In this document: positions 1 through 64,000 of the stretch, one piece after another | Layout of the letters: each line of letters opens with the position of its first letter | How positions within the stretch are numbered: position 1 is the first letter of the stretch | Assembly (NCBI RefSeq): GCF_963678975.1 | Contig: NC_089276.1 | Span: 2,377,445-2,441,444, forward strand | Reading direction: 5' to 3' | DNA: 64,000 nt | DNA from: Dysidea avara | Taxonomy: Eukaryota; Porifera; Demospongiae; Dictyoceratida; Dysideidae | Notes under the pieces: generated by a model | Told to the model about the DNA's origin: nothing | Seen by the model: the letters and a program-made list of their open reading frames with translations, nothing else | Databases searched by the model: none | Made by a program: the position numbers and the translations under genes

Positions 1-436
1 AATACAGGATTTATATTAAGGCTTATTTGTATTCAATAAGCCACTGGAAATACCATATTATATCCCACCTTTTTCACAGTGTATAAGCTAGGTAAGTGGT
101 TAAAATATCTGACCTGATTAAAGTGATATGTAACGTAGTAGAGCTGAAACAAAAACCGCAATTTGCTTTTTTTTCCTTGTAAAATAATTTCCGTATGTAT
201 GAAAATTTCTTACACGCAGTAATTCACATAAATCATACGAAAATATTTTTACGCAAAAAAATTTATCATGAAAATTTTTTGCACGAAAATAAGGTGAATT
301 ACAGTACTCAACTTCTTAAGGACTTTAGTATTTCAATTTTGGATAGTAAAATTGTTACTCAAAAATACATGATACATTTTGTCATAAATGATTATGATGA
401 ATGCTGTGGAATCTGATTTGTGAAATTCTGTGCATC
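1..436. other. AT-rich sequence, no gene recognised
   Basis: Short open frames here have no recognisable protein pattern. Around 190-320 there are loosely inverted AT-rich blocks with runs of A and T, possibly an old fold-back element, but I could not define its ends. Confidence 0.4.
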
Positions 437-475
437 CCTCGTTATTTATTATTATTTATTATTAATTAGCAAAGC
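437..475 (-). repeat. TTA/TTATT microsatellite, 3' tail of LINE1
   Basis: Repeats of TTA and TTATT lie immediately beyond the stop side of LINE1 ORF2. CR1/L2-group elements typically end in short tandem repeats rather than poly-A, so this marks the 3' end of the element on the minus strand. Confidence 0.65.
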
Positions 476-509
476 CCACCAGGGGCAACACGCTAATGTG
501 CATTACAAA

Positions 510-3416
510 TCACAAATTGTTTAGCTTATCTATAATGTTCTTAAAAGTGTCAAGGTTAATTGTGTTGATGTTGTCAATTTTCAAGTTATTCCAATCAATA
601 ATTGTTCTTGGCAGAAAAGAATACTTATATAAATCAATTCTGGATTGCAGCTGTGCAAATTTGAGGGGATTATTGGCACGAGTATATGATACAGGGGTTG
701 GCTGGGGTAAACAATGGTTTGGTAGCACCAGTAAGTTTCTTACAATCTTGAATAATAATATAAGTCTAGCATTTCTTCTCCTACTTTTTAAACTTGGCCA
801 TTGAAGGTAATTAAGCATATCTGTAATACTGTGTTGTTGACTGGATCTGTGCCATGGTTTATTAAGAACAAATCTTGCAGCTCGGTGTTGGATCATTTCT
901 AATTTGCTAACTGTTGTTTGGTGATAAGGATCCCAGATAGCTGAGCAGTATTCAATAGAAGGTAACAATAATTGTTTGTATAAGTGTTCTTTGATTTGTA
1001 TTGGGGCATTATATAAATTCCTTTTCAGAAATCCAAGAAGACGGTTTGCCTTTCCACAAATATAGTTAACATGAGGTTCCCATGATAGTGTATGATGGAG
1101 GCGGATACCAAGATAGGTGTGCTCTGATACAATATTCAATGGAATATTAGACATTTTATATGTAAAAGTGCTTTTACTGTGGTGGGTTGTAAATTGTAAA
1201 ATATTGCATTTGGGAATGTTAAATTCCATCAGCCAGTTGCTAGCCCATTGTGTTAAGGAATCTAAGTCATTTTGCAGTATTCTGTGATCGTTGGGCGTAG
1301 CTATAGTTTTAAAGAGTAGAATGTCGTCAGCAAATAATCTAATTTCACTCTTGATGTTTGTTACAATATCGTTAATGTAAATTAGGAACAACACAGGACC
1401 AAGTACGGAACCTTGTGGAACACCAGATGTAACTTGACATGTAGAAGATCTAGAGCCTTCTACTACAACCTGTTGGGTACGACCATGAAGGAAGGACTCT
1501 AGCCACTGTAAGACAGTTCCTCTTATACCATAGTAATTTAATTTGTAGAGAAGTCTAGAATGAGCTACTCGGTCGAACGCTTTAGAAAAGTCTAATATAG
1601 CAGCATCAACTTGCAGGTTCCTGTCAATATCTTTTGCAATGTCATTAACAGTAATGAGTAGTTGAGTCTCACAGGAATGTTTTGATCTAAATCCAAACTG
1701 GTTGTCTGAAAGAATATTGTGGTCCTCCAAATGCTTCATAATTTGACTCACGATGATATGCTCCATTGTTTTACAAACTACTGAGGTGAGTGAGATAGGA
1801 CGGTAGTTGCCTGGGTGAGCTTTGGAACCTTTTTTAAATATTGGGGTGACATAGGCATGCTTCCATTGTAATGGGACTTCACCAGATTCTAGTGATTGTT
1901 TGAAAATATGAGTTAGAATGGGAGATAATTCGGCAGCTGTGGCCTTCAGTACATACGGATGCAAGGAGTCAAGTCCTGGGGATTTGGATGTGTCACAGGT
2001 ACTTAACAAGTTGTAGACTCCTTGTTCGGTAATCTCAAATGTAGGTAAAGATGGAAATAAGGATGGACCTTTGTCAGGAATGTTACTATTATCTTCGGAT
2101 GTAAAGACAGACTGAAAGTGTTGATTGAGGGTGTCTGCTTTTTCCACAGGATTGGTTATGATATGACCATTTATAGGATTTATTAATGTACTAATACCAT
2201 TGTTTTCTTGTTTTCGTGACTTGATGTAGTGCCATAAAGACTTTTTGTTACTGTCTGGTGATGAAGTTAGGTTTGTCAGGTAGGATTTGTGTTGGTACTT
2301 TAGTTTATGATCTATCTCTTTTTGTAATGATATATATTCATTCCAGTCACTATCTCGACAATAACGTTTTGCTCTTCTATAAACTCTTTGCTTTTTACGT
2401 ATGAGTCGTTTTAAAGCAGAAGACAGCCAGGGAAGGTGAATTCTTGTACTTAATTTCTTGGTAGGAGTATGAGTGTTTATTATTTCATGTAAATTTTGTA
2501 AGAAGAAGGACCAATTTTCATCTAAGCTTTGGGGTGATGCTTGATTTATTTCAAAGTAATCATGTGACAAGTCTGATAATTCCTCTCTTATTTTTTCCCA
2601 GTCAGCTAGCTTGTAAAGGTAAACAGTTCTGGGATGTTGTTTGATTACACGTTTAGGAATCTTGATGGATACTAAAACAGCGTCGTGGTCACTCAAGCCT
2701 GGAAGTGGTTCACATGATATCACAGAATTAGGATTAGTAGTAAAGCATAAGTCTAAAACATTTTGAGCTCTTGTAGGGAAGGTGACTAACTGAGACAGTT
2801 GGTAGTTGTGTGATAAGTCAATAAGTCTTTCACGAAAGTGACATGATACATAGGAATTTATTAGTGTACTGTTTTCCCAGTCAATACCTGGACAATTAAA
2901 GTCACCTCCAAGAATGATGTGAGTGTGGGGATACTTTTGCTTAATCGTGTCTATGGAAGACTGCAAGTTGTCGAGTATTGTATCACTTGAGTGAGGAGGA
3001 CAGTAAAAGGAGCCAACGATAAAGTCATTGTTCTTGTCAAGATGAACGTGAGCCCACACTATTTCAATAGTTGAATTGTCATTAATTTGTGTACATGGTA
3101 TAGAGCTCTTTATGGAAATAAACACACCACCACCAGAAGTGTTTCTGTCTTTTCTGTATGTTTGATAATTATTTGGGAAAACCTCAGAGTTTAGAATAGA
3201 TTCATTCAAATGTGATTCTGTCCCTATAATGATGTCAATTGCATAGGTAACCAGAAAAACTTCAAGTTGGGTTCGTTTGTTAGTAACACTACAGAAATTT
3301 ACAATAGAGAGTTTCAAATCACTTAATACATTATTTGAGTTTGGGTTATTAGTAGAGTTATTAAATACCTGTGAATTTGAGTCAGGATTTGAGTTAGTTA
3401 TAGTGGAAACAGGGAG
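510..3416 (-). CDS. LINE1 ORF2: endonuclease / reverse transcriptase
   Basis: Makes the nick and primes reverse transcription for LINE mobility. The endonuclease motifs are all visible: an N-terminal NFCSVTNK block, IIGTESHL (catalytic Glu), GGDFNCPGIDW and GLSDHDAV. The reverse transcriptase follows with NYRPISL, QFGFR, LDFSKAFD, SGVPQGSVLGP and the catalytic box LFADDILLF. About 968 codons are open behind the TGA that ends ORF1, in the same frame. No ATG occurs in this frame until the one in the KTMEHI motif at 1764-1766, about 550 codons in and already inside the RT. An ATG-started product would therefore lose the whole endonuclease. Translation by read-through of the TGA, or from a non-ATG codon such as TTG at 3315-3317, is inferred. 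Clade assignment (CR1/L2 group) is from overall pattern only. Confidence 0.88.
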   Translation of the reverse strand, partial: LPVSTITNSNPDSNSQVFNNSTNNPNSNNVLSDLKLSIVNFCSVTNKRTQLEVFLVTYAIDIIIGTESHLNESILNSEVFPNNYQTYRKDRNTSGGGVFISIKSSIPCTQINDNSTIEIVWAHVHLDKNNDFIVGSFYCPPHSSDTILDNLQSSIDTIKQKYPHTHIILGGDFNCPGIDWENSTLINSYVSCHFRERLIDLSHNYQLSQLVTFPTRAQNVLDLCFTTNPNSVISCEPLPGLSDHDAVLVSIKIPKRVIKQHPRTVYLYKLADWEKIREELSDLSHDYFEINQASPQSLDENWSFFLQNLHEIINTHTPTKKLSTRIHLPWLSSALKRLIRKKQRVYRRAKRYCRDSDWNEYISLQKEIDHKLKYQHKSYLTNLTSSPDSNKKSLWHYIKSRKQENNGISTLINPINGHIITNPVEKADTLNQHFQSVFTSEDNSNIPDKGPSLFPSLPTFEITEQGVYNLLSTCDTSKSPGLDSLHPYVLKATAAELSPILTHIFKQSLESGEVPLQWKHAYVTPIFKKGSKAHPGNYRPISLTSVVCKTMEHIIVSQIMKHLEDHNILSDNQFGFRSKHSCETQLLITVNDIAKDIDRNLQVDAAILDFSKAFDRVAHSRLLYKLNYYGIRGTVLQWLESFLHGRTQQVVVEGSRSSTCQVTSGVPQGSVLGPVLFLIYINDIVTNIKSEIRLFADDILLFKTIATPNDHRILQNDLDSLTQWASNWLMEFNIPKCNILQFTTHHSKSTFTYKMSNIPLNIVSEHTYLGIRLHHTLSWEPHVNYICGKANRLLGFLKRNLYNAPIQIKEHLYKQLLLPSIEYCSAIWDPYHQTTVSKLEMIQHRAARFVLNKPWHRSSQQHSITDMLNYLQWPSLKSRRRNARLILLFKIVRNLLVLPNHCLPQPTPVSYTRANNPLKFAQLQSRIDLYKYSFLPRTIIDWNNLKIDNINTINLDTFKNIIDKLNNL

Positions 3417-4406
3417 TCAGGATGACTCCATGCTTGTGGCAGAGGTATTATTAAGTGGCTGTGCTGATACAGTTACATACTCTAATTTGTTACCATCTGT
3501 ACTCACTTTGCAGTGAAGCTTGTTGTTGAGGTATAAGGAATCATTTCTTATTTTGATGTATCTCCGTTCGGTACCATTGTCAATTAGGGATCTCCTCTCC
3601 TTCAACAATAAGCGTTCCTTTTGACGCTCCTGGGGAGTTAGATCAGGTTTTATGTAGATTGGAGCTTCAAGCTTAGACTTAGAACTTAGGATGTCAATTG
3701 CTGTGTTTGAACGAAGGAACTTCACCAGAAGGGGTCTGGGACGCTCACTCTTTTGGTCATACTTGCCGAGACGATACAAATCTTTTATATCACTAGGTGC
3801 AATGTCAATATCAGTTGCAGACAGAGCCTCCATCACGTTTTCCATGTCCTTTTTCATTCGGAGTTGTCTGTTGGTATTTTGGGGATTTTCTGCTACACCA
3901 TACACAACGATGTTGAATTTCCTATCAATGTTGGTGGCATTTTGATAGACAGTGTTTGAAACTTTGTCAACAACTGGAGCACGAACAGTTTGAGAAGAAG
4001 TCTGCTGTGGTTGATTAACAAGGTCTAGTTTGCGTTTAAGATCATTTAGAGAAGTTTGAAGTGTAGTAATGGTCGACATTAAGCTGTCTATTTCTGCCTT
4101 CTGTGCTTGGATCTCACAGTATAGACAGAAGAACGTGTGTTCTTCGCCAGCATCTCTTAATGTCGCGAAGTTCGTTGCTGATAACCCAGTGCATCTACGA
4201 TGTACCCACGCGTCACAGTAGCCTTCACAATAGATTGCATCATCACCTTTCCTGTGCTTTGTAGCTTCTTTAATTACTTCATCGCATATTGGGCAAGTAC
4301 TGTTTCTTTTGGGTTTCTTCTCGCGCTGGTTTGAGCTGTCTTTAGATCTCGGTCGTTTCAACGGCAGTAAACCTGGACTGGGAGTTGAAATTGCGTTCAA
4401 CGACAT
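3417..4406 (-). CDS. LINE1 ORF1: zinc-finger / coiled-coil RNA-binding protein
   Basis: 329 residues starting at a clear ATG. After a basic N-terminus, residues about 38-100 hold a PHD-like zinc finger: CPICDE, then a CEGYCDAWVHRRC block, then FFCLYC. A coiled-coil stretch (about 100-135) follows. The C-terminal half has the NIVVYGVAE...DLYRLGK...RPRPLLVKF pattern seen in CR1-type ORF1 proteins, an RRM-like nucleic-acid-binding region. In this family ORF1p coats the LINE RNA to form the cytoplasmic particle. It ends in TGA followed by C (TGA CTC), a tetranucleotide known to be leaky in animals, and the same frame continues into ORF2. Confidence 0.85.
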   Translation of the reverse strand: MSLNAISTPSPGLLPLKRPRSKDSSNQREKKPKRNSTCPICDEVIKEATKHRKGDDAIYCEGYCDAWVHRRCTGLSATNFATLRDAGEEHTFFCLYCEIQAQKAEIDSLMSTITTLQTSLNDLKRKLDLVNQPQQTSSQTVRAPVVDKVSNTVYQNATNIDRKFNIVVYGVAENPQNTNRQLRMKKDMENVMEALSATDIDIAPSDIKDLYRLGKYDQKSERPRPLLVKFLRSNTAIDILSSKSKLEAPIYIKPDLTPQERQKERLLLKERRSLIDNGTERRYIKIRNDSLYLNNKLHCKVSTDGNKLEYVTVSAQPLNNTSATSMESS

Positions 4407-4714
4407 TTCTGTTCACGAAGGGGAAGGAAAGCACAACTTTTCTTCAGGAATATCTTCTTGGCAGCTTACTTTCAAGGAGACGACAAAAGTAGCTGCATAC
4501 CACAATCGAAAATTTTTTTTTCTCGTATATCAGAAACATTTACATGGGTACTTCAACACAGTGAGTGGTGTGTTCAATAATGTGTATTATTGTTACTACT
4601 ACCTGTAGTGTATACGTTAATACACATCACATAGAAGTCAGTTCCTAATTACTGTAGCAGTTTGGATTGCATGGCCTAGCTATATAGACTATAGCTATTA
4701 GTCAATCTACACTA
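4407..4714. other. LINE1 5' leader and flank
   Basis: No reading frame of note. The part nearest ORF1 is probably the LINE 5' untranslated region. The AT-rich stretch around 4510-4700 is unassigned. Confidence 0.4.
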
Positions 4715-5051
4715 CAATGGCGGATCCAGGATGGGGCATTTGGGGCAAATGACCCCCCCCCCCCCCCCCCCTTCAAGAAATTGCATACAAGATCGAGATA
4801 CTCTAATAGAGCAGTCAATTACTCTAATAAAGCAGTCACAATGTTCATGAGGCAGTGTAGCTTACCTATGAAGCTATAAATAGGATTTTATTTTACATAA
4901 CAGACGTGATATAGTTGGTAAGGATAACTAGCTATTATTGTTGTGACCTTTTTTTTTTTTGGTCTTCAACTGCTTTTCAGAAAGTTTTTTTGGTCTTCAA
5001 CTGTTTTTCAGAAAGGTGCCCCCCTCTTTCCAAACTCTGGATCCGCCCCTG
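4715..5051. mobile_element. MITE with GGCGGATCCAG ends, 5-bp TSD
   Basis: The left end reads CAATGGCGGATCCAGG; the right end, reverse-complemented, reads CAGGGGCGGATCCAGA. The flanking 5-mers match exactly: CACTA at 4710-4714 and 5052-5056. Inside are a C homopolymer (from about 4752) and a copy of the GATCGAGATACTCTAATAGA motif. A related copy at 39571-39779 also has a 5-bp duplication, so the family probably belongs to a 5-bp-TSD group (hAT5-like is one option) rather than classical hAT. Confidence 0.75.
4791..4840 (+). repeat. Dispersed GATCGAGATACTCTAATAGA motif ('D' repeat)
   Basis: Starts GATCGAGATACTCTAATAGA and continues GCAGTCA, then repeats the CTCTAATAAAGCAGTCA part. The same motif recurs at about 7959, 8547, 8710-8756, 38397, 39462, 39630, 51379 and 62077, on both strands and inside unrelated elements. 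Confidence 0.7.
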
Positions 5052-7071
5052 CACTAGGACTTACATTGTAGCAAGACTGCTATAATGTAGTCTGGGATAT
5101 GAATATGCAAGTATCCATTTATTTATTATTGCTTTACAACACCAAACAATGCATATCAAGCTAGATTACAACACAATTATAATAATTATGGTGTGTACAA
5201 AAATAGGGATGGTGTTGAGGGTCAGATGACCCCATTTGACATTTGCCCAAAATCCAGAGTATTATCACAGCAGAGATATGTATGATACCTAGCCATCCTG
5301 ATATGGTAAGTTTAATCACATGAGTGAACAGTTTGCAGTTACTGCTATAAGTAAGGTGGTCTTATTGATGAGGATATCTTCACTGAGTTTGAGATTACTT
5401 GACATACCTGCTAATTGAGGGCAGCCCCCATCCATTGGTGAAGTTTCACTGTCTTCACATACCTGTCATGTCTGCTAACAAGTGAATGCAATGCTTATGC
5501 ATGTCTCAGCCATGCACCACCACCCATAGCGTCAAGAAAGAGCTCTCAGTTGGTCAATCTTTTCCATGGCAAGTTAAGTCCCCCAAGCTCTCAGTTGGTC
5601 AATCCTTGCCATTGTAAGTTATGCTAGTCTGTTATCTTAAGTTCAGATAACAGACTATGCATTTATGGCTTCAACATACAAGATGTAACACTTTGATTGA
5701 TCATACGATGCCAGATATTTGAATGAAAAGGTTTTGAAAGATTTTAGTGGATCCAGCAGTACTACAAATAAGCCATATTTCAACAACTTGTCCATTCTTG
5801 AGTTAATGTTTTTGAGGGCTCAACTCAACATGTACATACAGTATAATATTATGTAGTACTGGCTATGTTAACACTTGTACTTTGCTTGTATATGTATGGT
5901 TATATGTATTGTAAAGAATATTTAATTCTTTCTGTGGCACTGTTCCAAACTTAGAGCAGTCACAATGTGTACATATTTACTGATGATGAGGTGTTCTAAA
6001 TTTAGGAAACAAACGTTACAGTTGACCCAAACCTCTTTGGACATACCACGCTTGTGTCATGATTTTCCAGGTCATTATGAACAGAGGGATACTTTAAATA
6101 CCGTAGCTATATAAGTGTCTGGATTATGGAGGTGTCCTCAATTGTCCACACTGACAATTATTATTGGATATGCACGTGCGCAAATTGAGTTTCCTAGTTT
6201 TTAATTTATTCACATACGTAACTTGAGTGGTTCCATTAAGTTATTTCATATTTGGTTCAATTCAATGATTTCGTGTACATGCTACACACATGCTGTAACT
6301 GTACAATTTAGTTATTTTATATGTATTGATACCATCTCAACCAATAATAAAGGCCTTCAAAAAATGGGCTAGCATGAAAAAGATGTGATATCAAAGGTGG
6401 TGACTAAGAAATGGCTGCAATGATATTATACTGTCACTTAATTTGTAACATTGCATATTAATTGCATAATATCAGTACAGCCCATTTTTCTTCACAGAAT
6501 AGTTCTGTTTAGCCATTTAAGTAAAGGTATGAATGCATGAAAATTGCGTTTTCTTTGTTTCTGTGAAATACACACTTGTTTGTTGCGTGCCCAGACACAT
6601 TTGCTTTCCCTGGCCACATAACACACTATCATGCGTCTTGATTTGCACTGCAAGGGCATGTTCACCTATTCACATTATGGTAGTTTGCTAACAAATATCT
6701 GGAAATTTTAAATCAATTGTTTGATGACCATTAATGTTTAATCATAACATGGGCATATCCAATGGCTTTAAAGTGTGTTATGCTATTTGAGGTACGGTAC
6801 ATTCAAATAAACAAGGACAAAACCATCCGAAATGTACCTCATTGTGGTACTATTCAAAAGTGTGGCACAATTTATGTTATTGGAAATACATGTCATACAT
6901 ACTCAAACTGCTGAAGCTTGAAGTAAAGTTGTGCTACACATAGAATTGAAGATCATCCTCATGCTATGTAAAGACTCCTGCAAATGTAGGACAACTTCAT
7001 CAAATTGTCTTTTCGATTCATGTGCATGATAATTATTCCTCAGACGGTATTAATAATTTATCATACTGTAT
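5052..7071. other. Gene-free stretch with a small perfect hairpin
   Basis: No coding sequence recognised. At 5625-5656 a hairpin has a stem of about 12 bp (AGTCTGTTATCT and its complement, 7-nt loop). A 20-bp phrase, AAGCTCTCAGTTGGTCAATC, is repeated just before it (5550s and 5585). Otherwise AT-rich. Confidence 0.5.
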
Positions 7072-7302
7072 GTGTACTGTAGTACAGTATTCCTATCTGT
7101 GGTGTTAACACATCCAACTGCTGCAATTGTTGGTATATTTCAATCTGCTGTGTTCAAGTGCTCATTTCAAAACTTTGGATATGCAAAAGTTATTTGGAAG
7201 AAGTATGGTCATTCACTCCCTGCAAAAGCCACAGACACTATCACCAAATCAAAGAATATTATCACTAGTAGGTTACAAATCCCATCCAAAAACAGCTTGT
7301 AG
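7072..7302 (+). pseudogene. Ig-like domain exon, truncated by a fold-back element
   Basis: About 76 residues. They include a pattern typical of an immunoglobulin-fold N-terminal half: hydrophobic strand B ending in Cys (AVFKCSF), then a strand C Trp (KVIWKKYG), then SRLQI as strand E. The second Cys (Y-x-C of strand F) is absent, because the sequence runs into the arm of a fold-back element beginning near 7277 and stops at TAG. Related Ig repeats occur in invertebrate cell-surface receptors and adhesion proteins. No partner exons are visible. It may be one exon of a disrupted host gene, or chance similarity; the C/W spacing favours the former. Confidence 0.4.
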
Positions 7303-8358
7303 CTGTAAGAAAGTGTGCGTCCAAGTAAAGCAGAGTTAACTGCGACAAAAAGTAATGATATCATAATGCGGCCATGTGTGAGGTGTGAAAGTTGTAAAAT
7401 TAATATTAGCTAATCAGATAATACAATATTATTGTTAAAGTGTTAATGAGAACTATGTGATGCTGCTAGTTTTTAAGTGTGTGAGCATCTTCATAAATGC
7501 CACATAAATTTGATTCTCAATAAAGCAATGTGTATAGATTCTCTGATAGCAATAAATAGTTTGAGTTTGGCCGCCTTTCCTGTGTACGGCAATGCTATAT
7601 GAACAAAGGAAAGGCGGCCAAACTCAAACTATTTATTGCTATCAGAGAATCTATACACATTAGAATCAAATTTATGTGGCATTTATGAAGATGCTCACAC
7701 ACTTAAAAACTAGCAGCATCACATAGTTCTCATTAACACTTTAACAATAATATTGTATTATCTGATTTGCTAATATTAATTTTACAACTTTCACACCTCA
7801 CACATGGCTGCATTATGATTAGGGATGCGGCGATTATGCTGGCATAATTTCGGGCATAATAGGTATGTGTGGAAATCAGGAATTATGCTAGCATTTTGAG
7901 GTGATTATAAAGCTTTAACAGTAGGAAAATCTGCAGATTGCACAATTCCGTTAAAAAAGATCGAGATACTCTAATAGAGCAGTCAGAAACTCTAATAGAA
8001 CAGTCATTGAATATTATTTACTCTAATAAAGCAGTCATATTGAAATGAAATTCTCTAATACAGCAACCAGCTAAAGAATTCAAGACTATTTGAAGCTTAA
8101 ACATCAACGAAAATGGTCTGATACAGCAATAAACTGGCATTATTAGCCAATTATGGTGGCATAATTTTGGGAATAATGGGCAATTCTCAAAAGCATAATA
8201 GGTGATTTTTTGCGCACTGCTCAAAAGCATAATGCTCAATTTTTGGAGCATAATAGCCTCATGCCTAATTATGATATCATTACTTTTTGTTGCAGTTAAC
8301 TCTGCTTTACTTGGACGCGCACTTTTTTACAGCTACAAGCTGTTTTTGGATGGGATTT
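7277..8358. mobile_element. Fold-back element with about 310-bp arms, interrupted by a hAT MITE
   Basis: The left arm (7277 to about 7580) and right arm are close reverse complements about a centre near 7592. The right arm runs from about 7605 to 7819 and resumes at 8268-8358 after a nested element. Outer ends read AAATCCCATCCAAAAACAGC and its complement. No large open frame is present. Superfamily is unknown because the exact target duplication could not be set. Confidence 0.75.
7820..8267. mobile_element. hAT-type MITE, 8-bp TSD ATTATGAT
   Basis: Ends read TAGGGATGCGGCGATTATGC on the left and ATGCCTA on the right. The 8-mer ATTATGAT flanks it exactly at 7812-7819 and 8268-8275. The uninterrupted target is visible in the opposite arm of the enclosing fold-back (ATGATATCATAATGC near 7357). 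It contains many short TTATGCTC-like phrases and a nested D repeat at about 7959-8110. Related to the MITE at 61849-62305. Confidence 0.85.
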
Positions 8359-8546
8359 CAATACTTTTTATTAGAGTAAGCATATACTGTTGAAAACAAT
8401 AGGTGAGTTTCCATGGTTTTGACAGAAACTCCAGATTACAGTGATAGAATATTAAAATGCAACTGTAATTTTAGTGGCATGTAACTGCAGTCAACTAACA
8501 CTAGTATAAACCCTTAGTAACACTTTTCCTTTCATCTTGTACTGCA

Positions 8547-8756
8547 TCAAGATACTCTAGCTAATAGAGCAGTCACAAAACAGCTGTAACACAGCAATCA
8601 ATATTACAGCATATTTACAACTTCTGCCTAACACTGGATTGTATAGTTTAAATCACTAGCTACTTACAGACTTTACAATATAAAAATACAGCACTTGTAG
8701 AAACGTGACTGTTCTGTTAGAGTCATTGACTGCTCTATTAGAGTATCTCGATCTAC
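8547..8756. mobile_element. Small fold-back MITE carrying D repeats at both ends
   Basis: The left end holds AAGATACTCTAGCTAATAGA and GCAGTCAC. The right end holds the reverse complement, GACTGCTCTATTAGAGTATC then TCGATC. This is one of the clearest D-family copies with both ends. Confidence 0.65.
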
Positions 8757-9512
8757 TTCACGCATTGACTAATTCAAGCGGAGAAACCACGCCTTTGCAA
8801 TAGGAACTCTTGTGAAATGAAAAAGAATAGTAGAGAAATGGCAAGTATGTACAGAGACAATAGAGGGGCGCGTAATTATGTCCTGTTGTAAATAAACGCC
8901 GTTAAAATTTATATTACTACTAAATAAGCGAACCAGAATAAACTGTGATCTTTGAGAGGCTGTTGTCTCATTGCTTGCCTTTTCGTGTAGAAGGAATTTA
9001 ATGCTACTGAAACACAATTGGTGAGTCTAACTATACATGTATTTGTGTTGTAAAACTTAATTGTAAAAAGGCGATTAGCGCATACTGGCATGATAAAACA
9101 TGTGTTTGTATCTCGGTTTGTACAGTAGAGTCTCTTACGATTATTAGAGATAGAGTAGTAACAACTGACGTCACAGTCGTTACATAATCACTTCCCCGGC
9201 GCAGAAAATGTACGCATACCATTGGGGCACGAGTTTACTTTGCCTGAGGTTTGTTGAGACTGTCTTTCTAAATGAAACCACGTTGTCAGGAACAAAGAAG
9301 AGAGTAGTATAACTGATATTTAAGTAGTGCAGGTTAGTTTGATCCGTTCTGGGCGAGTTATGGCTGATAATTGTGTGGGAAGCCGTTTTATCCTTTTAAC
9401 CTGGGTAAAACCAACCTGGGTAAAACCAACCTGACAACAAGATTGGGCAGAGTTTGTCTCTGTGCCTACTGTGAGCATTTATTATTGATTTATATTATTA
9501 TCAAAGCTACTA
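8757..9512. other. Gene-free stretch
   Basis: Only short frames without recognisable domains. A 16-bp phrase (CCTGGGTAAAACCAAC) is tandemly doubled near 9400-9431. Confidence 0.4.
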
Positions 9513-9646
9513 ATGGAGGTTAATAGCTTAACTGTGGTTAGCACAAAAAGAATCATGCACGTCTCCAGCCAGTTACGCACGTGATACAGAAGGCGCCATT
9601 TGTTGGCTTGTGTGAGCGAACTTCAACTCATCGTGCATAAAAGTGC
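9513..9646 (+). repeat. 134-bp direct repeat, left copy
   Basis: Begins ATGGAGGTTAATAGCTTAAC and ends AAAAGTGC. A copy of the same length, with about a dozen differences, lies at 15863-15996 in the same orientation. The two copies flank the 10-13.5 kb minisatellite and its degenerate tail. Confidence 0.8.
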
Positions 9647-10057
9647 GAGACGGAGAGCAATGATATTTCATCTCTACCTCAAACGGAATGATATCGTGAT
9701 GAATAATAGGGTATCAACTTCTACTTTTATCACAACTGATTCTATCGGTAGATGCTCCAGTATCGTCTCGCCGAGTGAGTTATCACCTACCACCGGAAGT
9801 CCCCACTAACCAGTCATCGATTTTATACTCATTCTCCTCCCTTCACACAGGAAGGGAGTGAAATATAGTACATCCTGTAGGTAGGCGTAGAGGGTACCTG
9901 GCCTTTTTAGGGTAAGGTTGCTGGAATTTTCTTTTGGAAGGAATTTATGGATTGGTTGACCGCAAATTAAGCTGGTTGGATTCCACATTTTAAAATATAG
10001 CCCCTAGGAGGGAGGGAAAAGGGGAATGATAGCTAGGCCTGGTTCAGTTGGGGGCAG
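9647..10057. other. Gene-free stretch between direct repeat and minisatellite
   Basis: Short frames only, with no domain recognised. Confidence 0.4.
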
Positions 10058-13000
10058 GCAGATTGGCAGCTACATCAGTAGCACTCAAACATCAGCTACG
10101 TCGGTAGCAGTCACATCAGCTACGTTGGTAGCACTCACATCAGCTACGTCGGTAGCACTCACATCAGCTACGTCGGTAGCACTCACATCAGCTACGTTGG
10201 TAGCACTCACATCAGCTACGTCGGTAGCACTCATACATCAGCTACGTCGGTAGCACTCAAACATCAGCTACTTCAGTAGCACTCACATCAGCTACATCAG
10301 TAGCACTCAAACATCAGCTACGTCGGTAGCACTCAAACACCAGCTACATCGGTAGCACTCTAACATCAGCTACGTCAGTAGCACTCACATCAGCTACGTT
10401 GGTAGCACTCAAACATCAGCTACTTCAGTAGCACTCACATCAGCTACATCAGTAGCACTCAAACATCAGCTACGTCGGTAGCACTCAAACATCAGCTACG
10501 TCGGTAGCACTCAAACATCAGCTACGTCAGTAGCACTCACATCAGCTACGTCGGTAGCACTCAAACATCAGCTACTTCAGTAGCACTCACATCAGTAGCA
10601 CTCAAACATCAGCTACGTTGGCAACACTCAAACACCAGCTACGTCGGTAGCACTCAAACATCAGCTACGTCAGTAGCACTCACATCAGCTATGTTGGTAG
10701 CACTCAAACATCAGTTACATTAATTGGTAGTAGCACTCAAACATCAGCTACATCGGTAGTAGCACTCAAACATCAGCTACATCGGTAGTAGCACTCAAAC
10801 ATCAGCTACGTTGGCTAGCACTCACACATGAGCTACATCGGTAGGACTCACACATGAGCTATGTCAATAGTACTCAAACATGAGCTACATCAGTAGTACT
10901 CAAACATGAGCTACATCAGTAGTACTCAAACCTGAGCTACATCAGTAGCACTCAATATGTCATTAACACCTAGACTTGAGCTGTCAGTAGCATTCAATTT
11001 GTTATTAACACCCAGACACGATCTGTCAGTAGCACTCAGACATGAACTATGTTGGTAGCGCTCAAATGAGGTAAGTTGGTACTCAAACATCAGCTACATC
11101 TCACAATGTGAGCCATGTTGGTAGCACTCACACATGAGCTACAACGGTAGTACTCAAACATGAGCTACATTGGTAGCACTCAGTCAAACACTAGCTATGT
11201 TGCAAACAGGAGCTATGACAGTAGCAGTCAAACATGAGCTACGTCGGTAGTATCCAAACCTGAGTTACATCAGCAGCACCCAATATGTCAGTAACACCCA
11301 GACATGAACTACATCACTAGTAGCCAGACACGTATAGCACCCAGAGATGAGCTATGTTGGTAGCACTCTAATGAGGTAAGTTGGTAGTGAAACATGAGCT
11401 ACATCTCACAGTATGAGCTATGTCAGTAGCACTTAAACATGTGCTATGTCAGTAGCACTTAAACATGTGCTATGTCAGTAGCACTCAAACTGAACTACTA
11501 TACATCAGTAGCACTCAGACATAAGCTACATTGGTAATACCCAGACATGAGCTACGTCGGTAGCACCCATACATGAGCTACATCGGTAGCACTCAAATGT
11601 GGTAAGTTAAAAGCATTTACACATGAGCTATGTCGGTAGCACTCAAACATGAGTCACAACGGTAGAAAAATACATTGGTAGCAGTCACATACGAACTACA
11701 TCGGTAGCACTCAAACATGAGGTACGTTGGTAATAACCTGAGTGACATCGGTAGCACTCAATATGTCAGTAACACCCAGACATGAGCTGTCAGTAGCACC
11801 CAGACATGAGCTACATCAGTAGTTGTAGCCAGACATGAGCTATGTTGGTAGCACTCAAGTTGGTACTCAAACATGAGCTACATCTCACAACGTGAGCCAT
11901 GTCGGTAGCACTCACACAGCATAAGCTACGCCGGTAGCACTCAAACATGAGCTACATTGGTAGCACTCACACATGAGCTATGTCAGCAGCACTGAAACAT
12001 GAGTTAAGACGGTATAGCACTCAAACGAGCTATGTCAGCAGTTCTCAAACATGATCACGAGCAACATTGGTAGTACCCAAATCTGAGTTACATCGGTAGC
12101 ACTCAATATGTTGGTAACACTCAAAATGAGCTGTCAGTTGCACTCAGACATGAGCTACATCACTAGTAGCCAGACATGAGCGGCTATAGCACCCAGAAAT
12201 GAGCTATGTTGCTAGCACCCAAATGAGGTAAGTTGGTACTCAAACATGAGTCTACATCTCACAATATGAGCTATGTCGGTAGCACGTAAACGTGAACTAC
12301 TATACGTCGGTAACTACTATACGTCGGTAGCACTCAGGCATGAGCTACATTGGTAGTGCCCTGACATGAGCTACATCGGTAGCACCCATACACGAGCTAC
12401 ATCAGTAGCACCCATAATTAATGTGGTAAGTTAAAAGCTTTCACACATGAGCTATGTCGGTAGCACTCAAACATGAGTTACAACAGTAGAACTCCACCAT
12501 AAACATATTTGTAGCACTCAAGCATGAACTACATCAGTAGCACTCAAAACATGAGCTACATTGCAAACACTCAAGAGTGAGTAGCACTCAAACATGAGCT
12601 ACATCAGTAGCACTCAAAAGAGGTAAGCTGGTAGCATTCAAACACGAGCTATGTCAGTAGCAAGCAAACATGAGCTACAAACATCAGTAGCACTCAGTAT
12701 CAGACATGAGCTATCTTGGTAGCACATAAACATGAGCAGTCAGTAGCACTCAAACATTAGCTATACCAATAGCACTCAGACAGGAGCCATGTCAATAGCA
12801 CTCAAAAGAGGTAATTATACAAGTCGGTAACATGGGCTACTACACTCAGACATGAGCTATGCTGGTAGCACTCAAACTCAAACATGAGCTACATCAGTAG
12901 TACTCAAACATGAGCTACATCAGTAGTACTCAAACATGAGCTACATCAGTAGCATGCAAACATGAGCTACGAACATCAGTAGCACTCAATTTCAGACATG

Positions 13001-13490
13001 AGCTATGTTTGGTGGCACTCAAACATGAGCTATATTAGTAGCACTCAGACATGAGCTACTTGGTACATAGCACTCAAAAGAGGTAAGCTGGTAACATGAG
13101 CTACATCAGTAGCACTCAGACATGAGCTGTGTTGGTAGCACTCAAACATGATCTACGTCCATGTAACACTCAAACATGGGCTATGTCAGTAACACTCAAA
13201 CACGAGCTATATCATTAGCATTATGTGGACATGATCATGAGCCATGTTGGTAGTACTCAAACATGCTTACATGAGCTACATCGCTGATGCTCAAACATAA
13301 ACTACATTGGTAACACTCAGACATGAGCTATATTGATAGTACCCAGACAGGAGCTCCCAGACATGAGCTATGTAAGTCTGTAGCACTCAAAAGAGGTAAG
13401 CTGGTAGCACTCAAACACGAGCTGCACCAGACGTGAACTACATTAGTTGCAGCTTCAGTGGACATGACAGCTACATCAGTAGCACTGTGC
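10058..13490 (+). repeat. Long minisatellite of hairpin units (24-26 bp)
   Basis: Well over one hundred tandem units of the type CATCAGCTACGTCGGTAGCA plus a short CTCAA spacer. Spacing is 24 bp near 10100-10230 and about 26 bp later. Each unit contains the inverted pair GCTAC/GTAGC around a 4-nt loop that varies (GTCG, GTTG, ATCG, ATCA, TTCA). Units are nearly identical from 10058 to about 10800. They become progressively divergent to the right, with interspersed GAGGTAAG and CTCACAATGTGAG phrases. The first 24-bp units happen to be open in one frame (ALTSATSV-like); I do not regard this as a gene. Confidence 0.9.
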
Positions 13491-15571
13491 AGTCACATAT
13501 ATCAGGTATATTGTTACATCTGACTGCATCAATTGTAGTAGATGTGACATCTGGCTTTGTCATGATCCTACATCCACACATCAGATAGATTGCTACGAAT
13601 AATGAACAGCAGAAGTGTCAGGAATTTCAACTGCATACTGAAAACACCCGACGCATTAGTTGTAGACGTAACAGCCATTCCAGGATAGATAATCCTGACC
13701 ACATCACGATTGCGGCTACACATTAGTTGCGCTATTTGTACCTGCACCATTGACAGATCTTACAGATAGTAACAGCACAGGGCAGCTATGAGCTTTCTCA
13801 CCTGACTGCATCACTATCACTCAGTATCAGTCACAGTGGGTGCGACAACTATGTCAGTAATGCAGTACAGTGGCCATAGCAATCGCATGAGGTTGGGCTT
13901 TGGTCTCTGCAAAATCTTACATACTTAGCATGTCCAACCATGTGCTCTAAAGACTCCTCTTCACCCACACTGATCATAAAGGCCTAGTTCCTGCATCAGC
14001 TATAACGGTAGCACCTGACAGTGTCATTTGCAGTATATTTGACAGTTATACAGTGGCATAGCACAGTTCACTATAGAAAAGTATCAGCTATACATGACAA
14101 CATCGATGGCAGTAAACAAAATGGTTACTCAGTTGCTTATACAGTAGCATATCAGTTACTGCACTTAACTGAATGACAGGACAGCTACATTTGTAGCATG
14201 CTACAGTGACACATCAGCTAATCACTACCACTAAATGGCAGGACTTGCAGCAGCTGTGGCCACAGTTTAAGCACACTTCAGCTACACCGAGAACATATGA
14301 TCATACCTGCTAAGTGACCAGCACAGTGTAGTCAGTCATCAACTTGAGCGTTAGCACCAGACTACATTATTTGCTGTAGCTAGATGTGGCAGCGATGTTC
14401 AGTAGCACATGTACAGTACACACATATCAGCTAAATCAATAACCAATAATCAAGATGACCAGCTGCGACTAGTACAGCTCACTTGCTGGGAACACCTTGA
14501 CTAGAACTCCTAGCAATTAAAAAAAAACAAAAAAAACAGACTAGAATATTCTATATCCAGCTAGTCAGGATGTGACAGATAAGCAGCACACTATAACAGC
14601 TATGGTGACCACCGAACAAAGCAACTGAGTGAGTCTAGATCTAGTAGCACTACTTCAGGCAACAAGACAAAGTTGTACTAAGGTATTTGATCATTACCAC
14701 ATGCCAGTGGTATCATGCACTAGTTTATTGAAATCACACCAGGCATGTTTAACACACATACCTACACTATAAATAGAGATGTGAGATTGCCCTAAGCAGT
14801 ATCAGATTAGTGACACATAGACACATCAGACTGGGCTGTGCCTCAATTCTCCGGATATGGGGAACACGTCAATTATGATTGTGTCAAGAGTGCACAAATA
14901 GGTGAGCCAATATTACTCACTATGACTGCACGGTGAGCTGGGGACAGAGCGCAACTGCACATCAGCTAGGTCATCACATGACTACAGTGCTAAAATCCAA
15001 CAGGCCATGCAGCCATTAAAACGCACTTGCATACACATGTACATTATAGATTAATAACAAGCTATAGCTACTGCTACTGATACTGCCAACTTTGTACCAC
15101 GCTGGTGACACACCTATAGCAAGCAGTTTTAGCATAAGTCATAACTATGACCATAAAACTTCAATCAAACAAAGGCTGTAGTGTCACGCAGCTAAGTATC
15201 GATGAAGCTGGGGTAGTCTGACAGCTGACTGCTCGCCAGACCAGGGCATGGCACTGATACAACATCACTCACTTAACGTTTTGAAATATATTCCTTTCTA
15301 TACCGGCCAGTATCAACAACCGATAGCAATTTGCAGCTCCTAAACTGCGCTGCCGGCACGGTTTACATAGAGGTGGCCAGGTAGCCATGAATAGGCAGAC
15401 ACACGTGCTAACCCTATGGTGCTAACGCTTAACAGTGCCTATCAAAGGTGACAAGACCTCATCTGGGCGATAGGAAAACCAAGCTCAAACAAGATGATCA
15501 TTTTTGACAAGGTTTAAACTACTCCAACTAGCCACTTAGAACCCCCTGCTACCCCATTATGGGCTTTCTTT
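13491..15571. other. Degenerate minisatellite tail and unassigned sequence
   Basis: Scattered CAGCTA...GTAGCA phrases continue to about 14450, suggesting very old array units. No gene recognised to 15571. Confidence 0.5.
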
Positions 15572-15862
15572 GGGCTATGGAACTCTCGTCCAGATAGGCT
15601 CGAGTTAGCTGCAGGGGCCAAAAATCCTACATCGAGCCATACAGATTACAACATAGGCTCGAAAACGCAATAGCAGCTATGTGCTTGTCAACGACCTGAG
15701 TTGAGAGGGGATCACGTGCACCTGATCACGTGATTAAACAACCTGACCACCTGCCAAAAAAATATAGTTAATGGTGATACCACCAGCATCTACTAAATGT
15801 AATTCGATGAATACTTAATACCACCAACAACCACAATACGTGATTCGATAAATATGTGCTAA
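15572..15862 (+). repeat. About 290-bp direct repeat, copy 1
   Basis: Starts GGGCTATGGAACTCTCGTCC and ends near AATATGTGCTAA. Copy 2 lies at 16096-16385, roughly 96% identical. A 233-bp segment between them begins with the second copy of the 134-bp repeat. Confidence 0.8.
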
Positions 15863-15996
15863 ATGGAGGTTAATAGCTTAACTGTGGTTAGCACAAAAAG
15901 AATCACGCACGCCTCCAGCCAGTTACGCACATGATGCAGAAGGCACCATTTGTTGGCTTGTGTGATCGAACTTCAACTCGTCGTGCGTAAAAGTGC
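15863..15996 (+). repeat. 134-bp direct repeat, right copy
   Basis: Same orientation and length as 9513-9646. It abuts the end of the 290-bp repeat copy 1 with no gap. Confidence 0.8.
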
Positions 15997-16095
15997 CCCA
16001 CCACTCCCAACCCCGTTCTACGAATTCCACCGCATACTCCCTTACTCCTAATAAACAAGGAATAAAGTGAAAGGTCAGATCCTTCTCCACAGCAC

Positions 16096-16385
16096 GGGCT
16101 ATGGAACTCTCGTCCAGATAAGCTCGAGTTAGCTGCAGGGTCCAAAAATCCTACATCGAGCCATACAGATTACAACAAAGGCTCGGAAATGCAATAGCAG
16201 CTACGTGCTTGTCACCGACCTGCGTTGAGAGGGGATCACGTGCACCTGATCACGTGATTAAACAACCTGACCACCTGCCAAAAAATATAGTTAATGGTGA
16301 TACCACCAGCATCTACTAAATGTAATTTGATGAATACTTAATACCACCAACAACCACAATACGTGATTCGATAAATATGTGCTAA
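16096..16385 (+). repeat. About 290-bp direct repeat, copy 2
   Basis: Duplicate of 15572-15862 with scattered substitutions. The ends are not the TG...CA of an LTR and no coding sequence lies between the copies, so a tandem segmental duplication is the simplest reading. Confidence 0.75.
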
Positions 16386-17568
16386 GCTACCTTTTAAACC
16401 AACCTGATGCCCAAGTGATGTTTTTCATCATGTTTCTTATCTATGTCCTGAGTAAGTTTCATGCCGAATGGAGCACCAGAAGCCAAGTTGCAGCCTCTTG
16501 AAGGTGCTCCGCCATTGAATTTGCCCAACGTTTTGCCCCGCGGAAGTTGCGGTTACATATTTTAATGTAATTTTGTGATGTAAAAGTTATCACTCTATTG
16601 GACCAGAGCAAAATTTTACTGCTATATTTAGAGGTTGTAGCATTTGTATATCTTAGTATCTTAATAAATAATCCTCCATGATCACTAATCACTAATAGTA
16701 CAGTGAAAACTGGTCATTATTCAGGTACAGACAAAATTTTCTGACCTAGCTTATTAAGGAGGTGGCTGCATTTTGCGGCCTTAAAATGGTAAGAAGCATG
16801 CTGTTCTAACTGGCTATAGAGATGGATTTAGTGTGAACAGTGTATGAGACAGTGAGTACTGGCAGCAAGGGGGCAGCCAATCTGTTAGAGCACCAAAGGT
16901 ACTGCTTCAGACATAGGCAGTTGGCTGTCAGCCCAACGTGTAAAAATTTTCACTTTTGGTCCTTATAAGTGAAAGTGATGAAGTCATTATCCTTAGGATA
17001 TTATATTATATTTTTCAGAGTATCCCTTCAGTTCTACTATATAGTAGCCAAGCATAAGATGAACATAACACAGCATTCCAGTGGTTTAGTGGTGACCACA
17101 ACACTGTCTGAGTTAAACTGGTGAGATTTGAGACCACCAGAAGCCCTGGAATGCCTTGAACACATGAAATACCAAATATCTAATGCCTGGCTTTCATCCA
17201 CAGTGGACCTGTCTTGGCGGCCACTTGTACAGAAGGGGAACAGCTGCCACACAGTCTTGCGAGCGAAACAGTTGCCATACCCTTAATTATCAATTTTTAA
17301 AATTTTGAGCAAAATTGTGCATGCAAGCGAGTGCGATGTTGTGCTTTGGCAGTGCCGTGTATATGGTAGCCATATCAGATACTGCCTAGCAGTGACACAT
17401 CATGGGTATTTAAGTCATAATACGTTACTTTATCATCCATCTAAATACTATCCCTGAATGTGTCATTTTGTGTACAGAGCAATCTGCCACAAGAAGTGAC
17501 CTGAGTAAGGTTTCAGCGTATTATTGTTAACCATTAATATTGTTCACCATTGTTAACCATATTATGTA
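16386..17568. other. Gene-free stretch
   Basis: No domain-bearing frame and no clear repeat ends. Confidence 0.4.
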
Positions 17569-17746
17569 TAGTGAAACCTCACTTAGTGTCCACCTCTTCA
17601 ATAAGACCACCTCATTATATTGGCCACCTATAGAAGGTTCAAAATATAGATAAACAGTAGTTTATGACCTCATTAATAAGGCCACCTTGTTATTCAGGCC
17701 AAATTTTTTTGGTCCCAGAGCTGGCCCTATAAATGAGGTTTCACTG
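17569..17746. mobile_element. MITE with AGTGAAACCTCA ends, TA target
   Basis: Left end TAGTGAAACCTCACT; the right end, reverse-complemented, is CAGTGAAACCTCATT. TA is found just outside both ends, as for Tc1/mariner-type MITEs. The interior is built of short GGCCACCTC-type phrases. A related fragment, ACAGTGGAACTTGTTTATTG, is at about 18091. Confidence 0.6.
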
Positions 17747-18239
17747 TATTTATGTGCATTTTTATTTTTTGTAACTTTTCTTCAGGTTTACTGATGGGCA
17801 CTATGAAGCATTGTTGACTGGTCCGTACATAATGTGGTGACTTGAAATGCTAAAATGGTACGTAGCATGTCTTGTATGCACATGTTGTAATGTGTTGTAA
17901 TGTGTTGTAATGTGTCCACACATCTTAGAAATAATTATAACTGTATTCTCTATAAATACTCAGTTCCATTGTGCCACTGGGTCATAAGTGGGTTGAGTAT
18001 GGATCATCCAGGACATTTGGGTCACATTTTGTCCTGGCCAAGTGGATCTCATCCACTGACAATATACAAGATCAGATCACTGCATAAATTACAGTGGAAC
18101 TTGTTTATTGCCACCTTCACTCAATAAGCAGGTAGCAGTGTATAAGCTCTTAATTTGGAATTGGCTTTTCAAGAGAGGTTGTATTTCTATACTGGTGGCC
18201 CATTAAGACAGGTTGTACTGATGGAGTGTACATACTAGA
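17747..18239. other. Gene-free stretch
   Basis: Contains a TGTTGTAATG triplet repeat near 17883-17910 and the MITE-like fragment near 18091-18200. No gene recognised. Confidence 0.35.
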
Positions 18240-18610
18240 GATGCAACAATTTACTTAGCATCCAGTTTAAATGACAAAGCACAAACTGATTGCATACTGC
18301 TGGATTTCAGCAAGGCATTCGACAAGGTTTCCCATAAACTCTTACTGTTAAAGTTAAGGTACTATGGAATTACCAGAGAGACAATTAACTGTATTTGGTC
18401 TTTTTTAACCAACTGTAAATAGTAAGTTTTTTGTGATGGTTCTATTTCAGAAGCTGTCAACTTTACCAGTGGAGTACCTCAGTGCTCTGTATTGGGCCCC
18501 TTACTGTTCTTGTTTTTATAAATGACTTTCCCAGCTGTATTAAATCTACTTGTCGCCTAATTTGCAGATGACTGTCTGTTGTATCGTATTAAGACACGTA
18601 CAGATAGGTA
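18240..18610 (+). pseudogene. Dead LINE reverse-transcriptase fragment
   Basis: In broken frames the RT landmarks can be read in order: LLDFSKAFDKVSHKLLL (about 18300), SGVPQCSVLGPLLFL (about 18465-18515) and FADDCLLYRI (about 18565-18595). Stops and frameshifts interrupt them. Its motifs resemble LINE1 and LINE3 of this window more than LINE2. Neither a 3' tail nor a 5' end is evident. Confidence 0.8.
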
Positions 18611-18663
18611 TCTTTGGAATAAGAAGGCCAATAGCTAGCTAGCATTCACAGTACATTAGTCAC

Positions 18664-18884
18664 CTTGCATACCGTACACAAGGAAATTTTGACAGTAGAA
18701 AAATTTAACAAAATTGACGAATCAATTAAATTCATCAAACTTAAGTTTGTCAAATGTCTTTAAAAGTACAGGTTTTGTCTATAATTTTTTGATTTCGTCA
18801 ACATTTTATTCATCAAATCTGCTGAAATGTGAATTTGTCAAAATTTTCTTGCTTCTAAATTTCCTTGCGTATGGTACAGCAGTG
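18664..18884. mobile_element. Fold-back MITE, about 220 bp
   Basis: Outer inverted ends CATACCGTACACAAGGAAAT and, at the right, AATTTCCTTGCGTATGGTAC. The AT-rich interior is also loosely inverted. Target duplication not determined. Confidence 0.5.
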
Positions 18885-19170
18885 TAGGTAAAGTATACGA
18901 AGTGATGCATACACATTTTTAAAATGCTGTATTGATGTCCATATGAAGATCGGCTTGTGTATATATAGGACTGATTTTGTCACAAATATTTATTATAGTA
19001 TGATAATAGTACATCACTGCACTAACAGGAAACAAATCTAGGTTGGCATATAAAATTGTAAAAACAAAATACAAGAATGGGGTATGGTATCAATGAGACA
19101 GCAACTCATTTGCAGCCATATACATATAGTGCATTTTTGAGCTAGGTTTTGAAAATATGTTCGGTGGTTA

Positions 19171-19418
19171 CACTGCTTGAAGGTTCTAAGTTTACTAATT
19201 TGTTAAGCTGCTTTACTGTAGTTGTACCCAGTTATACTGATAGTAAAATGTCAGTAACTTTAAGTATATGGAACATAATTGTTTTACTAAATTTTAAACT
19301 CTCAGTAAAACATCAGTGAATGCAGGTTTACTGAAAAAACTACTAAAATACCAAACAATTAACCGTTCCATATACTGGGGATATACCACTCTAGTAAACT
19401 AAGAACTTTCAAGCAGTG
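19171..19418. mobile_element. Fold-back MITE, 248 bp
   Basis: Left end CACTGCTTGAAGGTTCTAAG is the near reverse complement of the right end (CTAAGAACTTTCAAGCAGTG). The arms are imperfect over about 110 bp. No coding sequence. Confidence 0.6.
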
Positions 19419-20010
19419 TTATTCATCTGGGTCAGTCAAGCCCATGAAACAACTAATTTAAATTGCCACGTAATAACAGTACATGTAAATGGGTAGTGTC
19501 AAGACCAGTATAAACCAAGATTTGAACTGTACTAGATCCCTTCTTCTCCCTACCCAATTGGTCTGGCCACACAAGGCAACCCAACATACACCACGCATGC
19601 ACAAATTAAAGTATGTAGCTGTCATTGTGCACAAATCCTGTATGCTATAGAGTCTCTAGACCCTCATTCACGTGAGAGTCTGCCTCGTTCTGTCACTGGA
19701 ACATTGAAAAGTGAAAAACGTGCAGTGTACATGCTGTCACATTTACAGCTTTAGAGGCTAACCCCATACCTCGTATCCTCACAGATGGGTTCCTTCCTTT
19801 CAGTCCAACTCGTCACCAACACAGCAACATTGACCTTAATAGATACGCAGCATTAAAGGAAGTCCGAATGCCTAATGAGTCACGTAGTACCACAGATGAT
19901 TCATCTACAGTCGCAAGCAGCTAATCAGTAATTATTAGTATTGTACGCGCCTATAATATTATAGTACAGGATCCGCAGAAAATTAAAACGCGAAAGCAGC
20001 TGAGTTGCTG
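19419..20010. other. Gene-free stretch
   Basis: No gene or clear repeat seen. Confidence 0.35.
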
Positions 20011-20310
20011 AATATCGTCGATGTTTAGCAAATGTCATCAATGTTTAGCAAATGTCGTCGATGTTTAGCAAATGTCATCAATGTTTAGCAAATGTCATCA
20101 ATGTTTAGCAAATGTCGTCGATGTTTAGCAAATGTCATCAATGTTTAGCAAATGTCATCAATGTTTAGCAAATGTCGTCGATGTTTAGTAAATGTCGTCG
20201 ATGTTTAGTAAATGTCGTCGATGTTTAGCAAATGTCGTCGATGTTTAGTAAATGTTGTCGATATTTAGCTAAATGTCGTCGATGTTTAGTAAATATTGAC
20301 GATATTGGTC
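20011..20310 (+). repeat. 20-bp tandem array with 60-bp higher order
   Basis: About 15 units of AATGTCGTCGATGTTTAGCA and a variant with ATCA in place of GTCG (AATGTCATCAATGTTTAGCA). In the middle the order is variant-variant-consensus, repeating every 60 bp. The last units drift and end near 20310. Confidence 0.9.
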
Positions 20311-20398
20311 TAGATCTCAATTTTTGGGTTTTTGAGACAAATGGCACCCAATATATAGGGTCCGCAATGCGAAAAATCGATATCCTCCAATCAACTAC

Positions 20399-20590
20399 CT
20401 AACTATTGTCATGTGTTAGGCTAAGTGTAACTTGAATAACACCAGCGTGGCAGCCAAGTTTGTCACTTTCTTCTGGTAGAAAACGATACAAATGTCTTAA
20501 AATCACGTGATTTTTTGTTGCAGCAGTTCGTAGGGTTCTTCGTATGCCACGATATTCACTCTCAACATTGTTCAAGTAGTCTATCATCAA
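20399..20590 (-). CDS. Arm ORF of family A (MIDYLNNVESEYRG...)
   Basis: About 63 residues of unknown function. The same frame is open with only a few changes in the other terminal arm (26481-26672, plus strand), and the corresponding DNA is also present in A2 near both ends. No domain recognised. It may be a remnant of a captured exon or an accident of a conserved hairpin arm, so confidence that it is translated is low. Confidence 0.25.
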   Translation of the reverse strand: MMIDYLNNVESEYRGIRRTLRTAATKNHVILRHLYRFLPEESDKLGCHAGVIQVTLSLTHDNS

Positions 20591-20721
20591 CTCAAAGTAT
20601 TGGTGGTTTGATTTTATTGGTCAGTTTCTGGTGGCAGCCGATCTGTGCAGCTTTTTGACAACAGACAAAATGTTTCTTCCTCTGGAGCACAGGACAAGCA
20701 GAACAGCAACTGCGCCGTGAG

Positions 20722-20970
20722 TCAGCAATGACCAGTACTAGGTAAAGTACCTGCATGCAGAGTATGGTTATAATTGAAGCTTGTTAGCCATCTGGCTGAG
20801 CCATCTATATGCTGAAATTCGGCCAAAATGACGTGATTTTTGCAAATAAATACCAGAATGGTTGATACATCAGTGAGACAGTCTCCAACAGCAAGGATAC
20901 AAAGCTTATAAACACCCAAAGTCCCAAACAATACGGCTATCTCGCCCAGTAAACGCATAGAGCAACCCAA
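20722..20970 (-). CDS. Inner-arm ORF of family A (LLGEIAVL...ILAVGDCLTDV...)
   Basis: About 80 residues. Near-identical frames occur at 21298-21522 (+), 27091-27285 (-) and 29610-29888 (+), because the inner arms of A1 and A2 are inverted copies. Differences between copies are mostly conservative. No family recognised. It could be a captured host exon. Confidence 0.25.
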   Translation of the reverse strand: MGCSMRLLGEIAVLFGTLGVYKLCILAVGDCLTDVSTILVFICKNHVILAEFQHIDGSARWLTSFNYNHTLHAGTLPSTGHC

Positions 20971-21789
20971 TGCATGAAATAGGCACTCACGTGATCGATA
21001 TTCAGATCTCGGAAAATACGACCATGATCTATTCCAATCACCTTAAACTCACTTCGAATCAAGTGACAATCAGTTTGTGTGCATTAGGTTCAGCATCTCG
21101 ATTAGCCCAGCAGTCTAAGACCCTACCTATCGGATGCCATCACAGCATAAAACACACCTGCACTGGCCCAGACCAGGCCTGAGTGAACAATTAACACAAA
21201 TATTTACAAAAGGAGCACACCCTAATCAGAAATGAAAACGATTTCATGGGTATTTCCGCGATTTGAACTTTGATCACGCGAGTGCTTATTTCATGCATTG
21301 GATTGCCCTATGCGTTTACTGGGCGAGATAGCTGTATTGTTAGGTGTTTATAAGCTTTGTATCCTTGCTGTTGGAGACTGTCTCACTGATGTATCAACCA
21401 TTCTGGTATTTATTTGCAAAAATCGCGTCATTTTGGCCGAATTTCAGCATATAGATGGCTCAGCCAGATGGCTAACAAGCTTCAATTATAACCATACTCC
21501 GCATGCAAGTACTTTACCTTAGTACTGGTCATTGCTGACCCACGGCGCAGTTGCTGCTCTGCTTGTCCTGTGCTCCAGAGGAAGAAACATTTTGTCTGTC
21601 GCCAAAAAGCTGTACAGATCGTGCTGCTGTTCTATACCATATGCGTATTTTGTACCATACGCATACGGTACGATTTTTCGTACCATACGCGTACGGTACG
21701 ATTTTCCCGTACCATACGCGTACGGTATAGGCATACGCGTATGGTATGTACATATGCATATTATGCCTTTTCTCAGTGTCTTCTAGCCT

Positions 21790-24485
21790 TGTCATCACCT
21801 AGCTACAATGGGCTATCTTTACAAGCATTTCTAGCTGAGTAAACTTAGACCACAACATAATAATCTGCTTAGCTGTAATTATAAAATTATTCATCAGCAC
21901 ACACACATGCATGCATTTTTGGCCTTGCCATGTCCATGCATGCATTTCCCACTATAGTCCTACTGATGTCCCTAAATCTTATGTACATGATCTCACGTTG
22001 TCTGCAGAACTTCACATGAATGGTACTGTGTATGCTTCTTTATAGCTATCAGAAGCATGCAGATGGTCTTATATACTCAAATTATATACAATTTACAACA
22101 CAATTGGGTAAATAAGCAAGGAGAGCAATTACAATGTCACCGTGCATGGTAGCTAGTAAGTTCTAACTGAATTATACATATTATTAATACTGCTTGTGCA
22201 AAGCTAACAACTTAAAAAATGAACTTTGTAAGTGTTATCAGTTGTGTAACATCAGTGGCCCCTCACTGTCTTTGCATCTTTATCTACTATATACACTCTT
22301 CTTCTTTTGAGGATCCAATTTCCTGTTTGCGTACTTTTCTTGTTTGTATATACCGAGGTATATGCTGTAAATAGTATCACCACTCACATTCATCACACTG
22401 GACCTACAGCACAAATTAATGTGGATGTTGTTAGAGTATTATACATTCAGATAAGAGTAGCTAAACACATTGTCCCATCCACAGTAAGTAGTGAGTGGCT
22501 ACAACACACTTAACAATTAAACAATGCTAGATAATATACATTCGTTACTGAAATATTCATTAGAACTCATAAACTCACCATAAAATCTCTGCCATGTTAT
22601 GTTTTCCTACTTCATCTCAGTAGGCAATGTACATGCCTCATTTAATAGCAAAGATTCAGTTTAAAAAGAATTTATTGCACATGCAATTAATTATGCTAAT
22701 AATGCTACGCTACAGCCAGATTTACATTAATTTGCAAACTGGAATATTGCTTTCTCTACAGTTAAATCTCTTTGCTACCTCCCTCAATGTTATTGTATCA
22801 GCATTCTCCAGGTCTTCCTCTGTTTGAGCAATCATTACATTGTACTTCTTGAGCTCATCTGATTAAAATTGTCTGCTCAACACTCCTTTAGTGCGTGCCA
22901 TCAGGCATAAATATCCATTTTTAAGTGGAAGCTAGTGTACTAACAAATTAAAACTAAACAATAGATCATGTAGCAACAATAGAATAAAATATTTAATGAA
23001 ATAATATACATATATGTGACTGAAAAAAATTGGCTAGATTTTCCAATGGATACAAATTAATTAATATGGTTGCTATCACATATGTGTGGGTATTGTTCTA
23101 TAATTGTAAGGAAGTGTAGGCTCTTGGGCAAATCTTTTATAAGCAGAATAGATCATGCACTAGCTGTACATAATATTATTAATTAATAATTGAAAGCACA
23201 AAATAACAACTAACTCTTACAACTAAAGTAAACAATATTAATATTACAAGTATGCATAATGAATTATTACATCATGTCACATCATTACATTACATTTTAA
23301 ACTCTATTACAGGTGTTAAGGAGCAGTAGCATTATGTAATAATGGCCTGATTTTTGAATTTTTGTTGTATCAATTAAACAATGAATCATGAATCCAATAG
23401 GAAGTAATATCATGTACCACGGTAGTGGTATATATATACATAATAGGGATCAGGCAGAAATTTTTCAAAACACTCTAATAGAACGCACGCCAAAAGTAGC
23501 CTTCCGGGCTTTAGATTTTATTTCTAAAACATTCTAGACCTTTCTTTTGTGTTTACAACACTAGCCAACAAGTATTAAAAGTAAGGGAAATGGTTTTAGG
23601 TGTTTTTTAAAATTTTGAAAATGGTTAGATTCTCCATCTTCTTCTTTCTTTCTTTCTTGTTTCGCGCGCCTACAGCTCGTAGGAAGTAGATATCAGCCCT
23701 AAAAACGTATGGCGTATTTAAAAAACATTCGTACCCAGGTCTGTGTGGTATTAAAATCTTCCCTCTCTAATGCGATTGCGAGATATAGAGCAAGAATCAC
23801 TCTTCGAGACGCCATTCGATCGAGAAGCCATACAGATGATAATATAGAATTGTTTAAAATTCCATTGCTTTAGCTCACAGGACTAAAATGCATCAAGTTG
23901 TATCACACTAAACATTAAACATAACTATTGTTCACTGAAACTCGGGTTTTAGACTTCCTTCATTACGAGACAGTGAAGGGGGTGTGGCCCGCACCTCGTC
24001 ACTTAAACTATTACTGTACGCCTTTCGTGTATACTTTCTATTATATTCTTCAGCTGTTTACCAGCTAAGAGTCGACATAACAAGGCTTGTAAGCTATTGG
24101 AACACACTGGTAAATTTCGAATTGAAAAGGGGTGTGTCCCTTCCGTACGCGATTGAAAAATAAAAAGCGGGATACTCCGTATACTCAGCACTTTAATTGG
24201 AGTCGACCACGTTTTGTCAAGCGTGTGTTTTACTCGTGTTGAGATTTCGCACCGCTTCGTTGCAGTAAACGGTCACACTAGTGGATTTATCTACTCGTCA
24301 AAGGAAAGTGGTATTGTTTACTGTATTGTTAACTGTATTGTTAACTAATTGTTTATTAAACTTATTTATGTAATTGTTTATTGCCAGTTGATATTACAAT
24401 GGGTTTCTTTATTAAACAATCATGTACTGTTGAACGTATATTTAAGAAGTAGTCCATGTGCATGGACATGAAAAAAATCATGAGA
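21790..24485. other. Interior of B1, no gene recognised
   Basis: AT-rich. Only short frames, one with a hydrophobic start near 22310 that lacks an ATG. Includes the block shared with B2 (about 23060-23440). Confidence 0.4.
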
Positions 24486-24867
24486 CTAGTGGGGCAAAAA
24501 AATTATTAATTTTCAACAAGTAGAATAGGGATCAAAGATTTGATTTTGAAAAAAACTGCGTAAACAAGAAGTAATAGGGATGATAATCCACAAAATTCTA
24601 TGCATCATCAGTTCAAAGCAAGTTATTTGAATAGTGTACACTCAATTTGCGATTCCTATTTCAACTTGTGGTTAAATTTTGTTAAAATGTTGAAATAGGA
24701 ATCGCAAATTGAGTGTACACTATTCAAATAACTTGCTTTGAACTGATGATGCATAGAATTTTGTGGATTATCATCCCTATTACTTCTTGTTTACGCAGTT
24801 TTTTTCAAAATCAAATCTTTGATCCCTATTCTACTTGTTGAAAATTAATAATTTTTTGCCCCACTAG
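24486..24867. mobile_element. Near-perfect palindromic MITE
   Basis: Two arms of about 175 bp differ by one base in an A run, around a spacer of about 23 bp. Ends are CTAGTGGGGCAAAAAA and its complement. The almost perfect arms suggest recent insertion or ongoing arm conversion. CTAG is present at both edges, but because it is itself palindromic the target duplication cannot be settled. Confidence 0.8.
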
Positions 24868-25596
24868 TATGTGTAGCAATTGCAGCCACAACGCACTGTG
24901 TGGAAGAAGAAACAAAATTAAAATTTACAATACGTTTTCAGTGTATGTGGTTGCTATGCAACAGCTAGATTATCAACTCGACTATATTCTAAAGAACATA
25001 CAGTACTAGTATACCAGCTTGTGTACTTTCAAAGTAATAGCATTTCCACTGTGGAGAAAAAAAGCACTTGTGCATTCAGGAGTGGAAGGGTAGAATGTGA
25101 CAGCTTTATTATCAAAGTCAACCACTCATCATAGCATTAAAATATTACGTCATCTGCAGTTTCACAATTGGTGTAACATTCCTGGAATGTCAACAATCTA
25201 CAAACAGTACACAACGCTATTAGTCAGTCAGCAACTTACTGCTTTCAAATAAATACTTAAACATTGTTTCAAAATGTATATAAAACCTATGTCACCAAGC
25301 CTGGAGTTTGATTGTGGGTTTAATTTCACTCAACTGAGGCTACCTTAAGATATGTATGGGCCCCCACTGATCATCTTTTTCATCTCTACTGTTGACTGGA
25401 TTAATCTAATGGAAATTCTATGAGTTAATGTTAATCAAGAGTAAATTTACTCTTGCATGGTTAATGCAAATTGGTTACTTTATTGATACAAACATATACC
25501 AGCTTTGTTCACTGCGACTTGAACTGTCACTACAATAAAATGTGTTTTTGTGCCTATCACACACACACACACACACACACATCACATACTTTGGGG

Positions 25597-25711
25597 TGGA
25601 GTATGTGATATGTAGGAGATGATGGTTCACATTTGCTAACTATAATGGACAAATGGGTTCACATTTGCTAACTAATGGACAAATGTGGACAATCATCTCC
25701 TACATATCACA
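25597..25711. repeat. Inverted repeat around a doubled 26-bp phrase
   Basis: The stem of about 22 bp is GTATGTGATATGTAGGAGATGAT and its complement. Between them the phrase GGTTCACATTTGCTAACTA is doubled. A CA microsatellite lies just upstream (25558-25580). Confidence 0.6.
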
Positions 25712-27661
25712 TACACCACAGGAGTGCATGCTATGTACCAGCACATTTAGAGCATACCACATAATTATACACAAATACACATTTTATTGTAGTGTGTCTG
25801 TGTAATGGCTTAGCACTAAATAAGTTTATTTATAGCACATAAATTCAATAAAATTGATGCTTTTCTATACATCCTATACTACCTCTAAATGATAAAGGAT
25901 GCCATGTACACCAATATACGGCCACACTGCTTGTCTTGTGTGTTTCGCACACTATATCCTGAAAGTGTGCCTGCACCCCCAAGGGTGTGCTGCTGGTTAA
26001 GTGTGCTATGACCACCTCAGTTTTAACAGTGTAGGTTTGCATCATGCAGTAAAGCAAATTATATTTTAATTACAGTAAAGCAAAATACATCTCAGCTCTA
26101 GAGAATAGAAAGCTAATCAGACCAAAATATGATTGCTATATAGAGGTATATACCTAGCTAGCTCGATCTTCACTGAATTACAGAAACCGCTAAGCGAGAC
26201 TAGCCCCTCCCCCTTCCCCGAAAAGATGAAAGCAGAGTGCCATCCGGCATAGTCAATAGGTACGGCAGTGCAAAAACCTTCTGCTTGATATTATATGCAA
26301 AGCAGGTTAGCTATAGCCTATACTCAGATGGTACGATTTTCCGTACCATACGCGTATGGTTGTACCGTACGCGTATACGCATATGGTATGTACCATACGC
26401 GTATGGTACAAAATACGCATATGGTATAGAACACTGCCACCAGAAACTGACCAATAAAATCAAACCACCGATACTTTGAGTTGATGGTAGACTACTTGAA
26501 CAATGTTGAGAGTGAATATCGTGGCATACGAAGAACTCTACGAACTGCTGCAACGAAAAATCATGTGATTTTAAGACATTATTATCGTTTTCTACCAGAA
26601 GAAAGTGACAAACTTGGCTGCCACGCTGGTGTTATTCAAGTTACACTTAGACTAACACATGACAATAGTTAGGTAGTTGATTGGAGGGCATCGATTTTTC
26701 GCGTTGCGGACCCTACCATATATGATAGGGTCCGCAACGCGAAAAATCGATATCCTCCAATCAACTACCTAACTATTGTCATGTGTTAGGCTAAGCGTAA
26801 CTTAAATAACACCTGCATGGCAGCCAAGTTTGACTTTCTTCTGGTAGAAAACGATACAAATGTCTTTAAATCACGTGATTTTTCGTTGCAGCGGTTCGTA
26901 GGGTTCTTCGTATGCCACGATATTCACTCTCAACATTGTTCAAGTAGTCTATCATCAACTCAAAGTATTGGTGGTTTGATTTTATTGGTCAGTTTCTGGT
27001 GGCAGCACGATCTGTGCAGCTTTTTGGTGACAGACAAAATGTTTCTTCCTCTGGAGCACAGGACAAGCAGAGCAGCAACTGCGCCGTGGGTCAGCAATGA
27101 CCAGTACTAGGTAAAGTACCTGCATGCGGAGTATGGTTATAATTGAAGCTTGTTAGCCATCTGGCTGAGCCATCTATATGCTGAAATTCGGCCAAAACGA
27201 CGCGATTTTTACAAACAAATACCAGAGTGGTTGATACATCAGTGATACAGTCTCCAACAGCAAGGATACGAAAGCTTATAAACACCTAACAATACGGCTA
27301 TCTCGCCCAGTAAACGTATAGAGCAATCCAATGCATGAAATAGGCACTCACGTGTCGATATTCAAATCTCGAAAAATACAACCATAATCTATTCCAATGA
27401 CCTTAAAATCACTTGAAATCAAATGACAACAAGTTTGTATGCATTATGTTCAACATCTTGATTATCCCAGCAGTCTAAGACTCTCCCTATGATGCCATCA
27501 CAGCATAACACACACCTGCACTGGCCCAGACCACGCCTGAGCGAACACTGACTAGCAGAAATATTTACAAAAAGAGCACACTACATGGTTCCTATTCAGA
27601 AATGAAAGCAATTTCATGGGTATCTCCGCGATTTGAATTTCGATCACGTGAGTGCCTATTT

Positions 27662-28295
27662 ATGATTATGATTATGATTACTGAAAACACAAGTTACAAA
27701 CTGATAGCTATGTTCATGTAAGGAAAAACATTAAGAGTAAGTTATAACATATCAAACAATTAAACGACTTTAAAAAAATTTTTTTTCGTTTACAAGATAC
27801 ACGCGTCTACACTGGAAACAGGTTTTCAAGGCTCTGTCATGGAGCGTCAGATAACTTTTAAACCTTTCCCCGGTTCTAGCAGGAATGGCCAAGATGACAT
27901 CTACTTTCACGTAAAACGCAACAGCTTAATACGGCCTTTTTCATGGTACAAAGTAGGGGGTTTAACATTACACATAAAACCATTGGCAATGAAAATATTG
28001 GCTCACCCCAACAATCCAGGCGAGAACTTTTTAACGAATCCCGGTGATACAAGGCTAGATCACTCCTTGCTTCAACTTTTCAATAGTCAATAGCCATTGT
28101 ACATCATGCTAATAACACATTAAACTATTTTGATCACATGATCCAACTTTGTAAATGTAATCAAATAAATATTAATTTTAAAAAAAATGGTCAATATAAA
28201 ACTTTCAAGTTAGCTGTTTGCAGATCTCCAGAATGTAAACCTGTGGAAAAAACGGTCACATTTTAATTGGTGAATTAAAAAAAATCTTTATCACG

Positions 28296-28340
<45 letters not shown>

Positions 28341-29638
28341 TCACTCACACACACAAACACACACTACACTACACTACACTACATATTCACTTAAAAATAA
28401 AACACTACAAGGTATGGTAAGGGTTGTTTACATTAGTTAATTTTGTGGTCCACCACATATAGCAACAAGGGAAATGTGTATCTGTTATTAAGAATTTAAT
28501 TTAGATTCTAATATCATAATTAGATGGTCAGACTAACTTTGTCAACTAGAAATGAACTGACTTTTGGTAAAAAGCGAGGGGTAGCCAATGCCTTGGGACT
28601 CTTGTACACTATGTGAGAAATCCAATCAGAAATACACAAATATTTTAGAAAGCAAATCCTAAATCCAAAATCACGTAAAAATAATGGAGAAAGTGAGTTT
28701 AACAAAGTAGACAATGATCGATCACGAATAGCTAAAACAAGATGTAGATCAACAACTGTACAGGTAGTTACTAGTTAGCAATCTCACTAAATGCTTTTAA
28801 AATACATAAAGATTGGGACTCTCGTACACACCATTTGGGTGCTTTGCGTGGGCGTTGGCAACCCCTCTGGTACACCATTTCGGTGTTTTGCATGGGCGTT
28901 GACTACCCCTCGAAAAAAACAAAAAACAAAAAGACTATACAGAAGATGAGCCCTGCACAGCTACGTGGGTTTCTTTGTACAAAGCATACACTCACCTTAT
29001 TTGCACAGTACCCAATCGTCATCATGGACGCTTCCACCTCCCACCGTGCACTAAAGTAATAGAAACATCATTAAAATAATAATATAAGCAGTAATACTAT
29101 TATAGCATAACGCAGCAGCTCAATATTACAGCATGATAAACAAACCAAACTATTTATACAGAAAACTACGTCCTAGACATTTAATCGTCTTTGAGCAAGT
29201 TAATTTTAACGAAGGCGCAAATTGTGCGTGGGCGGGAAATTCATTAATACATTCTGTTTGCCGTTTATAACTATCACTGGCAAACTAATGTATATACAAT
29301 ATCAAAGAACGTATATATTTAAACAGTTGCATGATACTTATAGACTGTTTTTTCACTGTTAACCACTTCTTGTGCGTGGGCGACCCACCACCGTTCCCCT
29401 CCGCATCCTCCCACCCACCCACTCCCTATATGATATACGTGCTATACAGGTGAGCATATAAAAGTTGCTAAAATTAACAGGTTTCTGTAGAATCAGTTTT
29501 TGTTAAAAAATTCTAATTGAACAAACAGTACATTTTCATACTATAGCTGAATGACATTAAAATATATTGAATTGTTCTGATATGATTTATCTAAAAATAC
29601 TTGTAGAGATTGGGATTCTATTGTGTCATAGTTGGTAA
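27662..29638. mobile_element. About 2-kb insert of unknown type in A2
   Basis: Interrupts A2 between ...GCCTATTT and ATTTCATGC, consistent with a 4-bp duplication of ATTT. It begins with a TGATTA microsatellite, as the tail of a minus-strand non-LTR element would. It contains a CA/CT microsatellite (28292-28360) and an 84-codon frame at 27839-28093 with an ATG but no recognised domain. Class unresolved. Confidence 0.5.
28846..29381 (+). promoter_or_regulatory. Three GCGTGGGCG sites (Egr-type zinc-finger consensus)
   Basis: The 9-mer GCGTGGGCG occurs near 28846, 29226 and 29373, with a one-mismatch copy (GCATGGGCG) near 28889. It is the textbook binding site of Egr/Zif268 zinc-finger factors. 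Clustering in AT-rich DNA is unusual, but no promoter or gene can be tied to it. Confidence 0.25.
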
Positions 29639-30252
29639 ATTTCATGCACTGGATTGCTCTATGCGTTTATTGGGCGAGATGGCCGTATTGTTAGGTGTTT
29701 ATAAGCTTCGTATCCTTGCTGTTGGAGACTGTCTCACTGATGTATCAACCATTCTGGTATTTGTTTGCAAAAATCGTGTCGTTTTGGCCGAATTTCAGCA
29801 TATAGATGGCTCAGCCAGATGGCTAACAAGCTTCAATTATAACCATACTCCGCATGCAGGTACTTTACCTAGTACTGGTCATTGCTGACCCACGGCGCAG
29901 CAGAGGCGTAGCTAAGGGGATGCATTTGCCCCCCCCCCCCCCCCCCATCACTAGCTAAATGATTTTTTAAAAACCTTTGTCACAAGTTTACCAGTATTAA
30001 ACTGACACGCAAATGACTGTAAATTATGTACACTACTACGCGGTATCACCAGGGGTTGCTAGTGAATGCGCACACACAACATTCAATTTGCTCGTGAATC
30101 CATCGAACGAAAATATTATTATTATTATTATTATTGCTTTATGGTGTAAACACACCAAAGGTCTGTTGGTAACATGTGCCAACAGCCGCGAAAGTACATT
30201 ACATTACATTACTTATTTACCTACTTACTATATACACACATACATACAGATT

Positions 30253-31425
30253 CTACAAGTAGTTCAGGTTTGAGGTGGGTGGACGTGACTGGTGGCATCT
30301 TGAGCAAGGACAGAGATAGTGTAGTGAGCAATTGTTGTTATCTTCAAAGTTAGTTATAAAATGATCCCAGAGAAAAGTTTTTAGTTTTGATTTTAGCAGA
30401 GGAAACGTTAGATCCAAGTTAAGGATAGGCATGGCATTCCTGAGAGTTGGTAATCTATGGAAATAAGAATGTCTAGATACGTTATTTAAATGATGAGGGA
30501 TGATCAATTTGTTGCTGGTGCCGGATCTAGTATTAGCTGAGCTGAAGTTGATATGATCATAAATATTGAACTGTTTAGTTTGTACCTTGATTGATTTGAT
30601 TGCAAATAATATATCTTGTAACTCGAACAGGTACATCAGAGGAAGGATCCTTAGTTTTACTAGACGGGTTTTGTAACTACTGGTGTAATCATTTAATAGA
30701 TACTTAGTGGCACGGCGCTGGGTTTGCTCAAGAGTTAAAATGTCTTTCACCAGGTGTGGACGCCATAGTTGGGTGCTATAGAGCAGCTGAGATCGAACCA
30801 TTGAAATATATAATGTGACCAATGTAGAAGTAGAATGGGTAGAAGCAATAGTACGACGTATTAGTCCCAATACCTTGTATGCACGAGCAGAGATTGATTT
30901 GTAGTGTTTGTCCCAACTTAGATTCTCAGATAATATGAGCCCTAAGTCCTTGTGTGAGTCATTATGTGGTATAGTAATATCCGAAATGGTGTAGGTGGTT
31001 TCTAACTTGCATTTAAATGATGAATGTACGAATTTTTTTAGATTAAAATTCAGATCTGTCTCTCTGGACCAAGTAAATAAAGCGATGATATCTTCTTGCG
31101 GAGCGTTGTAGTCAGATGTAGTACAGATGTGCATGAAACACTTGGTATCATCGGCAAATTTTAGGAGTTGGCTTTGGTGTATATATGATGTCATGTCATT
31201 TATATAAATTAGAAATAGCACGGGGCCAAGTATGCTGCCCTGGGGCACACCTGAGAGAACTGGCAGTAAATCGGAGTAACAGTTGTTGATGCAAACACGT
31301 TGATATCGATCAGTCAGATATTCCCGGAACCAAGCCCAGAGTGTACCAGTTATTCCAGCAGACCAAAGCTTGTTGAGCAAGATGGCATGAGATACGGTAT
31401 CGAAGGCTTTACTGATATCGAAGTA
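30253..31425 (-). pseudogene. LINE2 reverse transcriptase, C-terminal part
   Basis: Open from the transposon junction (YFDISKAFDTVSHAILL) through SGVPQGSILGPVLFLIYINDM and the catalytic KFADDTKCF box to the C-terminus and stop. The N-terminal RT motifs are on the other side of the pogo insertion. The protein is clearly different from LINE1 and LINE3, so it is a separate family. Interrupted, hence inactive. Confidence 0.8.
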
Positions 31426-31870
31426 GAGTAAGCCACCGATGTTCAGCCACCAGGTGTTTTCGGACGCCAGTACACAGAAACTACGGAATCTATCAAGTTG
31501 AATTTTGCATCATTATTGCCTTAGGCCATCACCATCCAGCACACCAAGTTTTGTAGAATTCCATGAAGGACTATGGGTTTGGCGAGCCATTAGGTGGTTG
31601 TCCGAATCACATGTAGTTTTGGCCAAAAGTATGAATTTACGGACTGTAGTTCGCAAAGCTTATCAGATGCACAGATCTTAATGCAACTTGGTAACTAGTA
31701 AGGGTAGTCACCTAAGGTTCAGCATACCAAATATTAGCTAATTTCTCAAAGCCACACCCGAGTAATCGCTGAATGTATGAGAGCATGTAGGGCAATCAAA
31801 CATCGGACATTTATGCTACACGAAATTGCAGCTTCTGGTGGATTTTATTAGCCAATTCAGACGTGATCAA
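31426..31870 (+). repeat. Left terminal inverted repeat of the pogo transposon
   Basis: Matches the right end in reverse complement from GAGTAAGCC through the GCATACCAAATATTAGCTAA and GCTTTGAG-type phrases. The right-hand copy is interrupted by A3. Confidence 0.8.
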
Positions 31871-32149
31871 CTGCTCTACGCTACCAAACAGTAAACTAAA
31901 TCATTTTAAGCATTTAGTATAGTCTTATGCACGAGCAGCCGGACCTAGAACAGCTGATACAAAGCTCAGCATAGACTAGGTGCTGTTCAAGCACAAAAAC
32001 TGTTAAAAGTATAAACTTACGACGAAAAATTATATACCTACTAGATCAACAAAAACACTCATTTGCTCCAACCATATATAAATGAAACAACACGCTCTTA
32101 TATTAGAAATGTAGTCTAGGTCTCGTGATCCGTTTTAAGCTTTCTTTGT

Positions 32150-32230
32150 TATACGGTGTATGTTTAGACGAGCAGTTCAGTCGGAAGCAACTGTAGTTTT
32201 CTTGCTTCTAAACAGCTTAATAAGCAAATA
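32150..32230 (+). promoter_or_regulatory. Candidate 5' untranslated exon and splice donor of the transposase
   Basis: Sequence ends AAGCAAATAG followed by GTGAGTG (donor at 32231). A good acceptor, TTCTTTACAG, lies at 33245-33254, just before an ATG at 33256. The MITE at 32445-33172 would then lie inside this intron. Inferred from splice-site consensus only. Confidence 0.35.
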
Positions 32231-32444
32231 GGTGAGTGATTTTAGGCCATAAGCGTAATTCTATGTGTTTATGTGCTTTCTTTTGTTAAGAACCATTTTG
32301 GGCCGGTTTAGCTAGGCATGTTTGGGCCAGCCAGCAGTGGTGGGTGTATGCGTGTTCATCAGGCCTTGCGTAGGTCTAATTTCAGTTTACTGTTGAGTCT
32401 GAAGTCGGACAGCGTCACTGGGATAAGGGAACTACGGTAGCTAG

Positions 32445-33172
32445 AGGGAGTATGGAAAACCCGAAACGCCGGAACAACCCGGATCAGCCGAAACAGGTTT
32501 ATTTTTGCGATTGTGATCACGTGCAAACACTATGGCATGCCCGCTTTTAAGTTATAACACTCCACAATAGACTATTTCTATATACTTTTATAATCTAACT
32601 TTGCAGCAACTCCGCAGTGTACACAATGGATCGACGGCGAGCCTTAATTGGAATGCACAATTGCTAAATTCATCCTAAAACTATCCTAAACTACACTCTA
32701 CACCCTTAACTGAGGTGAAGGGATTTTATTAAAGCATCTTCATGGATACTGCAACTTCTAGCTAGTACTGTACAAAGCTAAGCAGCCCACTCGTATAAGT
32801 GACCGAATTTAATAGAGTCACACTAACAAGGTAGGCTTGTACACTGTCACTGTAGTACAGTACTAGCTATAAGTTGCAGTATCCATGAAGATGCTTTAAT
32901 ATCCCTTCACCTTAAGGGTGTAGAGTGTAGCTGAGATAGTTTTAGGATGAATTTAGCAATTGTGCATTCCAATTAAGGCTCGCCGTCGATCCATTGTGTA
33001 CACTGCAGAGTTGCTGCAAGGTTATAGATTATGTATATAGAAATAGTCTATTGTGGAGTATTATAACTTAAAAGCGGGCTTGCCATAGTGTTTGCACGTG
33101 ATCACAATCGCAAAAATAAACCTGTTCCGGCTGATCCGGGTTGTTCCGGCGTTCCGGGTTTTCCATACTCCC
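32445..33172. mobile_element. Fold-back MITE, 728 bp, 8-bp TSD GTAGCTAG
   Basis: Arms of about 330 bp are near-perfect inverted copies (ends GGGAGTATGGAAAACCCG). GTAGCTAG flanks it exactly at 32437-32444 and 33173-33180. No coding sequence. It sits in the presumed 5' intron of the transposase gene. Confidence 0.85.
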
Positions 33173-33381
33173 GTAGCTAGACTTATAATAGCTACATTGT
33201 AACATAGTTATTACTTTGGGAGTATATCATTTTTCATGCTTTTGTTCTTTACAGCATGGCTCAGTTTTATCCACCACTTAAGGAAAGAGTCATCAAGGCA
33301 AAATCTGTCGGATGTACAGTTGTAAATACCAGTATTGCTACTACTAGCCGAGGTGTGTACAAAGATTGAGATGAAGATAGA

Positions 33382-35115
33382 ATGGTTCGCGCAGTTGACA
33401 GTGTCCTTAAGAAGAAAGCTAGTATAAGAAAAGCAGGGGAAATGTATGGCATACCAAAATCCACAATTGCAGATCGAATAAGTGGGTGTGTGATGGAGGG
33501 AGCTAGAAGTGGTCCACTTAGGTATCTCAACACACAGCAAGAAGAGGAGCTTGTACACTTTCTGTTAGAGTGTGCTTCAATTAGATATCCAAAGAGTCGT
33601 CAAGAAGTGATTGGTATGGTGCAGCGTCTATTAAGTGACTGTGGGATTGAAAAAACTGTGACACATGGTTGGTTGGAATCGTTTTGCCACCGTCATCCTA
33701 ATGTAGCATTGCGTGCTACCGCCTCCTTATCCCTTTCCAGAGCTAAAGCGTCAGACACTACTGTTATTAACAAATATTATGATCTTCTTGAAAGCACCAT
33801 GGATTTATATGACCTTCATGATAAACCTTGCCAGCTGTTTAACGTTGACGAAACTGGTATGCCTCTTAATCCCAAACCTTTAAGAATGGTTTGTGGCACA
33901 GGATCAAAGAATCCGGCTTCAATATGCTCAGGTAACAAGTCTCAAATTACTATAGTCGGGTGTGTCAATGCTGCAGGCTACTGTATTCCTCCTATGGTCA
34001 TCTATGGTCGCAAAGCTATCAGAGCTGTGTTGGTGGAAAATGAAATTCCTGGTACAATCTATGGGTTGTCTTCCAAAGGTTGGATTGATCAAGACCTGTT
34101 TGATCAGTGGTGTGACCACTTTTTGTGCTATACTCCATCGACTAGACCACTACTTTTATTGATGGATGGACATTCCGCACACTATTGTCCAAGTGTTATT
34201 CACCGTGCTTCTGAAAATAAAGTGGTGCTGATGGCTTTGCCACCTAATACAACGCATTTAACACAACCTTTGGATAAAGGTATATACGGGCCTCTAAAAG
34301 TTGAGTGGAGGAAGGTATGTCATGATTATATTGTTCAAAACCCTGGAAAACTGATTACGCTATACAATTTTTCTCCTTTATTTTCAAAAGCTTGGATGAA
34401 AAGCATGACAATTATGAATATTATGGCTGGGTTTAGCACTACAGGAATTTTCCCAACTGATAGAAATAAAGTGATTTCCAAGTTGGAAGCATCCATGTGT
34501 ACTCCAACAAAACAACCCAGCAAGCTGTCATATTTGCCGTTGCTGACACCTGTTCCTTCACCACCCAGAAAAACAAGCAGTAAAAAATGCATTGTTTTTT
34601 CAGAATTAGAAATACAGCTGTTTCTTGAGAGACATGAGGAGGGATATGATGGTGGGGATGAGCGGTACAAAATTTGGCTGGAAACATACCACCCAGGAGC
34701 AGAAACTATCAGTAATGTTTCCTTGAATCAGTCTGTTTTTCATACACCAAAGCAAGAAAGTAAAACTAAGAAGTATACTCAGATTGCTGTTGTTTCAAAA
34801 CCTGCAAGTAGAATTGATAAACTTTTTAGTAAACCGGACCTGCCTTCTAAGTTACCAACTAAAACAGAAAAAAGCTGTGGACGGGTTCTTACCAGTTCTG
34901 AGGCATTGAAGCTTTTACAAGAGAAGGAAGAAAAAAAAGATGTGGCCAAGCAGAAGAAAGATGCTGCCAAGCAGAAGAAAGATGCTGTCAAGCAGAAGAA
35001 AGAACTTTGTCAAAACAATGCAGAAAAGAAAGTACAGAAGCAAGTAGATGAGAATGTTGGAATAGTTGAAGAGGGAAGTAAGAGGAAAGATAATCCAGGT
35101 AACATTATCATGTAA
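33382..35115 (+). CDS. Pogo/Tigger-like DDE transposase
   Basis: 577 residues. Order: psq-type helix-turn-helix (about 5-40, RKAGEMYGIPKSTIADRI); CENP-B-type second HTH (about 50-110, ending GWLESFCHRHP); DDE core with Asp in FNVDETGMPLN (about 155), Asp in LLLLMDGHSAHY (about 255) and Asp in THLTQPLDKGIYGPLK (about 290), giving the DDD arrangement usual for pogo; then a Lys-rich tail with a 7-residue repeat (KQKKDAA type). It cuts and joins element ends at TA targets in the nucleus. The open frame also runs upstream to an ATG at 33256, right after a splice acceptor, but TGA at 33367-33369 (codon 38) interrupts it. The preceding residues (RGVYKD, then DEDRMV) make a Trp the expected residue there. 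So either initiation is at 33382, or the natural start is broken. Confidence 0.85.
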   Translation: MVRAVDSVLKKKASIRKAGEMYGIPKSTIADRISGCVMEGARSGPLRYLNTQQEEELVHFLLECASIRYPKSRQEVIGMVQRLLSDCGIEKTVTHGWLESFCHRHPNVALRATASLSLSRAKASDTTVINKYYDLLESTMDLYDLHDKPCQLFNVDETGMPLNPKPLRMVCGTGSKNPASICSGNKSQITIVGCVNAAGYCIPPMVIYGRKAIRAVLVENEIPGTIYGLSSKGWIDQDLFDQWCDHFLCYTPSTRPLLLLMDGHSAHYCPSVIHRASENKVVLMALPPNTTHLTQPLDKGIYGPLKVEWRKVCHDYIVQNPGKLITLYNFSPLFSKAWMKSMTIMNIMAGFSTTGIFPTDRNKVISKLEASMCTPTKQPSKLSYLPLLTPVPSPPRKTSSKKCIVFSELEIQLFLERHEEGYDGGDERYKIWLETYHPGAETISNVSLNQSVFHTPKQESKTKKYTQIAVVSKPASRIDKLFSKPDLPSKLPTKTEKSCGRVLTSSEALKLLQEKEEKKDVAKQKKDAAKQKKDAVKQKKELCQNNAEKKVQKQVDENVGIVEEGSKRKDNPGNIIM

Positions 35116-37012
35116 CCTACAGAGCATGCATAACAGATGTTGTCCTTTAAGCGTGATTATATAATCCTGATACACTACTGGCTGACTCCATTGATAATTA
35201 TTACTTTGTGTGCATGTTCGTATGGGGCTGGAATGAAGGCTTCGTAATCTTTATACCTTCGAAGAGGGTTTGAAAAGCTTCATATCCATGGTTACAGTCT
35301 TATAAATTCAGTAAAAGTTGTGAAATATCACCAAAATTTTATTGTGTGGTATAGCTGTATAGTATCTAAAGCCTGTATACTATTTTTATAGCTGCTACAA
35401 TGAGTGTGCCCACAAGTCACCACATAGGCATATACACAGTGCTGGCAATTATGCAAGAAGCTTTATAGGATTCAGAGACTTTACTAAATGCATGTCTGAT
35501 CTGTACTATACAAGTATAAGAAAAAGTTAGGAATTTTCAGTATGAGTAGGGACTGTAATAAAAAGGACTGTCAAAGCAAACTTGAACACAACTCAACAAC
35601 TGAGTGTATGCTTTTTAATCCCTACTTTAGCCATGTGCAACTAATAACAAATGGCTAAAGCAAGGATTAAAATGCATATACTCATTTGTTGAGTCATGTT
35701 CAATTTTGCTTTGCCAGCTTGTTTCAGTGCTTTTAATTGCAGTTCCTACTCATACCGAAAATTCCTAATTTTTTCTTACACTTGTTTGTGTACTCTTTTT
35801 TGTAAATGAATTTTATTTAGCACACAATTGTGTCTAGAGTGTGTTAATCACAGCAAAGAAAGGCACTGGCTTAGCTAGTTAACCTTGCTTAAAAGAAGCA
35901 CACTAAAATACTTTTAAGCACGTACATTCTCGATGATGTACAAGAGTAACTAACTGCATGGTAAAGTAGATAACACAACACACTGTTTAAATCGGCACAA
36001 GCGTGAAACATTGGTGTAATCAGTGGGAAGCCATATACAGTACAATAGTGCATTCCAGCATAAATGTGGGCGAGTCTATAATTCCAGTAGACATTTAATA
36101 TTGTGTTTGTCATTGGAACCATTCTCCCAAAGAAGTAACACAGTAGGTATAGGCAATTTACAGCTAGGTTTACAGCTAGCAAAGTCAGGTGACACGCCCT
36201 TTATTTAGCTAGTAGCTAGTGAACTGGTCACGCCCTCTATTTAACCTGTGAGTACCTGTACAGTTGTACCCCCACCGGACCTTCTGTGATCCTTTTGCAG
36301 CATACAAGCATGTCCCTACCCATGGTGTATCTCAAATAAAATCACGTGAGTGTTACAATTTGTTAAGTCATACGTGTTGATTGTACAGTACTGCTTACTG
36401 ACTACTAATGGAAGCCATACAGATGAGCAATGGCCAAGATAAAGAAAGATCAAAGCTAAAACTGTAACAGAATAGTGCTTAAAATTGTGAAAAGTTTTCT
36501 GCCTTGAAATTCTAGGCATTTCCACCAAAGAAGTAAGGCTGTAGCTGCAGCCAGTTTTCCACTACGCTTGACTGAATGAATCAGGCAGAAAGACAGTCAG
36601 TAGAATATTTGCTAAATAATTTTTTTTTAAATATCGTAGCACCTCGTCAAAAACGCTTAGAGTTGTTCTAAAGACACATTTTGGCTTGTTTCTGCATGAC
36701 CAATACTGCCAAGTGGTCGTGAAGGATTTGTGAAGATAAGTTTAAGTTGATTTCTTCATGGACCACGTCCACAAATCACCAATGTCCCTACTATGTCGTA
36801 CTGTATGATACGTACGTAACAAGCACACCTCACGTATGGTTGCACTCTGGTATCACTACTTTTTGTCATCATGTGCTAGTGAATTCTGCTGCATGTACTG
36901 GATGTCCACAGCTATTATATGTTGTTTTGCATAGGTTCCAATTTTTTTTGTTTGATTAAAATTAAATACAGCTAGGTAGTAGTGTATATATAGTTCTACA
37001 TAATATTGTGTA
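35116..37012. other. Non-coding spacer between transposase and Ulp1-PHD genes
   Basis: No convincing exon apart from the fold-back MITE at 35511-35784. A possible splice acceptor (CCTTTTGCAG, ends 36300) could belong to an unseen 5' exon of the downstream gene. Confidence 0.4.
35511..35784. mobile_element. Fold-back MITE, about 274 bp
   Basis: Ends CAAGTATAAGAAAAAGTTAG and CTAATTTTTTCTTACACTTG. The arms are imperfect inverted copies throughout. A duplicate is at 44381-44654 by virtue of the repeated contig. Confidence 0.7.
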
Positions 37013-37875
37013 ATGAATTTAAGGAAATGTGGTCTATTTGTAGGGAAATTTAAGAATTATGAAGTGTCTGATGATGTTGAAATTACGAATTGTAATAATA
37101 GTGACAAGCCTTTATCAAAATCAAAGATACGACGTCAAAAACTAGACAGTAGAAAAACCATGAAGCATTTAGTATCCTTCAAACTTCCTTCTTTACAGTG
37201 CATATTGAGTGGAAAGTGGTTGAACGACACTCACATTAATGCAGCAAGTCAGCTTCTAAAGGCTCAGTTTCCTTCTGTTTTGGGTTTACATGACACAAAG
37301 TATGGACAAGATTTGTCTTTTCCCAACACTGATAGCCCGTTTGTGCAGATTTTACATTCTAAAAATCACTGGTTGACAGTGGAAGGAGTAAACTCATCTT
37401 TAGTAAAAGTATATGATACCCCAGCATTGAAAATGTGCAAGCTCAAATTGCTGCAATTATACAGAGCTCCAGTAAGTCCATTAATTTTTAATTGGAGACA
37501 ATGCAAGAACAGCTTGGAAGCAGTGACTGTGGATTATTTTCAATAGCATATGCAACTGAATTGTGTTTTGGAAATGATGTCTCTTGTTTGTGTTACTATC
37601 AAGACAAGTTAAGGCCTCATTTTGTAGAGTGTCTTAGATCAGAAAAATTGGTTCCATTTCCATCTAAGTCAATCAGAAGAAGAAAGGCCTTGCCCACCAC
37701 ACTTACTTTTGACATATACTGCTCTTGTCGTCTGCCAGAGTTGGTGGGAGGAGAACCAATGGCAGCATGTGAGAAATGTCACGAATGGTACCATCGTTCC
37801 TGTGAGAATATTCCCAAGGAAGTTTTCACTGAGAGCGATGTTCAGTGGGTTTGCAGTAAGTGTGTAAATGATTGA
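37013..37875 (+). CDS. Ulp1/SUMO-protease-like domain fused to PHD finger (frameshifted)
   Basis: Two overlapping frames form one gene. Part 1 (37013 to about 37498): WLNDTHINAASQLLKAQFP and FVQILHSKNHWLTVEG (catalytic His), then VYDTP (Asp). Part 2 (from about 37499): MQEQLGSSDCGLFSIAYA (Gln and catalytic Cys). Together these give the C48 His-Asp-Gln-Cys set. A C-terminal C4HC3 PHD finger follows: YCSCRLPE, CEKCHEWYHRSC, VCSKC; stop at 37875. Proteases of this class remove SUMO or related modifiers; PHD fingers usually read histone H3 tails. A 1-nt shift near 37490-37503 separates the parts. GTAAGT...AG at 37472-37497 would also join them in phase, but a 26-nt intron is implausibly short, and the skipped residues look like normal protease sequence. 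So I read it as a frameshift, or possibly a programmed one. Confidence 0.75.
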
Positions 37876-39570
37876 TGATTTTGAGTGACAACACTGCAAG
37901 GCGTATATAAACTCTAATACAAGTAACATGTTATTAGTTGTCTTTATGGTATGTATTATCAGTTTGAAAGCTTTATGTTATATTTTTATTTGTAAGTAAA
38001 GTGTGCCATCAATGTACGGTCACCAGGTAGCTTTGGATGCCAGCTGCAGCACGCTGAAATGTAATCCACTGTATTAACTTGCGTTCTGCATCATTATTAC
38101 CTTAGACTCTCACCATATAGCATACAAAGTTTTTGTAGAATTTCATTAGGACTTGGTTTGGTGAGCAGCTCACAAAGTGCACAACAGCTCAGTATTTAGC
38201 ACAGGTAACCATCCAAATGTATGAGTGTGTGTAGCAGGGATGGATCAAAAGGGACCCAAATTTAGTTGTAAATATGTGGTAACAAGTTTATGATGTAGCC
38301 ACAGCTATGTATAGAATAGCCATATCTGACCTTCGTCGGTAACTCCATAGCTATAACTGCAACCAGGCAAACGTATGTCTAGTAAAAATGCATAATAATG
38401 ATTGCTCTATTAGAGTAGTTGACTGCTTTATCAGAATAATGAAATTAAAGTGCAGATCACTACATATTTCACTCCTGCCTATTCTCAAGGGTACGGTGCT
38501 ACGTTATGATCAATTTTTCCCATTCAAGAGTTTAAATGTTTTCATGGCTGCCTATCTGTTGTAAGGCAACCATTTATTTCATATTATTATTCAATTTTAC
38601 ATGTAACTGCATCTTGTAAATTTAAGAGTAAATTAACCAACATCAAAGTTAATTAATTGATGTATGACATACATATTTGTAACTGCACCAATGTCTTTGT
38701 GCACCATACTCTTTTTGAGGTATTGCACAACACAATAAATAAAGTAAATCATATTGAGGATATATTGTGGTCTTCTGACAATCTGCAGCTGCACAGCTAT
38801 AGTGAGAAAAGTCAGAACTGCTGATAGTAGCCTACATTGCTTATTAAAGTAATCATGCATGATACAGTAGAAATTTTGAAGCATTGTGCATTAATTAAAA
38901 GTGACTGCTCACTATAAAATATTTGCATGCTTTAGTTTGTTAGGCACTGAGGATAAGTTGCCAATTACCAACTGATTAATTACTATCACATCTTTGTATG
39001 CAATATTTATTTTAATTGTAGTATCTCTTGCAAATGTCTTACCTTGACATCAAGATGTCTGAGCTAAAAGAAACTATAATGCATATATAATGAACGATTT
39101 AACAGAACTCCGCCTGTTTCTGTAGATAATTCATTTACTGGTAGTTAGGCTATAATACATTCCTATAATGCACAGATACAAACTTTTACACAAATTTTGC
39201 AGTAGCTGGTTTGTTACAAAAAATGAATAGTTCAGTATTCTCTTCTTAAATCTTCTATGCATTATATATGTGCTATTCTCAGTATGGAATTTCCATGACC
39301 TTAAAAATAGCTTATAATTATATCAAAATCAATATTTCATGCATGGCATGGACAAAGGCCATGCATGACATTCCCACAAACTTTAGACTATTATAGTATA
39401 ACGTTCTAGGTCATTAATTAAAAGATATTCTGATAAAACAGTCAAGCATGAAGTTTCAACTATACTCTAATAGAACAATCACTAATAGCTACAAAAAATT
39501 TCTGTACTTTATCAATTAACTTTTATTTTGAGGGAATAAGTTAGCAAAAGGGGTTTAATTTAATTGCTGT
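37876..39570. other. Non-coding right part of the pogo transposon
   Basis: Contains an internal terminal-repeat-like block (37995-38200) and D-repeat fragments near 38397-38430 and 39462-39481. No gene recognised. Confidence 0.45.
37995..38200 (+). repeat. Internal, diverged copy of the pogo left terminal repeat
   Basis: AGTAAAGTGTGCCATCAATG... aligns with the left end from GAGTAAGCC onward. It includes TCACCAGGTAG...GATGCCAG, GCATCATTATTACCTTAGAC and TTTGTAGAATTTCATTAGGA, all in left-end orientation. It is clearly older than the outer terminal repeats. Confidence 0.6.
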
Positions 39571-39779
39571 CAGGGGCGGATCTAGGATTTTTGAAAGGGG
39601 ATTTCCAGAGGTACACATCTGGAGGATTTGATTGACTGTTCTATTAGAGTATCTCGATCTTATAAAGGTTTGCTGGATAGCTATTACTTAATGTTTGGAC
39701 AGCTGTTCTGAAGCAAGCCCATCCTAGAGGGGTTTTTGGAAACCTCAGAAACCCCCCTCCACCCCTAAAACCGCCCCTG
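39571..39779. mobile_element. MITE with CAGGGGCGGATC ends, 5-bp TSD GCTGT
   Basis: Left end CAGGGGCGGATCTAGG; right end ACCGCCCCTG. GCTGT flanks it exactly at 39566-39570 and 39780-39784. A D repeat is nested near 39630-39660. Same family as 4715-5051. Confidence 0.8.
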
Positions 39780-40092
39780 GCTGTATAGCAGTCCTGACTT
39801 CTCAAAATCAAATAGCTAGCTTGCTAGCTGTGCAGCTGCAGATCGTCATAAGACTACAATAAACACTTAATATAATTTATTTTGTTGTTTGTTAGCATAA
39901 AACAGGTGAACACGTATAAATTTGCTCATAAATCCACCAAAAGTTGTATAGTTTCGTGTAGAATAGATGTCCGATGTTTGATTGCTCTACACGCGATAAT
40001 ATATTCAACGATTGCTCGGGCGTGGCTTTGAGTAATTAGCTAATATTTGGTATGCTGAACCTTAGGTGACTACTCTTACTAATTACCAAGTT

Positions 40093-41579
40093 TAGGGTCC
40101 GCAATCCGAAAAATCTACTTTCACAAATCAATCCCCTACCATTGTGGGATGTTCATTGTAGTATCCCATTGCTAGATCCACCATGAAACCGGAGGCACGA
40201 TTGTTGTCTTCACAGAACTATCGATTTTAGTATTTCGTGAGATGCAAAAATTATTTTAAAATTTCGTGCTCCACACAAACAACAGGATAGAACCTGCTGC
40301 TTAGCTAGGTATTATCTAGAGTTAATGTAGTTAAAAAGTACGCACAGTAATACGCAAATGATTCACTGGGTTACCGGCACAGGGTTGCTTTCTCTCAAAA
40401 AGCAGAAAACAAAATACGAATTTTCAAATTCAAACTGCCCTACCAGCCAAGATAAGAAAAGCCAACTCTTCCTCATAGTGATGTGATAAGGTTGGATGCA
40501 TAGTCTGTCTATGCTGTTAGTCTGGAAAGGATCTGAGACTTCTCACCATCTGGGTGAAGAACGTCAAAATTTTCGTGCATCATTTCAAGGGATTCTCTCA
40601 ATGGTACCAAAGTGCTTTCCAGTACTTCTGATGCCACACCGGTCACTTAATTTTGATTAGAATGATGATAAAAGATGGTTCAAAACGTTTGGTAGTAGTA
40701 GTAGTTGGTATTTCTGTGATTTCATATGATGCAGTATACCAGCAGCTCACCAGGAGCTCCACCCAGCTCGAATCAAAAATGAAAGATTTTGTGCATTTTT
40801 CGGTTTGTTTTGGGATGTTTTGCAGCATAATGGTGATGTAGGGTGATCTAGTGAAGATTTGAAGCTGCTGTGGAGCGTGAGAGGTGAAGTCAATTTTGGA
40901 CGATTTTGCTGCCTCCCTTGATGCATAGCTTAGAGCGAGACGTGGAAGCTGTGGATGAAGCAATAATTGACAACCGCTATTATCAGACGTTCAGGGACAT
41001 CTTTTGCCATAGTTTTAGTCTATAATTAATGATTTTTGAGGCTGCAGAAGCGCTGGAAATGGCTAGAAAGTGCGACACAATTCTTTGATGCTGCAGAAAA
41101 TTTTGACGCTCGTCACCCAGATGGTGAGAAGTCTCAGATCTTTTCCAAACAAACAGCATAGACGGACTATGCACCCAACCGTATCGAAACACTATGAGGA
41201 ATAGTTGGCTTCTCTTGCCCTGGGTGGTAGGACAGTTTGAATTCGAAACTTCGTATTTCTTTGTCTGTTTTTTCAAAGAAAGCAACCCTGTGCCGGGCAC
41301 CCAGCAAATCATTTACTTATTTCTGTGCGTAGTTTTCAACTACAACAACTCTGGATACAATGTGGCTAAGTAGCAAGTTTCATCCGGTCCTTTGTGTGGA
41401 GCACGAAATTTTAAAAGTAAATCTTGCATCTTGTGAGATACTGAAAATGATATTTCTGTGAAGACAACAATCGTGCCTCCGGTTTCATGGTGGATCAAGC
41501 AATGGGATACTACAATGAACACCCCACAATGGTAGGGGGATTGATTTGTAGAAATTGATTTTTCGGATTGCGGACCCTA
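40093..41579. mobile_element. hAT-like fold-back element A3, nested in the pogo right end
   Basis: Ends TAGGGTCCGCAATCCGAAAA and its complement. It splits the right terminal repeat with duplication of CCAAGTT (or ACCAAGTT, one base being ambiguous). Arms of several hundred bases are inverted, but diverged in the interior from A1/A2, so this is a related subfamily. No transposase; short frames only. Confidence 0.8.
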
Positions 41580-41845
41580 CCAAGTTGCATTGAGATCTGT
41601 GCATATACTGGGCTTTGCGAGCTACAGTCCGAAAATTCATACTTTTGGCCAAAACTGCATGCGATTCGGACAACCACTTAATGGTAGGCCAAACCCACAG
41701 TCCTTGATGGAATTCTACAAAACTTGGTGTGCTGGATGGTGATGGTCTAAGGTAATAACAATGCAAAATTCAACTTGATAGATTCTGTAGTTTCTGTGTA
41801 CTGGCGTCCGAAAACACCTGGTGGCCGAACATCGGTGGCTTACTC
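41580..41845 (-). repeat. Right terminal inverted repeat of the pogo transposon (outer part)
   Basis: The reverse complement matches 31426-31690 at roughly 90% or better. It continues at about 39890-40092 on the other side of A3. Confidence 0.8.
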
Positions 41846-41986
41846 TACACCACATCAGTTTGTGAGGGGCTGTTAATTATGTAGTCGGGTAGGAAAATTA
41901 GCATTTGTTGTAAGGTTGAACAGTTTTTAGTGAAACCAAACTGAGAACAACTAATATATTTACTAATGTGAGTGATAATTTTGTTG

Positions 41987-42186
41987 NNNNNNNNNNNNNN
42001 NNNNNNNNNNNNNNNNNNNNNNNNNNNNNNNNNNNNNNNNNNNNNNNNNNNNNNNNNNNNNNNNNNNNNNNNNNNNNNNNNNNNNNNNNNNNNNNNNNNN
42101 NNNNNNNNNNNNNNNNNNNNNNNNNNNNNNNNNNNNNNNNNNNNNNNNNNNNNNNNNNNNNNNNNNNNNNNNNNNNNNNNNNNNNN
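41987..42186. other. Assembly gap (200 N)
   Basis: Run of exactly 200 N; any reading frame drawn through it is meaningless. A round gap size usually marks unknown true length. Confidence 0.99.
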
Positions 42187-42251
42187 CAGTTGTAAATACC
42201 AGTATTGCTACTACTAGCCGAGGTGTGTACAAAGATTGAGATGAAGATAGA

Positions 42252-43985
42252 ATGGTTCGCGCAGTTGACAGTGTCCTTAAGAAGAAAGCTAGTATAAGAA
42301 AAGCAGGGGAAATGTATGGCATACCAAAATCCACAATTGCAGATCGAATAAGTGGGTGTGTGATGGAGGGAGCTAGAAGTGGTCCACTTAGGTATCTCAA
42401 CACACAGCAAGAAGAGGAGCTTGTACACTTTCTGTTAGAGTGTGCTTCAATTAGATATCCAAAGAGTCGTCAAGAAGTGATTGGTATGGTGCAGCGTCTA
42501 TTAAGTGACTGTGGGATTGAAAAAACTGTGACACATGGTTGGTTGGAATCGTTTTGCCACCGTCATCCTAATGTAGCATTGCGTGCTACCGCCTCCTTAT
42601 CCCTTTCCAGAGCTAAAGCGTCAGACACTACTGTTATTAACAAATATTATGATCTTCTTGAAAGCACCATGGATTTATATGACCTTCATGATAAACCTTG
42701 CCAGCTGTTTAACGTTGACGAAACTGGTATGCCTCTTAATCCCAAACCTTTAAGAATGGTTTGTGGCACAGGATCAAAGAATCCGGCTTCAATATGCTCA
42801 GGTAACAAGTCTCAAATTACTATAGTCGGGTGTGTCAATGCTGCAGGCTACTGTATTCCTCCTATGGTCATCTATGGTCGCAAAGCTATCAGAGCTGTGT
42901 TGGTGGAAAATGAAATTCCTGGTACAATCTATGGGTTGTCTTCCAAAGGTTGGATTGATCAAGACCTGTTTGATCAGTGGTGTGACCACTTTTTGTGCTA
43001 TACTCCATCGACTAGACCACTACTTTTATTGATGGATGGACATTCCGCACACTATTGTCCAAGTGTTATTCACCGTGCTTCTGAAAATAAAGTGGTGCTG
43101 ATGGCTTTGCCACCTAATACAACGCATTTAACACAACCTTTGGATAAAGGTATATACGGGCCTCTAAAAGTTGAGTGGAGGAAGGTATGTCATGATTATA
43201 TTGTTCAAAACCCTGGAAAACTGATTACGCTATACAATTTTTCTCCTTTATTTTCAAAAGCTTGGATGAAAAGCATGACAATTATGAATATTATGGCTGG
43301 GTTTAGCACTACAGGAATTTTCCCAACTGATAGAAATAAAGTGATTTCCAAGTTGGAAGCATCCATGTGTACTCCAACAAAACAACCCAGCAAGCTGTCA
43401 TATTTGCCGTTGCTGACACCTGTTCCTTCACCACCCAGAAAAACAAGCAGTAAAAAATGCATTGTTTTTTCAGAATTAGAAATACAGCTGTTTCTTGAGA
43501 GACATGAGGAGGGATATGATGGTGGGGATGAGCGGTACAAAATTTGGCTGGAAACATACCACCCAGGAGCAGAAACTATCAGTAATGTTTCCTTGAATCA
43601 GTCTGTTTTTCATACACCAAAGCAAGAAAGTAAAACTAAGAAGTATACTCAGATTGCTGTTGTTTCAAAACCTGCAAGTAGAATTGATAAACTTTTTAGT
43701 AAACCGGACCTGCCTTCTAAGTTACCAACTAAAACAGAAAAAAGCTGTGGACGGGTTCTTACCAGTTCTGAGGCATTGAAGCTTTTACAAGAGAAGGAAG
43801 AAAAAAAAGATGTGGCCAAGCAGAAGAAAGATGCTGCCAAGCAGAAGAAAGATGCTGTCAAGCAGAAGAAAGAACTTTGTCAAAACAATGCAGAAAAGAA
43901 AGTACAGAAGCAAGTAGATGAGAATGTTGGAATAGTTGAAGAGGGAAGTAAGAGGAAAGATAATCCAGGTAACATTATCATGTAA
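42252..43985 (+). CDS. Pogo/Tigger-like transposase, duplicated contig copy
   Basis: Identical in translation to 33382-35115. Upstream sequence including the ATG equivalent of 33256 falls in the gap; the codon-38 TGA is present just before the start. Probably the same gene, represented twice. Confidence 0.8.
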   Translation: MVRAVDSVLKKKASIRKAGEMYGIPKSTIADRISGCVMEGARSGPLRYLNTQQEEELVHFLLECASIRYPKSRQEVIGMVQRLLSDCGIEKTVTHGWLESFCHRHPNVALRATASLSLSRAKASDTTVINKYYDLLESTMDLYDLHDKPCQLFNVDETGMPLNPKPLRMVCGTGSKNPASICSGNKSQITIVGCVNAAGYCIPPMVIYGRKAIRAVLVENEIPGTIYGLSSKGWIDQDLFDQWCDHFLCYTPSTRPLLLLMDGHSAHYCPSVIHRASENKVVLMALPPNTTHLTQPLDKGIYGPLKVEWRKVCHDYIVQNPGKLITLYNFSPLFSKAWMKSMTIMNIMAGFSTTGIFPTDRNKVISKLEASMCTPTKQPSKLSYLPLLTPVPSPPRKTSSKKCIVFSELEIQLFLERHEEGYDGGDERYKIWLETYHPGAETISNVSLNQSVFHTPKQESKTKKYTQIAVVSKPASRIDKLFSKPDLPSKLPTKTEKSCGRVLTSSEALKLLQEKEEKKDVAKQKKDAAKQKKDAVKQKKELCQNNAEKKVQKQVDENVGIVEEGSKRKDNPGNIIM

Positions 43986-45882
43986 CCTACAGAGCATGCA
44001 TAACAGATGTTGTCCTTTAAGCGTGATTATATAATCCTGATACACTACTGGCTGACTCCATTGATAATTATTACTTTGTGTGCATGTTCGTATGGGGCTG
44101 GAATGAAGGCTTCGTAATCTTTATACCTTCGAAGAGGGTTTGAAAAGCTTCATATCCATGGTTACAGTCTTATAAATTCAGTAAAAGTTGTGAAATATCA
44201 CCAAAATTTTATTGTGTGGTATAGCTGTATAGTATCTAAAGCCTGTATACTATTTTTATAGCTGCTACAATGAGTGTGCCCACAAGTCACCACATAGGCA
44301 TATACACAGTGCTGGCAATTATGCAAGAAGCTTTATAGGATTCAGAGACTTTACTAAATGCATGTCTGATCTGTACTATACAAGTATAAGAAAAAGTTAG
44401 GAATTTTCAGTATGAGTAGGGACTGTAATAAAAAGGACTGTCAAAGCAAACTTGAACACAACTCAACAACTGAGTGTATGCTTTTTAATCCCTACTTTAG
44501 CCATGTGCAACTAATAACAAATGGCTAAAGCAAGGATTAAAATGCATATACTCATTTGTTGAGTCATGTTCAATTTTGCTTTGCCAGCTTGTTTCAGTGC
44601 TTTTAATTGCAGTTCCTACTCATACCGAAAATTCCTAATTTTTTCTTACACTTGTTTGTGTACTCTTTTTTGTAAATGAATTTTATTTAGCACACAATTG
44701 TGTCTAGAGTGTGTTAATCACAGCAAAGAAAGGCACTGGCTTAGCTAGTTAACCTTGCTTAAAAGAAGCACACTAAAATACTTTTAAGCACGTACATTCT
44801 CGATGATGTACAAGAGTAACTAACTGCATGGTAAAGTAGATAACACAACACACTGTTTAAATCGGCACAAGCGTGAAACATTGGTGTAATCAGTGGGAAG
44901 CCATATACAGTACAATAGTGCATTCCAGCATAAATGTGGGCGAGTCTATAATTCCAGTAGACATTTAATATTGTGTTTGTCATTGGAACCATTCTCCCAA
45001 AGAAGTAACACAGTAGGTATAGGCAATTTACAGCTAGGTTTACAGCTAGCAAAGTCAGGTGACACGCCCTTTATTTAGCTAGTAGCTAGTGAACTGGTCA
45101 CGCCCTCTATTTAACCTGTGAGTACCTGTACAGTTGTACCCCCACCGGACCTTCTGTGATCCTTTTGCAGCATACAAGCATGTCCCTACCCATGGTGTAT
45201 CTCAAATAAAATCACGTGAGTGTTACAATTTGTTAAGTCATACGTGTTGATTGTACAGTACTGCTTACTGACTACTAATGGAAGCCATACAGATGAGCAA
45301 TGGCCAAGATAAAGAAAGATCAAAGCTAAAACTGTAACAGAATAGTGCTTAAAATTGTGAAAAGTTTTCTGCCTTGAAATTCTAGGCATTTCCACCAAAG
45401 AAGTAAGGCTGTAGCTGCAGCCAGTTTTCCACTACGCTTGACTGAATGAATCAGGCAGAAAGACAGTCAGTAGAATATTTGCTAAATAATTTTTTTTTAA
45501 ATATCGTAGCACCTCGTCAAAAACGCTTAGAGTTGTTCTAAAGACACATTTTGGCTTGTTTCTGCATGACCAATACTGCCAAGTGGTCGTGAAGGATTTG
45601 TGAAGATAAGTTTAAGTTGATTTCTTCATGGACCACGTCCACAAATCACCAATGTCCCTACTATGTCGTACTGTATGATACGTACGTAACAAGCACACCT
45701 CACGTATGGTTGCACTCTGGTATCACTACTTTTTGTCATCATGTGCTAGTGAATTCTGCTGCATGTACTGGATGTCCACAGCTATTATATGTTGTTTTGC
45801 ATAGGTTCCAATTTTTTTTGTTTGATTAAAATTAAATACAGCTAGGTAGTAGTGTATATATAGTTCTACATAATATTGTGTA

Positions 45883-46745
45883 ATGAATTTAAGGAAATGT
45901 GGTCTATTTGTAGGGAAATTTAAGAATTATGAAGTGTCTGATGATGTTGAAATTACGAATTGTAATAATAGTGACAAGCCTTTATCAAAATCAAAGATAC
46001 GACGTCAAAAACTAGACAGTAGAAAAACCATGAAGCATTTAGTATCCTTCAAACTTCCTTCTTTACAGTGCATATTGAGTGGAAAGTGGTTGAACGACAC
46101 TCACATTAATGCAGCAAGTCAGCTTCTAAAGGCTCAGTTTCCTTCTGTTTTGGGTTTACATGACACAAAGTATGGACAAGATTTGTCTTTTCCCAACACT
46201 GATAGCCCGTTTGTGCAGATTTTACATTCTAAAAATCACTGGTTGACAGTGGAAGGAGTAAACTCATCTTTAGTAAAAGTATATGATACCCCAGCATTGA
46301 AAATGTGCAAGCTCAAATTGCTGCAATTATACAGAGCTCCAGTAAGTCCATTAATTTTTAATTGGAGACAATGCAAGAACAGCTTGGAAGCAGTGACTGT
46401 GGATTATTTTCAATAGCATATGCAACTGAATTGTGTTTTGGAAATGATGTCTCTTGTTTGTGTTACTATCAAGACAAGTTAAGGCCTCATTTTGTAGAGT
46501 GTCTTAGATCAGAAAAATTGGTTCCATTTCCATCTAAGTCAATCAGAAGAAGAAAGGCCTTGCCCACCACACTTACTTTTGACATATACTGCTCTTGTCG
46601 TCTGCCAGAGTTGGTGGGAGGAGAACCAATGGCAGCATGTGAGAAATGTCACGAATGGTACCATCGTTCCTGTGAGAATATTCCCAAGGAAGTTTTCACT
46701 GAGAGCGATGTTCAGTGGGTTTGCAGTAAGTGTGTAAATGATTGA
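45883..46745 (+). CDS. Ulp1-like/PHD gene, duplicated contig copy (frameshifted)
   Basis: Same sequence as 37013-37875, with the same frame break near 46360-46373. A real ancient duplicate would be expected to have diverged somewhere; it has not in any part I compared. See the entry at 37013 for domains. Confidence 0.7.
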
Positions 46746-48440
46746 TGATTTTGAGTGACAACACTGCAAGGCGTATATAAACTCTAATACAAGTAACATG
46801 TTATTAGTTGTCTTTATGGTATGTATTATCAGTTTGAAAGCTTTATGTTATATTTTTATTTGTAAGTAAAGTGTGCCATCAATGTACGGTCACCAGGTAG
46901 CTTTGGATGCCAGCTGCAGCACGCTGAAATGTAATCCACTGTATTAACTTGCGTTCTGCATCATTATTACCTTAGACTCTCACCATATAGCATACAAAGT
47001 TTTTGTAGAATTTCATTAGGACTTGGTTTGGTGAGCAGCTCACAAAGTGCACAACAGCTCAGTATTTAGCACAGGTAACCATCCAAATGTATGAGTGTGT
47101 GTAGCAGGGATGGATCAAAAGGGACCCAAATTTAGTTGTAAATATGTGGTAACAAGTTTATGATGTAGCCACAGCTATGTATAGAATAGCCATATCTGAC
47201 CTTCGTCGGTAACTCCATAGCTATAACTGCAACCAGGCAAACGTATGTCTAGTAAAAATGCATAATAATGATTGCTCTATTAGAGTAGTTGACTGCTTTA
47301 TCAGAATAATGAAATTAAAGTGCAGATCACTACATATTTCACTCCTGCCTATTCTCAAGGGTACGGTGCTACGTTATGATCAATTTTTCCCATTCAAGAG
47401 TTTAAATGTTTTCATGGCTGCCTATCTGTTGTAAGGCAACCATTTATTTCATATTATTATTCAATTTTACATGTAACTGCATCTTGTAAATTTAAGAGTA
47501 AATTAACCAACATCAAAGTTAATTAATTGATGTATGACATACATATTTGTAACTGCACCAATGTCTTTGTGCACCATACTCTTTTTGAGGTATTGCACAA
47601 CACAATAAATAAAGTAAATCATATTGAGGATATATTGTGGTCTTCTGACAATCTGCAGCTGCACAGCTATAGTGAGAAAAGTCAGAACTGCTGATAGTAG
47701 CCTACATTGCTTATTAAAGTAATCATGCATGATACAGTAGAAATTTTGAAGCATTGTGCATTAATTAAAAGTGACTGCTCACTATAAAATATTTGCATGC
47801 TTTAGTTTGTTAGGCACTGAGGATAAGTTGCCAATTACCAACTGATTAATTACTATCACATCTTTGTATGCAATATTTATTTTAATTGTAGTATCTCTTG
47901 CAAATGTCTTACCTTGACATCAAGATGTCTGAGCTAAAAGAAACTATAATGCATATATAATGAACGATTTAACAGAACTCCGCCTGTTTCTGTAGATAAT
48001 TCATTTACTGGTAGTTAGGCTATAATACATTCCTATAATGCACAGATACAAACTTTTACACAAATTTTGCAGTAGCTGGTTTGTTACAAAAAATGAATAG
48101 TTCAGTATTCTCTTCTTAAATCTTCTATGCATTATATATGTGCTATTCTCAGTATGGAATTTCCATGACCTTAAAAATAGCTTATAATTATATCAAAATC
48201 AATATTTCATGCATGGCATGGACAAAGGCCATGCATGACATTCCCACAAACTTTAGACTATTATAGTATAACGTTCTAGGTCATTAATTAAAAGATATTC
48301 TGATAAAACAGTCAAGCATGAAGTTTCAACTATACTCTAATAGAACAATCACTAATAGCTACAAAAAATTTCTGTACTTTATCAATTAACTTTTATTTTG
48401 AGGGAATAAGTTAGCAAAAGGGGTTTAATTTAATTGCTGT

Positions 48441-48649
48441 CAGGGGCGGATCTAGGATTTTTGAAAGGGGATTTCCAGAGGTACACATCTGGAGGATTTG
48501 ATTGACTGTTCTATTAGAGTATCTCGATCTTATAAAGGTTTGCTGGATAGCTATTACTTAATGTTTGGACAGCTGTTCTGAAGCAAGCCCATCCTAGAGG
48601 GGTTTTTGGAAACCTCAGAAACCCCCCTCCACCCCTAAAACCGCCCCTG
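48441..48649. mobile_element. 5-bp-TSD MITE, duplicated contig copy
   Basis: Same as 39571-39779, offset 8,870. Confidence 0.75.
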
Positions 48650-48962
48650 GCTGTATAGCAGTCCTGACTTCTCAAAATCAAATAGCTAGCTTGCTAGCTG
48701 TGCAGCTGCAGATCGTCATAAGACTACAATAAACACTTAATATAATTTATTTTGTTGTTTGTTAGCATAAAACAGGTGAACACGTATAAATTTGCTCATA
48801 AATCCACCAAAAGTTGTATAGTTTCGTGTAGAATAGATGTCCGATGTTTGATTGCTCTACACGCGATAATATATTCAACGATTGCTCGGGCGTGGCTTTG
48901 AGTAATTAGCTAATATTTGGTATGCTGAACCTTAGGTGACTACTCTTACTAATTACCAAGTT

Positions 48963-50449
48963 TAGGGTCCGCAATCCGAAAAATCTACTTTCACAAATCA
49001 ATCCCCTACCATTGTGGGATGTTCATTGTAGTATCCCATTGCTAGATCCACCATGAAACCGGAGGCACGATTGTTGTCTTCACAGAACTATCGATTTTAG
49101 TATTTCGTGAGATGCAAAAATTATTTTAAAATTTCGTGCTCCACACAAACAACAGGATAGAACCTGCTGCTTAGCTAGGTATTATCTAGAGTTAATGTAG
49201 TTAAAAAGTACGCACAGTAATACGCAAATGATTCACTGGGTTACCGGCACAGGGTTGCTTTCTCTCAAAAAGCAGAAAACAAAATACGAATTTTCAAATT
49301 CAAACTGCCCTACCAGCCAAGATAAGAAAAGCCAACTCTTCCTCATAGTGATGTGATAAGGTTGGATGCATAGTCTGTCTATGCTGTTAGTCTGGAAAGG
49401 ATCTGAGACTTCTCACCATCTGGGTGAAGAACGTCAAAATTTTCGTGCATCATTTCAAGGGATTCTCTCAATGGTACCAAAGTGCTTTCCAGTACTTCTG
49501 ATGCCACACCGGTCACTTAATTTTGATTAGAATGATGATAAAAGATGGTTCAAAACGTTTGGTAGTAGTAGTAGTTGGTATTTCTGTGATTTCATATGAT
49601 GCAGTATACCAGCAGCTCACCAGGAGCTCCACCCAGCTCGAATCAAAAATGAAAGATTTTGTGCATTTTTCGGTTTGTTTTGGGATGTTTTGCAGCATAA
49701 TGGTGATGTAGGGTGATCTAGTGAAGATTTGAAGCTGCTGTGGAGCGTGAGAGGTGAAGTCAATTTTGGACGATTTTGCTGCCTCCCTTGATGCATAGCT
49801 TAGAGCGAGACGTGGAAGCTGTGGATGAAGCAATAATTGACAACCGCTATTATCAGACGTTCAGGGACATCTTTTGCCATAGTTTTAGTCTATAATTAAT
49901 GATTTTTGAGGCTGCAGAAGCGCTGGAAATGGCTAGAAAGTGCGACACAATTCTTTGATGCTGCAGAAAATTTTGACGCTCGTCACCCAGATGGTGAGAA
50001 GTCTCAGATCTTTTCCAAACAAACAGCATAGACGGACTATGCACCCAACCGTATCGAAACACTATGAGGAATAGTTGGCTTCTCTTGCCCTGGGTGGTAG
50101 GACAGTTTGAATTCGAAACTTCGTATTTCTTTGTCTGTTTTTTCAAAGAAAGCAACCCTGTGCCGGGCACCCAGCAAATCATTTACTTATTTCTGTGCGT
50201 AGTTTTCAACTACAACAACTCTGGATACAATGTGGCTAAGTAGCAAGTTTCATCCGGTCCTTTGTGTGGAGCACGAAATTTTAAAAGTAAATCTTGCATC
50301 TTGTGAGATACTGAAAATGATATTTCTGTGAAGACAACAATCGTGCCTCCGGTTTCATGGTGGATCAAGCAATGGGATACTACAATGAACACCCCACAAT
50401 GGTAGGGGGATTGATTTGTAGAAATTGATTTTTCGGATTGCGGACCCTA
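48963..50449. mobile_element. Element A3, duplicated contig copy
   Basis: Same as 40093-41579, offset 8,870. The pogo right end then finishes at 50715, with TA at 50716-50717. Confidence 0.75.
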
Positions 50450-50715
50450 CCAAGTTGCATTGAGATCTGTGCATATACTGGGCTTTGCGAGCTACAGTCC
50501 GAAAATTCATACTTTTGGCCAAAACTGCATGCGATTCGGACAACCACTTAATGGTAGGCCAAACCCACAGTCCTTGATGGAATTCTACAAAACTTGGTGT
50601 GCTGGATGGTGATGGTCTAAGGTAATAACAATGCAAAATTCAACTTGATAGATTCTGTAGTTTCTGTGTACTGGCGTCCGAAAACACCTGGTGGCCGAAC
50701 ATCGGTGGCTTACTC

Positions 50716-50936
50716 TACACCACATCAGTTTGTGAGGGGCTGTTAATTATGTAGTCGGGTAGGAAAATTAGCATTTGTTGTAAGGTTGAACAGTTTTTAG
50801 TGAAACCAAACTGAGAACAACTAATATATTTACTAATGTGAGTGATAATTTTGTTGTAGATTAGTCTTTCAAGAACTTTAGATGTGTTGGATAGGAGCGA
50901 GATGGGACGATAATTTCTTACAGAACAATGGTCGCA
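50716..50936 (-). pseudogene. LINE2 reverse transcriptase, N-terminal part
   Basis: Reads VRNYRPISLLSNTSKVLERL, then ISKYISCSQFGF, then up to QTDVVY at the TA junction, with the frame intact. It is the missing first part of the RT seen at 30253-31425. Bases 41846-41986 carry the same 3' portion at the end of the left contig. The coding match begins at about 50936, the 5' truncation point. Confidence 0.75.
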
Positions 50937-51378
50937 TTAGAGACATACTTCTATATTTAGCCTAGATTACTCGCGTGATAGAACATTTTTGAATCTAAAA
51001 AGAGGGACCCGCTTCTCCGCGGCAGGAGTCACAACTCAGAAGTGACAAAGGAGACCAGATGACGCTACGAACCTACTGCCTACGAGGTGATAAAGTGTTA
51101 GCTAAATAAATGTACCTGTTCTATACCATATGCGTATTTTGTACCATACGCGTATGGTACATACCATACGCGTATACGCGTACGGTACAACCATACGCGT
51201 ATGGTACGGAAAATCGTACCATCTGAGTATAGCTAACCTGGTATGCGTACAATATCAAGCATGCAGAAGGTTTTTGCACTGCCGTACCTATTGACTACGC
51301 CTGATGGCACTCTGCTTTCATTTCTGTTCGGGGAAGAGGGGGGGGGGGGGGGAGGAGCTAGTCTTTCTGTTCAGTGAA

Positions 51379-51407
51379 GATCGAGATACTCTAATAGAGC
51401 AATCATA
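51379..51407 (+). repeat. D repeat copy in B2
   Basis: GATCGAGATACTCTAATAGA followed by GCAATCA. It follows a G homopolymer (about 51339-51351). Confidence 0.7.
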
Positions 51408-52152
51408 TATTTTGTTATTATTATATAATTGCAAGACCTCGCACAACGAGTATAAATGCAATATACAAATCAAAATATGTAGCTACAGCTAACTAATTAC
51501 AATTTTACAGTTCATTTATAAGGTTGTTAAACACGGTGATATAGATGAAGCTTCAAAAGTCTCTGGTTGCAAGTTGTTCCATATAGCAGTGGAAGGAAAA
51601 AAGCTGAATTTATATTTATATGTGTCAATTCTAGTGAATGGCAGGGTAAGTTGATCTGATTATAGCTATTCTATTCTCTAGAGCTAAGATCAATTTAGCT
51701 TTACTGCAATTAAGATATAATTTACTTTACTGCATGATGCAAACCTATTTAAAATAAAGCATTCCTTAAAATAAAAGAATAACATGATATCTCGCATGAC
51801 TATATATAAGTGATGAAACTGACATCTTGATTTAGGACAATATATGATAAAAACAATCATGAATTCATCACACTGTTGGCAGATCCAGTCTTGAATTGTG
51901 TTAAGTCCTGCTGATCTGGTAGGATCTGATGAAATTCTACATTGTCAAAACTAATAAAGGTCAATCATCTGGGTTGGAAGCTTTACGAAAAACATGATAA
52001 CACCTATAGCTACAATGGATCATGAATGGATCATGAATCCTCTTATTGGATTCATGATCCATTGTTGATAAAATGAAAATTCAAAAACTAGGCCATTATT
52101 ACAAATGCTAATCCTCCTTCATATCTATAATAGAGTTAATGATGTAATGTAA

Positions 52153-54210
52153 TCGTTCCAACTCCAAATTACCATGGATAAACAGAGAAATAAAGAGGGA
52201 TATGAAGAGACGTAAACAATTATACAACATAGCTAAAAGAACCAAATCTAGTAATGACTGGAATGCCTATCGCAAGATTAAAAACTCTATAAATAGCAAG
52301 ATTAAAGTAGCACACAATAATTATTTTAATAGAATGTTTGACAACTCATTTAATGGAAATCGTAGACAATTTTGGAAGTATATTAGAGCAAAACGTAAGG
52401 ACTACCATAATATCTCCACCCTAATTGTAGATGGTGAATCTATCTCAGATACAAAGAGTAAAGCCAATGCATTAAACAACTATTTTGAGTCAGTCTTCAC
52501 TAAAGAAAACTTATCTAATATCCCTTCCATGAATGGTTGCAACAACCCTGTGAATGCTCTGCCTACTATGCCAAGTATTACATTTTCAGTGGCTGGTATC
52601 CAACATCAATTATCCCTATTAGATACCAACAAAGCCAGTGGGCCAGACAACATTCATCCATATATCTTGAAGAATTGTGCAAACGAAATATCTCCTATAC
52701 TGCAAGTTATATTCACTCAATCACTAGACACAGGTATACAACCTTCCGATTGGCTCATGGCCAATGTATGTCCAGTTTTCAAGAAAGGAAACCGTACTAG
52801 TACCGCAAACTACCAACCAATATCATTGACTTCTGTATGCTCCAAAACTATGGAACATATTATATATCATTCCATAATGAATCATTTAAACTCAAATAGC
52901 ATTCTCATTGATACCCAGCACGGCTTCAGATCCCAGCACTCTTGTGTTACCCAACTTATTTCACTGATAGAAGACTTGTCACATGCTCTAGACCAACAGA
53001 AACAAACCGATGTCATTCTCCTTGACTTTGCTAAAGCGTTTGATAGTGTCCCACATCAAAGACTATTAGTTAAATTAAGACACTATGGTATCAACGATCA
53101 CATCTGTCAGTGGGTCAATACTTGGCTGACCAGAAGGTCACAGCAAGTAGCTTTGGACGGTACTTTTTCTGACTCGATAGCTGTTCACTCAGGAGTCCCT
53201 CAAGGGACGGTTCTCGGCCCTTTGATGTTTCTTCTATACATTAATGATATAACAGAACATGTAAATTCGCCACTACGGTTATTTGCTGATGACTGTTTAC
53301 TTTACAGAATTATCACCACCAAGGAGGATGCCATTCAACTTCAGCATGATCTTGATCAACTACACGAATGGGCAACTAAGTGGCAATTAAGATTCAATGT
53401 AACCAAATGTACTATTATGCGGTTTACCAGATCATTATCACCAATCATTTTCAACTACAAGCTAAACAATCACAACTTGGGTACATCAAACCAACACTCC
53501 TACCTTGGTGTTATATTGGATAACAAACTATCATGGTCTCCACATATTAGTAATATAGCTGCTAAGGCCAATAGAACATTAAACTTCTTGAAACGCAATC
53601 TGAGTTGCTGCTCGTCTAACATCAAAGCAACAGCCTACCTTACGATAGTACGACCGTCAATGGAATACGCTGCAGTCATCTGGGACCCATACCACCATAA
53701 CAATATTCAACAGCTAGAGAAAGTACAGCGTAGGGCAGCTAGATGGGTCCTAAATGATTTCAATCGATTCAGTTCAGTCACAGCTATGTTACAGCATCTT
53801 TCTTGGCCAAGCCTTCAGCTGAGACGTAAAATATCCAGATTACAAGCACTTTTTAAAATTATACATCAAGATTATTCACTGTCAATTCCTCCTCATTTTA
53901 TTTCAATGACAAGATCCACCAGACTATATCACCCACATCATTTTATTCTACCAAATTCATCTACCTATTCATACCAACAGAGCTTTTTCTCCAGATCAAT
54001 TAAGGATTGGAACAACTTACCATCTTCCATCATTGAGAGCAACAATATTGACTCTTTTTCAGCGGAACTGCAAACATTGTATGGAACCCAATAACTGTAA
54101 TCTTTGTAACTACGTAGCTAAATTCATTTTATGATTGCTTTTTTTTTCCTGAGCATATCAGCTGTGCTGTCTGCTCAGTAACAATAATAATAATAATAAT
54201 AATAGTAATG
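52153..54210 (+). mobile_element. LINE3: 5'-truncated LINE in B2
   Basis: Begins in the linker between endonuclease and RT (KLPWINREIKRD) and ends with an ATA/TAA microsatellite (about 54180-54205). B1 shows the empty site: its sequence passes directly from AATGTAAT to GATGTGACATG. A duplication of GTAAT is possible. Confidence 0.8.
52202..54094 (+). CDS. LINE3 reverse transcriptase (no endonuclease)
   Basis: 630 residues, uninterrupted: NYQPISLTSVCSKTMEHII, QHGFRSQHSC, LDFAKAFDSVPHQRLL, SGVPQGTVLGPLMFLLYIND and the catalytic LFADDCLLY, then the C-terminal thumb and tail shared with LINE1. The endonuclease was lost by 5' truncation, a common result of incomplete reverse transcription, so it cannot move on its own. 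The frame is open slightly upstream of the first ATG (from about 52165). An intact RT frame in a truncated copy suggests a fairly recent insertion. Confidence 0.85.
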   Translation: MKRRKQLYNIAKRTKSSNDWNAYRKIKNSINSKIKVAHNNYFNRMFDNSFNGNRRQFWKYIRAKRKDYHNISTLIVDGESISDTKSKANALNNYFESVFTKENLSNIPSMNGCNNPVNALPTMPSITFSVAGIQHQLSLLDTNKASGPDNIHPYILKNCANEISPILQVIFTQSLDTGIQPSDWLMANVCPVFKKGNRTSTANYQPISLTSVCSKTMEHIIYHSIMNHLNSNSILIDTQHGFRSQHSCVTQLISLIEDLSHALDQQKQTDVILLDFAKAFDSVPHQRLLVKLRHYGINDHICQWVNTWLTRRSQQVALDGTFSDSIAVHSGVPQGTVLGPLMFLLYINDITEHVNSPLRLFADDCLLYRIITTKEDAIQLQHDLDQLHEWATKWQLRFNVTKCTIMRFTRSLSPIIFNYKLNNHNLGTSNQHSYLGVILDNKLSWSPHISNIAAKANRTLNFLKRNLSCCSSNIKATAYLTIVRPSMEYAAVIWDPYHHNNIQQLEKVQRRAARWVLNDFNRFSSVTAMLQHLSWPSLQLRRKISRLQALFKIIHQDYSLSIPPHFISMTRSTRLYHPHHFILPNSSTYSYQQSFFSRSIKDWNNLPSSIIESNNIDSFSAELQTLYGTQ

Positions 54211-54614
54211 ATGTGACATGATGTAATATAATGTAATTTATGCATACCTGTAACATTAATATTGTGTACTGTAGTTGTAAGAGTTAGTTGTTATTGTGTA
54301 CTTTCAGTTATTGATTAATAATATTATATACAGTAGTTTGTTTTGCCTATAAATGGTCTGCCTACACTTCCCTATTAGAACAATACCCACACATAATATT
54401 TATGTGTTTACAAATACTCCTGAAGATAGCCAAAGATTAGTACAATAATTAAAAGCTATATATATAGAGCGATATTACCCAAAACTCTACTAGGGGTTTC
54501 TCTATGCTTGTATATATGAACTTTGTAAAAATGTGTTTGGGTTTAAAGGTGCCCAATTATCCCTTCAACTGATACGCGTACGGTACAAAATACGCATATG
54601 GTATAGAACATACC

Positions 54615-55140
54615 TACCAAGTTTATTTTATCGAGTCAATCACACTGGACCTTTGTACGTTCGGCAGTGCAGTCTGTTTTTACTTTGTCAGTCAGTCAGG
54701 TGGATCAGTCAAGCTTACAAGTTCTGATAGCAAGACAGGTGGGATTTCGTGCAATACATGGCATTTGAATTTCGCCGAGTGAAGTGAGTGAATACGTAAT
54801 CCTGTCAGCAGAGTGCTAGGACTGCAGCACAGCTAGGCTGTGGCTAATGTAAAGTAACTTGTATTTGCACTAAAGTATTAACTCTACTGGACTGTGGGTG
54901 AATTTGTTGGAGTACAGTTGTGGCACGTGCGAAGATGCTCGACGAATATAGCTACCTCGATTGGAAGCAGTCAGTACTGAAGTAGTTACGTAGCTAGTTA
55001 TTTAGGTTGTAATAATACAACACTGTATGTTGGCTAGCCCACCATTGGGTCATTAGCCGTTTTTGCAATCATGAATGATTTTGAGTGTTTTGTGGGGGCA
55101 TGCGTGCCCCTCCATCACCTTCTGGCTAGCTACGCCCCTG
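54615..55140. other. Right end of element C, no gene
   Basis: Ends with CTGGCTAGCTACGCCCCTG at 55140. No reading frame of interest. Confidence 0.5.
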
Positions 55141-55553
55141 CGGCGCAGTTGCTGCTCTGCTTGTCCTGTGCTCCAGAGGAAGAAACATTTTGTCTGTCAC
55201 CAAAAAGCTGCACAGATCGTGCTGCCACCAGAAACTGACCAATAAAATCAAACCACCAATACTTTGAGTTGATGATAGACTACTTGAACAATGTTGAGAG
55301 TGAATATCGTAGCATACGAAGAACCCTACGAACCGCTGCAACGAAAAATCACGTGATTTTAAGACATTTGTATCGTTTTCTACCAGAAGAAAGTGACAAA
55401 CTTGGCTGCCACGCTGGTGTTATTTAAGTTACGCTTAGCCTAACACATGACAATAGTTAGGTAGTTGATTGGAGGATATCGATTTTTCGCGTTGCGGACC
55501 CTAGCTATGAAGAAGAAAGGAAGAAGGCTATGAAGAAGAGAGAATGTAATTGC

Positions 55554-55802
55554 TGTATTGTGAAGCTAGTTGCTGTGTTACTCGCAGTTATTACCAATAG
55601 CCAGTTAGTTAACACAATAAATAGCAGAATAATAAATAGTAAGTACAACACACAATATATATAGAGACAACCATACAACTACACATGGTGTCATACATCA
55701 TTACAGTATAAGTCAATTATAGCTAGCTAATACATTACACTTATAAGAAGGTTACATACAAAGTATGTGTGTGCATGTTGTTCAGTATTGGATCACACCA
55801 CA
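55554..55802 (-). repeat. 3' LTR of the gypsy element
   Basis: 249 bp, TG...CA ends. On the minus strand it starts TGTGGTGTGATCCAATACTG. Confidence 0.85.
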
Positions 55803-55815
55803 TCTTCCTTTCTTA
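55803..55815 (-). promoter_or_regulatory. Polypurine tract
   Basis: On the minus strand AGAAAGGAAGA lies directly before the 3' LTR, as needed for plus-strand priming. Confidence 0.6.
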
Positions 55816-55819
55816 AGTC

Positions 55820-56881
55820 TTAAGAATAGTTAAGTCTTTCAGGTGATCTAATCTGTGTGCCAGTTTGAGATCTAGTGATTCGTCTGTCAGTATCACTTGT
55901 TTGGTGAGTATTAATTGTAGTTGTTTCATCAGTAAGTCGTTCTGTAATATGAGATTGGTTCCTTCTAACTTTGCCGGATGGTGTGTCGATAATGTATGAT
56001 CTTGGTGTGGTAGAGTTTGAAGTGATTGTACCTGGCACTTGTTTACCTTGGGAGTTTACCCATACATCTGTGTCTGCTGGAAGCTGTGCTGCAGATCTTG
56101 CTCTATGGCGGCGATCATATTGCTCTTTCTGCTGTTCCTTATACTGCCTGTCCTTCTCTGCAAAGCCTTGTAGATGTGGCCAGTTAGGAACTAGTTGGTT
56201 TGCAACTTGTGGTACATCTGTTCTCAACTGTCGCCCCATCAGGAGTTCAGCAGGACTTAAGAGGCACCATGGAAGTGGTGTAGCTTGGTAACTAAGGAGG
56301 GTCAAAGCCATATCGGAAGTCTGTCTTAGAAGACTTTTCACAGTCTTAACCATGCGTTCAGCAAGACCATTCCCTTGCGGGTAATAAGGACTGGATGTAA
56401 CATGTTTGAATCCATAAGTTGAGGAGAATTGTTTCATCTCTGAAGAGTCATGTTGAGGTCCATTATCACTTATAACTGTCTGAGGTATTCCATGTCGGCA
56501 GAAAATTGTCTTCATGGCACTTACAATGCTTGCAGAAGTGGTGGAATTTAGTTTGATGACTTCTGGATAACATGAGTAGTAATCTACCACTAACTTATGA
56601 TTGTTTATTCAGTTCAAAGAGGTCTGTAGCCACTTTCTGCCAAGGATATTTAGGCAGTTCTGAGCTGAGCATCGGTTCTCTGGCAGGAGGTGTAACTTTC
56701 ACACAAATGGGGCATTGTTTGATGAATTGTTCCATTTGTGAAGATACTCTCAGCCACCACACCGAGGTTGTTACTCGAAGACGGCATCTCTCGATACCTT
56801 GGTGACCACATAGGGTGTCATGTTGAAGCTTTGCAGGTACAACAATACGAGCTCTGTAAAGGAGTAAAGAATCACAAACAG
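55820..56881 (-). pseudogene. Gypsy integrase region, frame-broken
   Basis: Reading on the minus strand, the N-terminal zinc-binding HHCC region (QHDTLCGHQG, CPIC) and the first catalytic Asp (ATDLF) lie about 56875-56600 in one frame. After a shift near 56590, the rest is open from 56590: VDYYSCYPEV, the second Asp in VISDNGPQ and the Glu in GLAERMVK. A chromodomain is not evident. The domain inserts the DNA copy into the genome; here it cannot be made in one piece. Confidence 0.8.
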
Positions 56882-57571
56882 TCAGTTCATTTCTAACATT
56901 CCAGTACTTGCTAAGCTCTCCAGTAATAACATGTTTTTCTGGCCAAGTTTTTTGGCAGAATGTGATGAGTTTTGAGCAAATTTGGTCTTCTCTTTGAGCT
57001 CTTCTCTTTGAGCTCTTCGATACTTGTCTAAGCTGTCTTTCGTAGTTGGGAATTGAAAAGTGGTACTGGTCATTTGACTTTCAGTAAGCTCTGCAAGTTG
57101 TTGATCAGATTCTGAAAATTGTTGTGGTGAGCGAGAGAGAGTGTCGGCAGTGTAAAGTAACTTGCCTGGCACATGTGAAATTGTATAATCAAATTGCATT
57201 AAGTGGAGACAGGAACGGAGAATTCTTGGTGGCAAACTGTCTAGAAACTTTGAACCAAGGAGAGGAACAAGTGGTTTGTGGTCAGTTTCAATATGAATTT
57301 TCATTCCTAAGACGTAATCAGAAAATCTTTCACAAGCCCATGTTGTGGCCAAAGCTTTTTTCTCTATTTGGGCATATCTAGTTTCTGTTTCAGTCATAGA
57401 TCTTGAAGCATAAGCCACAGGTTTCCACTGTTGGTTAGTTTTCTGCATGAGAATGGCACCTAGGCCGTAGGCTGATGCATCTGCTGTGAGTTTTGTTTCA
57501 GCAGTAGGATCATACCAGGCCAGGACTGGGGTGGAGGTAAGCTCATGTTTTAACTTGTCAAAGACGTCTGT
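56882..57571 (-). pseudogene. Gypsy RNase H region, frame-broken
   Basis: Contains the TADASAYGLGA, IEKKALATTW and IETDHKPL blocks with the acidic catalytic residues, and TADTLSR at the end of the domain. It follows the RT frame after one in-frame TAA (57572-57574). Near 57000 a 14-bp phrase is tandemly doubled, which throws the downstream frame; the frame expected for the integrase zinc finger then runs on the other phase. Confidence 0.75.
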
Positions 57572-59626
57572 TTAGGACCCCAAGCCCAGTTCTGTTAGAG
57601 GTTGTGAAAGCTCTGCAATGTTTGGAGAAAATTTACCAAGTTGATTCACCATGCCAAGAAAACATCGTAGCTCAGACACATTTGCTGGCTGTTTCATACT
57701 GCTGATAGCTGAGGTTTTCTTTGCATCAGGGAATATTCCATCTGAATTGATGACATGACCAAGGAATGTTATAAAATTCTTAGCAAATTCACATTTGTCT
57801 TTGTTGAGGGTTATGCCAGCATTTTGGATTCTGGTGAGAACGGCATCAAGATGGGTGTCATGCTCATGTCGGTTACTGCCATACACAAGAACATCATCCA
57901 TCAAGCATAACACTCCAGGAAGGCCATCAATTACCTCATTCATGCGTTTCTGAAAGTGTTCAGGGGCACTTGATATGCCAAAGGGCATTTTGTTAAAGCA
58001 AAAACGGCCAAATGGGGAAACAAATGTAGTGAGGTGGCGAGATTTCTCTGCTAGGGGAATTTGCCAGAACCCACTGTTGGCATCCAATTTAGTGAAAAAT
58101 TTAGCTCCAGAAAGTTGGGCAAGTGTGTCATCCACTTTTGGAAGAGGGTGAATCTCTCTTAGAACACTTGTGTTTAGAGGTTTTAAGTCTACACAAATTC
58201 TCACAGTTTTGTCTTTTTTCGGCACAACTACCATGCCCACACACCATTGTGTGGGTGTGTCAACTTTTGATATCACCCCAATTGACTGCATATGGTCTAG
58301 TTCATCTTTCACTTTTTGATGAAGTGGGAGTGGAACTTTTCTGGGAGTGTGAAGGGCAAATGGCTTAGCATCAGGCTTGAGTGTGATTTCAAACTGTTTT
58401 GTAAAAGATCCTAGCCCTGTGAAAAGGTTTGGAAATTTTTGGACAATGTCAGTTTGAGTTTGGTTAATTTGATTAACTTGAGCTAGTATATGCAGTTGTT
58501 GAATAGCAGGTAAACCCAACAAGTTGTGTTTTAGCTGCTGTAAGACATAAACTTCCTGATCACGTTTGTGGTGTGTGGAGGACAAAGTTACAGTAAACTT
58601 ACCCAGGACTTTTAGTGGCTTCCTATCTGGCCCACACAGAGACTTGGTGGCTGGTTTAAGCACAACATTTCCAAGTCTGGTCATTGTCTCTTGGGTAACA
58701 GCTTTGACTTCTGCTCCAGTGTCTAATTTAAACATCACAGGTTGACCATTGATATCAATTGTAATATTCCAGGTGGAGCCTTTCCTAGACTCTATGGCAT
58801 CAAGATAGATCACATCTAGGTCTTCATCTGGCTCTTGACTGTCTGAAGTCATTTCATGAACATGTTTTGACAGACATTGGCTACTGTAGTGGCCCTTCTT
58901 CTTGCACTTGTAGCAAACTGAGTCTCTACCTCGGCAAGTACTGCGAGGATGAGGTTTGTTTCCACAGCGGATACATTTGTGTTTTTGAGTTTGTTTGTCT
59001 CTGTTCAATGTAGCACCTTTAGTAGGAAGGGATTTAAATTTCCTGCCTTTCACATGGTCAACTGATGATTGTGGTTTGGTGGTTTGATTTAGGAATACTT
59101 GCTGCTGTTGTACAGCTTCTCTTTGACGTACCATCTGCATAACTTTGTCTAGGGTCAAGGTAGAATCCATCTGCAGATGCTCAGAGAGTGCAGTGTTACG
59201 GATCCCCACAACTAGGCGATCTCTGATCATTTGGGAAGTCAAATCTCCATATTCACAGTTTTCTACCAAGCTGTAGAGTATGGTGATGTACTCTTCTGCG
59301 GATTCTTCTGGTAATTGGTTCCTGCGGTTAAATCTAGCTCTCTCAAATATGACATCTTTGCGAATCTTGAAGTAACCATTAAGTTTAGCTACAACAGTTT
59401 CATACTTTTGTCTCTCTTCTGATGTGATGTGGGTAGAGGCTAATACGCTCTCTGCTTCTTCACCCAAACAGTAGAGTAGAGTGCTGATTTGCTTAGCTTC
59501 ACTCTTTTCTTCTGACAAACCAGATGCAAGTCGGAACTGTTCAAATCTTCTCAACCACTGTGGCCATTCATCTGGTTTTCGGAAGTTGAATGCTGCTGGG
59601 GGCTTTAGCGATATGTTGCTTGCCAT
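57572..59626 (-). CDS. Gypsy gag-protease-reverse transcriptase
   Basis: ATG at 59624-59626, chosen because upstream codons are in the LTR and leader. Gag domain about residues 1-150 (FERARFNRRNQLPEESAEEY); two canonical CX2CX4HX4C zinc knuckles (CIRCGNKPHPRSTC, CYKCKKKGHYSSQC); aspartic protease DTGA (FKLDTGAEV); RT with VDLKPLN, FTKLDANSGFWQIPL and the catalytic LMDD box (usual YMDD/FIDD position). Gag and pol are in one frame without the usual shift. It stops at TAA 57572-57574, where a WxWGP-type motif is readable in another phase, suggesting two nearby indels. The start codon overlaps the primer site. Confidence 0.82.
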   Translation of the reverse strand: MASNISLKPPAAFNFRKPDEWPQWLRRFEQFRLASGLSEEKSEAKQISTLLYCLGEEAESVLASTHITSEERQKYETVVAKLNGYFKIRKDVIFERARFNRRNQLPEESAEEYITILYSLVENCEYGDLTSQMIRDRLVVGIRNTALSEHLQMDSTLTLDKVMQMVRQREAVQQQQVFLNQTTKPQSSVDHVKGRKFKSLPTKGATLNRDKQTQKHKCIRCGNKPHPRSTCRGRDSVCYKCKKKGHYSSQCLSKHVHEMTSDSQEPDEDLDVIYLDAIESRKGSTWNITIDINGQPVMFKLDTGAEVKAVTQETMTRLGNVVLKPATKSLCGPDRKPLKVLGKFTVTLSSTHHKRDQEVYVLQQLKHNLLGLPAIQQLHILAQVNQINQTQTDIVQKFPNLFTGLGSFTKQFEITLKPDAKPFALHTPRKVPLPLHQKVKDELDHMQSIGVISKVDTPTQWCVGMVVVPKKDKTVRICVDLKPLNTSVLREIHPLPKVDDTLAQLSGAKFFTKLDANSGFWQIPLAEKSRHLTTFVSPFGRFCFNKMPFGISSAPEHFQKRMNEVIDGLPGVLCLMDDVLVYGSNRHEHDTHLDAVLTRIQNAGITLNKDKCEFAKNFITFLGHVINSDGIFPDAKKTSAISSMKQPANVSELRCFLGMVNQLGKFSPNIAELSQPLTELGLGS

Positions 59627-59642
59627 CCCACTTCTGACACCA
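59625..59642 (-). promoter_or_regulatory. Primer-binding site, tRNA-Leu type
   Basis: Minus strand TGGTGTCAGAAGTGGGAT, directly after the 5' LTR. It is complementary to the 3' end of animal tRNA-Leu (…CCCACTTCTGACACCA), recalled from memory. Confidence 0.75.
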
Positions 59643-59888
59643 TGTAGTGTGAAGTTAGTTGCTGTGTTACTCGCAGTTATTACCAATAGCCAGTTAGTTA
59701 ACACAATAAATAGCAGAATAATAAATAGTAAGTACAACACACAATATGTATAGAGACAACCATACAATTACACATGATGTCATACATCATTACAGTATAA
59801 GTCAATTATAGCTAGCTAATACATTACACTTAGAAGGTTACATACAAAGTATGTGTGTGCATGTTGTTCAGTATTGGATCACACCACA
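59643..59888 (-). repeat. 5' LTR of the gypsy element
   Basis: 246 bp. Same TG...CA boundaries as the 3' LTR. Confidence 0.85.
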
Positions 59889-59979
59889 ATAGCCAGCCTT
59901 CAGAAATGGTGATTCATGAAGCACCAGTATCACCAGCACCAGTATCACCAGCACCAGTATCACCAGTGCCAGTGGTATG

Positions 59980-60136
59980 AAATTAAGTATTGGAGAAGAG
60001 GCAGATGAAACAGCTAGATTTGTTGAACTGTGCAATAAGTGGTTTGATGCAATGAATGTACACAACTACTATGAAGGTATACACACTCAAAGATTTTCAA
60101 AAGCCTTATGAATCAGCAAAGGATGACAGATTAGTG
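59980..60136 (+). pseudogene. P-element/THAP9-like transposase, exon a
   Basis: Reads ETARFVELCNKWFDAMNV...YYEGIHTQRF, then, after a one-base shift near 60095-60105, KPYESAKDDRLV up to a GTATGT donor at 60137. The pattern (FvelcNkWFDaMNV) is that of the central part of P-type transposases. A short repeat of CCAGTATCACCAGCA (about 59925-59970) precedes it. Upstream exons are not seen; the gypsy element lies immediately before. Confidence 0.6.
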
Positions 60137-60192
60137 GTATGTTAATCGTGAACATAACATAATAAGCTATTGTTTCTATGACATACAGCTAG

Positions 60193-60325
60193 TTCATGGA
60201 TGAATTCCAACAGTACCTCATAGACTGGGAAGAATCAGTTGACCAACAACCTGGCTACCCCAAGGAAGAGAAAGCATTTATGTTACTAAGCAGAGAAACA
60301 CGTCTTGGACTTAGAATGGCTGATT
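60193..60325 (+). pseudogene. P-element/THAP9-like transposase, exon b
   Basis: FMDEFQQYLIDWEESV...EEKAFMLLSRETRLGLRMAD, preceded by an acceptor (CAGCTAG, ends 60192) and followed by GTAAGG. The flanking introns are 56 and 45 bp, very short and typical of compact animal genomes. In phase with exon a and exon c. Confidence 0.65.
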
Positions 60326-60370
60326 GTAAGGGTGCATAAGTTATATCAAAATAAATTATTTTGCTAATAG

Positions 60371-60678
60371 GTATGTCATTCAAAGGGCTGGTTCAATACA
60401 TTTTCACTATTCCTGGGGTAAAATCTTTCTTAAGTCAGCGGCTGTGTCAGGATCCTTTAGAACGATTTTTTGGACTACAGAGACAATGTGGTGGTGTACA
60501 TGATAATCCAAATGCTAAAGAATTTTGCAACAACACTCAAGCACTGAGAGTTGTGAACTCAGTAGCCAGGGCTTCAAGGGGAGGAAACTGTCGCAAAGGA
60601 AAACAAGACACTTCACTAAGTAATGAAGATATTAATGAGCCACTACCAAAGCGAGCACGCATATCAAAGAACTGTTGA
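60371..60678 (+). pseudogene. P-element/THAP9-like transposase, last exon
   Basis: MSFKGLVQYIFTIPGVKSFL, then the family hallmark DPLERFFGLQRQCGGVHDNPNAKEF, followed by a basic tail and stop. In P/THAP9 transposases this block (D-x-L-E-x-F-F-G...GG-x-x-x-N-P) is the C-terminal RNase H-fold end with a conserved Glu. Intact from acceptor to stop. The gene as a whole is incomplete here and exon a has a frameshift. Convergent with the gene at 60824-61766. Confidence 0.7.
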
Positions 60679-60823
60679 CTAGATTTATATCTTTATTTCA
60701 TTAGCTACATGAAATGTGCATATGCATAGTAGTATTGGTAGCAGATTAGTAGTGTGTGAGTTTGTGTGCATGCGTGCATGTGTACATGTGTGTGAAGTGA
60801 GTATTGTACGTGCTGCTTTTTAT

Positions 60824-61766
60824 TCACTTAATTGCCAATAGTTGTTTTTGTAATCCTTTAGACTTCCCAGTTGTTGTCTGGGTATCCTGCTTATACTTCT
60901 CGATCCAATTATTAGCATATGAAAATCCATGTATTGTGACCCATTCATTTACAATCATCTCAAGTAGGACATTGCCAATCTCTTCTTCCCATTCTGTGCA
61001 AACTATGCTCCAAAAGAACTGGACATTGTCATTGTTCAGCAGAATTTGCTTGCTCTCTGCCCCTAGAAATGGAAAATGTTGCTAATTGATCTGCTTTCGT
61101 AATTGTGTTTCTAAGGCCACAAACAACTGGTATGTATCATTATTGACTCTTTTCAGTCCACCTCTGTCTATCAAACTGATCCAATCTGTTGAGTGAAATC
61201 ATCATTTCTTTTATCGAGCAGATTTCTCAAAAGAGAAATTAATACCTCTTTATGCTGATGGCTTGACCGATATAGCTTCTTCTTTAATGACCTTGGCATG
61301 TACCCTGCAGCATAGCGAAGTCCATTCCTTTCTTCATATGTAAGTGCAGCCTCTTCAGTTTTGATGGTAATATTAGTGGAAATTGGGTATTTTAGTTTAG
61401 TTAGTTCCTTCAGCACATGATCTAGTAGTGATGATCTCGGCAAAAAATTGGTGACCCTTCAGTGCCCACTGTTTTACAAAAGTTCTTCCATAAGTCCAGA
61501 TAGTTAGCTGATGTACGCAGTGTGTGGTATGCACTCCACATTTTCTCCCTCTGGAATTTTCCCCTTGTATCTGAAGCATGATTCGATGGATTTCATTAGG
61601 TTTTCTTCAAATCTTTTTGTTTCCGCATTGTTCTCAGGCTGTTCAATCCATTTCTTCATTTCTCTTGCTATCCTAATTACATTTCTTGCTGTTTGTGATG
61701 GCACTGTAAAATATTCTTCTTTCAAAATTAACTCAATTCCACTTTTCACAAATCCGGATCCATTAG
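60824..61766 (-). pseudogene. Unnamed invertebrate protein family, broken copy
   Basis: A coding stretch of about 300 residues is readable across frames. It starts after a splice acceptor (TCTACAG, minus strand) with SGIELILKEEYFTVPSQTAR, continues AYHTLRTSANYLDLWKNFCK, then TYEERNGLRYAAGYMPRSL, then ISLIDRGGLKRVNNDTYQLF, and ends WVTIHGFSYANNWIEKYK...stop 60824. I recall this layout (EExxLRYaaGYvp...) from uncharacterised cnidarian and sponge proteins, but know no function. Lesions: frame breaks near 61530, 61440 and 61175, and TAG at 61082-61084. It ends 145 bp from the P-like gene, tail to tail. Confidence 0.55.
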
Positions 61767-61848
61767 CTGTAGATAGAGAGTAAAAACAATAATATATGGC
61801 ATGGATATAATTCCCAGATGCTGGCAGGAGAATGGACTACTTGAACAT

Positions 61849-62305
61849 TAGGGACCCGCCTATTATGCTCATAATTTTACCTATTATGCTATGCTGCACT
61901 GCTCAAAAATTTACCTGTTATGCTTAAATTTATGCTCAATACTTACCCATTATGCTCAAATTATGTCCAATTATTTATGCCTCAGTTCTCATGCTCTGCT
62001 AATAATTTCCAATCTATGGATAAGTAATAAGTGGCTGCAGTACAAACTTACTTGTCAAAATGCATATCACAGAAAAGATCGATATACTCTAATAGAACAG
62101 TCAGCTATGAGATTGTTCTGTTAGAATTGCTGACTGTTCTATTAGAGTATATCGATCTTTCTGTGATAGCTATTTTGATAAGCAAGAATTTATACTATTA
62201 CACACTGAAATATTCTACCTATTATGCTAGCATTATGCTCAATGCTTCCAGACACCTATTATGCTCATAATTTAATAATATGCAAGCATAATCGGCGGGT
62301 CCCTA
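61849..62305. mobile_element. hAT-type MITE, 8-bp TSD TTGAACAT
   Basis: Ends TAGGGACCCGCC and GGCGGGTCCCTA, a perfect inverted pair of at least 12 bp. TTGAACAT flanks it exactly at 61841-61848 and 62306-62313. Many TTATGCTC phrases inside, as in the MITE at 7820-8267. A D-type hairpin is nested at 62065-62168. Confidence 0.9.
62065..62168. repeat. D-type hairpin nested in the hAT MITE
   Basis: Inverted arms TATCACAGAAAAGATCGATA and TATCGATCTTTCTGTGATA enclose ACTCTAATAGAACAGTCA and its complement; short spacer. This is the most compact two-ended D copy in the window. Confidence 0.75.
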
Positions 62306-63007
62306 TTGAACATTAACTTTTGGTATAAAGTTATCAGCTATGGAAACTGATATGGTTCAATTTGTAACCAAAATGTAGGCGAAGCTGGCAATTAGTACCG
62401 TATAGCTAGTTTGTCACTGCTAATCGTAAGCCACACCCTTTATAAGCTACAACGTCAAATAATTAGTTAGCAGATAACAAGAACTGAGTTAAGTACCTGC
62501 ACCTGCCATGCACTTTCTTTAGCTGTTAAACCGATAACTAGAAGGAACCAAAACTTCGCTGAATTTAATCACTATACGCACTGATAACACGGATAGAAAA
62601 CGGTTGCTAGGTAAATACGAGCGCGTTTCCAATCCCGCTTACGCCCTCTATTATCTCTGCCACTATGAAGAAGATACAACACTTACTTCGCTTCCTTCAT
62701 GTATATCGCTCTTCTTTCTTCGTTTGTGGCAGGTTATTTCATCAGAAAAGACATTTTCTCGTTGGGCGCGCCACGCGTTAAACAAGCCACAGACTAATTA
62801 GATAATTACTGAGACCATGGGAATCCATCAGTAAACCCCAGCTGTGTGTAATTGTAGAAGAGAACCTTCCCCTGACTAATTATATGCCATATTTGAGTAT
62901 AGGCGGGCGTGATTAACCACATTCCGTATACGCGAATTTAAGGGGTTTCACACGCGCGGTGGTAATTTTCGTCCGGGAGAAGTGAATCACGATTAATCAG
63001 GCTTCAA
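62306..63007. other. Gene-free stretch with GC-richer 3' part
   Basis: No gene recognised. From about 62870 the sequence is richer in CpG (CACACGCGCGGTGG, TTCGTCCGGGAG), which would suit a promoter for the following exon. Confidence 0.35.
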
Positions 63008-63065
63008 ATGTTCGCCCAGATTGTGAGGCTGGTCATAGTCCTCTCAGGACTTTTAGTCACCACAG
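63008..63065 (+). CDS. Candidate first exon encoding a signal peptide
   Basis: ATG followed by 18 codons: MFAQIVRLVIVLSGLLVTT, a short basic start and a hydrophobic core typical of a secretion signal. The exon then ends at CACAG|GTCAGT, a good splice donor in phase 1. Phase-1 introns just after signal peptides are common in secreted and cell-surface modular proteins. The in-frame stop a few codons into the intron means it must be spliced to make sense. The next exon is not identified inside the window. Confidence 0.35.
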
Positions 63066-64000
63066 GTCAGTCATAGTTTAATGAGTGTTGTGATGTCGAC
63101 GAGGGACGCGTCATGCAAAACTTTAGGTAGGCATTCCAGACTGATCTTAAAATTTTGGAAAAACGGGCTTTTTATATGCTCAATAGATAGAGTATTGATT
63201 GCTGATCTCAGAAATATATAGTTTGTTGGGTTGGAATTAGCTACTTTGGCATGCACAGTGCTTAAAAACTGAAAAAAAGGTACATTTTTTTCTCCAGGGC
63301 TCCCCATACATTTTACAGGGGAAAATGGCACAATTGAATCAGGAAGCCATCTAGCAATCTGGACTATCTTGAAACTGCAATTGCTTCTAGCTGCAAGTTT
63401 GTACATGTATTGAGAGTAACTTCAAGTCTTATTGGATCTCAGCGATCTTTGTATGCTTTGTGGTGAGCAAATATGTTTCACCTACTGCACACTTCTCAAT
63501 ACAATGGTGTATGCCCTTAGGCAAGTGGCTATCTCAAGTTGGTAAAAACATCAAGTTAACAACTTATAAAGGTAAACAACTAAAGTGGAGGTGCCACAAT
63601 GATGCAACAATACTTAAGGTGGAGTTGTGGTTTCAATTATGGCATTGTTATGCCGACTTTGAAGTGGTTTATACTTTTGAGCTGATGACACAACCATCAG
63701 AAAATTGCTCTGGAGCTGAAAATCGCTAACCCGAGCAAAGTAACTACGCACTTTAAAGTAAGCACCAGTGACTACCTTCCACCCGACAGTACGTTTTTTA
63801 AAGTTTTAAAGTATTCTACATACATTACAAGGCTTGAAAAGATTACAAAACAACACAGAATTTACTTATATGTAACGCGCACGATAAAACTAAGATTTTC
63901 ATGATGATCAGCATGTGGACAAACCCCACAGCGATTTTCACCCTCATTGGAGCTCGGACGACGGAGCAATCCCAAGTTGAACACGAGTTGTCATTTTGTG
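63066..64000. other. Unassigned sequence
   Basis: A 111-codon frame on the minus strand (63406-63071) and an 89-codon frame on the plus strand (63460-63729) carry no recognisable domain. Either could be an exon, but there is no supporting signal. Confidence 0.3.

What the first reader, a model, noticed from the sequence alone, without database searches (positions are those of the whole stretch)
31426..41845. TA-target pogo transposon carrying a Ulp1-protease/PHD gene
Seen: exact TA duplication restoring LINE2, about 450-bp inverted ends, a pogo-type DDD transposase, and, between the same ends, a gene with His-Asp-Gln-Cys protease motifs and a C4HC3 PHD finger. Known: Ulp1-type proteases ride on some Mutator-like and KDZ-type transposons; for the Tc1/mariner-pogo group I know no such cargo. 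Inference: the protease may remove SUMO from silencing proteins, or process the transposase, while the PHD finger directs it to chromatin. At 10.4 kb it is very large for a pogo element, though nested MITEs account for about 2.7 kb.
Basis: partly seen in the sequence, partly recalled or inferred. Interest (0 to 1): 0.82.

Follow-up and report, generated by a model that had tools for sequence, protein, structure and literature searches.

The report
SUMO-protease/PHD module on pogo transposon
A cut-and-paste jumping gene in a sponge carries, behind its own transposase, a module that looks like a SUMO-removing protease joined to a chromatin-reading finger, a module so far described on other kinds of jumping genes.

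Summary
Window 31426-41845 is a pogo-type element with TA target duplication and about 510-bp inverted ends inside a reverse-transcriptase frame. The Ulp1-PHD sequence is family cargo, not a one-off: of four gene-bearing copies found in the host genome (probably the sponge Dysidea avara), 3 hold transposase and Ulp1-PHD in the same place; the fourth lost the transposase C-terminus and all of Ulp1-PHD in one deletion. Two relatives with 58-60% identical transposases seem to pair both, judged by shared contig lengths. Of 63 more distant pogo matches in the genome none has a detected Ulp1 match within 10 kb. Splice sites of matching phase give an open 901-codon transposase-Ulp1-PHD frame in an intact copy, so a fusion is more likely than a separate gene; no transcript was seen. 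The module folds like SENP/Ulp1 with a PHF2/PHF8-like PHD. The window copy is broken. Ulp1 tails are described for Ginger1 (one with PHD), Mutator and Crypton elements; my paper searches (listings and passages only) showed none on pogo. New variant of a known kind; function is inference.

The parts
31424..31425 (.). TA target-site duplication, left
31426..31934 (+). left terminal inverted repeat, tip GAGTAAGCC
   Evidence: 455/529 aligned bases identical to the right end
32446..33172 (.). nested fold-back element
   Evidence: inverted repeats I3, I6, I10, I12
33256..35098 (+). transposase coding exon (HTH_psq, HTH_Tnp_Tc5, DDE_1); in-frame stop at 33367 in this copy
   Evidence: Pfam; tblastn with P0008; splice donor after 35098
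35099..37043 (+). putative phase-1 intron, GT..AG
   Evidence: same sites in copy C1 (1952 nt there)
35510..35785 (.). small fold-back element inside the putative intron
   Evidence: (I8)
37044..37875 (+). Ulp1-like protease + PHD exon; frame-shifting gap near 37420 and stop at 37489 in this copy
   Evidence: open frame in copy C1
37717..37866 (+). PHD finger (within the exon)
   Evidence: Pfam; profile match to PHF2/PHF8
37999..38799 (+). internal left-type end in direct orientation (284/521 aligned bases identical to the left end)
   Evidence: at least its outer part is present in all four copies; copy C1 lacks the equivalent of 38388-38911
39843..40092 (-). right terminal inverted repeat, inner part
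40093..41577 (.). nested fold-back element splitting the right end; absent at this site in copies C1 and C14
41578..41845 (-). right terminal inverted repeat, outer part
41846..41847 (.). TA target-site duplication, right

Best explanation
A sponge pogo-type DNA transposon family whose transposase gene has gained a 3' exon for a Ulp1/SENP-type cysteine protease followed by a PHD finger, so that splicing yields one protein of about 900 residues (DNA-binding helix-turn-helices, DDD transposase, lysine-rich linker, protease, PHD). Shown: both coding blocks lie between the same ends in several genomic copies and have matching splice signals. Inferred: the transposase arm holds the element ends, the PHD arm favours H3K4-methylated, accessible chromatin, and the protease removes SUMO (or a related tag) from local silencing or repair proteins, or from the transposase, so that the element stays mobile. 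Likelihood by step: cargo of the family 0.95; spliced fusion 0.75; active Ubl/SUMO protease in intact copies 0.7; counter-silencing as the main role 0.35.
Against: No transcript was available, and no deposited fused protein was found: the search whose length range includes 901 aa gave 7 hits, none with DDE_1. An in-frame ATG shortly before the acceptor leaves a stand-alone protein possible. Pfam Peptidase_C48 is below cut-off for P0128 (14.8 bits against 20.7) and absent for the first window piece. Same branching order in three taxa has one chance in three of arising by accident. Sameness of contigs is inferred from lengths. Differences between genomic copies look neutral (C1 against C14 Ulp1-PHD: 1 synonymous, 10 nonsynonymous codons).
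Confidence: 0.65

Rival explanations
1. The Ulp1-PHD block is a second, separately expressed gene of the same transposon, not fused to the transposase.
For: An in-frame ATG lies just before the acceptor (ORF list), and the exon alone is an open frame of 293 codons in copy C1. [quoted passage not shown]
Against: No start shared among the 25 relatives' ORFs, by eye. Matching phase-1 splice sites with an open 901-codon product. In Ginger1 the domains are C-terminal parts of the transposase (PMC2836005, passages); in P0002, P0004 and P0006 the module follows a SWIM finger, and in P0005 an rve domain, in one ORF.
Confidence: 0.2
2. The protease acts on another tag (NEDD8 or ubiquitin) or processes the fusion protein itself, separating transposase from PHD.
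Against: The best protease rows of the profile search are SENP1; no experiment decides.
Confidence: 0.25
3. The module is a passenger: captured once and carried along without a function in transposition or silencing.
For: Neutral-looking differences between copies. One copy with both ends lacks it (C15). Related elements of about 3.4-3.8 kb exist, and the two fetched whole (L012, L013) showed no match to either gene.
Against: Catalytic residues unbroken in the aligned rows of relatives at 42-99% identity. Similar modules recur beside SWIM/MULE, rve and GIY-YIG domains. Copies without genes can be moved in trans, so they do not by themselves argue for a passenger.
Confidence: 0.12
4. A host or foreign gene landed once inside this single copy.
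For: Several nested insertions in the element. A left-type end sits right behind the exon.
Against: Same gene, same place in three copies on three contigs. Two diverged relatives seem to pair both genes. No inverted ends found around the exon.
Confidence: 0.02

Closest known systems
Ginger1 DNA transposons (PMC2836005, passages read)
   Same: Ulp1 domain, in one listed family (Ginger1-9_HM) Ulp1 plus PHD, C-terminal in the transposase; several have introns
   Different: Ginger1 transposase is of the Gypsy-integrase (rve) type; here DDE_1/pogo with TA duplication. In the Ulp1-PHD tree a four-row group with rve-bearing P0005 sits near the pogo-borne clade, but P0001, which by eye has a Ginger-like integrase tail, falls elsewhere on a long branch
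Mutator-like elements with Ulp1 (named in PMC2836005, passages)
   Same: Ulp1-PHD with a MULE transposase; also in this genome (L053, MULE ORF 5196-6902, Ulp1-PHD ORF 6857-8110) and with SWIM in P0002/P0004/P0006 (P0006 has no PHD match)
   Different: MULE transposase; target duplications of 9-11 bp in the part of the group table seen (PMC6446971, passages) instead of TA
CryptonF/CryptonS of oomycetes and MarCry-1_FO (PMC3212892, passages)
   Same: C48/Ulp1 peptidase on some Cryptons; MarCry-1_FO shows a Mariner-type, TA-duplicating element carrying other coding cargo
   Different: The C48 carriers use a tyrosine recombinase; no PHD named; MarCry-1_FO is not said to have C48
Amphimedon queenslandica LOC109582507 isoform X4 (P0124)
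   Same: DDE_1/HTH_psq transposase with a C-terminal PHD-like finger in one deposited protein
   Different: no Ulp1 match; PHD 17.9 bits, below the cut-off of 24
pogo superfamily (PMC7386202, PMC7325037)
   Same: pogo-type transposase; Tigger reported from Porifera (PMC7386202, passage)
   Different: Ulp1 counted 0 in both papers (listing); PHD 0 in both, protease 0 in PMC7325037

Membership tests
pogo superfamily (Tc1/mariner group) | TA target-site duplication | tested here: met
   window, C1 and C15 copies
pogo superfamily (Tc1/mariner group) | DDE_1 catalytic domain with DDD triad and N-terminal Psq/Tc5 helix-turn-helix | tested here: met
   Pfam 72.1, 37.3, 24.7 bits, all above cut-off; D160, D266, D302
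pogo superfamily (Tc1/mariner group) | place among named pogo subfamilies (Tigger, Passer etc.) by tree with reference elements | not tested
   no reference transposases were placed in the tree
Ulp1/SENP (C48) protease | His-Asp-Gln-Cys catalytic residues | tested here: met
   conserved in every row without a gap there, of 25 relatives
Ulp1/SENP (C48) protease | SENP/Ulp1 fold | tested here: met
Ulp1/SENP (C48) protease | Pfam PF02902 curated cut-off | tested here: inconclusive
   P0128 14.8 bits, below 20.7; no match for the window pieces; more distant relatives P0002, P0004, L045, L037 exceed it
Ulp1/SENP (C48) protease | SUMO cleavage | not testable with these tools
   needs an enzyme assay
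PHD finger | C4HC3 zinc pattern / PF00628 | tested here: met
   31.1 bits, cut-off 24
H3K4me3-reading PHD | aromatic cage (positions recalled, not from a call) | tested here: inconclusive
   Y/F 22/22, M 20/20, W 19/20 at three positions, but E/D 21/21 at the fourth, rows with a gap set aside; best solved matches PHF2, PHF8
Ginger1 | rve/Gypsy-integrase transposase | tested here: not met
   DDE_1 and helix-turn-helix matches, no rve
Mutator-like element | MULE/SWIM transposase | tested here: not met
   no MULE or SWIM match; TA duplication

The most novel reading that the evidence does not exclude
A SUMO-protease/PHD module is traded between unrelated mobile elements (pogo, Ginger-type, Mutator-like and a GIY-YIG-bearing element that looks Penelope-like), and on pogo it is spliced onto the transposase as one large protein: a portable counter-silencing and targeting tail, perhaps taken up by pogo from a Ginger-like source.
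Probability: 0.45. Interest if true: 0.72.

Novelty: new variant of a known kind. Interest (0 to 1): 0.56.

Why it matters
The same kind of protease-plus-reader tail on several unrelated transposases suggests a shared need, such as escape from SUMO-dependent silencing or steering to open chromatin. A case with an intact genomic copy and a single catalytic cysteine makes it directly testable whether transposons counter SUMO-based repression. It also extends the carriers of the module to the pogo group, as far as my searches show.

Tried and rejected
One-off insertion of the protease gene into this copy: rejected by copies C1 and C14. Separate inverted ends around the gene: none found. Second tandem copy at 42187-50856: rejected as an assembly duplication (100% identity over 8670 bp beside a 200-N gap), not proven without reads. 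A short intron instead of a frame break in the protease: rejected, because relative P0128 and copy C1 align through the stretch with a gap and a stop in the window. Scans of viral contigs and of prokaryote genome contigs gave no related loci. The first window protease piece alone gave no Pfam hit and two unconvincing PDB sequence hits. Bacterial promoter/terminator scan: uninformative. Other fold neighbours (bacterial and viral cysteine proteases) rank below the SENPs.

Literature: nine searches, judged from their listings: one search listed 15 of 136 papers, 12 of 36, 8 of 15,209. Among listed papers counted for both pogo and Ulp1, only PMC2836005 and PMC3212892 hold both words, and their passages do not join them. 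Subscription papers and Repbase reports are not held, so this is not proof of absence. Five papers were seen as term passages (PMC2836005, PMC3212892, PMC6446971, PMC7386202, PMC7325037); none was read whole.

Full report
What is there. Window 31426-41845 is a DNA transposon inside a reverse-transcriptase frame (RVT_1). TA flanks both ends, and removing the element restores the frame. The inverted ends are about 510 bp with 455 of 529 aligned bases identical. Nested fold-back elements lie at 32446-33172, 35510-35785 and 40093-41577. The transposase ORF matches HTH_psq, HTH_Tnp_Tc5 and DDE_1 above Pfam cut-offs.

The host. The window is C5:2377445-2441444 of a 550.8-Mb genome in 108 contigs. 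Contig C15 is 14,207,406 bases long, exactly the longest contig given for P0084, which a source names as a Dysidea avara protein. I infer that the host is the demosponge Dysidea avara (taxonomy).

The assembly. 33317-41986 and 42187-50856 are identical over 8670 bases and flank a 200-N gap. I treat this as a scaffold artefact; the duplicate rows it causes are counted once below.

Is the Ulp1-PHD sequence cargo? A search of the host genome with relative P0128 gave 141 matches. Six rows at 82-84% identity are three loci (C1, C14, and the window with its duplicate, in two pieces each); the other 135 rows are at 28-43%. A search with transposase P0008 gave 70 matches: five rows at 96-100% are four loci (C1, C14, C15, and the window with its duplicate), two rows at 79-81% are one further, partial locus (C14:14829245), and 63 rows are below 60%. 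Of the seven close rows, those of C1, C14 and the window have a Ulp1 match within 4 kb; C15 and C14:14829245 have none within 40 kb. Of the 63, none has one within 10 kb and one has it at 34 kb. The tool scores only its best candidates (141 of 1054 and 70 of 1070), so counts are lower bounds.

Copy C1 (28107870-28121041) aligns with the window from the left end to 38387 at 97.7% over 7 kb, then through the rest of the element, but lacks the equivalent of 38388-38911 and has its own 4.8-kb insert in the right end. It has TA on both sides and different flanks. Copy C14 keeps the right end, Ulp1-PHD and much of the transposase; its left end was not found, and its Ulp1-PHD has one stop. Copy C15 has both ends and TA flanks but lacks window-equivalent 34703-37888, that is the transposase C-terminus and all of Ulp1-PHD, and carries large insertions. 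So 3 of 4 gene-bearing copies have the module in the same place, and the exception is a deletion. A search with the outer 268 bases of the left end scored 40 of 110 candidates: 8 rows at 85-100% are ends of these four copies (with the duplicate), and 32 rows at 78-80% are related ends, several paired about 3.4-3.8 kb apart. Two such elements fetched whole, L012 and L013, gave no tblastn match to either gene (empty output; ends aligned).

Relatives elsewhere. Protein search with the module gave 67 hits and with the transposase 546, of which 120 were listed. Two contig lengths, 5982 and 463342, occur in both lists (P0017 with P0139, P0014 with P0141). Contig names were not shown, so sameness is inferred; lengths jittered by 10% give a mean of 0.27 matches and a match above 100 kb in 20 of 20000 trials. 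In the 5982-bp case both genes must be close; in the 463-kb case they need not be. A quick tree of 75 rows puts the window, P0139 and P0141 in one clade of 26 (SH-aLRT 99), near a four-row group that holds the rve-bearing P0005; P0001 and P0007 lie elsewhere on long branches. A quick tree of 45 transposases (44 of the 120 listed plus the window) puts window, P0014 and P0017 in one clade of 18 (support 100) with the same branching order. Pairwise identities agree in rank (transposase 60, 58, 62%; module 49, 49, 51%). With three linked pairs this is only weak evidence of co-divergence.

One protein or two? The transposase ORF runs five codons past a GT donor (35099, score 7/9, phase 1), and the protease frame has a pyrimidine-AG acceptor at 37043 (phase 1). 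Copy C1 has the same sites, and its joined exons read 901 codons without a stop. The 25 relatives' ORFs share no starting methionine (by eye). Close transposase relatives end in short unrelated tails after the lysine-rich stretch (by eye), as expected of intron read-through. Against the fusion: no transcript, no deposited fused protein among 7 hits of the fitting length range, and a possible start codon just before the acceptor.

State of this copy. The window copy is broken: a stop near the transposase start, a frame-shifting gap and a stop in the protease. Between copies C1 and C14 the module differs at 1 synonymous and 10 nonsynonymous codons, and the transposase of C1 and window at 6 and 19, so recent copies are not visibly constrained; constraint is seen only across families, as conserved protein residues.

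How it may have been captured (inference, about 0.3). All four copies keep at least the outer part of a diverged left-type end directly behind the PHD exon, in direct orientation. The inner part of the right end resembles this internal end (82% over 68 nt) beyond the point where the outer left end stops matching. A composite move using the outer left end and the far right end of a neighbouring non-autonomous copy would pick up whatever lay between, including a Ulp1-PHD exon.

Known and new. Ulp1, in one family with PHD, at the end of the transposase is described for Ginger1, and Ulp1 for Mutator elements (PMC2836005, passages) and some Cryptons (PMC3212892, passages); the latter paper also describes MarCry-1_FO, a Mariner-type element with Crypton cargo. 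In my hits the module also sits behind SWIM and rve domains and, without a PHD match, in a GIY-YIG protein, and next to a MULE transposase in this same genome (L053). The searches listed under Tried and rejected showed no pogo or Tc1/mariner element with Ulp1; two pogo surveys count Ulp1 0 and PHD 0. The finding is a new variant of a known kind.

Noticed in passing
window 33317-41986 and 42187-50856: 8670 identical bases on both sides of a 200-N gap; probably overlapping contig ends left unmerged.
   Followed up: partly
window 37999-38799: Diverged left-type transposon end in direct orientation behind the PHD exon, its outer part kept in all four gene-bearing copies; the right end's inner part resembles it.
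   Followed up: partly
L053 5196-8110: MULE transposase ORF followed by an overlapping Ulp1-PHD ORF in another frame (43% identical to P0128) in the same genome.
   Followed up: partly
P0007 (1280 aa): Protein with a Ulp1-like stretch (32% identity) and a GIY-YIG domain; the rest looks like a Penelope-type reverse transcriptase (recalled, not tested).
   Followed up: no
P0124: Amphimedon queenslandica pogo-type transposase with a C-terminal PHD-like finger (below cut-off) and no Ulp1 match.
   Followed up: partly
L037, L045, L046: Ulp1-PHD-like tails at the end of long ORFs without a Pfam transposase match (L046: PHD only by Pfam); carrier unidentified.
   Followed up: partly
G000, tip GAGTAAGCC: 1588 occurrences against 298 for the reversed pattern; of the 18 loci L001-L018 fetched around such tips, only L012, L013 and L017 match this element's ends, so other families seem to share the tip.
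   Followed up: partly
window 510-4412 (-): Non-LTR retrotransposon with endonuclease and RT matches; its upstream ORF (3420-4412) has a C4HC3-like finger by eye but no Pfam match at E 0.001.
   Followed up: no
window 55554-59888 (-): LTR-retrotransposon-like unit: 249-bp direct repeats 97% identical around RT and aspartyl-protease ORFs.
   Followed up: no
window 10067-13486 and 20011-20294: Tandem arrays with 26-bp and 20-bp units.
   Followed up: no
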